From the NCBI GenBank assembly GCA_963575745.1, contig CAUYUJ010014194.1, forward strand, positions 305,001 to 369,000: a DNA stretch of 64,000 bases, in the 5' to 3' direction. Source of the stretch: Prorocentrum cordatum. Its lineage: Eukaryota > Sar > Dinophyceae > Prorocentrales > Prorocentraceae. The position numbers and the translations under genes are program-made. The notes beneath the pieces were generated by a model. That model did not search any database. It had not been told where the DNA came from and saw nothing but the letters and a program-made list of their open reading frames with translations. Shown here piece after piece: positions 1 through 64,000 of the stretch. The number at the start of each line of letters is the position of its first letter. The first letter of the stretch is position 1.

Positions 1-123
1 TGGGCGCTTCTCGGGGGCCGAGTGCAGGCAGCGAGATGTTCGTCAGCATGTTGGTGTTGAATCGCCTTTGCACCCTTGCTCCCTCCCTCGGGCCAGCTCC
101 GTAACCAGCCCCGCTGCCCGCAG

Positions 124-294
124 GGGTCTGCGACCAACTTGACGGGCTACCTCGACGCGCAGTTGGGGGCGATCAACACCGCCCTCGAGAAGGTGTCCGC
201 GGCCCTGCTGCCCCTGCAGCGGATGCGCGCGAGCAAGTACCAGCCAATTGTTAAACCCAAGGCGAAGGGCAAGGCGAAGGCCCCGAAGGCCTAG
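124..294 (+). CDS. possible 3'-terminal exon of an unidentified gene
   Basis: The frame from 124 encodes about 56 residues starting GSATNLTGYLDAQLG and ends at a TAG at 292-294. The tail is basic and alternates Lys/Ala (KAKGKAKAPKA), as in nuclear or nucleic-acid-binding proteins. A pyrimidine-rich stretch ending in CCCGCAG lies directly before codon 124, so a splice acceptor at 122-123 would open this exon on a codon boundary. The middle could form an amphipathic helix (LDAQLGAINTALEKVSAALLPLQ). I do not recognise the family. The upstream part of any gene would lie outside the window. A chance reading frame in GC-rich DNA remains possible. Confidence 0.3.
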   Translation, partial: GSATNLTGYLDAQLGAINTALEKVSAALLPLQRMRASKYQPIVKPKAKGKAKAPKA

Positions 295-312
295 GCAGCG
301 CCGCAGCCCGAT

Positions 313-507
313 CTTGAGTATCACTTAACCGATCCCCATCCCCACCAGCGCGGGCTGGGTCCCACTGGCAGATGTATCCCCCAAAGTGGGGATATAGGCT
401 GCTCTCTTCGGGTTTCAATGGGTATATCCCCAACTGGGGCAGTGAGATGGTGGGATTCGGGATGGGGATGAGGATGAAGATGGGGATCGGTTCAACGATA
501 CTGAGAG
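313..507. repeat. small fold-back (MITE-like) element
   Basis: The arms 313-340 and 479-507 are inverted copies of each other. The core AACCGATCCCCATC (327-340) is perfectly mirrored at 479-492, and the similarity extends outward for about 29 bp with a few differences. The ~140-bp interior has further short inverted matches around 374-390 and 420-436. I see no coding capacity and no clear target duplication. Confidence 0.5.
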
Positions 508-3270
508 CTTGCCCCGCCCGCCGCATCGGCCCTGCATGCGACAAGCAAGCAATGCGGCGACGGGTTGGCCTCTCGGTTTCCGCGCAGCTAGAAGGTTAAT
601 ATTCCTTCGTTCGACTGGATTCGGCGCTTGCGCGTCGCAGGAAGGGGCTTCGTGGTAAAGCATGGGCCGTGCGACGCTGTCGGTTCACCATGCGTGGCGG
701 TGCGATGGATGCCAGATCTCTGTGCACCAAAATCGAGTCAAGTAAGAAGCACCGAAGCACGGGGGTATATCCACTCCGCTCATTGGCTCTCTTCTGACCT
801 TCCAGAGCGTGAATCATGTTTTCCAGCACTGCACGCTTTTCGGTGCTGCTTGCGCGCCTTGATTTGGATGTCGATTCAAAGGTCCTGTTGATATACCTAG
901 GTGGTGGAGGTCCGAATCGCCCCCCCTCCCACCCCGCTGAAGATGGTCCAGACCCAGACCCCGCCTATCCCATTAACCCATCTTACCTCTCCTCGCTCCA
1001 CCATCCCAACATTCTCCCCCCCGCCCTCCCTGAGGTCAACACATCCAAGGGTCAAGGCACGAGCGTCCGGCTTCCCCCGCGCCTGGCTCGCTGCTAAGCT
1101 ATACCATCAGGATGCAAACATCGTTCTGCCTAACGATAAGCAGCTCTGGCCATAACCAAACATGATGTTCCTGCTGATGTGTTCCTGTAACGTCACCTCC
1201 CTTCGCGTTCGGTCCTATCACTGGGGGCATCTCACATAGGGTAAGAGTAGATGGGGTTGGAGGGTCGCGCCGCATCCTCGAAGCATTGCCGATGCATCGT
1301 CGATGCATCGGCTAGGTCGGCGTGGAGAACATCGCGCCCCATGCCGACCAGCATCGCTGATGCGTAGTATCTCTCTCTATATATATATATGTACTATATG
1401 CAGCGCTCCTCCCACCCCCTCTGGTCGGTGCTCCATGTTGGAAGCCTTGCATCCCCCTCCTGCCTTCTCAGCCCGCCCTATCACTCTCTCTGTTCGTATC
1501 AGCCGCGGCTCTAGCATGAGGGCAGCGCGGGCTCGCCTGAGCGGCGCCGACGACCTCGCCGATGGCGGCGCCGAGGCGCAGCTGCCCGAGGGCGAGGCGC
1601 AGCCCTGCAGGGGCTCCGGTTCTGGGCCGAGACAGCGGCGGGCAACGACGAAGTTCGTTGCGGCTGGGAGGGCGGTGCTGAGGGCGACCCAGACCCAGTC
1701 CGCCCAGGAGCGGACGAAGTGGCTCGGGGCACGCGAACAATTCACCTCCACCGACACTGGGCAGGCACATCGTGGGTCCAGGATTGGCGCGGGCTCTCCA
1801 TGGCATGCCTGGAGGGCCGATGTGCAAATCCTCGGCGTGCGATGGGCCTGGTCAGGATCGGCGGAAGTGGAGCGTTCGCGCGCCCATGAGACTGCATAGC
1901 ACCCACGAGCCTGGCAGCCCACAAGATCAGCTAAACGGCAGGCTTCCGCCCATAGCCTTTGGGGGGAGGATACTTCCGAGATCCCAGACTGTTCTGAGGG
2001 GACTTCCGAGATCCCAAACTTCCGAGATTCCAGATCCCAAGTCCGAGATCTCAGATTCCATGATCTTTTCCCCTCATCGATCCTTCTAAACTCACTCCCT
2101 CTCAGTACGAATACCACCTCCTCCCCCTCCTCAGGGCAAAGCAACACTTCCTTCCCGCGCGTCGAGCGCCCCCGCAATCGGGGGCGGTCTGATTTAGATT
2201 CTGCGTGGGCAAGTGGGGCGGGTGGTCAGTGGACCGCGAACGACCTCGTGAAGCTGGCTGACCTCATACAGGAGTCCTCGGGCAAGGGCTTGGAGGCTCT
2301 CACGGTCGGTGCGGGCAAGCGTGGAAATAATCATTCTCGAAATGTTCAGCGACCCTAGGTGTTCAGTCGTTGAGCGAGTTCATCTATGCAGCCAAGATCG
2401 CATTGCACAATGAGGGCGACAATGTTGATAGTTTGGTGGGGTTTCCGATGCGCCTACCTCATGAAATCATATACCACGCAGGGTGTGATTCCCCATAAGA
2501 TTTAGATATGAATTCTGTGGGCCCGCGGGACTACGTGACCAGGCAATACATGTCCCACCCAATCGTTCAGCAGCACGGCAGTGGGCGGGTGCTACCATTA
2601 GGCATTTACACAGGCAAGCTCGCCGTCGGAAAGACCGACAATGTTGTGAGGTGCCACGTCGTTTCAAACACAGTGGCGCGTTTCTGCTGAATCCCTGCCT
2701 TAACTTAAAGTGGGTTCAGCATGTTCCATCCTTCTTTCCATCCCCCCTTCTGTAAGCCCCATCCCCTAATAATCGTACCATCGCCCTCCATCTCGCTCAA
2801 TCCTTGAGCCCTCCAGCCATCCATGGCCCCCCCCCCACTTGCCCTGTCTGGAGGTGCAGCTTCGGGCCCACGTTCCGAAGGCATCGTTGCACTCTGTGGG
2901 TTGTGCTGGGATCGGCCCCGTGCAAGTGCGGGTGCAACGGGCGCTGCGCTCTAGACGCGCTGCAATGCATCACGAATTGGTCTCTCAACTGGTTGCAGAA
3001 GGGTGAGGTACCGCAGTGCAGGCAGCCGAGGGCGAAGCCATTTTTTTGCCAGCGCCCCCACCATCCCCCTATAATACGTTCCATATCGTATGTTCCCCTT
3101 TCTTTCGAAATGTTCCATGTCCTTCCATCCTTCGACTCGCTCGCCCCTCTCAACTGTAGCTCTTGCTCTGTAGTCGCGTATTCCTCTTATCTTTCCTCGA
3201 CCTCCTTCTTCCTTTTCGCCATCCATCATGTTCTGTTCTCTCCCTCCCTCTCGCTCTCACGCTCTGTCTA
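508..3270. other. no supportable gene
   Basis: Reading frames here overlap on both strands and match nothing I recognise. Visible structure is limited to a 25-bp palindrome (1288-1312), a short TA repeat (1379-1390), and a cluster of short direct repeats of CTTCCGAGATCCCA-like words at 1972-2065. The stretch 2690-3270 is pyrimidine-rich on the + strand. Confidence 0.5.
1972..2065. repeat. short direct repeats, CTTCCGAGATCCCA-like
   Basis: The word TTCCGAGAT(C/T)CCA or a close variant recurs at least four times in under 100 bp, spaced irregularly. It looks like a decayed minisatellite. Confidence 0.5.
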
Positions 3271-3278
3271 TCTCGTTT

Positions 3279-3280
<2 letters not shown>

Positions 3281-3340
<60 letters not shown>

Positions 3341-3351
3341 GCTCTCTCTTT
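3281..3351. repeat. (TC)n microsatellite
   Basis: An almost pure CT dinucleotide tract of about 70 nt, continuing as a looser pyrimidine tract to about 3365. A short TA/TG-rich stretch follows at 3483-3505 and ATAC/ATGC-rich sequence at 3608-3650. Confidence 0.9.
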
Positions 3352-4442
3352 CTCGTTTTTGTCTCCTCGAGCCTTCGCTCGTACTCCCCATTGCGGTTTG
3401 TAATATCTATGTCTGCTGGCATATCCCGTTTTCCTTCTCTCTCGCCCTCTCTCCATCTTCATGCTTCTTCTCCGGAACATGTGTGTATATATATATATAT
3501 GTATATGCATCCCCCTCGTTCTCCCCCACTCGCTCCCCTCATCCTCTATCGCCCCCTCCCCTTCTCCCCCTCTGTGGCATGGCCTTGAAGCTTGCCGTTT
3601 CCGTACTGTATACATGTATACATATATTCATACACATGCATGTACACAGTCTGTAGATATGTTGGTATACACGTATCGAGGCATGTCCCTCTCAATGCCA
3701 GCCTGCCCCCCGCGCCGCCCATCCCCTCGCCCCCTGGTTCGCCCAGGCGTCTGTGGCCTCTGAGTCAGACAGGGCGAAGGGCGAGGGGCGGGGGCTGGTG
3801 AGGGGGGCAGAGGGGGGAGGTGAGAGGGCTTCCACGAAGGCACGACGGGGCGCCTTTTGACGCCAACGATGTCCTCCGCCGCAGGATTGCAGGCCTGCGG
3901 CTACAGCGCATTGGGGCTGTGGTCGAGTACAGGGGCGACCTTCCTGAAAGACATGCTGCAGCTGCTTTTGAGAATCACGCTGGAGGTTGCATGCGTTGCG
4001 CGCGCCGTCCTTCTGACTACCACAAGTCCTATGGGGAATGCACGGCCCAGTCGCTGCCATTCCCGAATCGGGCCAATCGGGGGGAGGGCCGGAGGGCGGG
4101 GCATCGGGGGGATAAGGCTAACGGGCGGAACCGCCTGGAGGCATGATGGGGCGGCGGCGGGCGGAGGGGATCGGCATCGCGCAACGCGTGCGCTGAGGAC
4201 GCACGAGTCTTATGTCCAAGAACTTTGGGATCATTTAGTGCGCGTGCCTCTCGCATCGCCAGCCGAACGGGATCGGTTGCGCAGTGCCCTCGTGTTCAAA
4301 CACGGTGAAAAGAAGTCTGGATGGGGGCGAGTTGCGCATGGCCTAAAGGTAGGCCATGGAGATTGAAGGCGCGGGATAAACTTGTGATGGGAGGGCCGAT
4401 CTTCTCGATCAGGGATCTCGACGCAGTTTCAACGCCATGCGA

Positions 4443-4444
<2 letters not shown>

Positions 4445-4536
<92 letters not shown>
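4445..4536. repeat. 92-nt uninterrupted poly-T
   Basis: Ninety-two consecutive T residues, with no interruption, inside the decayed gene-family copy. The reverse complement would be a long poly-A. It may be the tail of a small retroposed insertion on the - strand, or slippage expansion. Confidence 0.95.
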
Positions 4537-5117
4537 CTCTCCCGCGTGCGCGCGGACGCGGCCCTCGACTCTGTCAGCCCGGCGTTTAATGTCGTGTGGC
4601 TCCACCGGACTGGCATCGACCATTTCGCGATCGAGGGGTTCGTTGATTGTGTTCTCCACGCTATCGATCTCGGCGTGGTTCAGAAATGCAACGGTTGAGT
4701 CGTAGTCAATGCTCTTTTATCAGATGTGTTCCAAGCCCGTGGTGAGACCATTGCTGCTAAGGTTGCGATGGGGCTTCGCAAACTTCGCAAACGGGCTTAA
4801 TAATACTACAAGCGGCGGACAGCCGCTGATTCACATCGGCCATTGACCAGAATTAAGAAACTATCAGTGCGCATGCTTGGCAAGTTCCGTGATCCGACTC
4901 TTAAGTTGAAGGGCGGCGAGGGCCGCGACTTCCTCGGTTTCTGCGCTGAATTGGCGAATGAGTTCTCGCCCGCGCTGGGCGAGCGTGGCCGCTTGTTGGC
5001 GGCAGCTGGCCAGTCATTGCAGTCTTTCGTGGAGTTGTTGAGGATGGAGCAACGCGATCTCGCCCCAGAGGTCCCTCCGGGTTAAAACGCTAAAAACTGG
5101 AGAAGGGAGGAAAGCAA

Positions 5118-5232
5118 AGGAGGGAAAAGGGGAGCGAAGATGAGGAGGATGAGGAGGAGGAGGAGGAGGTGGATGAGGAGGAGGAGGAGGAGGGAGGGAG
5201 GAGGAGGAGGAGGAAACGACGAGGAGGAAGAG
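5118..5232. repeat. (GAG)n microsatellite
   Basis: GAG/GGA triplets with minor interruptions. It separates the 4540-5085 and 5390-5640 blocks of the decayed gene-family copy, so it has expanded either in a former intron or within the pseudogene. Confidence 0.85.
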
Positions 5233-5746
5233 GCAGAGGATGGGGGGGAGGAGGGTGGAAGACAAACTCACACGTGGAGGGACCGTGCTCCATAAGTGCG
5301 CTGGCCAGCCAACCCTCACAATTTTGACTCAAGGTACGGGGGGAGGGAAGCGTGCCATTTGCGCGCTGATCGTCTGAAGGTGCGGTCCCAATTGATGTCC
5401 CACGCAGTGCGCTTCAGCACGCGCTTCAAGCTCGCAGGTGGCAAGATGGTATACAAAAACCATGGTATGATGCATCTGGCACATGGAATGTCATTGCATG
5501 GAAATGCTGCGTACTATAGCACGTACCAGGACGAATCAGAAAATGGATAAGCCGCTGAGATGGCGAGGGCCGCTCACATGGCGAATATGGCTTTCACGAT
5601 ATTGCAGCGGAGCGTTGTTACAGAGACGCACCTGCGATAGATCTGTTGGTTGTCGGCACTGGTCCGACCAGATGTGGAAAACATGATGCATTCCATTGCA
5701 TGCGTGTATGCGTGTGTCTGGTAGCCCCGATGCTGGAGAGGCTCCC

Positions 5747-5830
5747 ATAAGAGGCCCCCAAGAGGCCCCCAAGAGGCCCCCAAGAGAGCCCCAAAAGGAC
5801 CAAAGGCCTCCAAGAGATCCCAAGAGTGCC
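5747..5830. repeat. short tandem repeat, AAGAGGCCCCC-like
   Basis: An 11-bp unit (AAGAGGCCCCC) is repeated three to four times and then degenerates into related CCCCAA/GGCCTCC words up to about 5830. Confidence 0.75.
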
Positions 5831-5884
5831 CCGAAGACCGACCTCGACGGTCCAATGTTAGACACAGGCCTAAGGCATACAACC

Positions 5885-6125
5885 AACACCTAGAAATAGC
5901 ACATGTGGAAATTACTTACAAATAGGTGCCACTCCAAAGAGCTAAAAATAAGTCTTTGCACCTAAAAGTAAGCAATGCAAGCGCGATTCGGTACTTAAAA
6001 CAAGCTGCCATCAATAGGTCTCGACCCACAAGGAATAAGTGCGTGATATAAGTATTTATGTTTGTACCTATCTAAAATAACTCCAAACCTAACAAAAAAA
6101 CAATGTCTTGAACATTAATAGCTTG
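5885..6125. other. AT-rich island, no gene
   Basis: About 240 bp with many A-runs and clearly lower GC than both flanks. It sits directly before a very GC-rich stretch. No coding frame or terminal repeat was recognised. Confidence 0.6.
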
Positions 6126-7370
6126 CACACTATTTTTAAGCAGCGGAGGAAGCTCAGGGTGGCCAGCCCACGCAGGCCCGCAGGCCGAGCCATCCGCCCT
6201 GCCCCCCCTGGGAACCACCCTGGCGGGCCACCGCGCCTTCCGCACGGTCCACATGTCCGCCGCTCGCCAGATACGGGCCGCAGCTGCGCCTCACGCGCGC
6301 GCCGATCGCTGCTCCTGGCCGGCCGGCCTATTCAGCTCACCCGGCGCCCCTGGCCAGGCCACCCGCGGCCAGGACCCCGATCCACCATGCTCCCGACGAC
6401 GACGCCAGGGCTGCTTCAGGGTGCTCAGGGGGGTTTGCCTATGCAGCGGCCGGCGCTGCCTTTGGAGCCGCCTCAGACGAGGACTGCGTCTCCGCACCTT
6501 GCCAGGGCCCGAGCTCTCACTCCGACGTCGCCCTCAGCGCCGCTCCTCCTCGGCGCTGGCGCCCCCGCGATGCCGTCGCGTCGGCCCCCCACCGGGCGAC
6601 GTCGTCTCGTCTCCAGAGCGAACGGGCCCGCGACGCTGCGCCGTCGGTCGTTGAGCAGGGTGCTCTTCGCTGCGACGGGCCGCGCGACCCCTGGGCGCGC
6701 TGGAGGCCTCGCGTCTGTATTCGTAGTTTCCCCGCTCCGCCGGCTGCCCGTCCCTCGGCGGCGCGCCCGCGGGCTGGGATTGCTACCCTGCGTCGCTCCC
6801 CGCTGGCGTTCCGTCTCGCTGCGCTCGGTCGCGCGCTCATTTCTCGCCCGCGTGTCCGGTTTGTCCTGGCCGCCAGCGCTCGCCTGGCGCTCCCGCGCTT
6901 CCGCCCCTCTGCCGCCAGCTACTGCCTGGCGCCCTCGCTCCTTCCGCCCCGCCTCGGGCGCGGCTCCGACCGCCCCGCGCCCGCCCAACTCTGGCGCGCC
7001 CCTTGCTGCCTCACTGCCCCCCACGCCGCCTGCTCTCGGCGCGGCCTCGGTCGCCATTCGCCCGCCTAACTCTGGCGCGGCCCTCCGCCCGCCGACTTTC
7101 TGGGCGCGGCCTCGGTCGCCCCCGCCCGCCTGACTTTGGCTTGGCCTCGCTCCCCGCCGCTCCGCCGCCCTGCTGGCTCGCCCTGCGCCTGTCCCCGCTG
7201 CCCCGCCCGCGCCCCGGCGCCCTCCTCCTGCGGCCCGCCGCCGCCTGGCTCGCCGCCGCCCGCGGCTGCCCCGTGAGGGGCCACCTTTTCCCTGCCTTTT
7301 CTTCTGACGCGTGCGCGCCGGCGGCCTTTCATTGACGCCGCGGCGGTGCACCTGGCCGCGACGACCGAAA
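6126..7370. other. very GC-rich stretch, no supportable gene
   Basis: Long frames are open on both strands at once (341 codons on +, 306 on -), each dominated by Arg, Ala, Pro and Gly. This is expected of stop-poor GC-rich DNA and not of a real gene. No domain was recognised. Confidence 0.6.
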
Positions 7371-7374
7371 AGTG

Positions 7375-7550
7375 TGATTGTGTGTGTGTGCATGTGTTTG
7401 TGTGTGTGTGTGTTTGTGTGTGTGTGTTTGTGTGTGTGTGTGTTTGTGTTTGTGTGTGTTTATGTTTGTGTGTGTGGTTGTGTTTGTGTTTGTGTTTGTG
7501 TTTGTGTTTGTGTTTGTGTTTGTGTGTGTGGGTCTGTGTGCGCGTGTGTG
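7375..7550. repeat. (GT)n / (GTTT)n microsatellite
   Basis: TG dinucleotides with interspersed TTTG words, about 175 bp long, changing to TTTGTG units at 7480-7525. Confidence 0.9.
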
Positions 7551-8129
7551 ATTATGCGAGCACCGCTCTCTACATACATGTCACGTAAAAACAGCTGACA
7601 CCATATGTTTCGCAATCCCAATTCGATTGGTCGATCGAGAGGGAACGCTCAATCATAATAGTAGCGCTAACATACATAATTTGCGGTGTAAATTCATCTG
7701 CCCGTCGATTGAGTAACCTACGTTTTGTCCTGATCGAACTGCCATGTGAGTGTCCACCATGCTAAATCGCTTGGGCATGACGCCGATCCAAACAACGTAA
7801 TCATGGTCGGGTAGCGGCCGACGTATTTATAGTAGAGGTGTGGCGCGATACGCTGGCACCACTGCAAGATCGTGAAGCCTGTGTACGTTTTTCCCCAACC
7901 CTCCTGTGTTGGGTTCTTGGCTTGGCAAGAGCGTTGTGGTCGGGTCTCCTCCTTCCCCCCTCCTGCCTCCTGCCTCCTACTTCCTGCCTCCTGTTTCCTC
8001 GTCGTTCTCTTCCTCCTCTCTTCTCTCCTTCGCCCTGCTTACGCCGCCCGGCCCTTTCGTGCGGGGCTCTCCCTGTCGCCACTTTCGTGGGCTCCTGGGA
8101 GGTCCAACGAAGTCAGTAGTCACGCACAC
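7551..8129. other. no supportable gene
   Basis: Moderately AT-rich to about 7800, then pyrimidine-rich (7930-8040) leading into the 102-bp minisatellite. No frame here stands on its own. Confidence 0.5.
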
Positions 8130-9575
8130 CAAGTCGAGACCTCGCATTTCCCTGCGTGGCTGCGAATTGCACAATTGTCGCAACTGTCGTAGGCTCCTGG
8201 GAAGTCGCGCGGAGTGTAGTTGTACGGGGGTCCAGTTCGGACCTCGCGGCTCCCTGCGTGGCTGCGAGATGCGCAAGTGTTTCTACTTTCGTGGGTTCTT
8301 GAGAGGTCCAGCGGAGTGGATTGGTACGCGAACTCAGTTGGGACCTCGCGGCTCCCTGCGTGGTAGCGAAGTGCGCAATTGTCACCACTTTCGTGGGCTC
8401 CTGGGAGGTCCAGCGGAGTGGAGTGGTACGCGGACCCAGTTGGGACGTCGCGGCTCTCTGCGTGGCTGCGAATTGCGCAATTGTCGCCTCTTTCGTGGGC
8501 TCTTGGGAGGTCCAGCGGAGTGGAGTGGTTCGCAGACCCAGTTGGGACGTCGCGGCTTCCTTCGTGGTTGCGAATTGCGCAATTGTCGCCATTTTCGCGG
8601 GCTCTTGGGAGGTCGCGCGGAGTGGAGTGGTACGCGGACCCAGTTGGGACCCCGGGGTTCCCTGCGCGGCTGCGAAGTGCACAACCGTCGCCACTTGGGT
8701 TGGCTCCTGGGGGGTCCAGCAGAGTGGAGTGGTTCGCAGATCCAGTTGGGACCTCGCGGCTCCCTGCGTGGCCGCGAATTGTACAATTGTCGCCATTTTG
8801 GTGGGCTCCTGGGAGGTCCAGCGGAGTGGAGTGGTTCGCGGACCCTGTGTTGGGACCTCGCGGCTCCCTGCGTTGCTGCGAGATGCGCAGATGCTGTCAT
8901 TTTCGTGGGTTCCTGGGAGGTCCAGCGGAGTGGAGTGGTACGCGGACTTAGTTGGGACCTCGCGGCTCCCTGCGTGGTTGCGAATTGCGCAATTGTCGCC
9001 GCATTCGTGGGCTCCTGGGAGGTCGCGCGGAGTGGAGTGGTACGCGGACCCAGTTGGGACCTCGCGGCTTCCTGCGTGGCTGCGAATTGCGCAATTGTCG
9101 CTTCTTTCGTGGCTTCTGGGAGGTCGCGCGGAGTCGAGTTGTACGCAGACCCAGTTGAAAATTCACGGCTCTTTGGGGGTTTGCGGAGTGCGCAATTGTC
9201 GCTACTTTCGTGGGTTCCTGAGAGGTCCAGCGGAGTGGATTGGTACGCGGACTTAGTCGGGTCCTCGCGACTCCCTGCGTGGTTGCGAAGTGCGCAATTG
9301 TCACCACTTTCGTGGGCTCCTGGGATGTCCAGCGGAGTGGAGTGGTACGCGGACCCAGTTGGGACCTCGCGGCTCCCTGCGTGGCTGCGAATTGCGCAAT
9401 TGTCGCTTCTTTCTTGGGTTCCTGGGAGGTCGCGCGGAGTGGAGTGGTTCGCGGACTTAGTTGGGACCTCGAGGCTCCCTGCGTGGCTGCGAGATGCGCA
9501 ATTGTCGCTACTTTCGTGGGTTCCTGAGAGGTCGCGCGGGGTGGAGTTGTACGGGGGTCCAGTTGTGACCTCGCG
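8130..9575. repeat. 102-bp tandem minisatellite, about 14 copies
   Basis: Units contain, in order, TTGGGACCTCGCGGCTCCCT, GCGAATTGCGCAATTGTCGC, TTTCGTGGGCTCCTGGGAGG and CGGAGTGGAGTGGTACGCGG. The GGAC landmark falls at 8341, 8443, 8545, 8647, 8749, 8853, 8955, 9057, 9158, 9260, 9362, 9464 and 9566, so spacing is 102 bp with only two exceptions (104, 101). Because 102 is 34 codons, a frame stays open on + (ending at 9786) and another on -. Units are alike at the DNA level in all frames, so I treat this as a satellite and not a repeat protein. Confidence 0.9.
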
Positions 9576-10884
9576 GCGCTGTCCCGTCACGCAGCCCTCG
9601 GCGCTGTCGCATCGCAGCTCGCAGGGAGCCGCTGCGCCACGCAGCGCATGGCGCTCTTTTTTTGTCCGCGTGGCCTCCCATCCGCCTCGGGCCCGCCATG
9701 CCACCCCGCGCGCTTGCCTCTCGCAGCTCGACGCTCTGTTCTGCTATAGAGCGAGCGCATGGCGCTGTTCTTCCCCGTGTATGTAGCGCTCGGCGCTGCT
9801 GCTGTTGCTGAACATGTATGTCCCTCCTTTACACCCTTCTGTATGCTCATGTGTCCGTCTCTATATTGCTTATTCCTGCATGATTTCTTGCATACTTATT
9901 GGAGCTCTTGCGCACTGCGGGTCCTTCAACATGTTTATTTGTAGCGGTCCCATACATCTGTCTCACACATCTGTTTAGAAACGATTTGGCACGTCACCGG
10001 GATATTTTTTTGTGGTGGGGGAGTCGCCCGCCTGGATAGGTGGTCGATGGGCATACCCTCAGTTGAACAGTGATCACAAGCGGAATCACGATTGTGTGAG
10101 GCAGGCTTGGCAGCGTGATGCTGATAACGGGCGTGCAGAAATTCAGCGATCAACAACGCAACCAGTAGATATTCCAACATAGTTACAGACGTCATCGAAT
10201 CCAAAGCTGCTGTCGGCTTGGAATAGTCGAGCAGACGACGGTTTGCTGGAGCACATCGCGCGCTTTACGTATCTTATCTCCTGGGTGGAATGCCAGATTA
10301 GCAGCGGTGGGTTGATAGTCGCGGACGCTTTCTTGTAAGCAAGCATCCAGAGCTCGAGTTATCTTGGTGTGGGTTTGTTGATTGCGTCCAGGGCAAAGGC
10401 AGGCAGTGCAAGAAAGGCGTCAGAGATCCAGGCGACCTTTGAATTACGCCTCGCACGGCAAGAGATGGGACATCGAGAAAACCAGAAGGATGAACATGTA
10501 GCGGAGACTTCACCTGCTGACCAATAGCAAGCGGTCGTCCCAGAGGAGCGGCAAACAGCAACTGTGCTGTTAGGGTACTGGCACATCGGCAGGCAGGCAT
10601 GGAGTCATACCCACCGGGCGCACCAAGGGCGTGAAGGTAGTGAAATTTAGCCATACCGGGGCATGTATTCGAGTGCATCGGGCTTCACGGGCGCAAGGCA
10701 GTGCAAAGGCACGGGGTTCACAGTGACCAGAGCGCTTGGGCGGAAATTCAGACGATGAGGCGTGCGAGTATTGGATGGCGGGCAGGGGTCACCCCCTGCT
10801 CGCTGTGGCTGGAGCTCATTGGCAAACAATTATCCTAGCGACGGGCCCAAGCATATGCAGTTGTGGGCTCCGCGTTGTGGCGCC
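9576..10884. other. no supportable gene
   Basis: Only short frames, overlapping on both strands. Nothing here matches a family I know, and no repeats of note were seen. Confidence 0.45.
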
Positions 10885-12235
10885 GCGTTCGGTGGAGCTC
10901 CATACGGGGCCACGAAGCATGCCCAGTGGGGAACTGCATGCGAATCCTGCTGGTGGGGCTTTCGGTGGAGCTCCCTACGGGATCACGAAACGTGTGGGGT
11001 GTGTGCCCGGCGGGGAACCGCATACGAATCTTGCCACTGGGACCTTCGGTGGAGCTCCCTACGGGGTCACGAAACGTGTGGCGTGTGCGTGCCGAAATGG
11101 GCGGGGAACCGCGTGCGAATCCGGCCAAGGAGGCCTTCGGTGGAGCTCCCAATGGGGCTACGCAGCGTGTGAGGGTTGTGCAGATGGGCGGAGAACCGCA
11201 GCGAACCATGTCACTGAGGGCTCCCTATGGGGCCACGAAGCGTGTGAGGGGTGTGCCGATATGGGCGTGGAACCGAATGCGAACTCTGCCACTGAGGCCT
11301 TCGGTGGAGCTTCCTATGGGGCCAAGAAACATCTAAGGGGTGTGCCGGAATGGGCGGAGAACCGCATGCGAACCTTGCCACTGGGGCCTTCGGTGGAGCT
11401 TCCCTACGGGGTCACGAAGCGTGTGAGGGGTGTGCCCGAATGGGCGGGGAACCGCATGCGAACCCAGCAAAGGAGGCCTTCGGTGGAGCTCCCCATGGGG
11501 CCACGAAGCGTGTGTGGGGTGTGCCGAAGTGGGTGGGGAACCGCGTGCGAACTCTGCCACTGAGGCCTTCGGTGGAACTCCCAAGTGCGTCCCGAAACGT
11601 GTGAGGGGTGTACCGAAGTGGCTGGTTAACCGCGTGCGAACCATGCTACTGAGAACTTCGGTGGAGCTCCCTATGGGGCCAAGAAACTTGCAATGGGTGT
11701 CCCGAAGTGGGCGGGGAACCGCATGCGAACCCAGCCACTGAGGCCTTCTGGGGAGCTCCCTCTAGGGCCACGAAACGTGTGAGGGGTGTGTCGAAGTGGA
11801 CGGGAAACCGCATGTAAACCCTGCCACTGGGACTTTCGGTGGAGCTCCTTATGGGGCCACGCAGCGTGTGAGGGTTGTGCCGAAATGGGCGGGGAACCCC
11901 ATGCGAGCCCTGCCACTGAGGCCTTGGGTGGAGCTCAATATGGGGCCACGAAGTGTGTGAGGGGTGTGCCGAAATGGGCGGGGAACCGCGTGCGAAACCT
12001 GCCTCTAAGGCCTTCGGTGGAGCTATCTATAGGGCCACGGGAGGGTGTGCCGAAGTAGGCGAGAAACAGCATGCGAACCCTGCCACTGGGGCATTCGGTG
12101 GAGCTCCCTACGGGTTCACGAAACGTGTGAGGGGTGTCGAAATGGCCGGGGAACCGCATACGAATTCTGCCGCTGGGACCTTCGGTGGAGCTCCCTATGT
12201 GGCCACGAAGCGTGTGGCGGGTGTGACGAAATTGT
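10885..12235. repeat. ~89-bp tandem minisatellite, about 15 copies
   Basis: Each unit carries the words TTCGGTGGAGCTCCCTA, ACGAA(A/G)CGTGTGAGGGGTGTG, CCGAA(A/G)TGGGCGGGGAACCGC and ATGCGAACCCTGCCACTGAGG. Landmarks at 11049, 11139, 11303, 11392 and 11482 show a typical spacing of 82-90 bp. The unit is not a multiple of three, so long frames across it switch phase. It includes the palindrome GGAGCTCC in nearly every copy. Confidence 0.88.
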
Positions 12236-13475
12236 CGTGCGGAGGGCAGAGGCAGAGGTGGGAGGAAAGAGGAGGGGAAGGAGGAGAGGAGGTGGGAGAC
12301 TCGGGGCGTTGTCTCTTCAGAAAGAGGACCCAACACCTCAGGATGGTTGGGAAGAGCAGACGATGAGGCGCGGCCCGACGACGCATCGGCGGATTCACCC
12401 ATGCCGTGAGAGCCGAGTAGTTCTGCGGGCGCGAGGCATTCAGGGGTGCGGGGCTGCTCGCACCAGGGCAGCGGGGTGTTGAAGAGCTTGGCGTGTACTT
12501 GCTCGTTGAGACCTCATCTCAATGGCAGAATCTGCCATCGGGGTAGGGTGGCCGTCGTTGATGATACACCTGGTCAGGATTTCTGATGACAGTAAGGACT
12601 TAGATCAAGTCGCAGACGCGTTTTTCCGACAACCACATTTTTGCGTGAAGGTTGGCCTCGGTCCAGAGGGTGAGGCGCCGTCACAGTTGGCCTCTAGGGT
12701 AAATCATTGGGCGCGTTGGGAAGCTCATGCAACAAATCATGGTTTTGCACGGGGTCATCGATTGACGACATGGGCAGCAAGAAATAGAGAGAGAGAGAGG
12801 GAGAGAAAGGGGTTCCTTGGCATGCTTGTTGCTCGAGCTCAGTGGGTTCCCAACCTTGGCTGGGGTCAATCAGGAAGTTGGGGCATTACGCCAGCGAGCC
12901 TGCCAAGCTCCTTAGACCCCGGCTCCGTCCTGATCGCCGAGACAGCCCCGAATTATGCATTAGGCATGTCTGCTTGACGACTGCAAGCTCTACCTGCATC
13001 AGTCTTGTGGCGCATCGCGACGCCATGTTCGGGCCTTTTCTTTGAAATGTTGCAGTGGGCGTGTTCTGCTGTCTAGCCATTCATCTTGCCATCGTCACAT
13101 GAAGATAGGAAAGAACTCCTGAAGCGTTGAGTGCATGCATGATTGAGACTGGCTAGGGCTGGTGCTCGGTGGACATCCCGGTGGAGTCGGTCATGCGGCG
13201 GTTGGATTGCGCCAGCCCCTCCTCCATCGTGCGAGCGGGCGCGATGAACGCTACCAAGGCGCCGGGGGTCACCGTCAACTTTTCGTGTCACCGTCAATCG
13301 TCGCGCAGGTTCTTTTTGGAAGGAGTGCTGGGGGCAAGGAGAGGGAAAGGCCCCGAAGGCGCGATGTAAGCAGCGGCTCTGCATTCAAGGAGTTGATCTG
13401 CTAGTTGTTCTTGGCTGGTCCTCCTCCGACCGTGGGGGCCCGAGGGGTCGGGAGGAAGAGGACGCGGAAAGGGAT
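12236..13475. other. no supportable gene
   Basis: A 151-codon frame (12522-12977, +) is the longest clean one, but it has no recognisable motif and a short GAGAGA run inside it. I do not call it a gene. Confidence 0.4.
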
Positions 13476-13653
13476 GAGGATGAGGAGGTGGAGGAGGAGG
13501 AGTAGGAGGAGGCGGACTGTGTATCAACACATGCATGTCTCTCTGTACCAGGAGGATGAGGAGGAGGAGAAGGAGGATGAGGAGGAGGAGAATGACGATG
13601 ATGATGGTGATGATGATGACGATGATGATGGTGGTGATGCTGATGATGGTTCA

Positions 13654-13705
<52 letters not shown>

Positions 13706-13883
13706 GTGATGATAATGGTGATGACGATGATGACGATGCTGATGTTGCTGCTGCTGCTGCCGATGATGCTGCTGATGATGCTGCTGCTGATGATGATGAT
13801 GATGATGATGATGCTGTTGCTGCTGATGATGACGGTGGCGATGAAGAGGAAGGTCATGATGCTGATGATGATGATGATGGTAT

Positions 13884-13949
<66 letters not shown>

Positions 13950-14275
13950 CGAGGACGATGATGATGATGATGAGTATGATGCTGCTGATGATGCTGCTGA
14001 TGATGCTGCTGCTGCTGCTGCTGATGCTGATGATGGTGATGCTGCTGATGCTGATGATGATGTTTATCACGCCGGTGTTGCTGTTTATGCTGCAGTGTAC
14101 GATGATGGTTTTGGTGGGGATGTTGTTGATGATGATGGTGGCGGTGATCAGGATGACGATGATGGTGGTGGTGACGATGATTGCGGTGGTGGTGATGGTG
14201 ATGAGGAGGACGAGGAGGAGGAGGAGGAGGAGGAGGAAGAGGAGGAAGAGGAGGAAGTGGAAGAGGACGAAGAGA
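13476..14275. repeat. compound (GAG)n/(GAT)n/(GCT)n microsatellite
   Basis: About 800 bp of trinucleotide repeat: GAG at 13480-13590, mainly GAT with GCT and GGT interruptions at 13590-14200, then GAG again at 14205-14265. It yields Asp-, Met-, His- or Ile-rich frames on both strands, which are artefacts of the triplet repeat. Confidence 0.92.
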
Positions 14276-15255
14276 GCTGGCGAGGGGAAGTTCTCTCGAT
14301 GCTTGGCCCTCGAGGTCCCCGCGGGCTCCGAGTCTCCAGTGCAGCGTTTGAGAACAGCCAGATCGTACATACCGCAGCCCAAGTGCCATGATAACGAAGG
14401 ATAAGCGGGGATCAAGGACCAAACTGCCAGGTCTGCGAGCGGGCCGCCATTGAACAGTACCTCGGGCGAGTCGTGGCGAAGCCGAGGAGCTGACAATGGT
14501 GGTCACCAATTGCTTGGGGCCCAACCTAGCTCGCAGCCTGGTGCGGGGTTGCTAGATAGGAGCCCGCCCTGCCTAGCACCATCCGAAAACTTCGAGGTGC
14601 TCGCCTGGTACGCGCTGTGAGACGCATTGTTGCCGTTCATTCCGCCTTGTTGGAGATGGGCTGGGGTTCGGGAGGACGGCGGGCGCCGAGGAAGACGTTG
14701 AGGGGGACAGGTCGAGCTTCAGGCAAGCCTTCTGCGTCAAAAGTCTCGCCTTCTTGCGCAGGCCGCTCTGTCTAGCTAGGAGGGGCGGGCGGTCGGAGAG
14801 CAGAGGGGAAGGCGGAGGGGGTGGGTGAAAGAGGAGCGGAAGCGCGTTTGGGAAACAAAGAAAGCGGGGTGATGAGTGGAGTAGAGCAGAGGGGTGTGTG
14901 TGTGTGCCCATCATGCACGGCGTGAGGAGCAAGGAGTGGCGCGCACGCTGCCAGCTGGGTGGTGGGCGTCCTCAAAATTGTCATTTCAGCCTCAGCGGGC
15001 CCTGACGCCCTAGATGCCGGCACGCAGAACGAGGTGTGCTTCGCACCCATGAAATTCATTCCTTCTTGCTAGTAGCTGGCCCTAAAAAGTCTGCCGATTT
15101 AGCCCCAACTGTGTAGGCCTCACTTGTTCCGTTTGCGTTGTGTTTACCACGTTTTTGATTGTGCTAGAGCTTCATCAGCGCAGTCATCGTGTCAGGAGGT
15201 AGTTGGCCAAAAGATGGGTCTACCAGCCGCCCCGCCGCAGCCCTTTTTTTATTGT
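14276..15255. other. no supportable gene
   Basis: Frames overlap on both strands, and nothing is recognised. A (TG)8-like run is at 14895-14908. Confidence 0.45.
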
Positions 15256-15375
15256 TTCTCTCTCTCTCTCTCTTTCTCTCTCTCTCCCTCTCTATCTCGC
15301 TCTCTCTTTTCTCTCGCTCTCTCTCTCTCTCTCGCTCGCTTTTCCTCTCTCTCTTTCTCTCTCCCTCTGTCTCAT
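15256..15375. repeat. (TC)n microsatellite
   Basis: CT dinucleotides with short CG and TTT interruptions over about 120 bp. Confidence 0.88.
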
Positions 15376-17180
15376 TCTTTCAACTCTCACTCCCCCTCCT
15401 TGATTGTTTATCCCATTCTGCTGCAGAAGCAGGGGGAGGGAGGGGTGCCCGAGCCCCGGGAGAGCCCCAGGGAGCCCCCAGGGATGACCCCACCATGCAA
15501 TTCTCCCTGTGAGAATGGGCAGTGGGGCCCTCGCCCCTCCTGGGGGAATAGGACCAGGACCTGGTCCGGGAGCCACCCGGAGCCAGACAAAGCCCGACTA
15601 CCACGACAACGGCCCGCTGCGCGGCCCCGAGCGACTCTAAAAGGTCATTCCCGCTGGGGGGAATAGCTTGGGGAGCTTTCGTCCCCCCCCTGGGGAATAA
15701 GGCCCAGGACCAAACGAATGGTTTGCCCCGTCGCTGGGGTACTAGATGGAGGCTCCCGATTGGCACAGTTGTCGATGATTTGCCCCGAAGCTGGGAAAGA
15801 AAATAATGATTAACGCCGCGCGAGCGGCACAAGCAAGGACACCAGCAACACAGCTTCCTAGATTGACCTTAGACCTGCGCCGGGTCGGGGCACGTTGGTG
15901 TCCAGCTGGGCTCCAACGCAGTAGATTTAGAGGCGGAGATCCCCGACGGCGAGGCTATGGGGCCTCCTTCCCTCAAGCAACGGCGAAGTAGCTGTGCCCT
16001 TCCCGCAGGGCCTGCTAGCCGTGCGATTGTGGCCCCAGAGCACAGCCTGCATTTTTGGGAGGTTCCCCAAAGTAACACATACGCCCCAGGAACGAAGCCC
16101 CACAAACTGCCTGACGTGGCACCAACCTGTGATAAAACGCAAAAGCACGCTTTGCTAAGCATCGTGCCGGACGGTAGGCCTTGGCAGAGGTCTCACGCCA
16201 CCATTCCTAGGAGAAACCAGGGGCTGCCTTCCAAGATCTGGCGCGGCTGATGTCAGAGCTCCAGCCGTGCTTGTTGGATCGGTCTGGCCGAAGCAACGGA
16301 CCGCAGGGTTGCTGGGCATGCTAGGCAGATGCCCTTAGCCGCTAGCCCACAGTCCTGGCTTGGAGCACTTGGGATGCTGATCACAGATCTCCTGCCGTAT
16401 CTGTCGGATCGGTCTTGCCGGATCAATTGGCCGCGGGCGATCTGGGTATGCTGAGCAGAGACCCTCATCCCAAAGTCCTGGCTGATATCTAGGGTTGATG
16501 AAGTTGCAGAAGCCGGCTAACCGAAACATCGGGGCTAGCTTATTAGCCATCCGTGGCGGGGCTCAAATATGAGGAAAAACACACCGCCGCAGTTATGGCT
16601 TGAAGGCGGGCGACAAACGCCGTAAACGGAACGTCCGTCTACAGCTGGCGGGACCCTAGACCAGGGTGATAGCAGGACGTATTTTTCCTGAGCGGGTTGG
16701 GCGGACTGGCACCGTGCGGTGAGCAAGACAGTGGTATCGCGTACCACTAGAGTTAGATGAGGCAAGTAGTGAAACGGGCCCGCTTGGGGTTGGGCGGAGG
16801 AGCGGGGGAACGAGGAGGGAAGGGATAGACAGCCGGTGGCTGCCTTGGGTTCGGTAGGCAGGGGAAGGAAGAGCGGGTTGGGCCAGCCGCGGACATCCTA
16901 CTGCCTCGGCTAACCTGCTGCACTATGGGGGAGGAGAACCCCTGCAACAGATCGAGGCCTGGGGCGGGTGAACGGCGGTGGCTGCCCTGCCACTGCCGCC
17001 CCGCTGTTCCCACGCATGCAGGCTATTCTGAGGTTCTCCTTGGGCGTGAAGCAAGCGCTTTTAGTGGCGCCCCGTGCGTCCTCAGGAAACTGTTGAAAGG
17101 GATTCTGAACAGCTTCGGCACGGGGAGGGTCAGCGGGGAGGGAAGAAGAATGGAGGAGAGGGAGGGGGAACACGCAGGGG
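15376..17180. other. no supportable gene
   Basis: At 15530-15720 the words CCTGGGGGAATAGGACCAGG and CTGGGGAATAAGGCCCAGGA suggest an old duplication. A two-copy repeat lies at 16256-16490. The remainder shows no coherent frame. Confidence 0.4.
16256..16490. repeat. diverged two-copy direct repeat, ~120-bp unit
   Basis: The block 16257-16375 is re-used at 16383-16490. Shared landmarks are GGATCGGTCT(G/T)GCCG, then CTGGG(C/T)ATGCT, then GCAGA..CCCT and AGTCCTGGCT. The two copies differ at many positions, so the duplication is old. Confidence 0.7.
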
Positions 17181-17182
17181 TC

Positions 17183-17268
17183 ACGCAGGAGGAGGAAGAG
17201 GAGGAGGAGGAGGAGGACGACGACGACGACGAATGTGGAGGAGGAGGCGGAGGAGGAGAGGAATAAAA
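17183..17268. repeat. (GAG)n microsatellite with GAC run
   Basis: GAGGAG... interrupted by a run of GAC triplets at 17215-17232, then GAGGAGGAG again. Confidence 0.85.
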
Positions 17269-20060
17269 ATGGGGGAGGAACGAGGAGCAGCGCTGGCCTG
17301 TGGTGGAATTGCCTGTGTTGGGCCGCTTGGCGCTGGCAGTGGGATCGCGTTCCCCAACCTGTGTCTCCGAGCCTGGCTGCGAGGTCCCCTGGCCTCTGAG
17401 ACAGTGCCTCGGAGCGTCGCAGTGATCACCAGCAAGCCAGCGTTGACCATGCCATCATAGTTGTCCTGGTGTTCCCTTGTCACCAGCCTTGAAAGTTATT
17501 TTTCTTTTTCCGGTATCCAGGCGTGGAGCCAGGCGCTGCTCTGCACGAGTTCTCAAGACGGCCCAATGATGCCTCAAGCGCTCCCAATATGCCCAAGGAA
17601 GGTTCCCCCAGGCTCCCAGTGCATCTCCTCTGTCTGCCATGCATCTCGCGTCCTTCATCGTCTTCGGCGCCATCAGCCTGTAGACTGCAGATGTTTCGGG
17701 GAGAGTCCCCCAGGCAATTTGTATTGCGAGGAACCTGTCACCATCAAGGCGCCACTGGCCGCGTCAGATGCCAGACTTTCTGGAGTTCAACTTTCGGGTA
17801 ATCCCAGTCATTTCTGTCACTGGCACAGTCGCCAGCCACACCAGCAGCCAGACGACGTGAGCTCTGGAAGAAATCTCCTGAACATCCATTCCTTACACAG
17901 CCCAGTCAGAACCAGACGTTCCTAATGCCAGTCTCCAGCACGTCAGCTTAGTCTTGCCACTGCGATTCCCTCTGTACCGCAGAACCTGTTGCCAGAGCGA
18001 CGCCTCTGGCCACGTCCCGAGGCAGAAAGCCTTGTAGGACACGCATGCGCGCCACGTGCTCTCGAATCGCACTACTGGTCGCAAATTACGCCCCTCGATC
18101 TCCGATGCCGCTTGTCAGGCCCCCAGAAGGGACACGACGCCCGGCGCGTTTGCGCAGTGCGTGCTCCTCCCCCTCTTGTTCTCCTCGTACTCTTCAGCGC
18201 TGCTGGTGGCCACGCGTTCTTGAGAGGCCTCGGGATCATCCACACCTTCTCGTGCAACAGACGTGTCACCTGAGTTGCTCGAAGTTCTGGAGGACTTCTG
18301 TGACATTTGACGAGAGTTGTTGGCACGTTGGGTCAATCCTGCCGACAGCCGGGCATCGCTGGGCGCGCCACCACTGCCCGTCACGGAGCCTGCCGCCAGC
18401 GCGGCATCGCTGGGTGCCCCGAGGCCCCTGGCAGCCATTTCGGACGGCTTGAATGCCCGCGCCCCCGAAGCCTTCCACTGAGCGCGCGAGCTCGAATATG
18501 CCCCCGCCCTCTCCTCTTCTCGTGCTCTCCATGCTGTTTGGCGCGGGCAGCCAGGCGATCCGAAGCACTGCGCAAGAGTCTGCTGCGGGAAGGGCGCTGG
18601 CGACCGCGCAAGTAGCCGGACGCTCCAGAGGGAAGCCTGTGGAGTGGTCACGGGGCTTGACCGACCCCTAGGAAGCCGACCCTTTCCGTGACGACCCCCT
18701 CGCTTCGCTCCAGCACGTCGGCTGGCAGGCCAGCGCCCGAAATGTCCACACCTTCGCCACCGATCGATCAGCCTGCCTGCCAGGCCGGCGCCGCCAGCCG
18801 CGCCAGTCAGTTTAGCAAACGTTCCAAGTGTGCATGCACGCCGCGCAGCCCCGCGTGTTCCGAGCATGCTCTATGGAACAGCATTCCCGTCGCCTGCCTT
18901 TCTGGTAATGGTCCTTTCCATGGGACAGGAGGAGTAGGATGAGGAGTAGGAGCAATGACAGAAGCAGGAGGAGGGCGAGGAGCAGCAGCAGAGACAATGG
19001 TAGGAGCAGGACCATGAGCAGCACAAGGAAGGGGGATCTACCGTCTCGAGATGGCGTCGGGTCTTCTTGTTGTTTTCGTTCCCAGGACTTGTAGTGTTAG
19101 ATAGCGTGAACAGTTCACTCCTCATCTTCCTCCTCCTCCTCCTGGGAAGAGGGTGGTCGCAGGACGTGAAGGGGAGGTTGAGGAGGAGGAGGATGATGAT
19201 GATGATGAGGAGGAGGCTTGGAATCCACTGCCCCTCTGTTCTGAGGCAGTTGTATAGGAGGTGGTACAGAGGACAGAGTGTTTACACAGTTTGGAGGAAA
19301 TCGTGAATTCAGCATGGGTCGAGCTTGGAGTGCCTCGAAGAATGCGCGCGCACCCGAATCGCAAACATATGGCTATATACGGACCCGGGACAGTTTGCTT
19401 CCCGTCGTCGTCCTCGCCCTTGCTCCGTTCCCTTTCCTTTCTTCCGCCCCCTGGATGGTGTCGAAAGCGTCCGCGGCTCGGGCGGGGGAGCGCCCCTACC
19501 CATCTCCCAAATTATTTCTCGTTCCTTTTTGCCTCTCTGCTCCACCGTCCGTCGTCCTACCTCGTCTTTCCTCCTTGTTCGAAAAGTGACGTCCCTGGTG
19601 CCGCGTGCCCGTATCAGCGGTATATCGCCTCTTCGATATCCGAGCACAGCGGCGCCACCAAACAGAGGGGATTGCCAATGCGAGCGTTCGGGGCGCACTC
19701 CAAACGCGGGCGGCACGGCCGCCGAGCACAGTCGCATCGTTAACATGTAAATTATAAGTGCCTGCGGCAATGTCCACCCCTTTGCCAGTGCAGCGGTCTG
19801 TATGGCGACGCGTGGAGCTTTGACTGTTAAGAGGTCCATGACATGTGACACCTCTCATGTTTTCGGATTGCTGTGCGGCCTTCTGTGGGGTCCTTCGGGG
19901 CCTTTGGGGGACGTTTCCTGGCCGTTAGGGAAGCGTGTATTTGCAGCTCCCTCGGGGGCGCCCTGGGCTGGAGAAGTTTGTATTTGCATCCCCCCTAGCT
20001 GGGCATGTCGACCTCGGTCCTGGGTTGGCGAAGTCGGGGCACACTCGAGGTGGCGAGCTT
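17269..20060. other. no supportable gene
   Basis: The longest frame is 250 codons on the - strand (18115-18867). It is Ser/Ala/Arg/Gly-rich and faces competing + strand frames over the same bases, so I do not call it. A GAGGAT microsatellite lies at 19170-19215. Nothing else stands out. Confidence 0.4.
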
Positions 20061-20069
20061 TTACGTTTT

Positions 20070-20180
20070 CGAAATACACAGATCAAGGTGTGATCTGTGT
20101 ATACAACTTGTGTCTTGAACTGTGTATTTTCGTGTGTGGGCCTACTGTGTACACAGATCGTGGTGTGACCTGTGTACACA
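20070..20180. repeat. pair of adjacent perfect or near-perfect hairpins
   Basis: Hairpin 1: 20074-20085 pairs with 20091-20102, 12 bp perfect with a 5-nt loop (core ACACAGATCA). An outer pairing of 20070-20081 with 20120-20132 is also possible. Hairpin 2: 20146-20159 pairs with 20167-20180, 13 of 14 bp (core TGTGTACACAG). Both share the ACACAG(A/G)TC word. A third decayed copy of the flanking word CGAAATACACAG is near 20289. Confidence 0.65.
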
Positions 20181-21299
20181 GATTCCGTTCCCATTTGTGT
20201 ACTTAGGGTGTGCCCCTCGCGCTGGTGTTGATTGGGCGGGAACTTTCATGTTTCTCTCTCGGCTGGTCCAGGATGGGCGTCGTACGCGGTCGAAATACAC
20301 AGCTCGTGTCTCCAACTGTGCATTTGTTGCGCGCCGCTTGGTGGAGTGGTCACTGGGCGGGAGTTTCCTCGGGTCTCCAGGCTGGTCCAGGACGGGGCCG
20401 TGGTCTGGGAGTGCACAGGCGTGGGGGGGGTGGGGATGGTGGGCCGTGGGAAGGAGGGGGTTCGATAGGAGGGGTGGCCAAGTGGCCAGGGATGAACGGG
20501 ACTGGACGAGAGGGGGGGATATTGGCCCAGGAGGAGCTGCATCATCGGTGACAGCATCAAGAGGACAAGGGAGGCGGGGGGGGGGCAGAAGGAGGGGGCA
20601 TGGTCTGCACAAGGGCGTAGAGGATGGGAGGAAGGCAGGCATGTGGACGATGGGGGAACTCATCCGGCGGAGGAGGACGACGAGGAACGATATGAATTGG
20701 CACAGGGGGGGCCAATGTGGGTAAGGGGCATGATGAGGACTGGGGGTATTCGGAGGGGCATGAGGAGGGCGGGGCCAAAGCGAACGGATATTGGGAGGAG
20801 GCGGGGGATGAGGCATGAGTTCGAGGCGGGCGCCAGCTAACGATTAGCTGAACAGTGTTTTGCGTGTCCTTGCACCACCCAGAACACAGTGACCGGTGGC
20901 AAAACTTCATTATATAGGTAATCGTGTGCCTCGTGCTCCCAGGCTACAGGCTCGAGTCCACGACGACCCTTGGCGTCGCGTTGATGCCGCCCCGATTTGC
21001 CAAACCACCTATCCACAGATAGGCGTAATCAGTGTTTCAATTTTGTTTCGTGACCCTCCCCACAGGAACATACCCATGTTGGAATCCAACAGGAGGCGCA
21101 GGGCCGACGAACATGAGGAATAAACTGACAATTGACGTGCCGAGGAGGAGGAGGTCCATGATGAACCCACGATGCGTCAACGATGCCGCAATACGCCGCC
21201 CTGTCGCATGTGCCGTCCTCAGAAGTCCCTGCAAGAATGCCGACTTCCTTTTCACTGCGGGAAGTGCCAGCATTGGGAAGACGAGCGCCCCGTGGTCGT

Positions 21300-22500
21300 G
21301 CAATTCAGGCGAGAGCCCCGTGTTGAAAAGGAGCTGCCGTCAATGCTTTGAGCTGGAGGGACGGCGACTCGGCAGGATCAGGCAGTTCGTGGAAGTGTCC
21401 AGCGAGAGCCCCGCTCTGGCAAACGAGCCGCCGGCAATTCGCACATGTGCTGCGCACTTTCAAAAAGTCCTCGACATCACGCCCAAGGACGTCTCAAGCG
21501 AGAGCCCCGATTTGGAAAAGGAGCCACAGTCCATCCTTGTACGTAGTTGTTGGAGATTGTGAGTCGCTGTTGTGAAGTGTTTAAGACGGACGTGCCCGGC
21601 GCTGATGCGAGAACCGTAATTTGAGAATGGCTAGTGATCCGTCCGTGAAGCTGTTTGAAGTTTTCAGAACGAATGTGTGTGGTGTTAGGGCGAGAACCAC
21701 ATTGTGAACATGATCGCCAACCTGGACCCAAAGCAGTGATATCTTGCAATATATGTTGTACAATCTAGGCGGTGCAACCCGTGTAGCGTAATCTGTGTGG
21801 CGCAGAGCAATGCGCCGCAACACCGTAAAACAATGCGACGCAATGTGAGACAACGCGACGCAATACAAAGCATCGCGAAGCAACGCAAAGCAATGCAACG
21901 CACTGGAAAGCAATGCGAAGCAATGCCAAGGAATGCACACTAATTCAACGCAATTCAACGCAACGCAATGCGACAACATACAAGGCAAGCCAACGCAATG
22001 ACATGCAATGGAATGCAATGCGATGCAATGCTATGCAAAGTAACGCCAAACAATGCAAAGCAATGTAAAGACATGCAAAGCCATGCAAAGCCATGCACAG
22101 CTATGCAAAGCAATGCATAGCAATGCAATGCAATGCAACGCAATGTTTGAGCGGGGGGGGTGCAACGGAGCGGCGGCGACGAGTGGGAACAAGCCGCCGG
22201 GGCCGTGAGCGGATCTTTTATTGGGAAATCCAGTGCGGCGACGGACGGGAACGGGGCCGCCGGCGGCCCGCTTCCTTAGAAACGAAGTAAGATCTCCATA
22301 AGAACAAGCACTCTTGGGGGATCTAGCTCCACCCGTATACGTGTTGGGGGGTTCACGGCGAATGAACTCGGCGCGAAGGCGAGGGCCACATGTGAGAACG
22401 AGTGCTCCTTCGGCTGAAGGCGAGGCGCTCAAGCGACAGCCACATTTTGAAAACCGCTCACTCCATTCGTGCAGTTGTTGGAAATTTCAAACATCGGGGT
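21300..22500. repeat. ~93-bp dispersed tandem repeat family, interrupted
   Basis: A unit with GCGAGAGCC(C/A)C, then TTTTGAAAA.GAGCC, then TCC(A/G)T.CGTG and AGTTGTTGGAAATTTTC words recurs near 21308, 21401, 21500, 21605 and 21690, and again near 22382 and 22432. The CAATG-rich tract at 21800-22145 splits the array. Individual units have diverged strongly. Confidence 0.6.
21800..22145. repeat. cryptically simple CAATG/CAACG-rich tract
   Basis: About 345 bp made almost wholly of 5-bp words related to CAATG, CAACG, CAAAG and GCGAC in irregular order. It has no fixed period but a strong 5-bp rhythm. Confidence 0.8.
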
Positions 22501-23455
22501 CATACACGGAGAGGAGATCTCAGGCGAAACGCCCGGCCTGCCCTACCGACACGTTTGGTGGTCAGACGGGGAGGTGCTATCTATAAAGCAACGGGCGGGA
22601 GGATTTAAAGTCATATAGTTTTTGGGTGCTTTAGCCTCGTTAGTTGGGCCGAGAGCGTTCATCGTGGTTGACACGTAAGGTTAGGGCAATTATTGGGTAA
22701 CGCGCGGGAGTGCCCTGAGGGCTTCCCAGTAATGCCGGTGGCTTGGTCCACGTAGCACGCTCTGTCAATAGTGCGGCAGTGCGGCTTGGACTAGGACCGA
22801 GTGCCCTCTTGGGCATTGTGCTAATGGAGGAACGCGCAGCCCTCTATTAGGCTCAAGCCAGTCCGTTGAAATGACCGGCAATGCCTGAGGTTTTCTTGGG
22901 GGACCCTAGAGCGGGTGGAGGTGGGCAGCTGAGTTTTTTCCTTGCCTCCCGCTGGGCTTGCGAATTCAGTAAGCTCGTGCCGTTCAGGGGGAAGACGCGC
23001 CCGTAACGGCAGGATGATCGACTCTGGGCCATTTGGGCAGACCAAATCACTCGCATCATCTTCGCACGCACGGAAGCGTACAAGAGAGAAGAATGTTTCC
23101 CCGTTTCATTTGCGCCATGTCTTTCCATCCGTCGACCTCCTATCATTATCCTTCATTGATGAGGCAGGCCCCCGGGCGGCGCACTGTCGGGCGTGAGTGA
23201 CGGGTGGCTCGCGCCGGAGTGCATTGTCCTTGCGAGCGGCCCCAGGGGTGGACGTGCTCCCGGACGGCCCCGTAATATGGCGCATTGCCGGGCATGAGGG
23301 CTCGCCATTGTCCGGTGTTCCGGCGAGCGGCCCCGTGATAGGGCATGCTCTCAAACGGCCTCATGATGGGAGGCTTGATGAGGATGAGTAGGGGGAGGGG
23401 GAGAGGGAGGGGGAGGGCGAGGGGATTGTGTGCGGCTGGTGGATGCTATGTGGGA
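22501..23455. other. no supportable gene
   Basis: Short, competing frames only. Between 23215 and 23365 the words GCGAGCGGCCCC and CATTGTCC recur two or three times, a weak local repeat. Confidence 0.4.
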
Positions 23456-23655
23456 AGAGACGGAGGAGGAGGAGGAGGAGGAGGAGGAGGAGGAGGAGGA
23501 GGAGGAGGAGGAGGAGGAGGAGGAGGAGGAGGAGGAGGAGGGGGAGGGGGAGGGGGAGGCGCAGGGGGAGGGCAAGGAGGATGGGGAGGAGGAGGAGGAG
23601 GAGCAGGAGGAGGAGGAGGAGCAGGAGGAGGAAGAAGAAGAGGAGGAGGAGGCCG
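23456..23655. repeat. (GAG)n microsatellite
   Basis: About 200 bp of nearly pure GAG/GGA triplets, with GGGGGA interruptions around 23540-23570. The poly-Glu, poly-Arg and poly-Gly frames over it are artefacts. Confidence 0.92.
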
Positions 23656-26268
23656 CATGGGCGGGGGAGAGGAAAAGAAGCGTGAGAACGAGGAATGTGA
23701 GAAAGCTACATGAGAAACGTTGATTTCTTCGTTTTGCTGCTGCTGCTGATGCTCCTCCTGCTCGGTCCCGCTTCCGCTCCTGTGCGTGCTGTTGCTGTTT
23801 CTGCTCGCGATCCTTTGCCCAGGGTTTTGAATGGGGTCATCGAGAGACTACTGGTGTCTTCGGAGCGGGTGCGAAGGCCTCCAGACGAGCCTAGGATTCC
23901 CTGGGAGGCACTGCGAGGCAACATGCACTAATGACACGTTGTATCTAAATCCTTGTTGCATTCCACCAAATTCGTCTTTCGATCCTTGGATGCTGAAGCG
24001 GGTTGGCCTAGAGGCCCCCCGATGGCCCTACTGCGGCCCCCGCGATCCTGTGCAAGGCACCGTTGACAGGGGTTTTGCTCAATAGGGCCCAGCAGTCTGC
24101 TGGCCGCTGGTCACGCAGGCGCTTCTGACGGCGGAGGCGACCGCGGTGCCATGAGTGACCACAGGCTCAGGAACGGGGCCTTCCTGGCCGCACGGGAGGC
24201 GGAGATGAACGAGGCCAACGGGCCACGGATCAGCTACGCTTCCTGAGCCGGCAGCTGGTGCGCTCCGTTCCCCTAGACCCATTGACCGATTTTATTCGCT
24301 GCTGGCGAGGGGAAGCTCTCAGCCGCGTTCTCCTGTCACCAGGCGCCCACGCCATTCTCACACGCCGAGGGTAGTGGCAACTAGCATGCGCTTGGCGGCA
24401 GATGAAGTTGGCGTCCTTGGAATTTGCCAGAGAAAGTTCCATTGCATCGACGTCACTGCGGTGAAAAGTGAGCGAGCATCCAGGACGCGCTGGCCTCTAT
24501 GGAGACCTACTCCTCCTCGCTGGACGTGAACGAGTTCGCCCTCACCGTGCTCCAGGCCCAGTGGCGGGGAGGGCAGAGGAGCCTCCATTCCTCGGTCCTG
24601 TCTCCCTTGCTCCTCTCTGTCTCCTAATGCTTTCACCTCCCGAGTTCTCCTCGGTCTGCGAGCATGTCCAGAAGTAGGTCTAGCCCCAGGGACGGGACAT
24701 TATTCGGGATCCCTTCGATAGCAGAACGTCCGGTCCCTAATCTTATGAACTCCTGCGCGTAAAGAGCGTCCCAGGTTGCCGTCAAAGCGATCCATGGGGT
24801 CGGCCGTTGCCTTCGATTGTCGCCGACTAGCCTCATCGCATTCGCTGGCTAGCCCTGATACCGTCGCCGTCTAGCCCCGATCCAGGGGGTAAACTGCATC
24901 GCTTTTGCCGGCTAGCCCCGTTGCCGTCGCCGATAATCCATACAGCCTTGCCTTCCAAGTCCGACCCTTTCAGCACAACTGGTCATCAGATATAAGCCAG
25001 CATTATTGATGCAATACCGCTCTCTTTGTCTACTAGGGCATCGGTTTGTCAGCTGCGCTGTGCAGTATGCAGCTCAGGGGTGCGGGCGATAATCGCCGAG
25101 GTTGGCCGTGACATTCGCCATTCCATGATTTATTATTCTTCTGGCATCCCTGGATTGCCTCATGCCTCGAAGATGCGGTCATGACATGGATAGCCCCAAA
25201 GCGACGTGAGAGGCTTCGCCCTCCGCTCCGCTATCTCTTCTTCATCCCATTGCCATGCTCGTCCTGTCCTTGGCGATCCTCGTATCTGATCCCTCGTCTT
25301 TCCATCTTCGCCATGTAGAAAGGGCCTCTGGAGGAAAGGCGTCCTTGAAATGTTTCGTTGCTTTCGGACTCCTCGGGCACTCCCCAAGCCCTCTCCTGGC
25401 CTTCCCTGGGCCCTGGGACTGTAAATCAACGACTCGGGATGAAGAAGCAGGCCCAGGGGAAACCCTGGGGTTCAGGACTCGTTTCCCCAGTGTTTCGTTC
25501 CTTTCACGCCGGATTCTTCGTGTTTCCATGCCTTCTCTATCCTCTAGGTTTCTGCATCCCTTACCACTTCGCGAGTATTTTGCCACGCTCATTTTGAGCG
25601 CACCCGCCAGTTCCAAGCTCGAGCTCTTCGACTCGAGTCACCTTTGCACATGCCCATCCAGCCTGTCTTCACCTTCGCTGACGTTGTGCGATGTCATGGC
25701 CTTGGGCTCGATTTAGTCGTACGGCGTCGGTTGCGAAGTGTCATGGTCTTACTTGGTTTGGGCTCTGCCCACGGGCTGCCGTGAATTGCGTCACTTGTTG
25801 CCGCGCACCTCCTGGCAACACCCGAGATTGCTGCCCCTGGATGCGGTTAGTGTTCAACTCCTCGGGCTTCTACGTCTCCCTGCTGTGCACGCCCGTGCTC
25901 TGGCACACACGTTCAAGAACGTCATGCTCTGAGCGTGCTCCGTTCCCCTTCCGCGCGCCCGCTCTCCTCCCGCCCCTGTTGTGCCCGATTCGGCCCCGCA
26001 GTGTCCTTCGGCTGCTTTCGAGCGCCGTGTGGGCCCGCGCCGTGCGACAAAACAATCAAACTGCCTTCCTTCCTGCTCTCTCCTCTCCTCCGCTCGCTCT
26101 CCACACTTTCGTCCGACGCTCCGTCATCCCTCTCGGTTATACTCCCCTCTCGCCCTGCCCTTGACGCCCGTTCCCTTCATCCCTGCTCCCCGCCTCCTGC
26201 TGCTGAGTTCTCAGTCGCCGCTCCCCCGCCATCGCCGTTCCCTCCCACCCTCCGCCCTTTCCCACCCT
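23656..26268. other. no supportable gene
   Basis: Frames of 90-157 codons exist but overlap on both strands and show no motif. At 24820-24945 the words CCGTCGCCG and (G/T)CTAGCCCC alternate, a weak ~34-bp repeat. From about 25930 the + strand becomes pyrimidine-rich, leading to the CTC tract before LINE A. Confidence 0.4.
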
Positions 26269-26301
26269 CCTCCTCCTCCTCCTCCTCTTCCTCCTCCTCC
26301 T
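26267..26301 (+). promoter_or_regulatory. CTC-rich pyrimidine tract before LINE A
   Basis: (CTC)n with one CTT, ending at the tandem leader relic. A pyrimidine tract followed at once by an AG (in GCAG, 26302-26305) is what a trans-splice acceptor requires. Its use as an acceptor is inference. Confidence 0.5.
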
Positions 26302-26335
26302 GCAGCAATTTTGGCTCAAACCATTTTGGCTCAAG
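26302..26335 (+). other. tandem relict DinoSL (two copies)
   Basis: Copy 1 (26302-26319) reads GCAGCAATTTTGGCTCAA, two substitutions from the established leader over this span and lacking its final G. Copy 2 (26320-26335) carries CCATTTTGGCTCAAG, the leader truncated exactly after its own internal AG. A leader followed by a leader lacking its first bases is the known signature of an mRNA that was trans-spliced, reinserted as cDNA, then trans-spliced and reinserted again. Confidence 0.85.
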
Positions 26336-26499
26336 TAAAACATCTCTCGAGGTTGGCCCAGGTTGACCACGTTGAGTCTTCCGACCAGTGGCCCTGCCCA
26401 AGGTGGAGGTAATGTTTCTCGAACGCCGTCCACCACTATTCGCCCGCCTTCTGCCAACCCCCAGTTGCAGCAATTGGTCGCAAAGCAGTTCGGAAGCAG

Positions 26500-27880
26500 A
26501 TGAAGGAGGATTCTCGCCGCGACAGGGGAGAGCGCGATCATCACCACCGAGACAGTTCGTCGGGAAGTGCATATCGGAGGTCATCGCCATCGCGCGGGAA
26601 GCACATGCTGACCCCCTCGCCGAGACGCAGCCGTCGCAGTTCAAGTCGCCCAAGGGGCCATATAAGTGTGCAAGGCTCCAGTCAGGGGAGCGAGGCTCCC
26701 AGATCGTCCAATGTCACGAATGAGTTACGCGCGGGGATGGGCTCCATCGAGTCAAACATCACCGCCTCGATCGATGCGTCGACGACCCAGCTGCAGTTGC
26801 AGACCACTTCGCACCAAACGGCGCTCATCCAGCTCGACACGAGGGTGCAGCACACCGCGGAGGAGTTATGGAATCACAAGTCTCAGGTCGAGCAGCTCGG
26901 AGCCCAGTTACAGCAAGTTGCCCGGGCAGCATCGTTGGCGGCTCCGTCATCCTCAAGTGCGTCTGGGTCCAGTGGGTCGCAGACACCAGGTATCAGTCAA
27001 AATCGAGGGCGTGGACAACAAGTGGGTACGAATCCATTAATGCGGTATGTTGGCACATTCCCTCGGCCAGTTCATAGGACAGTTCGGCAGGCTCATTTCA
27101 ATTAAGTTCTAGCTGCTCACCCTCATCTTCTTCAGGGCGCGGAAGTCGTTTTGCATGCTGTAGCGCAGAACTACAAGATAAGTTTCGCTTCTCTTGCCTC
27201 TGCCAAACAGTTACGCGAGAACGTTTCGTCGGCCGTGCTGCAGCGGGTGGATCCTCGGAATGGTGCCAGTCATCAGCTCCGGGCACGCCAGGACCCCCCG
27301 ATTGATGTTCGTGATCGCCAGAGATCCGTCCGTCGAATCTACCAGCCCATCCTTGGCCTGCTCAAGCAGCACCAGTCATGGACGTCGGAGTGCAAGCTCG
27401 GTGTCAACGGCTTCAAAGGGGAGATGATGGCGGCCACGCCCGCGGATGCATTCATAATCGTCAAGCTCACCAAACGCTCCGAGAGCACAGGGGAGTTCCA
27501 GGCTGTTCAGGAAGAGTTCAACATGCGGGGTATCTCGGCCGAACAAACCCAGCAGATCTTCAACTCTGCCCACCGCGCCGAACCGATCGGCCAGTGCCTG
27601 AAGGGATCCCCTGAGCGGCACTTTCGTCAGCAGGGCCCTGTCAGTCTTTCGCCTCAGCCGCTGCGGGAGAGCGAGCATCCCGAGGGGGATGCTTGCTCGG
27701 GTGGCAGAGGCGCGCCCGCTTGTAGTCTCGCGCAGATGGAGAGCCCAGCGCATCGCCATCGTGATGCGAGCTCGTGCGCTGAGGCTGTCGAGGGCCCTGA
27801 CTGCTGCATGCTTGTAGCCTCGCGTTTTTGCAGCTCTTTCTCTCCCATCTCGCCTTGTTCTTGTTGCGGTGCCATCATCC
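26500..27880 (+). pseudogene. LINE A ORF1-like region (coiled coil)
   Basis: The frame from 26500 begins with an Arg/Ser-rich segment (SRRDRGERDHHHRDSSSGS, SPRRSRRSSSRPRG), followed by a helix with heptad-like spacing around LDTRVQHTAEELWNHKSQVE and LGAQLQQVARAA. It stops at 27105 and resumes in the same frame from about 27137, giving MMAATPADAFIIVKLTKRSE. This layout (basic N-terminus, coiled coil, then a globular part) is usual for LINE ORF1 RNA-binding proteins that coat the element RNA. No zinc knuckle is seen. The assignment rests mainly on position before the endonuclease. Confidence 0.5.
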
Positions 27881-27904
27881 CGTGCATCCCTGATTCGCCG
27901 CTCG

Positions 27905-28620
27905 GCATCTGCAGTTGGAATATTCGGGCCGTCTTGGGTTGCGTCCATCCGAACCAAGCTAGCTTCCGACGTAAACTGAATCATATGCGTTTTCTTACTC
28001 GCGAATTCCAGGTCCTCGGGGCCCAGGGGTCTCCTGGAGGGGGGGGCGACATTGTGCGTCTTCAGCGTGAGGTCCGGCCCCATCAGTTCTTTAGCAGTTT
28101 CTGTCCATTTCAAATCTTCCCCTCGTCTCCAAGCAGTTCCCGAGCATGTGGTGTTGTGCCGGAGTCAGAATTAGGGTACCTGGTCGCGTCAATTTACTGC
28201 GCCTTTTCTAGAAAGACAGGCAACCTCCAGTTCCTCAACCTCCACGTGGATCCAGAGTGGGGCATCAATGAGATTAAGGGGGTGTTCGCCAAGATCAAAA
28301 GAGCCCTCGGGGACCCTGGTAAGTGATCCACCTTCCCCTTCGGGGATTTCAACTTTATGACGTTGGGTGAATCCAGAGTGAGCGCTTCCTTGGGGCTTGA
28401 AGTTTCCTCCAGCAGTCGGTTGGCATCGCTTTTTTTCCGCCTTGTCTGCCGTGCCTTGCGGAGGCGTTGCAGGGGGGTGACGCGCGTGGGCTTCGCGGGG
28501 ATGACGTGTGGCCCCATGGGCGTCTCGACCGAGTTTCTTGTCCCCTCCCCGCCCAGGAGTTGCTCGAACTCTGCCCCAACGCTGGCGCCGCTTGGCCTGC
28601 GTCTGGCATTTCGAAACCGT
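27905..28620 (+). pseudogene. LINE A endonuclease (EEP/APE fold), broken
   Basis: SWNIRAVLG near 27913 matches the first motif of exonuclease-endonuclease-phosphatase domains. NLQFLNLHVDPEWG follows near 28215, and after a frameshift around 28326 the frame gives FGDFNFMTLG, the D-x-N catalytic motif. These domains nick target DNA to prime reverse transcription. At least one frameshift separates the parts, and the glutamate motif normally seen after the first block is disrupted. Confidence 0.6.
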
Positions 28621-29025
28621 CTAACCACGCCCCTGTTTTCCTGAAGCTGGAACCTCGGAACCCCGAAGGGCCCGCCAGTTTCCCTGCCCTTGTTGCCCCA
28701 CATAGAACGCTTCAAGAAGTTGCGCAGGAATTCCTCGTGCCTGAAGAGCAAGGCCAGGCCCTGGGCGAGCGGCTCCAGGGCGTCAAAGATGCGCTTTGCG
28801 ATGCTGCAGGTCGCGTCAAGGAGCGCATTGCGCGGGGCGGCGCTGAATCGCTGGGGGAACGTGTCTCTTGCGGTTTAAAACTTGCGCGTTCTGTTCATGG
28901 CGGTCGGTTTTATAGCGCTGAGAAGGCGGCCCGTGGATGCCCGTTCCTGGGTAGGTTTTTTGACGTGGAGCTGTGCAACTGGAGTGATAGAGCTGGTTTT
29001 GATCTTCATTTGGCAAGTCCGATGA

Positions 29026-29027
29026 GC

Positions 29028-29066
<39 letters not shown>
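29026..29066. repeat. (AT)n microsatellite within LINE A
   Basis: Two (TA)n runs separated by TACA, lying between the endonuclease and reverse transcriptase parts. Confidence 0.9.
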
Positions 29067-29068
<2 letters not shown>

Positions 29069-29244
29069 GTCCCAAGCGAGAGGCCGAGCTTGCGCGATCT
29101 ATTGAGAGGGCCAAGGCAGACATTGCTGACGCGAAGCATGCTGCTGCCACCCAGCGAGTCCGCGACTATTCGCTCGCCTGGCGGTCGAGCTGCCGCAGGA
29201 TCAGCATGCAGCAGATTGCCGATGTAGACGGCCAGCATTATCCA

Positions 29245-31210
29245 GATGGCCCAGTATGCGCAGAGATTCTCGCTAAGCATTGGAGCCGATTTTTTTCAAG
29301 GCGCAACTGCATCCGATGAAGGTATATCTGATATTTGTTTTGAGATCGTTCCTATTCCCACACATGGGTACCATTATAGTGCCAATGCTCAGTCTCTGTG
29401 TCCGCGGGTGGTTCCTGAGAGCGTTTTCATGGATATTCTAAATTGGAAGAAAGACATTGCTCCTGGCCCAGACGGGGCCCCCGATGCTGCCTGGAAGTGC
29501 GCCGGGGAGGTGGTCAACCTATATTATACCAGGCGCGCCTCAGGCCGACGCAGGCAGGTCAGTTGCCGCCAGACTTCAATCATGCACGTGGTGTCGTTCT
29601 ACCAAAGTAATACCCTGGAGGAGATAACAATGCCAGAGCACCTGCCTGTGCGCGGGCTCTCCCCATGAGCAACTCGGACAATGGGATTGCCACCGGCTGC
29701 GTAGGCCTTGCTGTCAGCAAGGTCGTGGAGGACACTGCAGTGGAGTGCCATGAAGGATTTGTTGAATGTTGCCGACTTCTGGGCGGCAATTTTTCCTTGG
29801 GCGCGGAGCTTCTGAGGTGGCCGTTATGGGTGCCCGCCCCAGGTCTGGAACTGCGCTTCTTGACATAAGGAAAAACGAATCTCCCAGTGTCCTGCGCGAG
29901 TTTATTTGGGCGGTGCTCAAGAAGATGAACCTGCCCGAGCACGCGCGCCGCGCGATCCGAGCATCATGCTCCAGCATGAGACTGAGCATCAGTTTCCATG
30001 GGCGTGAACCTGTCTTTATACCCAAGCAAGGGTGCCCCATCCTGAACTTATATTCTGTATGTGTATCAACCCTGTCATCGCTCGGATTCGACGCAGGTGC
30101 TCGTCGGTTCCCATTTTCGCAGGTGCGTTCGCGGACGACATTGGACTTGCAGGTGAAGATGTGCTTCAGTGTTTGCCAGTCATTCTGCGCGTGCTAGCCA
30201 AGAGTGCGTTTGCGACGCTGCTCGTACTGAATTTAGCCAAATGCGTTCTGTTTATTCCTGGCCAACGGTTCCGTGAAACTGTAGCACCTAATCTTCAGAA
30301 TATGGGTGTGAAGATGAAGAAGATTAAGCTTAATTGCAATGGGAAATGCCTGGGAGTGCACATGGGCGTTGGTGGGAGGGGGGAGTCGTGGAAGATTGTG
30401 ATTGATAGTCTCGCGCGTCGCACCCTGCAGGTGAAACGGCTGGGCGCGGGGGGGGGGGGCTCTCGCGCAGTATCGCGGCGTGCAACATGTGCGCACTGCC
30501 TGCGGTCAGACATGTAGCGCAGGCGCGGAAACCTCCTGAGTCTGCGAAGCTGGCGGAGAAAATGCACTGCAAAGGCTTGCTTGTTCGCCGCGTTTTTCGC
30601 TCCCTCCCAGAGCCCTCGATCAACTCCGTGATCTCGGCCATCGGGTTGAAGCCGGGAGGTTGGAGGTATCCTCGCGTGCCTGTCTGCTGCGCGCTGCCAT
30701 CAACTCGCCCAAGTTTCACGAGTTGAGGAACTGACTGCAGGAGTTTGCCACTTCTGACGAAGTCAATAACACGTGGAAGTTCACCGCGTCAGCGGGGGGA
30801 TCGCTCTTCTTCAGGATGTGGCAGGTGTATGGCGCCTGCTTCCACATCCATGTGCTTCCCGAGTGCCCGAGGAGGAGAGTTCAGGCCGGGGCAATGAAAC
30901 TTGCGAGCCTTGATCGTCAAAGTGATGTTCCCACGGTCCAGGATGTTATTTCCCCCGGTTGGCCAAATGGGTCCCTGGTGCGTCTCGGGGTGATGTCCTC
31001 CTCACCTTTGTTCGGATTAATGTTGCTGGTGCCCGTCTTCCTGGATTTGTCTTCGCTGCCTGCTAAACAAACTTCTATAATGGGTGGGGCGCGACCAGGA
31101 AATGCAGGCAGTTCATCCAGGTATGCGGATTTATTTTGTATGCAGTGGGAGGATGTGATTTGTTGCATTACTCGATCTGCCCAGTACTTACTGTATGTGA
31201 TCGTGGAGTA
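29245..31210 (+). pseudogene. LINE A reverse transcriptase, frameshifted
   Basis: Motifs appear in the correct order but in different frames: APGPDGAPDAAWK near 29460 (finger region), LSPMSNSDNGIAT near 29660, LLDIRKNESPSVLREF near 29856 (region with the first catalytic Asp), QGCP near 30026, and AFADDIGLAG with catalytic GAC GAC at 30134-30139. Downstream, HYSICPVL near 31165 fits the C-terminal zinc motif of LINE ORF2 proteins. At least three frameshifts occur, so this copy cannot make enzyme. Confidence 0.8.
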
Positions 31211-31600
31211 TTGCCTTGGCTCCCCAACGAGTGGGGACGTGAACCTCTGAGCTCTATCCTGCCTCACTTGTTCTCTGTATCCTCTCGCGATTCTCTTCTC
31301 TCCCAATTTGTTGCTGTATCTATAATGCATGTTTGTTTTCAGGTTTGTCGGGCCCCTCCCCCTGTTCGCATGAAACCCGCCCTCGCCCACTCCCCAGTTA
31401 AAGCTAGGCTGGGGGTAGGTGCGAGACGGAGTGGCGCAATTCGCGCTCTCACCCGAGGTGCCAGAGTCGAATGATTTCTTTTATTCTGCGTTGCGCAGTG
31501 CGTTCAGTCCTGGCCAGGTGCCGCCCTGGAGGGGGCGGGCTAAGGCAATGGCTTGGATCGGGCCGGCCAAACCAATACCTCCCTCTCGGTCAGTGGTGCT

Positions 31601-31645
31601 CCTCCTCCTCCCCCTCCCCCTCCTCCTCCCCCTCCTCTTCCTCCT
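31601..31645 (+). promoter_or_regulatory. CTC-rich pyrimidine tract before LINE B
   Basis: About 45 nt of CTCCTC/CCCCTC sequence ending directly at the leader relic of LINE B. It is similar in make-up and placement to the tracts before LINE A and LINE C. Confidence 0.55.
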
Positions 31646-31667
31646 TTCGTAGCCGCGTTGGCTCATG
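31646..31667 (+). other. degenerate DinoSL relic at 5' end of LINE B
   Basis: The 22 bases match the leader at 17 positions. CGTAGCC (31648-31654) and TTGGCTCA (31658-31665) are intact; the central ATT is GCG. Its position between a CTC tract and a LINE, as for the perfect copy at 37384, makes chance unlikely. Confidence 0.7.
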
Positions 31668-31974
31668 GCCAAATCGCGTTCCATTCGCTGCCTTCGCGGG
31701 GCAGGCTCCCGAGCGATCCGGCATCCAGACGTTCGCCGCAGCAATCGCGGGCTTGCGGCCGCCCCTCCATATTCGCCCCCTCGCTTCGCGAGCAGCTGAC
31801 TATTGTCGCGCTGCGCTGCTCGGAGCTCTTCGTAACCCTGGCTCGCGAGCCGAGCTGCCGCGTTCAGCGACCGCCTCCTGGGCCTGTGCCTCAGCCGCCG
31901 CGTTCTGGACCAGCATCTCTGCAGGTGCATGGCTTCCAGCGCCCGCGACAACCGCGACCAGCTACCTCGACATC

Positions 31975-33462
31975 ATGTCGGCCGCCTCCTCCGACCGAAG
32001 CCAGTCTGCATCGAGCGGATCTACGCCCCGCAGCAGACGCGGAGACCGCCGGCATCGCCGCGACGAGCCTCGCCGCCCTGAACGTGGTGACGACCGCCAA
32101 CCCCGCCGTGAAGAGCATCGCCGTGACGGTCGACGTGCAGCTCGCGAACATCTCGGACAGCGTCTCCACGCGGGCTTCAGCAGTCATGGCCCCGCGGGTG
32201 CCCCCTCGCGCGCTACTGGCCGAACTTCTGCGAGACCGCCGCCAACCTCAGCGATCTCCGGCCAGACCTGGAGGCCGCGCCGCTGCCGCAGCCGCCTCCG
32301 TGGCCATGGGAGATGAAGATATGCCGCCGCCTGGCCATCATCCTGCTGGCCCGCTCCCGGGCGCCGCCGACCCCTGGGCCAACGGCAGGTTCGGCTCGCA
32401 GCTCGCGCGTGACACCGAGCTGGCATCTACCCTTCCATTTCAGGAACTTGCCGCCGCAGCCTCCGCACAAGCCGCGCCAGATCCTGGACTCGCCGCACCT
32501 TGTCCAGAGCAGCGCCCCACACCTGCTGAGCGACATGAACCGCTTCCTGGAATTCCTGAAGATCCCGACGTTGCCCTTCGCGAACTCATGCGACGACAAG
32601 TCGCTGCAGCCGCTTCTCGTTTTCAAGCGCAGACCGACCAGCTACTCGCCGAATCTCGCGAAAGTGCCAGACATCTCGTTCAGCGACAAGCCGCCGCTAC
32701 CGAACGCAGAGTTGACGTTCTACACGACGAAGTTGCCCGCGCCCGCAGAGAACGAGACCGCCAAGCTACTGAGCATCAACGCATGTGGCAACGTATCGAC
32801 CAGATGCGCGACGCTCTCGCCGTCGCCGAAGCCCCGGCGACGATCGCCGACCTCGGCCGCCCTGCCGAATGGGACAGACAGCCCGACCCAACGCTCTTTA
32901 CGATCGGAAGCCAACGCCTCATCGCGCCAGGCCTGCTGCTCAACGACTCCAGGAGTGGATCGCCGCCGCCAGCTTACAGCCAAGCCATGTCGGACTTCTC
33001 GGTGCCGAACCTGCTCGCCGCTCCATACTACGCGTCAATGGAGATATTGCTGTTGCAGTGCCTCGCGCCCTTGCCTTATCACGCGCCCTCCGAGGCGCCG
33101 CTGGGAAGTGGGCAAGATTTGCACCGACAGGCGTCACTGGACAGCACTGCGACATATACCTCAACCCCGACAAGTCGCCCAAGCAGATCCGTACCGAAGG
33201 TCAAACAAAGAAACTATTCCTGCTCATGCAGCAACGATGCCCGAGAACGAGATGGAGAGCGTTCAGGAACAAAGGCGAAATACACGCTGACTCAATGCCC
33301 AGTGTCAAAATCATTGGCAGAGGTCAAGCCGATCCGCCCATTATCCAGTGGAACGACAAGGCCGCCGACCACCCGCAGTTCCAGCGCGTCGATCGCGGCA
33401 ACATCATCACTTCCTTCCAGGCGCTCTCTGCGGACACGGAGACGGCCACGTGGCGTTCCTAA
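31975..33462 (+). pseudogene. LINE B ORF1
   Basis: The first ATG in a sensible frame is 31975, opening a Ser/Arg-rich N-terminus (MSAASSDRSQSASSGSTPRS) like that of LINE A ORF1. A coiled coil follows in another frame around 32595-32830 (FQAQTDQLLAESRESARHL, RQATEHQRMWQRIDQ). The C-terminal part is again in the first frame, around 33030-33462 (ARRSILRVNGDIAVAV, IYLNPDKSPKQIRTEGQTKK), and stops at 33460-33462. The last part may be an RNA-binding fold, but that is inference from its position and basic character. At least two frameshifts make it inactive. Confidence 0.5.
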
Positions 33463-33513
33463 CCATCGCTGGGCTCCGTGGAGGGTCGACGACACCACCG
33501 AGCCGACCAGTAT

Positions 33514-36500
33514 CGCCACGTGGAACGCCAGCGCCCTCATGCGCTGCAAGAGCAAGCGCCGCCGTCGCAAGCAGGCAGCCCTTGCGAAGTATATGAAGCG
33601 CAAGTGCGTCATCACACTGCAGGAGGTCCACGGCTCGGAGGCTCTGCTCCGCACCTGGGTCAACACGCAGCCGTGCCCCTACAAGCTCTCCCCCTCTGAG
33701 TTCTCGTGCGACGACGGCGACAACCCGAATGCCACGGGCGGCGTCGCTACGCTCATCCCCTGGTTTACCCCGATGGAGCTCGAGCAGCTGCAGCCGAACC
33801 AGCTCCCGCTATTCGCTCATGCAGAATTCGTTCCTGCTCGTTTCCAGCTGGTGGCCGTCACGCACGCCTTCACGCGTGCCACCTTGGTCCTTATGAATGC
33901 GCACAATCACGAGATCGCCGACGCCGATCGCTGCTAGGCCCAGCAGGCCTGGGAGCTGCATCGCACTTGAGCGGAAGCTAACTACCGCATGCGCACTTTC
34001 ATCGCGATCGGGGGTCTCAATGTAGCCAGCCGCCCGCCGCAGAGTTGCAGCCGCAGCCGCAGCGCGCCGGGCTTGCCCTGGACAACAGCATGCGCCAGCA
34101 GCAGCCTTTCTGGAAGTCCCTTGTCGACTCCATGCTTGAGATCGAGGCCGAGCTCCCCGCGCGCTTCAACCGCTCGGACTTCGCCGCCGCGACCATCGAC
34201 CGCATCTACATCAGCCTGCCCTCGCGCGCCACCCAGGAGCTCTCGGCCCGCGCGAACGCGGTGCACGACGCCGCGCTGCTCTCGGACACTCGCCTGCGCG
34301 ACCACGCCATCATCACTTTTTCCATCGGCATCCAGCCGCGCACCCCGATGGGCGAGCAGGCCATCCACCCCTCGATCTCCCGCGACCCGAAGTACGCCGT
34401 CTACCTCCAGAAGCTCCTGGGCGCCACCAACTTCGACTACGTCTCGCTGGACAGCCGCTGGTGCACCCACAAGCGCCTCATGACGGAGGCCGCCCAGCTG
34501 GTTCGCGACGATTGGGTCCGCCGGGCTACCGGCGATGCCGACAAGACAGGCCCCCTGGCCGGCAGGGTCTACGCGACGCGCTCCATCTCGCGAGCCGCTT
34601 GGCGCCGAGACCTTCAACTGGCCCGCAGAGTTGCCTCCGCGACCGAGCTCGGCGCCAAGTTCGTCAACATCTCCGACGGCATCATCGCGATCAACGAGCC
34701 TGCCGTCTGCGCCAGCCTCGCTTCGCAGCTGAACCGCGACTTCGAGGCGCGGCAACTCTCTCTCGCGCAGCAAGCCGCACGGCGCCCTCTGGGGCGCGCT
34801 GGCGCCCTGGCCCCTGAGAAACTCCGTGAGATCCTTCGGACCGCCCAGCGTCGGGCTCTCCTCTGGTCTCCTTGGAAGCGCCGTCTCGTCCTCCAGGGGA
34901 TCAAGGTCACGGGCCCAGACGGGCCCAAGATAGCGAGAGAGAGAGAGAGAAAGAGAGAGAGTGGATCGATGGCCACCGCCCTGCGCGACCACTGGCAGCC
35001 CGTCTTCGCCGCCAAGCCCGTCGTCGAGACCAAGTTCACCAACTGCATCCACGCGCGCGTGCCGAAGGGCGAGATCCTGGACATTGGGGCCCCCGCGAAG
35101 CCGCAGACCAAGGCCTTCCTGCAGCGCGCTTCGCCGTCAGCACCAGGCCCCGACTGCTTGCCGTGCTCCGCCTGGCCCGCGCGCGATGCTTCGCTGACCC
35201 TCCTGGAAGACGTGTCCTTCTTCCTCTGCTCTGGCCAGCACTACATCCGCGACTTGAGCGATTCCGACTTCGCCTTCCTGCCGAAGGGCGACAACGCCTT
35301 TGGCGAACTCACGACAGACCGAGCTCTTGAAGATGCCCGGCTGCTCACGCTGAATAGCGCTGACATAAAGGCCATCGCTGGGGCGGCCAACTACCTCATC
35401 AAGGGCGCTGTGGCAGAGCGCACCCACATAGCGCAACAGGGATTCGTGCAGAAGCGCAACTTCACCCTGCACATCGTTCGCTTCGACTCTGAGATGCGGC
35501 GCGCAGGTTTACTCCCTGGAGCTCTTCAAGACAAGCCCGTCTTCGTGAGCTCCGACTTCTCTGCCGCCTTTCCGTCCTTGGGGCGGGTTTGATTCTTCGC
35601 CGCGCTGGAGCACTTCGGCATCCCGTCTGGCCTCATGAACCTCTTCCGCGCGCTGTTCTTTGCGCCGGACAGCTACGTCGAGATCGACGGCGCCAGGCAC
35701 ACCATGTTCGCCATAGAGTCTGGAGTTGCGCAGGGCTGTCCTGCTTCTGGCTCGGCCTGGGCCATCGCCATGGACCCGCTCATCCGCCACCTCGACACGT
35801 TTGTGGAGCACCGCGACGGCGCGCCGAATCTGGGCGCTGGCTACCTCGGCGCCTGCGCGGACGACATCGGGCTGCTGACGTACTCCCTCGACGCTCTGCG
35901 CTGCGCATATGAGCCCTTTGTCACGGCCGAGGAGCTTGCGCTCCTCTCGCTTAAGCCTCGCAAGTGTTTCATCGTTCCGCTCTGGGCCGCGGCGACCCCA
36001 GACACCATTGCCCACACCAAAACCCTCTTGGCCGAGCTCGGACCTTCCTGGGGCGGTTTCTCGGTTGCGGGCTGTGCCAAATACCTCGGCACGTTCCTCG
36101 GCCCCAAGGCCTCGCTGGCGTCGCAGTGGCTCGCGCCGGGGCAGCAATGGTGGTAGCGGGGGAATCTTCTACACCTAGTGCAGGGTGGCAGTGACGCCAC
36201 AGTTCGCTTTTATAATACCTCGGTCCTGTCCACGCTCAGCTACGTCGCCCAGTTCTTCCCGCTTCAGCCGTTGATCGCCCGCCGTGAACAGTATATTTTC
36301 CATGGTATGTTTGGCCTGCCGCCGAACTCACTTCGCAAAGTTGATTTCGTAACCGTGGCGCGGTGGAGCCCGCCGCCTGTCCCACAGTCCGCTCAGGTCA
36401 CAGCCGTCGCTGCCGCTGCCCGCTCTGCTGCCGTCACTCTCGCGGGTTACTGGGAGCTGTTTGCCGATTGCCGCGCCGACACTTCGTGGGAGGAAACCTC

Positions 36501-37260
36501 CCTTCAGAACGCGCATTGCTGGCAGTCTGGCGCGCGGTCGCCCGCTTTCTGGTCGCCCCAGCGGTCCATCGTGCAATATTATCGCCCCCTCCTCGGAGCC
36601 CAGCCTCAGAAGCCGTTCGCCCGCCCAGCCGTCTCAGCCGCTTTGCGCGCCGCTCGCTTCGAACAGCGCGAGGCTGCATCTACCGCCCCGCCGCGTCGCC
36701 CGAAAGACCAGCGCACGTTTGCGCGCAAGCTTGCAGTGCAAGCTTTCACCTCGCCGTTTACCGTCGCTCTGCTCAAACGCATCTCGGCCTGGGGCCTCCA
36801 GGCGCCGACGGTGCCAGGAGAGCTACAAAAGCGCAGGTCAACGCTCACGGAATCGTTCAAAACGGTGCGCCCCAGCTGGCGCTGGGCCACCTTCAAGACA
36901 CTCAGCGGTGGCTGGGCTACCACTGGCCGCACGCGCGTGCTCGCCCCAAAACAATGCGTTTTCGGGTGCGGGAGCCAGCCGGATTCGTTTCCCCACTACC
37001 TCACTTGCCCCTCGCTTTCGAGCCTCCTCTGGTCCCCTGATCCTCCACCTTTCCGCTCGACGCTCGCAGCCTGGGGCCTTGGGCCCACAGCTGCGTGCCC
37101 GCCCGAGAATCAGAATCCGCTTTCGTTGCGCTCGATGGTGGAGCGCATCACGCTAGCGCTTCACATCTATAACCATATGAAGCATCTCGCTGGCACGAGC
37201 TCACGCCCTGCGGCGATGGCCGCAGCGAGCCGAGCTGCCAAATCACTACTCTATAGGTGA
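33514..37260 (+). pseudogene. LINE B ORF2: endonuclease and reverse transcriptase
   Basis: The endonuclease begins at IATWNASALM (about 33514), with VITLQEVHG near 33610 carrying the catalytic Glu. After a frame change between 33937 and 34045 it continues with ATIDRIYISLP and DHAIITFSI near 34190 and 34300. The reverse transcriptase follows: SAPGPDCLPCSAW near 35137, VSSDFSAAFPSL near 35550, GVAQGCPASGSAW near 35725, and ACADDIGLL with catalytic GAC GAC at 35860-35865. CVFGCGSQPDSFPHYLTCPSL near 36958 is the C-terminal zinc motif. In-frame stops are TGA at 35590-35592 and TAG at 36154-36156; the frame is otherwise unbroken from 34045 to 37260. Confidence 0.9.
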
Positions 37261-37352
37261 GAGAGCTAGCGACGGGCGCTGCGGACGAACATCATTTGCC
37301 TTCGTCTCGCTTCGTGCCCGATTGCCTTCTTCTCGTCTCTTTCAGGGCACTT

Positions 37353-37383
37353 TAACTCCTCCTCTTCCTCCTCCTCCTCCTCC
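37353..37383 (+). promoter_or_regulatory. CTC-rich pyrimidine tract before LINE C
   Basis: CTCCTCCTCTTCC followed by (TCC)n runs directly into the leader copy. The leader's own GTAG (37387-37390) then supplies the AG of a possible trans-splice acceptor. Confidence 0.6.
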
Positions 37384-37405
37384 TCCGTAGCCATTTTGGC
37401 TCAAG
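37384..37405 (+). other. perfect full-length DinoSL at 5' end of LINE C
   Basis: All 22 positions agree with the established dinoflagellate spliced leader, taking T at the variable first base. True leader RNA genes carry a splice donor after the final AAG; here AAGATTAAATGC follows, so this is a reinserted mRNA 5' end and not a leader RNA gene. It shows that the source mRNA of LINE C was trans-spliced and copied to its very 5' end. Confidence 0.93.
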
Positions 37406-37574
37406 ATTAAATGCTTGGGAGGCTGTCGGCCTCCGGGCTTTCACGGATACCGCTGTCACCGCGGCCAGACGAATCCACCTTTCTGACCGACGGCTGGTCC
37501 GCCCCAGCCGATCGGCTGCCTCCTGCGGCCCCGCAGGTGAGCAGGCGCTCTCGTGGCCCAAAGGCGTCTCTGCA

Positions 37575-38756
37575 ATGGGGCCGCGCGAGGATGCTGCGTG
37601 CAGGTGGTATTGCAAGTGGTGCAAGAACGATCGCACGGGCAAGCAGTGGTGGAACATGGCGCATGCGAAGAAGTGTGTGCTGTGTGGCTTGGCGAAAGGA
37701 GTCACGTTCGGGGGCAACGTCATGCCCTCGGAGCCTTCAGTCCGCGCTAAGCTCAAGATGCCGCCGTGGAAGATCCAGTCAGCTGAGGCCGCAGGACAGG
37801 CAAAGATCAGGGAGCTTGAGGCGAAGATCAAGGAGCTTCAGGCCGAGTCGAAGCGCCTGTCTGGGGACCCCATGCAAGTCGACGCCGGCGAGAAGGATGA
37901 CGAGGCGGACATGCGCAAGAGGCTCAAGGAGATTGATGAGCAGCTCGCGTTTGTGTCCAAGTACAGCAGTGAGTCGAAGGCGGGCGCATATGTGGAGTCG
38001 CTGCGGGCGGAGAAGGAGTGTTTGCATGGCAAGCTTCAGGAGTCTCGGCCTATGTATGCGAAGTTGCAGACAATGTCGAATCGGCTCAAGACGGCGGAGA
38101 AGCGGGCGGAAGCTTCGAGAGAGTTGGTGGCAGAGAGGAAACGGCAGCTCGGTGAGATGCAGAAGAGTCTGGAGCAGGCTGAAAAGGATCTCACGGAGCA
38201 GGAGAAGGAGGTGGTGTCGCTCAGTGCGCAGGTGCAGGAGCTCACTAAGCAGGCGCCGGTGGCGCCCGAGTCGGCATCGCTGGACGAGAAGGGCAAGGCC
38301 ATGGCCATGGATGTGGGCGCCTTGGGCAAGATGCTTGAGGCGCAGGGCGTTGGCTCTGAGCAGGCGGCAGCTCTGGCGCAGGTGCTGGCGGACAGCATGG
38401 GCAAGCTCTGGGTCAAGTACGAGGCTGGTCAGGCTGAACAGTCGCTCCAAGCTCCTCGCACGCCGTATGGCGGAGCAGGCGTTTCCTCGCCTGGCACGCC
38501 GAGTGCTGAGGCAGGAGGCGGAGCGGCCGCTGCAGCAGCTGAAGGAGACGCCCAGCCCAGGTCGCTGGACCAGGTCATTGCAGATGCCAAGGAGGAGGAG
38601 CTGCGTGCATCGTTGGAGGCGTTTTACCCATCCGATTTGGCTGAGCATGTTCCCAAGGACCTTGAGGGGCTTCGGGCTGCTGCTGCTCGCCTTGCTGCTA
38701 TGCCTATCTTCAATCAATGTGGACAGCGGCTTGCAGTCGTGCATGCACCTTATTGA
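37575..38756 (+). CDS. LINE C ORF1: zinc-finger and coiled-coil RNA-binding protein
   Basis: An intact 393-residue frame. Residues about 9-40 hold a cysteine-rich finger (CRWYCKWCKND...HAKKCVLCG) able to bind zinc. Residues about 75-240 are strongly helical with heptad spacing (AKIRELEAKIKELQAESKRL; EKRAEASRELVAERKRQLGE; LEQAEKDLTEQEKEV), a probable trimerising or dimerising coiled coil. An Ala/Gly-rich linker and a helical C-terminus (LDQVIADAKEEELRASLEAF) follow. Known LINE ORF1 proteins of this build coat the element RNA and assist target-primed reverse transcription. The stop codon is TGA at 38754-38756, with ORF2 beginning one base later. I chose 37575 because the finger starts just behind it. 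Confidence 0.8.
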   Translation: MGPREDAACRWYCKWCKNDRTGKQWWNMAHAKKCVLCGLAKGVTFGGNVMPSEPSVRAKLKMPPWKIQSAEAAGQAKIRELEAKIKELQAESKRLSGDPMQVDAGEKDDEADMRKRLKEIDEQLAFVSKYSSESKAGAYVESLRAEKECLHGKLQESRPMYAKLQTMSNRLKTAEKRAEASRELVAERKRQLGEMQKSLEQAEKDLTEQEKEVVSLSAQVQELTKQAPVAPESASLDEKGKAMAMDVGALGKMLEAQGVGSEQAAALAQVLADSMGKLWVKYEAGQAEQSLQAPRTPYGGAGVSSPGTPSAEAGGGAAAAAAEGDAQPRSLDQVIADAKEEELRASLEAFYPSDLAEHVPKDLEGLRAAAARLAAMPIFNQCGQRLAVVHAPY

Positions 38757-38757
38757 G

Positions 38758-40908
38758 ATGCCGCGTAATGGTATTCCATTGTATGCTTTGCCGCAGCCGC
38801 AGGTGGTGGCAGACACCTGCCTGGTTGTTGATGAGGGCCAGGGTGATTTTCAGGAGTTCGACGACGTCGGATTTGACCAGGACGAGTTTTTCGGTATCAC
38901 CGAGGGTTCGAAGGAGGTGTCTACCGCTTTGTCGGCCACGTGTGCGGTTACTGGAGGCAGCACTGCTCAGGTGTCTGGTCGGCAGCCTAATGTTGATCTC
39001 AAGTTGAAGGGAGTGATCACATCTGCCAATGTGGAGGGCGCTGGACCTTTCAAAATGTTCATGGAGACGTGCAGGTCCAAGATAGTGGTGATTCAGGAGC
39101 ATCGCACTTTAGCCAAGCATCTTCCATCCTTGCGGTCTCACATTCGTGATCTTGGTTTCCATGGCTTCTCTGGTGGCGCCGTGGAGACAGAGGCTGCTGG
39201 ACGATCAGGTGGGGTAGCCATCCTGGCTCCGACGCACATCGTGGTGAAGGCGCCGCCTGAGCTCCCTGAGCATGAACTGGAGCCAGGTCGTATTGCTGCT
39301 GCGGATGTTTCCTGGATGGTACCAGGGGGTGTCGTTATTATTGCTGTATATCTTATCTCTGGTGAGGGTATGAGTGCAGCAAATGAGGCCTTGCTTGTGA
39401 AGATCGCGAGATACCTTGCAGTATTGAATGCTATAGGGCGCGACTGGATCGTCATGGGAGATTGGAACCTCACGCCTGATTTGCTTTCTTCCGGATGGTT
39501 GGCAGGTGTGAATGGTTTTGTTGCGGCCCCTTCGAGGCCAACATGCTTATCGGAGCAGCCTGGCAGTGTCATTGATTACGCTCTGGTGTGCGCCAACTTG
39601 GGAACTCGAGTTCGACGGCCTCAGGTGGTGGACGACAGTAATATCAAAGTTCACTTACCTGTGGAGTTGCCAGTGTTAGCTGAAGACAGGCCAGCATGGG
39701 TTCGACAGGTGGTGGAGCCAGCTCCATTCTCGAGGACGCCGCCTATCGGATGTGAGAGATTTCTATTGGATTGGAGCGAGGTTGAACGGCAAGTTTTTGA
39801 TGCTCGAACCAGCGACGACTTGAGTTTGGCTTGGGACGCGTTGCTGGCTGGCCTGGAATCCGAATTGCAGGGTGTCTATGATTGCGTAGATGGAGTAAAG
39901 GCTTCGTCGACGTCTGGGCGTGGTGGCCCTATTCTTACCCAGATGGCACAGGCCAAGTGGCGACCTCCTCTTCGACGGTTGCATCATGGTCCTGAGCTAC
40001 GGGCGTGGACTGTTGCTCTAAGGTGGGGCTTCCATTGCAGGAGAGTCAAAGAGCACGTCGCCAAGTTGGTGGACAAGCTTCTGATTTGGCGGGACGGGAA
40101 CAGGCTTGTGCATGTTCGGGCCGATCACTCTGCGCTGGCGAAGGTGCTGGTGGAATTCGCTCGTTTTATGCATGGAGTTCGCGGTTGTGAAAGTACTCTG
40201 CAAGCTCTACCTGCATGGGTTTCTGAATTTTTCTTGCCGTCATCTTGTTTTTAGCTACTGGCGCGTGATGATTTTGACCAGGTGGTTGCCGACATTCAAG
40301 GTGCTCATGATCGCATGTTATCTGCTCATGAGAAGTGTGATCGTGCTCGATGGAAGAGGTTCGTGGATTCTGCCTTTGTGAAAGGTGCTAGTGGTGCGCA
40401 TCGGTTCACTAGGTTACAGGCGACCCAGGAGATCATCGAGGCAGGCAGTGAGCAATCACCACACGAGTTGGCTGATCGTGAAATGAAAAAATGGTTGAAG
40501 GTGTGGACGGTGCATGAGGACAGCGAGATCATGTTGCCCTCCGACAGTGCCAGTTGGCCTTCTCTGCCCCATATCACCACGGACATGATGGTTCATGCTA
40601 TCCTCTCGTTCAAGTGGAAAACGGCAGCTGGTCCGTCGAAGCTGCAGTCTAGATCGTTGTGGTTCTTGTCGCGTGAGGCTTTGGGAGCCATGGCCTCCTT
40701 CTTCATGAAGTGCGAGGATTTGCTACTATGACCAGTGGATCGTATTCACGCTGAGATGGCTATGATTCCGAAGGAAGGAGGCGGAACTCGACTGGTGGCT
40801 CTCATTCACACTTTGATACGTGTTTGGGCGAGAGTCCGAAGACCACTTTCAAGGCAATGGGTGCAGCAGTTTCCCTCGGAGATGGTCTGGGGCAATAGGA
40901 AGGGGTAC
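38758..40908 (+). pseudogene. LINE C ORF2, 5' part: endonuclease and start of reverse transcriptase
   Basis: The ATG at 38758 follows the ORF1 stop in TGAgATG, so translation by termination-reinitiation is likely. An acidic linker leads into an endonuclease of the EEP fold: VVIQEHR near 39083 (catalytic Glu), GRSGGVAIL near 39200, WIVMGDWNLT near 39447 (D-x-N), SVIDYALV near 39568. Reverse transcriptase begins with WKTAAGPSKLQSRS near 40617 and MIPKEGGGTRLVALIHT near 40760. The frame is continuous apart from TAG at 40252-40254 and TGA at 40729-40731; the latter sits where Trp (TGG) would read LLLWPVDRIHAEM. The domain ends in mid-sequence at WGNRKGY, where the satellite insertion begins. Confidence 0.88.
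40905..40908. other. left target-site duplication GTAC
   Basis: GTAC directly before the left terminal inverted repeat; the same four bases follow the right repeat at 50964-50967. Since GTAC is itself a palindrome, a TA duplication with a terminal repeat one base longer is an equally consistent reading. Confidence 0.75.
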
Positions 40909-40922
40909 CCACCGGTCGTTGA

Positions 40923-41036
40923 AAGTAGGTATTTTTGGATTCCCAGATCCCAATCTACTTTAAGCGCCTTCCTATTTCAAGAATCTATATTTTTTGTTTT
41001 TTTTGGGGGCGGGCGCAAACCTAATCTACTTCTAGG
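40923..41036. repeat. left subterminal module
   Basis: It contains AAGTAGGTA (40923-40931), CAATCTACTT (40951-40960), GCCTTCCTATTTCA (40966-40979), a T-run with GGGGGCGGGC (40990-41014) and CTAATCTACTTCT (41021-41033). The same words, in the same orientation, recur at the right end. Such repeated subterminal words resemble transposase-binding sites of DNA transposons. Confidence 0.65.
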
Positions 41037-43395
41037 GTTTGGTTGTCACTTCCCTGGGCGACGCTGGTCGCTCGGCCCCTCGGCTGGCCCCATTCCTTGG
41101 TTTTGATTGTTTTGTTTGTTTTCGCTTGTCCGTCGGCTGCACTGGTCGCCCCAGTGTCGCCCGCCGCCCCGCGGTCGCTCGGCCTGGCCCCACTATTTGG
41201 TTTTGTTTGTTTTTGTTTGTTTTCGCTTGCCCGTCGGCTGCACTGGTCGCCCCAGGCTCGCCCACCTCCCCGCGGTCGCTCGGCCCCTCGGCTTGCCCCA
41301 TGCAATGGTTTTGTTTTTTTTTGTTTTGTTTTTTTTCGCTTGTCCGTCGGCTGCACTGGTCGCCCCGGGCTCGCCCACCTCCCCGCGGTCGCTCGCCCCC
41401 TCAGTTTGCCCCATTCCTTGGTTTTGTTTGTTTCTGTTTGTTTTCGCTTGTCCGTCGGCTGCACTGGTCGCCTCAGGCTCGCCCGCCGCCCCGCGGTCAC
41501 TCGGCCCCTCGGCTGGCCCCATTCCTTGATTTTGTTTGTTTTTGTTTTTTTTCGCTTCTCCGTCGGCTGCACTGGTCGCCCCAGGCTCGCCCGCCGCCCC
41601 GCGGTCGCTCGGCCCCTCGGCTGGCCCCATGCACTGGTTTTGTTTGTTTTTGTTTGTTTTCGCTTGTCCTTCGGCTGTACTGGTTGCCACAGGTTCGCCC
41701 GCCGCGTCTCGGTCGCTCGGCCCCTCGGCTGGCTCATTTTTTTGTTTTGTTTGCTTTTGCTTGTTTTCGCTTGTCCGTCGGCTGCACTGGTCGCCTCAGG
41801 CTCGCCCGCCGCCCCGCGGTCGCTCGGCCCTTCGGCTGGCCCCATTCCTTGGTTTTGTTTGTTTCTGTTTGTGTTCGCTTGTCCGTCGGCTGCACTGGTC
41901 GCCCCAGGCTCGCCCGCCGCCTTTCGGTCGCTCGCCCCCTCGGCTGGCCCCATTCCTTGGTTTTGTTTGTTTTTTGCTTGTTTTCGCTTGCCCGTCGGCT
42001 GCAATGGTCGCCCCGGGCTCGCCCGCCGCACAGCGGTCGCTCTGCCTTTCGGCTGGCCTCATTCCTTTGTTTTGTTTGTGGTTGATTGTTTTCGTTTGTC
42101 CGTCGGCTGCACTGGTCGCCACAGGCTCGCCCGCCGCCTTTCGGTCGCTCGACCCCTCGGCTGGCCCAATTCTTTGGTTTTGTTTGTTTTTGTTTGTTTT
42201 GGTTTGTCCGTCGGCTGCACTGGTCGCCTCAGGCTCGCCCGCCGCCCTGCGGTCGCTCGGCCTCTCGGCTGGTCGATTTCTGTGTGTTTGTTCGTTTCGT
42301 TTGTTTTCGCTTGTCCGTCGGCTGCACTGGTCGCCCCAGGCTCGCCCGCCGCCCCGCGGTCGCTCGGCCCCTCGGCGGGCCCCATTCATGGTTTTGTTTG
42401 TTGTTGTTTGTTTTCGCTTGTCCGTCGGCTGCGCTGGTCGCTCCAGGCTCGCCCGCCGCCCCGCGGTCGCTCGGCCTCTCGGCTGGCCCCATTATTTGGT
42501 TTGGTTTGTTTTTGTTTGTTTTCGCTTGTCCGTCAGCTGCACTGGTCGCCCCAGGCTCGCCCGCCGCCCCGCGGTCGTTCGGCCCCTCGGCTGGCGCAAT
42601 TCGTTGGGTTTGTTTGTTTTTGTTTGTTTTCGCCTGTCCGTCGGCTGCAATGGTCGCCCCAGGCTCGCCCGCCGCCCCGCGGTCGCTCGGCCCCTCGGCT
42701 GGCCAGATTCGCTGGTTTTCTTTGTTTTTGTTGGTTTTCGCTTGTCCGTCGGCTGCACTGGTCGCCCTGCGCACGCCCGCCGCCTTTCGGTCGCTCGGCA
42801 CCCCGGCTGGCCCCAGTCCTTGGTTTCGTTTGGTTTCTGTTTGTTTTCGCTTGTCCGTCGGCTGCACTGGTCGCCTCAGGCTCGCCCGCCGCCTTTCGGT
42901 CGCGCTGCCCTGCCCCTCGGCTGGCCAAATGCTTAGTTTTGTTTGTTTTTGTTTGTTTTCGCTTGTCCGTCGGCTGCGCTGGTCGCTCCAGGCTCGCCCG
43001 CGGCTTTTCGGTCGCTCGGCCCCTCGGCTGGCTCATTTCCGTGGTGTTGTTTGTTTTGGTTTGTTTTCGTTTGTCCGTCGGTTGTACTTGTGGCCCCAGG
43101 CTCGCCCGCCGCGTTTCGGTCGCTCTGCCCCTCGGCTGGCCGAATTCAATTGTTTTCTTTGTTTTGTTTGTTTTCGCTTGTCCGTCGGCTGCACTGGTCG
43201 CCCCAGCCTCTCCCGCCGCTTTCCGGTCGCTCGGCCCCTCGGATCGCCAAATTCATTGGGTTTGTTTGTTTTTGTTTGTTTTCGCTTGTCCGTCGGCTGC
43301 ACTGGTCGCCCCAGGCTCGCCCGCCGCCTTTCGGTCGCCCGGCCCCTCGGCTGGCCCCATTCCCTGGCTTTCTTTGTTTCTGTTTGTTTCGCTTG
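41037..43395. repeat. ~108-bp satellite array, first orientation (~21 units)
   Basis: Units alternate an AT-rich half (TTTTGTTTGTTTTTGTTTG followed by TTTTCGCTTGTCCGTCGG) with a GC-rich half (CTGCACTGGTCGCCCCAGGC, TCGCCCGCCGCCCCGCGGTC, GCTCGGCCCCTCGGCTGGCC). The array breaks off in mid-unit at GCTTG (43391-43395). Stops are rare in all frames, so long spurious reading frames cross it. Confidence 0.95.
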
Positions 43396-46300
43396 TAGGG
43401 AATGGGGCCAGCCGAGGGCTCCGAGCGACCGAAAGGCGGCGGGCGTGCGCAGGGCGACCAGTGCAGCCGACGGACAAGCGAAAACAAACAAAAACAAACA
43501 AAACCGATGCATTTGGCCAGCCGAGGGGCCGAGCGACCGAACGGCGGCGGGCGGGCCTGGGGCGACCAGTGCAGCCGACGGACAAGCGAAAACAAACAAA
43601 AACAAACAAAACCAATGAATTGGGCCAGCCGAGGGGCCGAGCGACCGAACGGCGGCGGGCGGGCCCGGGGCGACCAGTGCAGCCGATGGACAACCGAAAA
43701 CAAACAAAAACAAACAAAACCAATGCATTTGGCCAGCCGAGGGGCCGAGCGACCGAAAGGCGGCGGGCGAGCCTGAGGCGACCAGTGCAGCCGACGGACA
43801 AGCGAAAACAAACAGAAACAAAGAAAGACAGGGAATGGGGCCAGCCGTGGGGCCGAGCGATCGAAAGGCGGCGGGCGTGCGCAGGGCGACCAGTGCAGCC
43901 GACGGACAAGAAAAACAAACAAAACCAGTGAATTTGGCCAGCCGAGGGGCCGAGCGACCGAACGGCGGCGGGCGGGCCTGGAGCGACCAGCGCAGCCGAC
44001 GGGCAAGCGAAAACAAACAAAAACAAACAAAACCGATGAATTGGGCCAGCCGAGGGGCCGAGCGACCGCGGGGCGGCGGGCGAGCCTGAGGCGACCAGTG
44101 CAGCCGACGGACAAGCGAAAACAAACAGAAACAAAGAAAGCCAGGGAATGGGGCCAGCCGGGGGGCCGAGCGACCGAAAGGCGGCGGGCGTGCGCAGGGC
44201 GACCAGCGCAGCCGACGGACAAGCGAAAACAAACAAAACACACACAAAACCAGTGAATTCAACCAGCCGAGGGGCCGAGCGACCGAAAGGCGGCGGGCGG
44301 ACCTGGGGCGACCAGTGCAGCCGACGGACAAGCGAAAACAAACAAAAACAAACAAAACCAGTGCAGTTGGCCAGCCGGGGGGCCGAGCGACCGCGGGGCG
44401 GCGGGCGAGCTTGGGGCGACCAGTGCAGCCGACGGACAAGCGAAAACACACAGAAACAGAGAAAGCCAGGGAATGGGGCCAGCCGAGGGGCAGAGCGACC
44501 GAAATGCGGCGGGCGCGCGCAGGGCGACCAGTGCAGCCGACGGACAAGCGAAAACAAACAAAAGCAAACAAAACCAATGCATTGGGCCAGCCGGGGGGCC
44601 GAGCGACCGAACGGCGGCGGGCGGGCCTGAGGCGACCAGTGCAGCCGACGGACAAGCGAAAACAAACAAAAACAAACAAAACCAATGCATTTGGCCAGCC
44701 GAGGGGCCGAGCGACCGCGGGGCGGCGGGCGAGCTTGAGGTGGCCAGCGCAGCCGACGGACAAGCGAAAACAAACAGAAACAAAGAAAGCCAGGGAATGG
44801 GGCCAGCCGAGGGGCCGAGCGACCGAAAGGCGGCGGGCGTGCGCAGGGCGACCAGTGTAGCCGACGGACAAGCGAAAACAAACAAAATCAAACAAAACCA
44901 GTGCATTTGGCCAGCCGAGGGGCCGAGCGACCGAACGGCTGCGGGCGGGCCTGGGGCGGCCAGTGCAGCCGACGGACAAGCGAAAACAAACAAAAACAAA
45001 CAAAACCGATGCATTTGGCCAGCCGAGGGGCCGAGCGACCGCGGAGCGGCGGGCGAGCCTGAGGCGGCCAGTGCAGCCGACGGACAAGCGAAAACAAACA
45101 GAAACAAAGAAAGCAAGGGAATGGTGCCAGCCGAGGGGCAGAGCGACCGAAATGCGGCGGGCGTGCGCAGGGCGACCAGTGCTGCCGACGGACAAGCGAA
45201 AACAAACAAAAACAAACAAAACCAGTGAGTTGGGCCGGCCGATGGGGCCGAGCGACCGAACGGCGGCGGGCGGGCCCGGGGCGACCAGTGCAGCCGACGG
45301 ACAAGCGAAAACAAACAAAAACAAACACAACCGATGCTTTTGGCCAGCCGAGGGGCCGAGCGACCGCGGGGCGGCGGGCGAGCCTGAGGCGACCAGTGCA
45401 GCCGACGGACAAGCGAAAACAACCAGAAACAAAGAAAACCAGGGAATGGGGCCATCCGAGGGGCCGAGCGACCGAAAGGCGGCGGGCGTGCGCAGGGCGA
45501 CCGGTGCAGCCGACGGACAAGCGAAAACAAACAAAACAACAACAAAACCAGTGAATTGGGCCAGCCGAGGGGCCGAGCGACCGAACGGCGGCGGGCGGGC
45601 CTGAGGCGACCAGACCAGTGCAGCCGACGGACAAGCGAAAACATACCAAAGCAAACAAATCCAATGCATTTGGCCAGCCGAGGGGCCGAGCGACCGCGGG
45701 GCGGCGGGCGAGCCTGAGGCGACCAGCGCAGCCGACGGACAAGCGAAAGCAAACAGAAACAAAGAGAGCCAGGGACTGGGGCCAGCCGAGGGGCCGAGCG
45801 ACCGAAAGGCGGCGGGCGCGCGCAGGGCGACCAGTTCAGCCGACGGACAAGCGAAAACAATCAAAAACAAACAAAACCAGTGAATTGGGCCAGCCGAGCG
45901 ACCGAGCGGCGGCGGGCGGGCCTGGGGCGACCGGCGCAGCCGACGGACAAGCGAAAACATACAAAAAACAAGCAAAACCGGGGCCGAGCGACCGCGGGGC
46001 GGCGGGCGAGCCTGAGGCGACCAGTGCAGCCGACGGACAAGCGAAAACAAACAGGAACAAAGAAAGCCAGGGAATGGGGCCAGCCGAGGGGCCGAGCGAC
46101 CGAAAGGCGGCGGGCGCGCGCAGGGCGACCAGTGCAGCCGACGGACAAGCGAAAAACAAACAAACACAAACGAAACCAGTGAATTGGGCCGGCCGAGGGG
46201 CCGAGCGACCGAGCGGCGGCGGGCGGGCTCGGGGCGACCAGCGCAGCCGACGGACAAGCGAAAACAAACAAAAACAAACAAAACCAATGCATTTGGCCAG

Positions 46301-49300
46301 CCGAGGGGCCGAGCGACCGCGGGGCTGCGGGCGAGCCTAAGGCGACCAGCGCAGCCGACGGACAACCGAAAACAAAGAGAAACAAAGAAAGCCAGGGAAT
46401 GGTGCCGGCCGAGGGGCCGAGCGACCGAAAGGCGGCGGGCGCGCGCAGGGCGGCCAGCGCAGCCGACGGACAAGCGAAAACAAACAAAAACAAACAAAAC
46501 CAGTGAATTGGGCCAGCCGAGGGGCCGAGCGACCGAACGGCGGCGGGCGGGCCTGGGCGACCAGTGCAGCCGACGGACAAGCGAAAACAAACAAAAGCAA
46601 ACAAAACCAGTGCATTTGGCCAGCCGAGGGGCCGAGCGACCGCGGTGCGGCGGGCGAGCCTGAGGCGACCAGTGCAGCCGACGGACAAGCGAAAACAAAC
46701 AGAAACAAATCATGCCAGGGAGTGGGGCCAGCCGAGGGGCCGAGCGACCGAAGCGGGGGCCGGCCAGGGGCGACGGGCAGCCTGCAGCCGACGGACAAGC
46801 GAAAACAAACAAGAACAAACAAAACCAATGCATTTGGCCAGCCGAGGGGCCGAGCGACCGCGGGGCGGCGGGCGAGCCCGAGGCGACCAGTGCAGCCGAC
46901 GGACAAGCGAAAACAAACAGAAACAAAGAAAGCCAGGGAATGGGGCCAGCCGAGGGGCCGAGCGACCGAAAGGCGGCGGGCGCGCGCAGGGCGACCAGTG
47001 CAGCCGACGGACAAGCGAAAACAAACAAAAAAACAAACAAAACCAGTGAATTGGGCCAGCCGAGGGGCCGAGCGACCGAGCGCGGCGGGCGATCTGGGGC
47101 GACCAGCGCAGCCGACGGACAAGCGAAAACAAACAGAACGAAGAAGCCAAGGAAAGGGGCCAGCCGAGGGGCCGAGCGACCGAAAGGCGGCGGGCGCGCG
47201 CAGGGCGACCAGCGCAGCCGACGGACAAGCGAAAACAAACAAACAACAACAAACAAAACCAGTGAATTGGGCCAGCCGAGGGGCCGAGCGACCGAGCGGC
47301 GGCGGGCGGGTCTGGGGCGACCAGCGCAGCCGACGGACAAGCGAAAACAAACAACAAACAAAACCATGATTTGGCCAGCCGAGGGGGCGAGCGACCGCGG
47401 GGCGGCGGGCGAGCTTGAGGCGACCAGTGCAGCCGACGGACAAGCGAACACAAACAAAAACAAACAAAGCCAGTGAATTGGGCCAGCCGAGGGGCCGAGC
47501 GACCGAACGGCGGCGGGCGCGCGCAGGGCGACCAGCGCAGCCGACAGACAAGCGAACACAAACAAAAACAAACAAAGCAGTGAATTGGGCCAGCCGAGGG
47601 GCCGAGCGACCGAACGGCGGCGGTTGGGCCTGGGGCGACCAGTGCAGCCGACGGACAAGCGAAAACAAACAAAAACAAACAAAACCAATGCATTTGGCCA
47701 GCCGAGGGGTCGAGCGACCGCGGGGCGGCGGGCGAGCTTGAGGCGACCGTGCAGCCGACGGACAAGCGCAAACAAACAGAAACAAAGAAAGCCAGGAATG
47801 GGGCCAGCCGAGGGGCCGAGCGACCGAACGGCGGCGGGCGTGCGCAGGGCGACCAGTGCAGCCGACGGACAAGCGAAATCAAACAAAAACAAGCAAAACC
47901 AGTGAATTGGGCCAGCCGAGGGGCCGAGCAACCGCGGGGCGGCGGGCGAGCCTGGGGCGACCAGCGCAGCCGACGGACAAGCAAAAACAAACAAAAATAA
48001 ACAAAACCATGGATGGGGCCCGCCGAAGGGCCGAGCTGCCGCGGGGCGGCGGGCGAGCCTGGGGCGACCAGTGCAGCCGACGGATAAGCGAAATCGAACA
48101 GAAACAAAGAAAGCCAGGGAGTGGGGCCAGCCGAGGGGCCGAGCGACCGAAAGGCAGCGGGCGCGCGCAGGGCGACCAGTGCAGCCGACGGACAGGCGGA
48201 ATCAAACAAAAACAAACGAAACCAATGAATTGGGCCAGCCGAGGGGCCGAGCGACCGAACGGCGGCGGGCGGGCTCGGGGCGACCAGGGCAGCCGACGGA
48301 CAAGCGAAAACAAACAAAAACAAACAAAACCAATGCATTTGGCCAGCCGAGGGGCCGAGCGACCGCGGGGCGGCGGGCGGGCCTGGGGCGACCAGTGCAG
48401 CCGACGGACAGGCGAAAACAAACAAGACAAAGCAAAACCAATGAATTGGGCCAGCCGAGGGGCCGAGCGCCCGCGGGGCGGCGGGCGAACCTGGGGCGAC
48501 CGACGGACAAGCGAAAACAAGCAAAAACAAACAAAACCAGTGAATTGGGCCAGCCGAGGGGCCGAGCGACCGCGGGGCGCGGGGCGGCGGGCGCAGCTGA
48601 CGGGCAAGCGAAGACGAACAACAACAAACAAAATCAAGGAATTCGGCCAGCCGAGGGGCCGAGCGACCGAACAGCGGCGGGCGAGCCTGGGGCGACCGGC
48701 GCAGCCGACGGACAAGCGAAAACAAACAAAACAAACAAAACCAACGCATTTGGCCAGCCGAGGGGGCGAGCGACCGCGGGGCGGCGGGCGGGCCTGAGGC
48801 GACCAGTGCAGCCGACGGCCAAGCGAAACAAAACAACAAACGAAACAAAGAAGCGGCACATGGGGCCAGCCGGCGCCGAGCGCCGAAAGCGGCGCGTGCG
48901 CAGGGCGACCAGTGCAGCCGACGGACAAGCGAAAACAACAAAACAAACAAAACCAGTGAATTGGGCCAGCCGAGGGGCCGAGCGACCGAACGGCGGCGGT
49001 CGGGCCTGGGGCGACCAGCGCAGCCGACGGACAAGCGAAAACAAACAACAGCAAACGCAACCAATGCATTTGGCCGGCCGAGGGGCCGAGCGACCGCGGG
49101 GCGGCGGGCGAGTTTGAGGCGACCACTGCAGCCGACGGACAAGCGAAAACAAATAGAAACAAAGAAAGCCAGGGAATGGGGCCAGCCGAGGGGCCGAGCG
49201 ACCGAAAGGCGGCGGGCGTGCGCAGGTCGACCAGTGCAGCCGACGGACGAGCGAAATCAAACAAAAACAAGCAAAACCAGTGAATTGGGCCAGCCGAGGG

Positions 49301-50840
49301 GCCGAGCGACCGAACGGCGGCGGGCGGGCCTGGGGCGACCAGCGCAGCCGACGGACAAGCGAAAACAAGCCGAAACAAACAAGACCAATGAATGGGGCCA
49401 GCCGAGGGGCCGAGCGACCGCGGGGCGGCGGGCGGGCCTGGGGCGACCAGTGCAGCCGACGGACAAGCGAAAACAAACAAAAAACAAACAAAACCAATGA
49501 ATTGGGCCAGCCGATGGGCCGAGCGCCCGCGGGGCGGCGGACGAACCTGGGGCGACCAGTGCAGCCGACGGACAAGCGAAAACAAGCAGAAACAAACAAA
49601 ACCAGTGAATTTGGCCAGCCGAGGGGCCGAGCGCCCGCGGGGCGGCGGGCGAGCCTGGGGCGACCAGCGCAGCCGACGGACAAGCGAAAACAAACAAAAA
49701 CAAACGAAACAGTGGAAAGGGGCCAGCCGGGGGGCCGAGCGACCGCGGGGTGGCGGGCGAGGCTGGGGCGACCAACGCAGCTGACGGACAAGCGAACACG
49801 AACAACAACAAACAACATCAGGGAATTGGGCCAGCCGAGGGGCCGAGCGAGAGAACAGCGGCGGGCGAGCCTGGGGCGACCAGTGCAGCCGACGGACAAG
49901 CGAAAACAAACAAAAACAAGCAAAACCAATGTATTTGGCCAGCCGAGGGGCCGAGCGACCGCGGAGCGGCGGGCGAGCCTGAGGCGACCGGTGCAGCCGA
50001 CGGACAAGCGAAAACAAACAGAAACAAAGAAAGCCAGGGAGTGGGGCCAGCCGAGGGGCCGAGTGACCGAAAGGCGGCGGGCGAGCCTGGGGCGTCCAGT
50101 GCAGCCGACGGACAAGCGAAAACAAACAAAAACAAACAACATCAGGGAATTGGGCCAGCTGAGGGGCCGAGCGACCGAACGGCGGCGGGCGGGCCTGAGA
50201 CGACCAGTGCAGCCGACGGACAAGCGAAAACAAACAGGAACAAAGAACGCCAAGGAATGGGGCCAGCCGAGGGGCCGAGCGACCGCGGGGCGGCGGGCGG
50301 GCCTGGGGCGACCAGTGCAGCCGACGGACAAGCGAACACAAACAAAAACAAACAAAACCAAGGAATGGGGCCAGCCGAGGGGCCGAGCGACCGCGGGGCG
50401 GCGGGCGTGCGCAGGGCGACCAGTGCAGCCGACGGACAAGCGAAAACAAACAGAATCAAACAAAACCAGTGAATTCGGCCAGCCGAGGGGCCGAGCGACC
50501 GAACGGCTGCGGGCGGGCCTGGGGCGGCCAGTGCAGCCGACGGACAAGCGAAAACAAACAAAAACAAACAAAACCAATGCATTTGGCCAGCCGATGGGCC
50601 GAGCGACCGAAAGGCCGCGGGCGGGCCTGGGGCGACCAGTGCAGCCGACGGACAAGCGAAAACAAACAGAAACAAACAAAACCAACGCATTTGGCCAGCC
50701 GAAGGGCCGAGCGACCGAAAGGCTGCCACTGCGATCGACGGACAAACGAAAACAAGCCAGAACAACCGAAACCAGCCAAGGAATGGGGCCATCCGAGGAG
50801 CCAAGCGACCTAGCGCTACTGCGCGCCGCTGAGACAGGGC
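43396..50840. repeat. ~108-bp satellite array, opposite orientation (~68 units)
   Basis: This is the reverse complement of the preceding array. The landmark GGCCAGCC falls at 43406, 43515, 43623, 43731 and 43839, a spacing of 108-109 bp, with one short 96-bp unit after that. Three unit types rotate: A (GGAATGGGG with GTGCGCAGGG), B (GAATTGGG with GGGCCTGGGG) and C (GCATTTGG with CGAGCCTGAGG and CAGAAACAAAGAAAGCC), giving a ~325-bp higher-order repeat. Order becomes less regular after about 48 kb. Confidence 0.95.
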
Positions 50841-50844
50841 CCGG

Positions 50845-50950
50845 AAATTTGCAATCTACTTCTTGTAATTGCTGTTGCTGTTGTTTTTTTGGGCGGCCCC
50901 GAATGCAATCTACTTCTTCCGCCTTCCTACTTCATGTTTCTACCTACTTC
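50845..50950. repeat. right subterminal module
   Basis: It contains GCAATCTACTTCTTG (50851-50865), a T-run with GGGCGGCC (50883-50898), CAATCTACTTCTTCC (50906-50920), GCCTTCCTACTTCA (50921-50934) and TACCTACTTC (50941-50950). The block 50906-50934 matches 40951-40979 at 24 of 29 positions in the same orientation. Confidence 0.65.
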
Positions 50951-50963
50951 TTCCGACCGGTGG

Positions 50964-50967
50964 GTAC
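50964..50967. other. right target-site duplication GTAC
   Basis: Second copy of GTAC. The reverse transcriptase frame resumes here as G-Y-S-S-S-G-S-A-F, so one GTAC copy belongs to the uninterrupted gene. Confidence 0.75.
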
Positions 50968-53884
50968 TCGTCGTCTGGGTCTGCCTTCATGCATAACGCG
51001 ATGGCGGAGATGTCTAAGCTGCTGGGCGAGCATTCGCTCACTGTTATGATGGACATGTGGAAGTGCTTCGGCACGGTCAAGATCAGCAGTCTGTTTAGTG
51101 AGGCTCGAGAAGTTGGCTACCCTTTGCGATTACTTTGGCAGTTGGTGACTTCTTACAAAATGCCTCGAGCTGTGAAAGCGTGTGGGTCGGTGTCTGTCCT
51201 ACAAGAAGTGGGGCAGGGCATCCTGCCTGGATGCGCGCACGCCACGACGCTGCTGACGGTGTTGATGATTCGTACGTTGATTAGGGTGAAGGAGATTTGT
51301 CCGACTATTCACCCTCGGGCTCTTGTGGACGACGGAAAATTGCAATGGGTGGGGCAGGACTTGCAAGAGATGGTCGAGCTGGTCAAGGCTACTCGCATTT
51401 TCAAGAGTGGCATGAGAAGGCTCGGCCTGCTGGTCCAGCCCGTCAAGTCGGGCTACGTGGGCACCACCAGAGAGGCGCTCAAGAAGTTTTCTCCGTGGGC
51501 CAAGGTGCTTAGGCTAACTCAGAGGAAGCAGATGCGCAATTGAGGACATGATATGGTAGGGGGACGTGTGATTCGAACGGTTGCGAAAGGTCGTCTGGAT
51601 AAGCTGCAGAAACGAATGGGGCGCGTCAGGGTGCTCCAGAAGGCTGCTGGATCCAAGGTGGGGGCCAGTTGGCGGTTTGGGCTGCTGGCAGGGGCCGCAC
51701 ACGGCAGCTCTGTCTCGGGCGTTCCTGACTGTGACCTGAAGCGGCTCAGGCAGACGGCTGGGGTTATCGCTGGGGTTCACGCCAAAGGAGTCAGTGTCAC
51801 GGCCTACTTGGCGTCGCAGCGTGACCCGTACATGGGCCCGATCTTTGATGCAACGCTCAACATGGTGTATATGTACTGCTGTTTCGTGTTCGACATGAGG
51901 ATGGACATGGGCAAGCTCGAGCGGGTTTGGCGTGTACTCAAAGACCTGTGGCATGGACGCGATCCAGGCTGGCAGGGAGTTCGAGGACCGATAGCTGCGA
52001 CCTGGCTGTCATTGAGGAGAGTAGGCTGGGAGATGGCTAGCAGCACGCTTATCGTCAGTGACACGGGCATGGTGATTTCGTTGCTGCAGATGCCTCCCAA
52101 GGATGTTCGAAAGTTGTTGATCCTTAGGGTTCAACGGTGGCAAGGCCGAAGGATCCTGGAGCATCATGCTGAACACTTGGAGGGAGGCGAGTCCTTGTGG
52201 ATGCGTGCTGTGCATCTTACCGTTGGTGGTAAGGCAGCCACCATCAAGAACGCACAGGTCGCGGGTGCCCTCCGCTGCCTTTGGGCTGGTGGCTACATGA
52301 CTGTGCAGAAGAGGCATCAACGAGGATGGTTGCCTACGCCACACTGCCCACATCCTGACTGTCGTGAACTACGTGCTGTCGGAGATCTTGGTCATCTTTG
52401 GTACGCTTGTCCGAATTTGCTTGAACAGAATGATGCTGGCGGTCTGCCAGCCTGGTCCGAGGAGATGGAAAAAACGCGTGATCGTCTGTCTGAGGAGGGA
52501 GTCAATGTCATGGGGCAGGACAGTTTTCACCTGCTGAAGTTTTGTATTGGGCTCCCCCAGGCTCCTCCTGATCTCCCCCCTCCGTCCTCCGAGCCTCCCA
52601 CCTTCTTCTGGGGGGACTGGGGGTCGAAGCCTGAGGGGTGGGGTCCCACTGCCTTCTTTGATGGGTCTGGGATGCACAGCGCCTGGCCTGAATTCAGGCG
52701 ATGCGGATGGTCGGCTGTTCAGATGGGAGAGTTTGGCCTCCCTGTTCGTGCAGCCTACGGTCCACTCCCAGGCCCTATTCAGTCTGTAGGCAGAGCTGAA
52801 AGACATGCGCTCTTGCGGGGGCTTCAGTTGTTGCCGCGTTTAGTGCTTTCCGTTTCGGATCTCCTTGGGGCCGTGCGTGAGGGGGTTGAATGGTCTCCTG
52901 AGCATGCGTCTGCCGCGTCCGCCCACGCTGATATCTGGAGGCAAAATTTTAGCGTTGCTCAGGGGAGGGAGAACCCGAAGGCTCCCATGTATGAATGGGT
53001 GCCTGGAGGAGTTTCTTGAGCGAGGACAATGGCCCGTGTCTTGGTGGTTTGGCAATATGTGGGCGGATTTCTTTGCCAAGATGGGGGCCTGCTCGCACAA
53101 GGTTGCGGACTCTTCTGGTGATTACTGGTCTGATCAGCTTGTCATGGGTAGGAATAATGCAAAGTTTTTTGGCTGGGCTGCTGCCCAGCATGCGGCACAT
53201 AGAGGAGTTGTGGGTGCGCAGCTGGAGGCCCTTCGGGAGAGGGGCACCCCTAGGCCTTCTGCTGAAGTCGCCCGCTCCCTACGTGCGCCCCCCTTCTTCG
53301 CTTCCAGGATCATGTGTTCTGGCGTGCTGGTGAGTTCATGGTCTGTCGATCCTGCCTGGCCAGGGCGAGAGCGGAGGCTTCGCGTAAATGGCTCACTCAA
53401 GGCAGTGGGCGAGAGTGTAACCCCTCCCCTTTGCAGCGGGAGCGTGCCCGCCTGGCTTTTTCTAAAGGTGGTTTGTATGCTGCTGCGTCCCCCCTGGCCA
53501 GGCCAGAGGCGATCCAGTCTGCGTTGTCTGGCGCGTTGGAGGTCCTGGGGCCCGAGGTTTCTGGGGCTGAGCCCACGTCTAGCTCTGGTGTGCCTGGGTC
53601 TGGATCGGTCTCGGAGCCCAGGACTGGGGGGGGGGGGCGGGGAGTGTGAGTTTCAGGTTTTCACTTCTCTGGGGCACGTGATGGAGCGTGCAGGCCCATA
53701 CATCTTCTGCACGGCGTGCGGGTCGTATTGCGCTCAGAGGATGGGGCCCAGGCTGCGTTCGGTGTGCAAGCCCCCGAGTTCGGGGGTGCTGCCTGATCGG
53801 GTGAGGAAGTATCTTGCGAACATCCGTGATGGCCTGCACCCGAAGTCTGGTTTAAAGCTCTCAGGGGCCGCCCCCCAGGAGTGA
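50968..53884 (+). pseudogene. LINE C ORF2, 3' part: polymerase core, RNase H and zinc modules
   Basis: It continues the frame left at 40908. SSSGSAFMHNAMAEM is followed by MMDMWKCFGTVK (first catalytic Asp at 51052-51054), GILPGCAHATTLL near 51219, and ALVDDGKLQW (GAC GAC at 51328-51333). A cysteine/histidine finger (CPHPDC...HLWYACPN) is near 52345-52410. RNase H follows: FFDGSG (Asp at 52660-52662), AERHAL (Glu 52798-52800), VSDLLG (Asp 52858-52860) and, after a frameshift near 53015, GNMWADFFAK (Asp 53066-53068). Two related cysteine modules end the protein: VCRSCLARARAEAS near 53342 and FCTACGSYCAQRM near 53707, the latter followed by a basic tail with LANIRDGLHPKSG. An in-frame TGA lies at 51541-51543. 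Confidence 0.85.
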
Positions 53885-54097
53885 TTTTGTTGGCCCCGTT
53901 CCCCCCCCCGTCGTCGTCGCGTCGCCTCCCCCCCCGCCGCGTGCGTCTTCTATTTCGGCACGTTCATGGCGCTGGAGGTCCAGGCACCGACGCGCGGTCG
54001 GGTAAGGGGGCGGGGCTCTCTCTCTCTCTCTCTCTTTTATAATCAGGGCGCCTGCGGGTAACTTGCTGGCGTCTTTTGGCCTTGTATCTCTTGTACC

Positions 54098-54131
54098 TCC
54101 TCCTCCTCCTCCTCCTCCTCCTCCTCCTCCC
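54098..54131 (+). repeat. (CTC)n tract after LINE C
   Basis: A clean CTCCTC run of about 34 nt, the fourth such tract at a LINE boundary in this nest. No leader copy follows it (CACGTCCCTCATCC comes next). Confidence 0.85.
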
Positions 54132-54469
54132 ACGTCCCTCATCCCTCCTTGGCACGTCCCTCCTCCCCCCGCCCCCTCTCTCCTTCCTCATTCCCCCCTT
54201 TCCCCACTCCTTTTCCATCCTCTGGCGAGGCGCTCGCTTCTGGGCCCCCGCGCAGCGCTTCGGGCGCCTGGAGGGCCAGGACGGCCGCTCGCTTGGCACC
54301 GCGAGACCCCATGTCCAACGGTGGGGAGTCCTGGGCGTCCCGCGCGAGGGCTTGCCGGCAGGCATGGCAAGGGCGGGATTGAGGTCACAGGGGGGGGGAG
54401 GTGACGCTCTCCGCCTTTCCCAGCCCTTCCCCTCCCAGCTCCCCTTCCCCCTCCCCCCTCCTCCCATCT

Positions 54470-54690
54470 GCATCCTCCTCCTCCTCCTGTTTGTTCATAC
54501 TTTTTCTCCTCGTCGTCGTCGTCCCCCTCCTCCTCCTCCCCTCCTCTCCTCCGTCCTCCTCCTCCTCCTCCTCCTCCTTCCTCCTCCTCCTCCTCCTCAT
54601 CATCATCATCATCATCATCATCATCAGCATCATCATCATCATCATCCTCATCCTCATCCTCCCCATCATCATCCTCATCTACCTCCTCTG
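54470..54690. repeat. compound (CTC)n/(CAT)n microsatellite
   Basis: CTC runs at 54475-54500 and 54550-54600, then CAT/TCA triplets at 54600-54680. It is the complementary motif pair of the (GAG)/(GAT) tracts elsewhere in the window. Confidence 0.9.
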
Positions 54691-56829
54691 TCCTCCCCGC
54701 CCTTCCCTTCCAGCTCCCCCCCGCTTCCTTTTTCCGCATCCTCCCCACCCCCTCCCCCGCACCCGTCCAATGCCCGTGCCCGTCTGCCTGCCGCTCTCCC
54801 CTCCAGGTGCCCAGGTACGGTGCAGCACGAAGCAGGGGAATTCTCTGTCACAAGCAAAGTCCGTGGCTTCAGTGCGGCATAACCTGGCCGCAGGTGCGTT
54901 CCACGTTGGCCTCCCGTTCCCACCGCCTTCCACATTGGCCTCCCGTTCCCACTGCCTTCCACGTTGGCCTCCCGTTCCCACCGCCTTCCTCGCTTCTCCC
55001 TCCCCCCTTCCTCCCTCCGCCTCCCCATCACCCCCTCTCCCCTCCCCTCCATTCGCCCTCCCCCCCCCCTCCCCCCCCCTCCCGTCCCCCACTCTCGCCT
55101 CCCCCCTTTTTTTCAGTCGTTCGATACTTCGTTGTTTTTCGTCGTCGTCTTTCTCTCTTCCTCTCTCTCTCTCTCTCTCTCTTTATCTCTCTCTATCCGT
55201 CTTTGTGTGTCTCTCCCACCCCCACATATTTGAGGTAGCATGTCTAAACAACGGTTGCACCCGTTTGAACTTCCAGGCCTGTTTGCCTTCTGCCTCCTTT
55301 TCTGGCTTGGTTCAACGAGAAGAATTCGGATTGCCAGTCCTAATGGACCTCACAAGTCCGTCCTCAGTGCTGCAATGGTGTTGGCGTTATTTCTTTTGCG
55401 TCGGCTGTGGATCCCGACTATCGATGCTACTCGCCAAAAGACTGGTAATTAAGCATCCGATCATCTGCGTTGCAGTGCTCAATGTTTTGTACCACTCTGG
55501 AGAATCTGAGTGCACATTCAGGCCAGGCCCCTATGGCCAGGATCAGACGGCGGCGACCAGAAATCACAACCAAAGCACAAGAAGTAGCCCCTTGGTGCAA
55601 ACACTGCTCGGATAATCATATTCCATTTCGCAGCCACAATCGCAACACCACATGCTGGGAGCCCCTAGCATTGTAGGGGCCTTTGGAGCCTTTGCGACGC
55701 TCCCAGTAGGCCATAGTGCCCCATGGGATGTTTCTGGAGATTCCTGCTGAGCCCATGGGAACTTCGGAGGATTTTGGGTATCTGAAGGCTCTGGGAGGCC
55801 CCCGGGGCGCTCTTGGAAGCCCGTGCAGGCCATTGGGAGTTCCTGGATGCTTTGCGGAGGCGCCTGGCGGCTCCTTGCCGGAATCTCCAGTGAAGTTTTT
55901 GGAGGCTTCTGAAGGCCTCTGGAATCTCCCGGGATGCTTCTTGGAAACCTCTAGGAGGCGTTTGGAGGTCCCTGTTCTTGGCAGGCACCTTGGAGCGTGG
56001 AGGCCCCCAGCAGGCCCTGAAACGCTCCCAAGAGGTACGTGTCCCCCCCGAGGCTCGTGGGAATATTTGCACCCCTTGGGGAAGTACTGAAGATACCAGG
56101 GGGCTCCTGGGGCGCCCTTCGACGCCCCTGGATGCGCCCGGGGAGCGTCTGACAGGCCTTCTACATGTTGCGCTGCGCTGTTTTGTTATCGATGAGAATT
56201 CGGCCTTCTCGACTTTCCACGCAGGTCCACGACCCTCCCTCCTTCTCTACCATTTTCATGGTTTCCCTTATTGGAAGATGTTTGAACACATGTCCAGAAA
56301 CGGATGAGAGGTTGAGTGGCAACGTCTACCTCCACATGTACTTAGTATGTTTGCGGGAGTTGACCCCTAAACCGTGTTTTTGCTCAATGTGGATGTGGAC
56401 TCTATATGCGGTGGGCGCAATGTGGCGCAATACAGGTGATGGAAGTTGTGCGGCGGAAGCTGTGTGGGGCGATGGCGGCGGCCAGTAACCGGCAATTCTG
56501 CAGTAACCGGTAGGGGATGCCGGCAAGGGCTTACGGCATCGGTAAGGCGGATGCCCCACGCGGTAACTATAAAGGTGTTTGAGCAATGCAGTGGAAGCTA
56601 GGTGTTGGAAGTTATGCGGCCCAAGCTATGTGGTGGACGCATGTGGTGAAATTAATGTGGTGCATTTATGTGGTGAACTTACTGAAGTCGTCAACTCAAA
56701 TACATGAGCAAGCACCACGCCTATCCACCCGCAACTTGTTGGTAAACAGTATTTCGCGCAAGGACGCGGTGACGAGTCTCATGCAGGTCTATGATTCGGT
56801 TGGGCGAGTTGTGATGGTCAGACGACGGC
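54691..56829. other. no supportable gene
   Basis: Pyrimidine-rich to about 55200 with a (TC)n run at 55155-55185 and a short repeat of CACGTTGGCCTCCCGTTCCC-like words at 54902-54980. From 55680 to 56150 the + strand is a degenerate field of GGAGGC/CTTGGGAGC/CCCCTGG words. Frames present match nothing I recognise. Confidence 0.45.
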
Positions 56830-57029
56830 ATTGGTGACGACGATGATGTTGATGAAGATGTTGATGATGGTTATGATGGCGATGATGATGCTGATGCTGC
56901 TGATGACGATGCTCTTGATGCCGATGACGGTGATGCTGATGATGATGATGATGATTATGACGACGATGATGATGTTGATGATGTCGATGATGACAATGAT
57001 GATGCTGATGATGATGCTGATCATGGGTG

Positions 57030-57066
<37 letters not shown>

Positions 57067-57250
57067 GTGATGGTGATGGTGATGGTGATGGTGATGGTGA
57101 TGGTGATGGTGATGGTGATGGTGATGATGGTGGTTGTGATGATGATGGTGATGATGAGGGTGATGATTACGATGCTTATGGCGATGATGGTGGTGAATGT
57201 GATGCTGGTGGTGGTGGTGGCGATGAGGACGGCGACGGCGACGACACTGA
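56830..57250. repeat. (GAT)n and (GGTGAT)n microsatellite
   Basis: GAT/ATG triplets with GCT and GAC interruptions at 56835-57025, pure GAT at 57033-57065, then a clean GGTGAT hexamer run at 57065-57128, then mixed GAT/GGT to about 57240. Asp-rich and Met-rich frames are artefacts. Confidence 0.92.
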
Positions 57251-58730
57251 CAATGACGATGTGGCTGAGCACCTTTTTACTGGAATGCGTGGACAACCAA
57301 TCGTTGTGAACTGGTTTCGATATGCGCGCGCAGAAGTCATCGATTTCGTCACGTGCGGTGGAGAAGAAGCCTTTGGCGACGTCTTGAGTCGTGAGTCAGA
57401 CTGCGTTTGCGTGGTCGCTCCACCTGTCGGCGCAGGCCTCCCCCTTTCATGTGCCCTCGGGAGGGCCCTGCGGCTCGCTGCGGGCTGGAATTCCTCCGAT
57501 GCGAGAGAACGGCCGCATTTTCGACCAGCTTCCCGCACCACCGCATCACGCTGCAGCGGACTCGTGTTTTGGGTTATGGCTCTTCGAGGGCGCCCTCTTC
57601 CGCGTAATCAAGACGCGGCTTGGCCGCTGGTGTGTCCGGGGGGTGGAAGTGCTGCAGCAGGTGGGTCGGGCGGATGTGGCCCCCCTGAGCCCCTTTCCCA
57701 GGTGGCCCTGACCGCTGGCACTTCGGTGTCGCCGAAGATGATCCAGCTGTTGGCCCTCTGTCCATGGTCCCTTTCTCGGCCACGCTTTCTCGCCACCCCT
57801 GAGCATCTGCATTGCCTCCTCCACAATAAGCGAAGAGGGTTCGGCGGATGAGTGCCCTCGGACCCCGAATCGGCGGATTTCGTCAGAGCTGCGGGTCTCG
57901 CATCTGACCTCCCGTATTGTTCGAGAGCTCGCCGATGATTGTGGATCGAGCTCTCTTGGGGACGATCGACCTCCTCCCTCTCCTCCTCCTCTGATTTCAT
58001 CCTTTTCTGCTCTTCTTCCCCGCCAGGAGGGATACCCTGGCCGCAGGGGGCGTGGACACGCTTATGCGGATCGCACGCTCATATGCAGGACTCTCACCGA
58101 CCCCCCTCTCTGGTGTTTTTCTTTGCAGCCCTTTGCAGCCCTATGTGCGGGGGCCTTCGTCCCACAGGATCCAGCCGATCAGAGTGTACGTTTCTTGACG
58201 GATGCTTGTTCTGTCCGCAGCGTGGCTTTTCGCCGTTGCATGTCGAAGCATGTCGTTCTTCTTCAAGGAGGCTTCGCCCACGGTGGTCTATACCTACTTT
58301 GCGCAAAAGGACTAGTTGTCATGCACGTGCTGCACCTCTTTGCTGGATCCCTCGGAGGGCGCTCAGAACGCTCAGCGCCTCATCTGGGGACTGCCTGTTC
58401 CTGTTTCCTCTGTGAGGCCCTGCTGGTTCATCGAGAGATACAGTGCTGGGCTGCACGATGCCGCGTTGTGCTGTGCCATGTTTTGCAGTGGTACGCTATG
58501 GCTTGTGGGGTTATGCTGAGTTATGCAATGCTGCACTTTGCTGTCGATGTGGCTGCGCTGATCCTTTTTTCGTCCCGCCATATTGTCAAGTGCTACGATG
58601 TGATGAGCTATGCAATGCCATGGCAGGCTGTGATATTGAGATAACGCTGGGTCTCTACAGAAGCACTCCGCGATTCTTCTCCAAGTCCTGGGTCCTAAGG
58701 TAAGTTACCCCTGCCATCTTCAGAGGAGGA
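57251..58730. other. no supportable gene
   Basis: Frames on both strands compete throughout. The segment 58440-58640 is cryptically simple (TGCTG, TATGC, GCAATGC words) and may be the opposite-strand counterpart of the 21.8-22.1 kb tract. Confidence 0.4.
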
Positions 58731-58905
58731 GATGCGGGAGGAGGAGGAGGATTAGGAGGAAGAGGAGAGGAAGAGGAATATAAAGAGGAGGAGACGCAGG
58801 GAGGGATGATGATGATGGTGATGATGATGATGATGATGGTGATGATGATGCTGCTGATGATGATGATGATTCGGAGGAGGAGGAGGAGGACGACGACGAG
58901 GAAGT
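58731..58905. repeat. (GAG)n/(GAT)n microsatellite
   Basis: GAGGAG at 58733-58800, GATGAT at 58806-58870, then GAG/GAC at 58873-58900. Confidence 0.9.
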
Positions 58906-59010
58906 GTTAGTTTATAGCGTTCCGACTGGGTGAGAAGCATTTTAGAGTTCGCGTGATGTTAAGGAAACATCTCTCCCACTAAGGGGGATGGCAGTTATTG
59001 TGCAATGGCA

Positions 59011-59024
59011 CCATTTGGCTCAAG
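59011..59024 (+). other. DinoSL remnant upstream of the copia-like element
   Basis: CCATTTGGCTCAAG equals the last 15 bases of the leader with one T missing from the T-run. As in LINE A, the remnant starts right where a second trans-splice at the leader's internal AG would cut. It is short enough that chance must be considered. Confidence 0.5.
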
Positions 59025-60030
59025 TCTTGTTTTCCTCTAGGGGAACAATGCTCTTACGATATTTTCATGGTGGCGGGGCCCGTGGTTGGCCCCACGGAAT
59101 TCCATTGCGCACGGTTAACTCCGCGAAGCAGTCGCCTCCCTGCGATGACGGTTCCGCCGGAGGTGGGTATAGCTGGCCCAGGTTTTGACGTGACGTTATC
59201 CGAGTTCCGAGAGGCGTGGTATAATTTGATCACGAACGGTTTTGCGGAAATGTGCAATTCCGGTTGCGAGGACGGAGGCTGCAGGTACGTTAGCACGGCA
59301 CTTACGGCCAATGGTGCAGGGATGAGGTCGTCGTTCGGATGCAACGTGACGAGGCTTGCACAACGTTGCAGATCACCTGCAATATGAAAGCCCTTTTGAT
59401 GTTGGTCGTCAGTCGCAACATGTTCTGCGAGGAAAAAATCAACAACCTGAAGGAAGACGTTGGGACGGAACTCCAACGACAAGCGATACCAAAACCGCGT
59501 TGGCCATACAATCAGTTCGGAACATCAGAGCGACAACCAGTTGAATTCCCTTTCCCAAGTGAAGCATGGTTATCGGGAAGCCTTGACACATTTGCACAAC
59601 ATGCTCGAGACCATGGCTGGTATGATAAAGATCAGGCATGGTACGTTAGCGTTCAGCGGCTATACCAAGGCGTCACAAACCAAGATGCAAGAGGACGGCG
59701 CGAATGGTGGATATGTTTTACACGAGGACGGCTACGCCAAGTTGGACGAGGACCTCGGGTATCTCAGGGGACGGCACCCAGCGGAAAGCTCACAGGTCTT
59801 CGCGAAAGTGACGGCTTAATGGCTTACCGGAAGATATACGCCGATACAAAAAAAAGAGGATTATGGACATCAGCCGAGTCAACGATGAAGGTATTGGCGG
59901 TTGCGGCACTGGCGTGGACGATCCCGGCTATTACGGCGAATGCGGAAGCTTGTGGACTTGGATTGTGCAAGACATGAGCAGAAGCAGCGACGTGGATGAG
60001 GTGGGCAAATGGAAAAGGCATATGTAAATG

Positions 60031-60431
60031 CCCTTGTGTTACAAGTGTGGAAGATATGGGCTCATTGCCAATGACCTGCGCCACTAAATGAACCGCGAGA
60101 GGAAAATATGCGGAACAGGGGAGTTCAAAGGAGTAAAAGGTGACCAACGGGTGCAGGCAGGAGGATACAAAGGGAATATCAAGGCACCACGGTGTACCAT
60201 AGGTGCTACGTCAAGGGTGGCCGGCATGTAGATCCCCCGGGAGATTGCCAGGGGAGCCGCGCCCCACGCTGGAAAAGAAGAGGCAAGGACATATTTGCGC
60301 CGATCAGCGAGAGGGAGTGCTGCAATTTCGCTGGAAAAGGTCACATCGCAGCCCGCTACCCCAAGAACGCCAACGAGGTCACCCTGGGTTGCGGGGGGCA
60401 GGGGGCGCAGGAGAGCCCGCGCAAATCTTAA
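60031..60431 (+). pseudogene. gag nucleocapsid relic with two ruined zinc knuckles
   Basis: Knuckle 1 (60037-60081) reads CYKCGRYGLIANDL: both leading cysteines remain, but the His is Leu and the last Cys is lost, probably through a one-base insertion before TGC. Knuckle 2 (60318-60362) reads CCNFAGKGHIAARYP: the spacing of a CCHC knuckle is kept, with Cys-2 changed to Phe (TTC) and Cys-3 to Tyr (TAC), each explained by a single base change. These knuckles bind genomic RNA in functional gag proteins; neither could bind zinc now. Confidence 0.65.
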
Positions 60432-60747
60432 GGCAACCCCGCGCATGGACCGGGATGCTACAGCGTCTAAATGGGCGAAGCCACTGACGCAGGTGGAGTT
60501 ACCGGCAACGGCCAGTTAAAAAGGCACATGGGGTGCAGGACGCAGTACTGGGAAACAAAGGGGAGGAACAGGAAGGCGAGGTTAGGGGTCAAGGGGAGGT
60601 GCGTGCCACATCGGCGCAGTGTTAATTAACTGCGACCACAACACCAACCAGGGCAAGCCAATCGCACAATAAGCAGAGAAGTTGGATGCAAAAGTACGCC
60701 AGGCGGCAGCTTGTGGAGATGGAGGGGCCCGAGAAGGAAGTTAATGG

Positions 60748-61251
60748 GTGCCAGCTAGGGACCGGGACAGCGGCGTGGAAACGATAGTTGCCGCCGTGGA
60801 CTACGAAGCATCCATCTCGGTTGGGCCCCCGAACTTATGGGCCGACTTCCCCGTTGAACCCGCGGGGGCCTCGTCGCGCTGCAAGCACTGCAGCGCAGTT
60901 ACTTGGTCAGTTATAGAGAACCGTGGACAAGGAGCTATTGTGGGTGAGCGCGAAAATTGGTACATGGTGAGCGTGCCCGTCCAAGTGGCCGATGTTCTCG
61001 GGTCTGCGCGTGAAATTGTGGCATCAGAAAACCGCGCAGTGTTAGATCGGGGCAGCGCTGGGCGGCCCTGCAATTGCCGCGGGCATATCAGACGGGGACA
61101 GAAGACGACGATAAATGATAAAAGCGGCAACTTACAGTTCATCTTGCGGGCCCCCGAAGGCATGGCACGTCAGGGGGGGGGGGGGGCGGCGAGGGAAGTC
61201 GAGGCAGTTCGCGCGGGGAGCTGCGGGGGCTTCCCAGCCAGGGAACTCTAA
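60748..61251 (+). pseudogene. aspartic protease relic
   Basis: The frame gives VDYEASISVGPPNLWADFPV near 60796, which fits the VDSGAS active site of retroviral-type proteases with Ser changed to Tyr (TCC to TAC) and Gly changed to Glu (GGA to GAA). VPVQVADVLGSAREIVASEN near 60976 and GNLQFILRAPEGMARQ near 61129 match conserved blocks that I recall following this site in dinoflagellate retroelement polyproteins. The catalytic Asp codon itself (60799-60801) survives, but the flexible DSG turn is gone. Confidence 0.6.
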
Positions 61252-61679
61252 TGGCCGACCAGTTCCACTGAGCCCGAGTGAGCCCGTAAGCCCTAGTCAA
61301 AGAAGAAAAGGATGAGGGCGATGATGGGGGCAGCGAATTAAGTGGCGCGGTTTGCGCATGCGTCGGCGATGCTGCCGAGGCACCTACGAAGGGTCGCGCG
61401 CGATCTCAAACTGGGCAACATATAGGTCGCAGAGCCGAGCTCGCTTACCCCGCCGAAGCCGGCGCCCCCGCTGCGTCAGATGAACGGCCAGGAGGGGGCC
61501 CCACAGAAAGAAGTTACTGATGCCAGGACGTGGTGTGCCAGTGATTTCAGCCGGCTCCAGGTGGTCAAGCGGGGAGAGAGGAGACGTCGAGGAAGCGAGG
61601 CGGGGCGGGCCCAATCATCTCCACGCGCGTTCGGGGCGCAAAGTTTTCCGGGGGTCGAGCGTGGCCCAGCGCGGGAGGG

Positions 61680-62245
61680 CATCGTTCTGCACTCGGTCAA
61701 GGTATCTTGCGATGTGATTTCATTCGCTGAGCACGCGAGGGCGATCCTCAAAAGCGATGGGTGGGTCATCCGTTGCGGCGCTCATGGAAGCCGCCGAAGC
61801 CTCGCGCGGCCTCGGCAGTGGGGCGGAAGTTAGCCCCGTCGGAGACCCGCAAGGTAATGGCGAAGTCGAATGGGCAGTCATGACGATGCAAATTCAAATT
61901 GGAATTATGAGGGTAGCTTTGGGGCACAGGTGTAGCACTGACTACGGTGAAGGACATTCCTTTGTAGGTTGGTGAGTGGACTCTGCTTTTTTTCCCCATG
62001 ACAAGTCTGCGATGGACGCCGATGGCAAGAGGGCCCGCGAAAGTTGCCGGGGATGGAAATTCAACGAATCGTTGCCCCAGTTTGGAGAATGCCACGCACG
62101 TGGAGACTCCGTTTTAAAAAGGGGACAACGACCTCGATGCAAGGTGGGAGAGCGGCGCATTTCTGGGAGCGCACGAAACCAGCCAAGAGCTCATCATTGG
62201 CACTCCAGGGGGCGCCATGAAGTCTCGCGGCTTCTAGCGACGTGA
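61680..62245 (+). pseudogene. integrase relic (second and third acidic residues) and following domain
   Basis: ILKSDG near 61744 carries the second catalytic Asp (61756-61758). After a frameshift, SPVGDPQGNGEVEWAV holds the catalytic Glu (61868-61870). The spacing, 112 nt or about 36 residues plus one inserted base, fits a DD35E-type integrase. The block after it (MDADGKRARESCRGWKFNES, LPQFGECHA) resembles the conserved segment that follows integrase in dinoflagellate copia-like polyproteins. The element must once have inserted its cDNA with this enzyme. Confidence 0.65.
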
Positions 62246-63841
62246 AAGGGTTGCCCTAGCAACCGGACCTGAACGCGCGTGGAATGGAGTTTAGAGCCAG
62301 AGTGATATCACCAATGGCGGTGCCCAGTCAAGGTTCAGTTGCAAATGCCCGGCCGCGAGTGGCTCGAGGAATCGCGGCGAGGAGGTCGGAGTGCAGGGCC
62401 GCGGGGCCTGCGTTGGGCTGTCGCGGTCGCGCGGCGCTAGTCAGAGGAGACGCGGGCCGCAAACCAGACAGTGCAGGACGTCGACGGCGCTTTGCCCAAT
62501 GGTTTACAAGACAAGACGGCCCGAACATCCAGGAAATATTGGCGGCGTCTCCGCTGGGGGTGGAGTCCGGCAGTTTCCGGCGGGGCAAGGGCGCGAAGGG
62601 CCCGTCAGAGGGCGACTGGGCTGTAAAAATGAAAATTGACAATTCGATGGCGTCGTGGGCCCGGAAACAGAATGCGCGCGCCTACGGCCATCGGGGTTGG
62701 GGCCCCCGAGCGATTGTGCAGTGAGCAACTTGTGGAATTGAGGATGCAATCGACGGTTGGGGAGATGAGGTGAAAGGGGCTGGCGAGGGCCTTGGGCGGG
62801 ATGGATTGAGTTTCGCGTTATCTCCGGGGGCGATGGCGACGGGCGACCTGTTAACGTTACCCCGCCAAGGTCAGCAGGAGAAGTCAGAGAGGAAGACGAG
62901 GAGGACTAAGAAATGCAGCAAGGGAGTTCAGGATTCGCAGCGGGCGAGAAGCCCGACGACGTGAACATGGGGGCCACTGCGCCCGGGCAGGGGAACAAAT
63001 GACGCGATCATATGAACGCCGACGAGATGCCGCCCAGTAGAGATGGCAGACTTTGACGCCGACATAGCGGGGAGGTCTCCCAGAGTCTCCCAGTGCCGAT
63101 TAGGATGTCATCAACAGGTCAGCGAAATCAGGAGAGCCGTCAGGTTGCGCGGCAAAGGCCGGCGCGACTCGCTGGCCCGCGTTCGCGAAGCTTGCTCGCC
63201 AGTCCGAGTCGCTGGCGCGGCGGAGCGATTGGACTCGCGCCTGGTTAGCTATGGACTGGACTACGCGCGATGCTAATGGAGCCCATGGGGCGTCAACTGC
63301 GAGGTGACGCGATCGAGGGCGCAGGAGATCATCAGCGCTGGGATTATATGGGGCACCGAGAAAAGTTGTTATGTTTTCTTTGTGAACGCCCTGCGGGGGC
63401 CTCGAGCTGGGCCGCGTCGCCAACGCAGGCAATGCTGACGCGTCAAGGCGCGCGCGCGGGGGCGACCTGCGCCGTCATGGCCGGGGGCGGGCCGCGAAAA
63501 GAAAAGGACGCGCTAATAAAGAAGCCCATTCGGTTCATGTATTACAGCCCCTGCATCGGGAGGGCACTCGGCGCGAGATGTCAAGGTCGGCGTCGACGCG
63601 CCCAGCCGCGTCAGTGGTTTTGTGTGGCGCGTCGGCGCCGGGGAGGTTGAGCTCTGGAGGCCCGCGGGGCACGTGGGAGCGTTGCTGAAGCGCGGTCAGT
63701 TGCCGGGGGGGGCGCGCGCGTCGCCCGCCGCGAAGATGGCCGGGCGCGCGCCTGGGGCGACGCATCAGGAAGCGAGCTCGATCCAGCTGTCGCGTCAAAT
63801 CTAGGGGGGGAGATGGGGCAATTCAGGGGGCGCGAGGTCTG
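62246..63841. other. linker region of the copia-like element, unrecognised
   Basis: This lies between the integrase and reverse transcriptase relics. It is Arg/Ala/Gly-rich in every frame, and no motif is recognisable. Its length is normal for the low-complexity linker of such polyproteins. Confidence 0.4.
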
Positions 63842-64000
63842 CATGGAAGTGAAGGAGGAGTGAAAGTGGTTTTTTCCAGCAAAGCCCCCATCGGTAGGAG
63901 GTGGATTGATATCAACGAGGTCGACGAGGCCCATCCTGATTACCGATCCTGGGTCGTGGCCCAGCAAGTTTTAGATGTACTTCAAATTCAGAGAACATGT
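63842..64000 (+). pseudogene. start of reverse transcriptase (RVT_2 type), cut by window end
   Basis: The frame gives GRRWIDINEVDEAHPDYRSW then VVAQQV from 63893. The pattern RW(I/V)D(I/V)NKGD...NP.YRSRLVA is the N-terminal signature of copia-type reverse transcriptases in these genomes; here Lys-Gly is replaced by Glu-Val and the second Arg by Trp. The catalytic core would lie past the end of the window. Confidence 0.65.

Follow-up and report, generated by a model that had tools for sequence, protein, structure and literature searches.

The window analysed here is a 64,000-nt stretch of the Prorocentrum cordatum genome (contig CAUYUJ010014194.1, positions 305,001 to 369,000), and all coordinates below refer to it. 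A LINE on the forward strand was interrupted by a long insertion. The endonuclease part of the LINE lay upstream at 38701–40251 (+; Pfam Exo_endo_phos, E = 4.2e-9), and its reverse transcriptase was split into a left part at 40732–40907 (+) and a right part at 50967–51543 (+). The inserted element, a satellite-bearing derivative of a MITE, occupied 40908–50964 (+; 10,057 bp). It was bounded by 11-bp terminal inverted repeats, CCCACCGGTCG, at 40908–40918 (+) and 50954–50964 (−), which were flanked by a TA target duplication at 40906–40907 and 50965–50966. The subterminal word AAGTAGGTA was located just inside both ends, at 40923–40931 (+) and 50941–50949 (−).

The interior of the element comprised two arrays of a 108-bp unit: a left arm of ~21 units at 41066–43396 (−) and a right arm of ~68–69 units at 43400–50723 (+), the latter with a trimeric pattern in its first half. 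The arms began ~160 and ~240 bp inside the element ends, and they were unequal in length and opposite in orientation. The filling by satellite that had been described in the original prediction was thus confirmed and can be stated more exactly as two opposed arrays. The idea that one arm mirrors the other was rejected: identity was 0.848 between the arms and 0.860 and 0.853 within them, and no peak was seen at mirror pairing. The length of the unit varied from 90 to 114 bp and was often no multiple of three. Both strands had long open frames through the 108-bp units (36 codons), the longest reaching 1,722 aa, and a Pfam search of three such frames gave no domain.

The predicted mirror-image ends were exact, with CCACCGGTCG at 40909–40918 and CGACCGGTGG at 50954–50963, and the subterminal word noticed earlier was likewise present at both ends; AAGTAGGTA matched exactly three times in the 64-kb window, where 0.02 matches would be expected. 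The related word AAGTAG/CTACTT was found three times in the left end of the element and four times in the right end. A 15-base subterminal word also had matches in 62 stretches of viral contigs, which were taken as chance. Across the genome, the base outside CCACC was C at all 78 ends read, and TA preceded that C at 72 of the 78 as well as occupying the empty sites; the terminal repeat was therefore defined as CCCACCGGTCG and the duplication as TA. The GTAC flanks reported before are indeed present at both ends, but the bases outside the 78 ends read TA and then C, which ruled out GTAC as the target duplication; the outer G and C flanking TA at the window site are a coincidence. TA flanked 25 of 30 complete elements of the family at both ends. 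The other five lacked it on one or both sides, which counts against the transposon reading.

Excision of 10,059 bp in silico produced the open frame WGNRKGY-SSSGSAF. A Pfam RVT_1 match spanned the rejoined frame weakly (E = 3.8e-4, 20.7 bits, under the curated cut-off of 29.6). Among 40 LINE matches scored at the insertion point, 37 continued through it without the insert, 24 of them at 87–98% identity, and the empty site was read in four other LINE copies. The open join and these uninterrupted sister copies, which had been proposed as a check, supported the claim of a precise insertion into the reverse transcriptase frame.

A genome search for further elements with these ends, also proposed beforehand, found 4,060 + 4,094 places (8,154), whereas the control gave 12 + 13. 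The same terminal inverted repeats were present in 12 fetched elements. Eleven of the 17 short members of the family were exactly 181 bp long and represent a MITE; they differed by 1–7 bases from their own consensus, and the short MITEs ended in CGACCGATGG on the right side. The left end of the window element (40909–41032, +) was homologous to MITE positions 1–134 with an alignment score of 159.5, and its right end (50892–50963, +) to positions 109–181 with a score of 94.5, while random 260-mers from the window scored at most 28 in 300 draws. In the long form, the 108-bp satellite arrays sit within this split MITE. MITEs are usually shorter than ~600 bp; the 181-bp form is within that size and the 10,057-bp form is not. 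The long form is thus a MITE derivative and not itself a MITE.

Eight further full copies were read, all with the same two-arm plan, and these near-identical, collinear 10-kb copies occupied sites with different flanks. Identities were taken from pairwise alignments, and blastn values were set aside because blastn slips register in satellite arrays. Four copies (C1016, C4764, C7668, and C10446) were 99.80–99.87% identical to each other, with 13–20 base differences per pair over 10.2 kb. The window copy was 98.80–98.85% identical to these four and 94.4–98.85% identical to the eight as a whole. The 60 bases of the inversion junction were identical in seven of the nine full copies. A 46-base satellite-bearing right subterminal sequence was found at 94 places in the genome (47 exact; control 0). 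Nineteen further long copies were followed. In 12 of them the left end lay 10,044–10,518 bp away from the right end, and 11 of these were flanked by TA at both ends; in six, no left end turned up within the 9.7–10.9 kb where it was expected, and for the remaining copy the right end was unmatched. In all, 21 long copies of 10.0–10.6 kb had both ends. The assembled copies are not all independent, since the pairs C4764/C10446 and C10746/C403 have only one seen flank in common and the pair C2591/C14656 has both.

The element is most probably a non-autonomous TIR DNA transposon of ~10 kb, that is, a foldback-like, apparently non-coding MITE with two opposed 108-bp satellite arrays inside. The earlier statement that it belonged to no nameable class was not borne out, as it can be named a non-autonomous TIR DNA transposon, a MITE that internal satellite arrays have enlarged to 10 kb. 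We propose that a transposase encoded elsewhere in the genome would act in trans, binding the ends and the adjoining repeated AAGTAG words, and that it would excise the whole unit and insert it at TA by cut-and-paste; judged by its target only, this would be of Tc1/mariner type. As cargo, the satellite would have expanded inside one MITE lineage as units and trimers were duplicated, and would then have travelled along with the MITE. The TA target by itself suggests the Tc1/mariner superfamily. Matches to DDE_3 were found at 66 places, and in the 23 neighbourhoods examined, mostly 1.5 kb on each side and with one mismatch allowed in the inverted repeat, no transposase with the ends of the element was detected. 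Two DDE_3 loci (L199 and L200) were considered as the partner and rejected: each strand had one end-like match with two mismatches, the matches pointed outward, and their number was about the chance level.

Several other explanations were considered. The first is that a 181-bp MITE inserted first and was later converted by a long copy located elsewhere, through ectopic recombination or break-induced copying, in which case recombination, not a transposase, would have spread the satellite. Homologous seeds are plentiful, with MITE ends in the thousands, and the C4764/C10446 pair sharing one flank could be recombinants, though misassembly explains that pair equally well. However, among 20 long right ends found by internal sequence without selection for the end, none had the MITE-type CGACCGATGG; 17 were exactly of the long form, two had another base change, and one was unmatched. 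We therefore regard such conversion as unlikely.

The second is that the satellite formed or grew at this site after a MITE had entered the LINE. Copies do differ by whole units (for example, the window copy lacks a 109-bp stretch that C1016 has), so the arrays change a little in place. However, the unit order, the inversion junction and the arms are collinear at other sites, where copies are up to 98.85% identical to the window copy and up to 99.87% identical among themselves, and the 60 junction bases are the same in seven of the nine full copies. Growth in place is accordingly very improbable, and movement of the whole unit is far better supported.

An assembly artefact, in which a palindromic or repeat-driven misjoin put satellite into the LINE, is just as improbable. 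The unit is long and near-identical across copies, some contigs have flanks in common, and the published assembly, if it is the one used here, is described as a PacBio and Illumina hybrid with RNA scaffolding (PMC10666404). Nevertheless, the two flanks belong together as halves of a single LINE, with uninterrupted sisters reaching 98% identity over the join, the arms are not mirror copies (0.848 between them; 0.860 and 0.853 within), and the ends and TA match what is expected of a transposon. Finally, a protein-coding element with a translated repeat, for which the long frames on both strands (up to 1,722 aa through units of 36 codons) would speak, can practically be dismissed, given that three of the longest frames had no match in Pfam, that the units, at 90–114 bp, are often not multiples of three, and that both strands are open simultaneously, which is expected for a G+C-rich repeat.

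A second, putatively unrelated TIR family with the ends CCCAACC[C/A]TCCTG bracketed 102-bp and 89-bp arrays at 7894–12351 in the window, and this family was also nested inside the copies C2997 and C1237. It is conceivable, and we offer it tentatively, that TIR transposons are a main vehicle of satellites in this genome, that at least two unrelated families move whole arrays of 1–10 kb ready-made, and that transposition, more than local amplification, spreads these arrays together with their higher-order pattern. Satellite dispersal is an old question that has often been approached through remnants or through short arrays that were captured. In this genome, arrays of kilobase length, including their inversion junction and trimeric pattern, are traceable at many sites as undivided units whose ends, target and empty sites are known. 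The spread of satellite via transposition can therefore be tested directly, in a protist whose genome is very large. One route of that spread would be a ~10-kb unit, nearly all satellite, moved whole to many sites, one of them inside a retrotransposon gene.

Introns with inverted repeats have been reported in P. cordatum (PMC10666404). A literature search over titles and the opening parts of abstracts returned no title on this family, nor any on Prorocentrum transposons that carry satellite. The element miDNA4 of Xenopus tropicalis is a Tc1/mariner MITE with an internal satellite (Scalvenzi and Pollet, 2014, as cited in PMC12628747 and PMC9659126). According to these two accounts, this TA-type MITE contains either a single satellite monomer or an array whose length varies, and has spread in MITE bursts. 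The window element differs in having ~90 units, two opposed arms and a length of 10 kb, as far as can be judged from a description of miDNA4 that gives neither opposed arms nor array length, and its own assignment to Tc1/mariner is by the TA target only. In Xstir/Xmix of Xenopus (Hikosaka and Kawahara, 2004, as cited in PMC12628747 and PMC9659126), a MITE, a tandem array and a MITE-array composite are described from one genome, and the same coexistence of forms was observed here; the Xstir/Xmix repeat is said to come from the MITE interior.

Tetris of Drosophila virilis is described as a non-autonomous foldback transposon with no ORF, and inverted arms containing ~220 bp tandem repeats; DAIBAM is its smaller MITE relative, and arrays also occur apart from the element (PMC4079207). 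The window element resembles it in being non-autonomous and apparently non-coding, in having opposed arms of tandem repeats and a smaller MITE relative, and in the occurrence of arrays elsewhere. In that account, however, Tetris has arms of at most 1,735 bp with few units, a target duplication of 8–10 bp and three structurally complete copies, whereas the arms here measure 2.3 and 7.3 kb, the target is TA, and 21 copies of 10.0–10.6 kb have both ends. Galileo of Drosophila, likewise a TIR element, has internal direct repeats whose expansion and contraction at one end are independent of those at the other, but it is reported to belong to the P superfamily, with a 7-bp target duplication, at most three repeat units per end, and transposase sequence in some copies (PMC3573991). 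On these published descriptions, the closest known systems are MITEs with internal satellite, such as miDNA4, and foldback elements, such as Tetris and Galileo.

A LINE frame in the window was found to be interrupted by the satellite-filled element, and re-checking bore out the original prediction on the inverted ends, on the sequences flanking them and on the reverse transcriptase frame that is joined once the element is removed. The frame was assigned to a LINE because an endonuclease domain was located upstream (Pfam Exo_endo_phos, E 4.2e-9) and the join was spanned by a weak match to a reverse transcriptase domain (Pfam RVT_1, E 3.8e-4, under the curated cut-off). This LINE copy carried further stops in addition to the insertion. 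A second LINE-like reverse transcriptase was located just upstream, at 33982–36153 (RVT_1, E 2.8e-7 at 35593–36153). When both LINE flanks were joined into a 400-base query, 40 matches were scored out of 75 candidates, and 37 of them crossed the insertion point uninterrupted, 24 at 87–98% identity and 13 at 72–80%; the other three were the window's own two halves and one match entirely on one side of that point. The empty sites sought in related LINE copies were thus present, and the four that were read had GGGGTACTCG (three sites) or GGGGCACTCG (one site). Therefore, the insertion is real and postdates the making of this LINE copy.

The base adjoining CCACC was C in all 78 ends of the loci read here, and TA preceded that C in 72. 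The window element therefore spans 40908–50964 (10,057 bp, plus one TA). The GTAC noted in the original prediction was present on both sides, but as a target duplication it was rejected, being a chance feature of this site. Thirty complete elements were scored, 17 of them short and the remaining 13 long or medium, and 25 had TA on both sides. Five had no TA on one or both sides, and for one of these, at locus L109, the second end was probably wrongly assigned. Eleven of 12 further long copies had TA on both sides, and one had CT on the left.

The assembly searched comprised 4.128 Gb in 21,875 contigs; the published Prorocentrum cordatum assembly is described as 4.15 Gb in 22,724 scaffolds with 59.7% G+C (PMC10666404). 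The proposed genome search for the ends plus the subterminal word yielded 4,060 + 4,094 matches (≤2 mismatches), compared with 12 + 13 for the reversed pattern used as control. In a survey of 48 end loci, with the second end sought within 700 bp, a short element was recovered from 17 left-type ends that lacked satellite. Of these MITEs, 11 were exactly 181 bp long, each 1–7 bases off their consensus, and an inserted stretch was present in at least three of the rest. The MITE copies at loci L065, L067, and L104 (349, 368, and 391 bp) contained other insertions close to their right ends, which may be small elements of another kind lodged within the MITE. At G000:C924:55300–57000, the left end of the 181-bp MITE occurred six times in tandem with a spacing of 240–251 bp, as if the MITE plus flank had itself turned into a tandem repeat. 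In the window element, the leftmost 124 bases aligned to MITE positions 1–134 and the rightmost 72 bases to positions 109–181; thus, the satellite sits between two copies of MITE segment 109–134, the right copy of which was weak when aligned alone (score 19 vs. a random maximum of 23.5).

Thirteen pairs of ends were noticed among the first 100 matches listed, and all except the pair on contig C6569 were fetched. Eight of these 12 elements, of 10.0–10.6 kb, shared the two-arm plan of the window, with 18–21 units followed by 62–69 in the opposite orientation. The other four were shorter (5,457, 5,130, 3,180 with 100 N included, and 2,279 bp). In the two smallest, a single unit faced 23 and 16 units of the opposite orientation, and these elements may represent an earlier stage. 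Pairwise identity among the nine full copies (the window and these eight) was 93.56–99.87%. Over 10.2 kb, the copies on contigs C1016, C4764, C7668, and C10446 differed pairwise by 13–20 bases. The window copy was 98.80–98.85% identical to these four. At the inversion junction, where the two arms meet, a stretch of 60 bases was identical in seven of the nine, with 9 and 22 differences in C5961 and C1025, respectively.

The satellite-bearing right subterminal 46-mer was found at 94 places (≤3 mismatches), 47 of them exact. Nineteen exact places were followed up, and a twentieth ran off its contig. The left end lay 10,044–10,518 bp away in 12 copies, none was found between 9.7 and 10.9 kb in six, and the right end was unmatched in one. 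Among the six, the member on C559 was ~16.3 kb long (G000:C559:28888–45158) with arrays in both orientations, and that on C403 had a degraded left end at ~10.4 kb. In total, 21 assembled copies of 10.0–10.6 kb had both ends (these 12, the window and eight others). They are not all independent, because C4764 and C10446 had a common right flank and different left flanks, C10746 and C403 shared a right flank, and C2591 and C14656 had identical 15 bases on both sides; such cases reflect either duplicated contigs or misjoining through the repeat.

The 108-bp units were ~85% alike both within and between arms, and the first half of the right arm displayed a trimeric pattern (identity 0.904 at lag 3 vs. 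0.844 at lags 1 and 2). Searching with a 33-base word taken from the unit gave 3,353 + 3,513 places (≤3 mismatches; control 0), 82 of them in the window element alone. Among the matches listed, 100 exact places fell on seven contigs, six of which carried the family's satellite-bearing end. The seventh, C112, had arrays of 4, 27, and 11 units and no family ends within the fetched stretches, the last array reaching the stretch edge. Occurrence of the satellite is therefore not confined to recognisable elements.

The observed pattern, a whole satellite unit with constant ends, TA at its target, flanks that differ between copies and empty sites in sister LINE copies, is the one that cut-and-paste transposition leaves behind. 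The main rival is that a long copy converts resident MITEs. If conversion were responsible, some long copies should have a right end of the MITE type; none of 20 had one, and 17 of the 20 had the exact long-form end. For transposition, the enzyme would have to be supplied from elsewhere in the genome, because nothing recognised is encoded in the element (Pfam, three long open frames). The TA target points to a putative Tc1/mariner enzyme. DDE_3 domains were found at 66 places, and the anticipated transposase gene with the same ends was not found in the 23 neighbourhoods examined. The domains on C19044, C14433, C3343, and C18543 were clustered in tandem, with open frames reaching several hundred codons, and look more like arrays of host genes than like dispersed transposons.

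A second family in the window, at 7894–12351, may also carry satellite. Its left end (CCCAACCCTCCTG, forward strand) matched at 7894 and its right end (CCCAACCATCCTG, reverse strand) at 12339–12351, and inside were a 102-bp array (8074–9577) and an 89-bp array (11220–12232, detected with TRF); no target duplication was recognised at these ends. The CCCAACC end of this family was nested in two members of the main family, at position 1251 of C2997 (L088) and position 3057 of C1237 (L087), followed in each by satellite similar to the 89-bp array.

Satellite inside MITEs (miDNA4, Xstir) and foldbacks whose arms contain tandem repeats (Tetris, Galileo) have already been described. The long form differs from these elements in scale and integrity: its two opposed arms together comprise ~90 units, and it has moved as a ~10-kb block at up to 99.87% identity.
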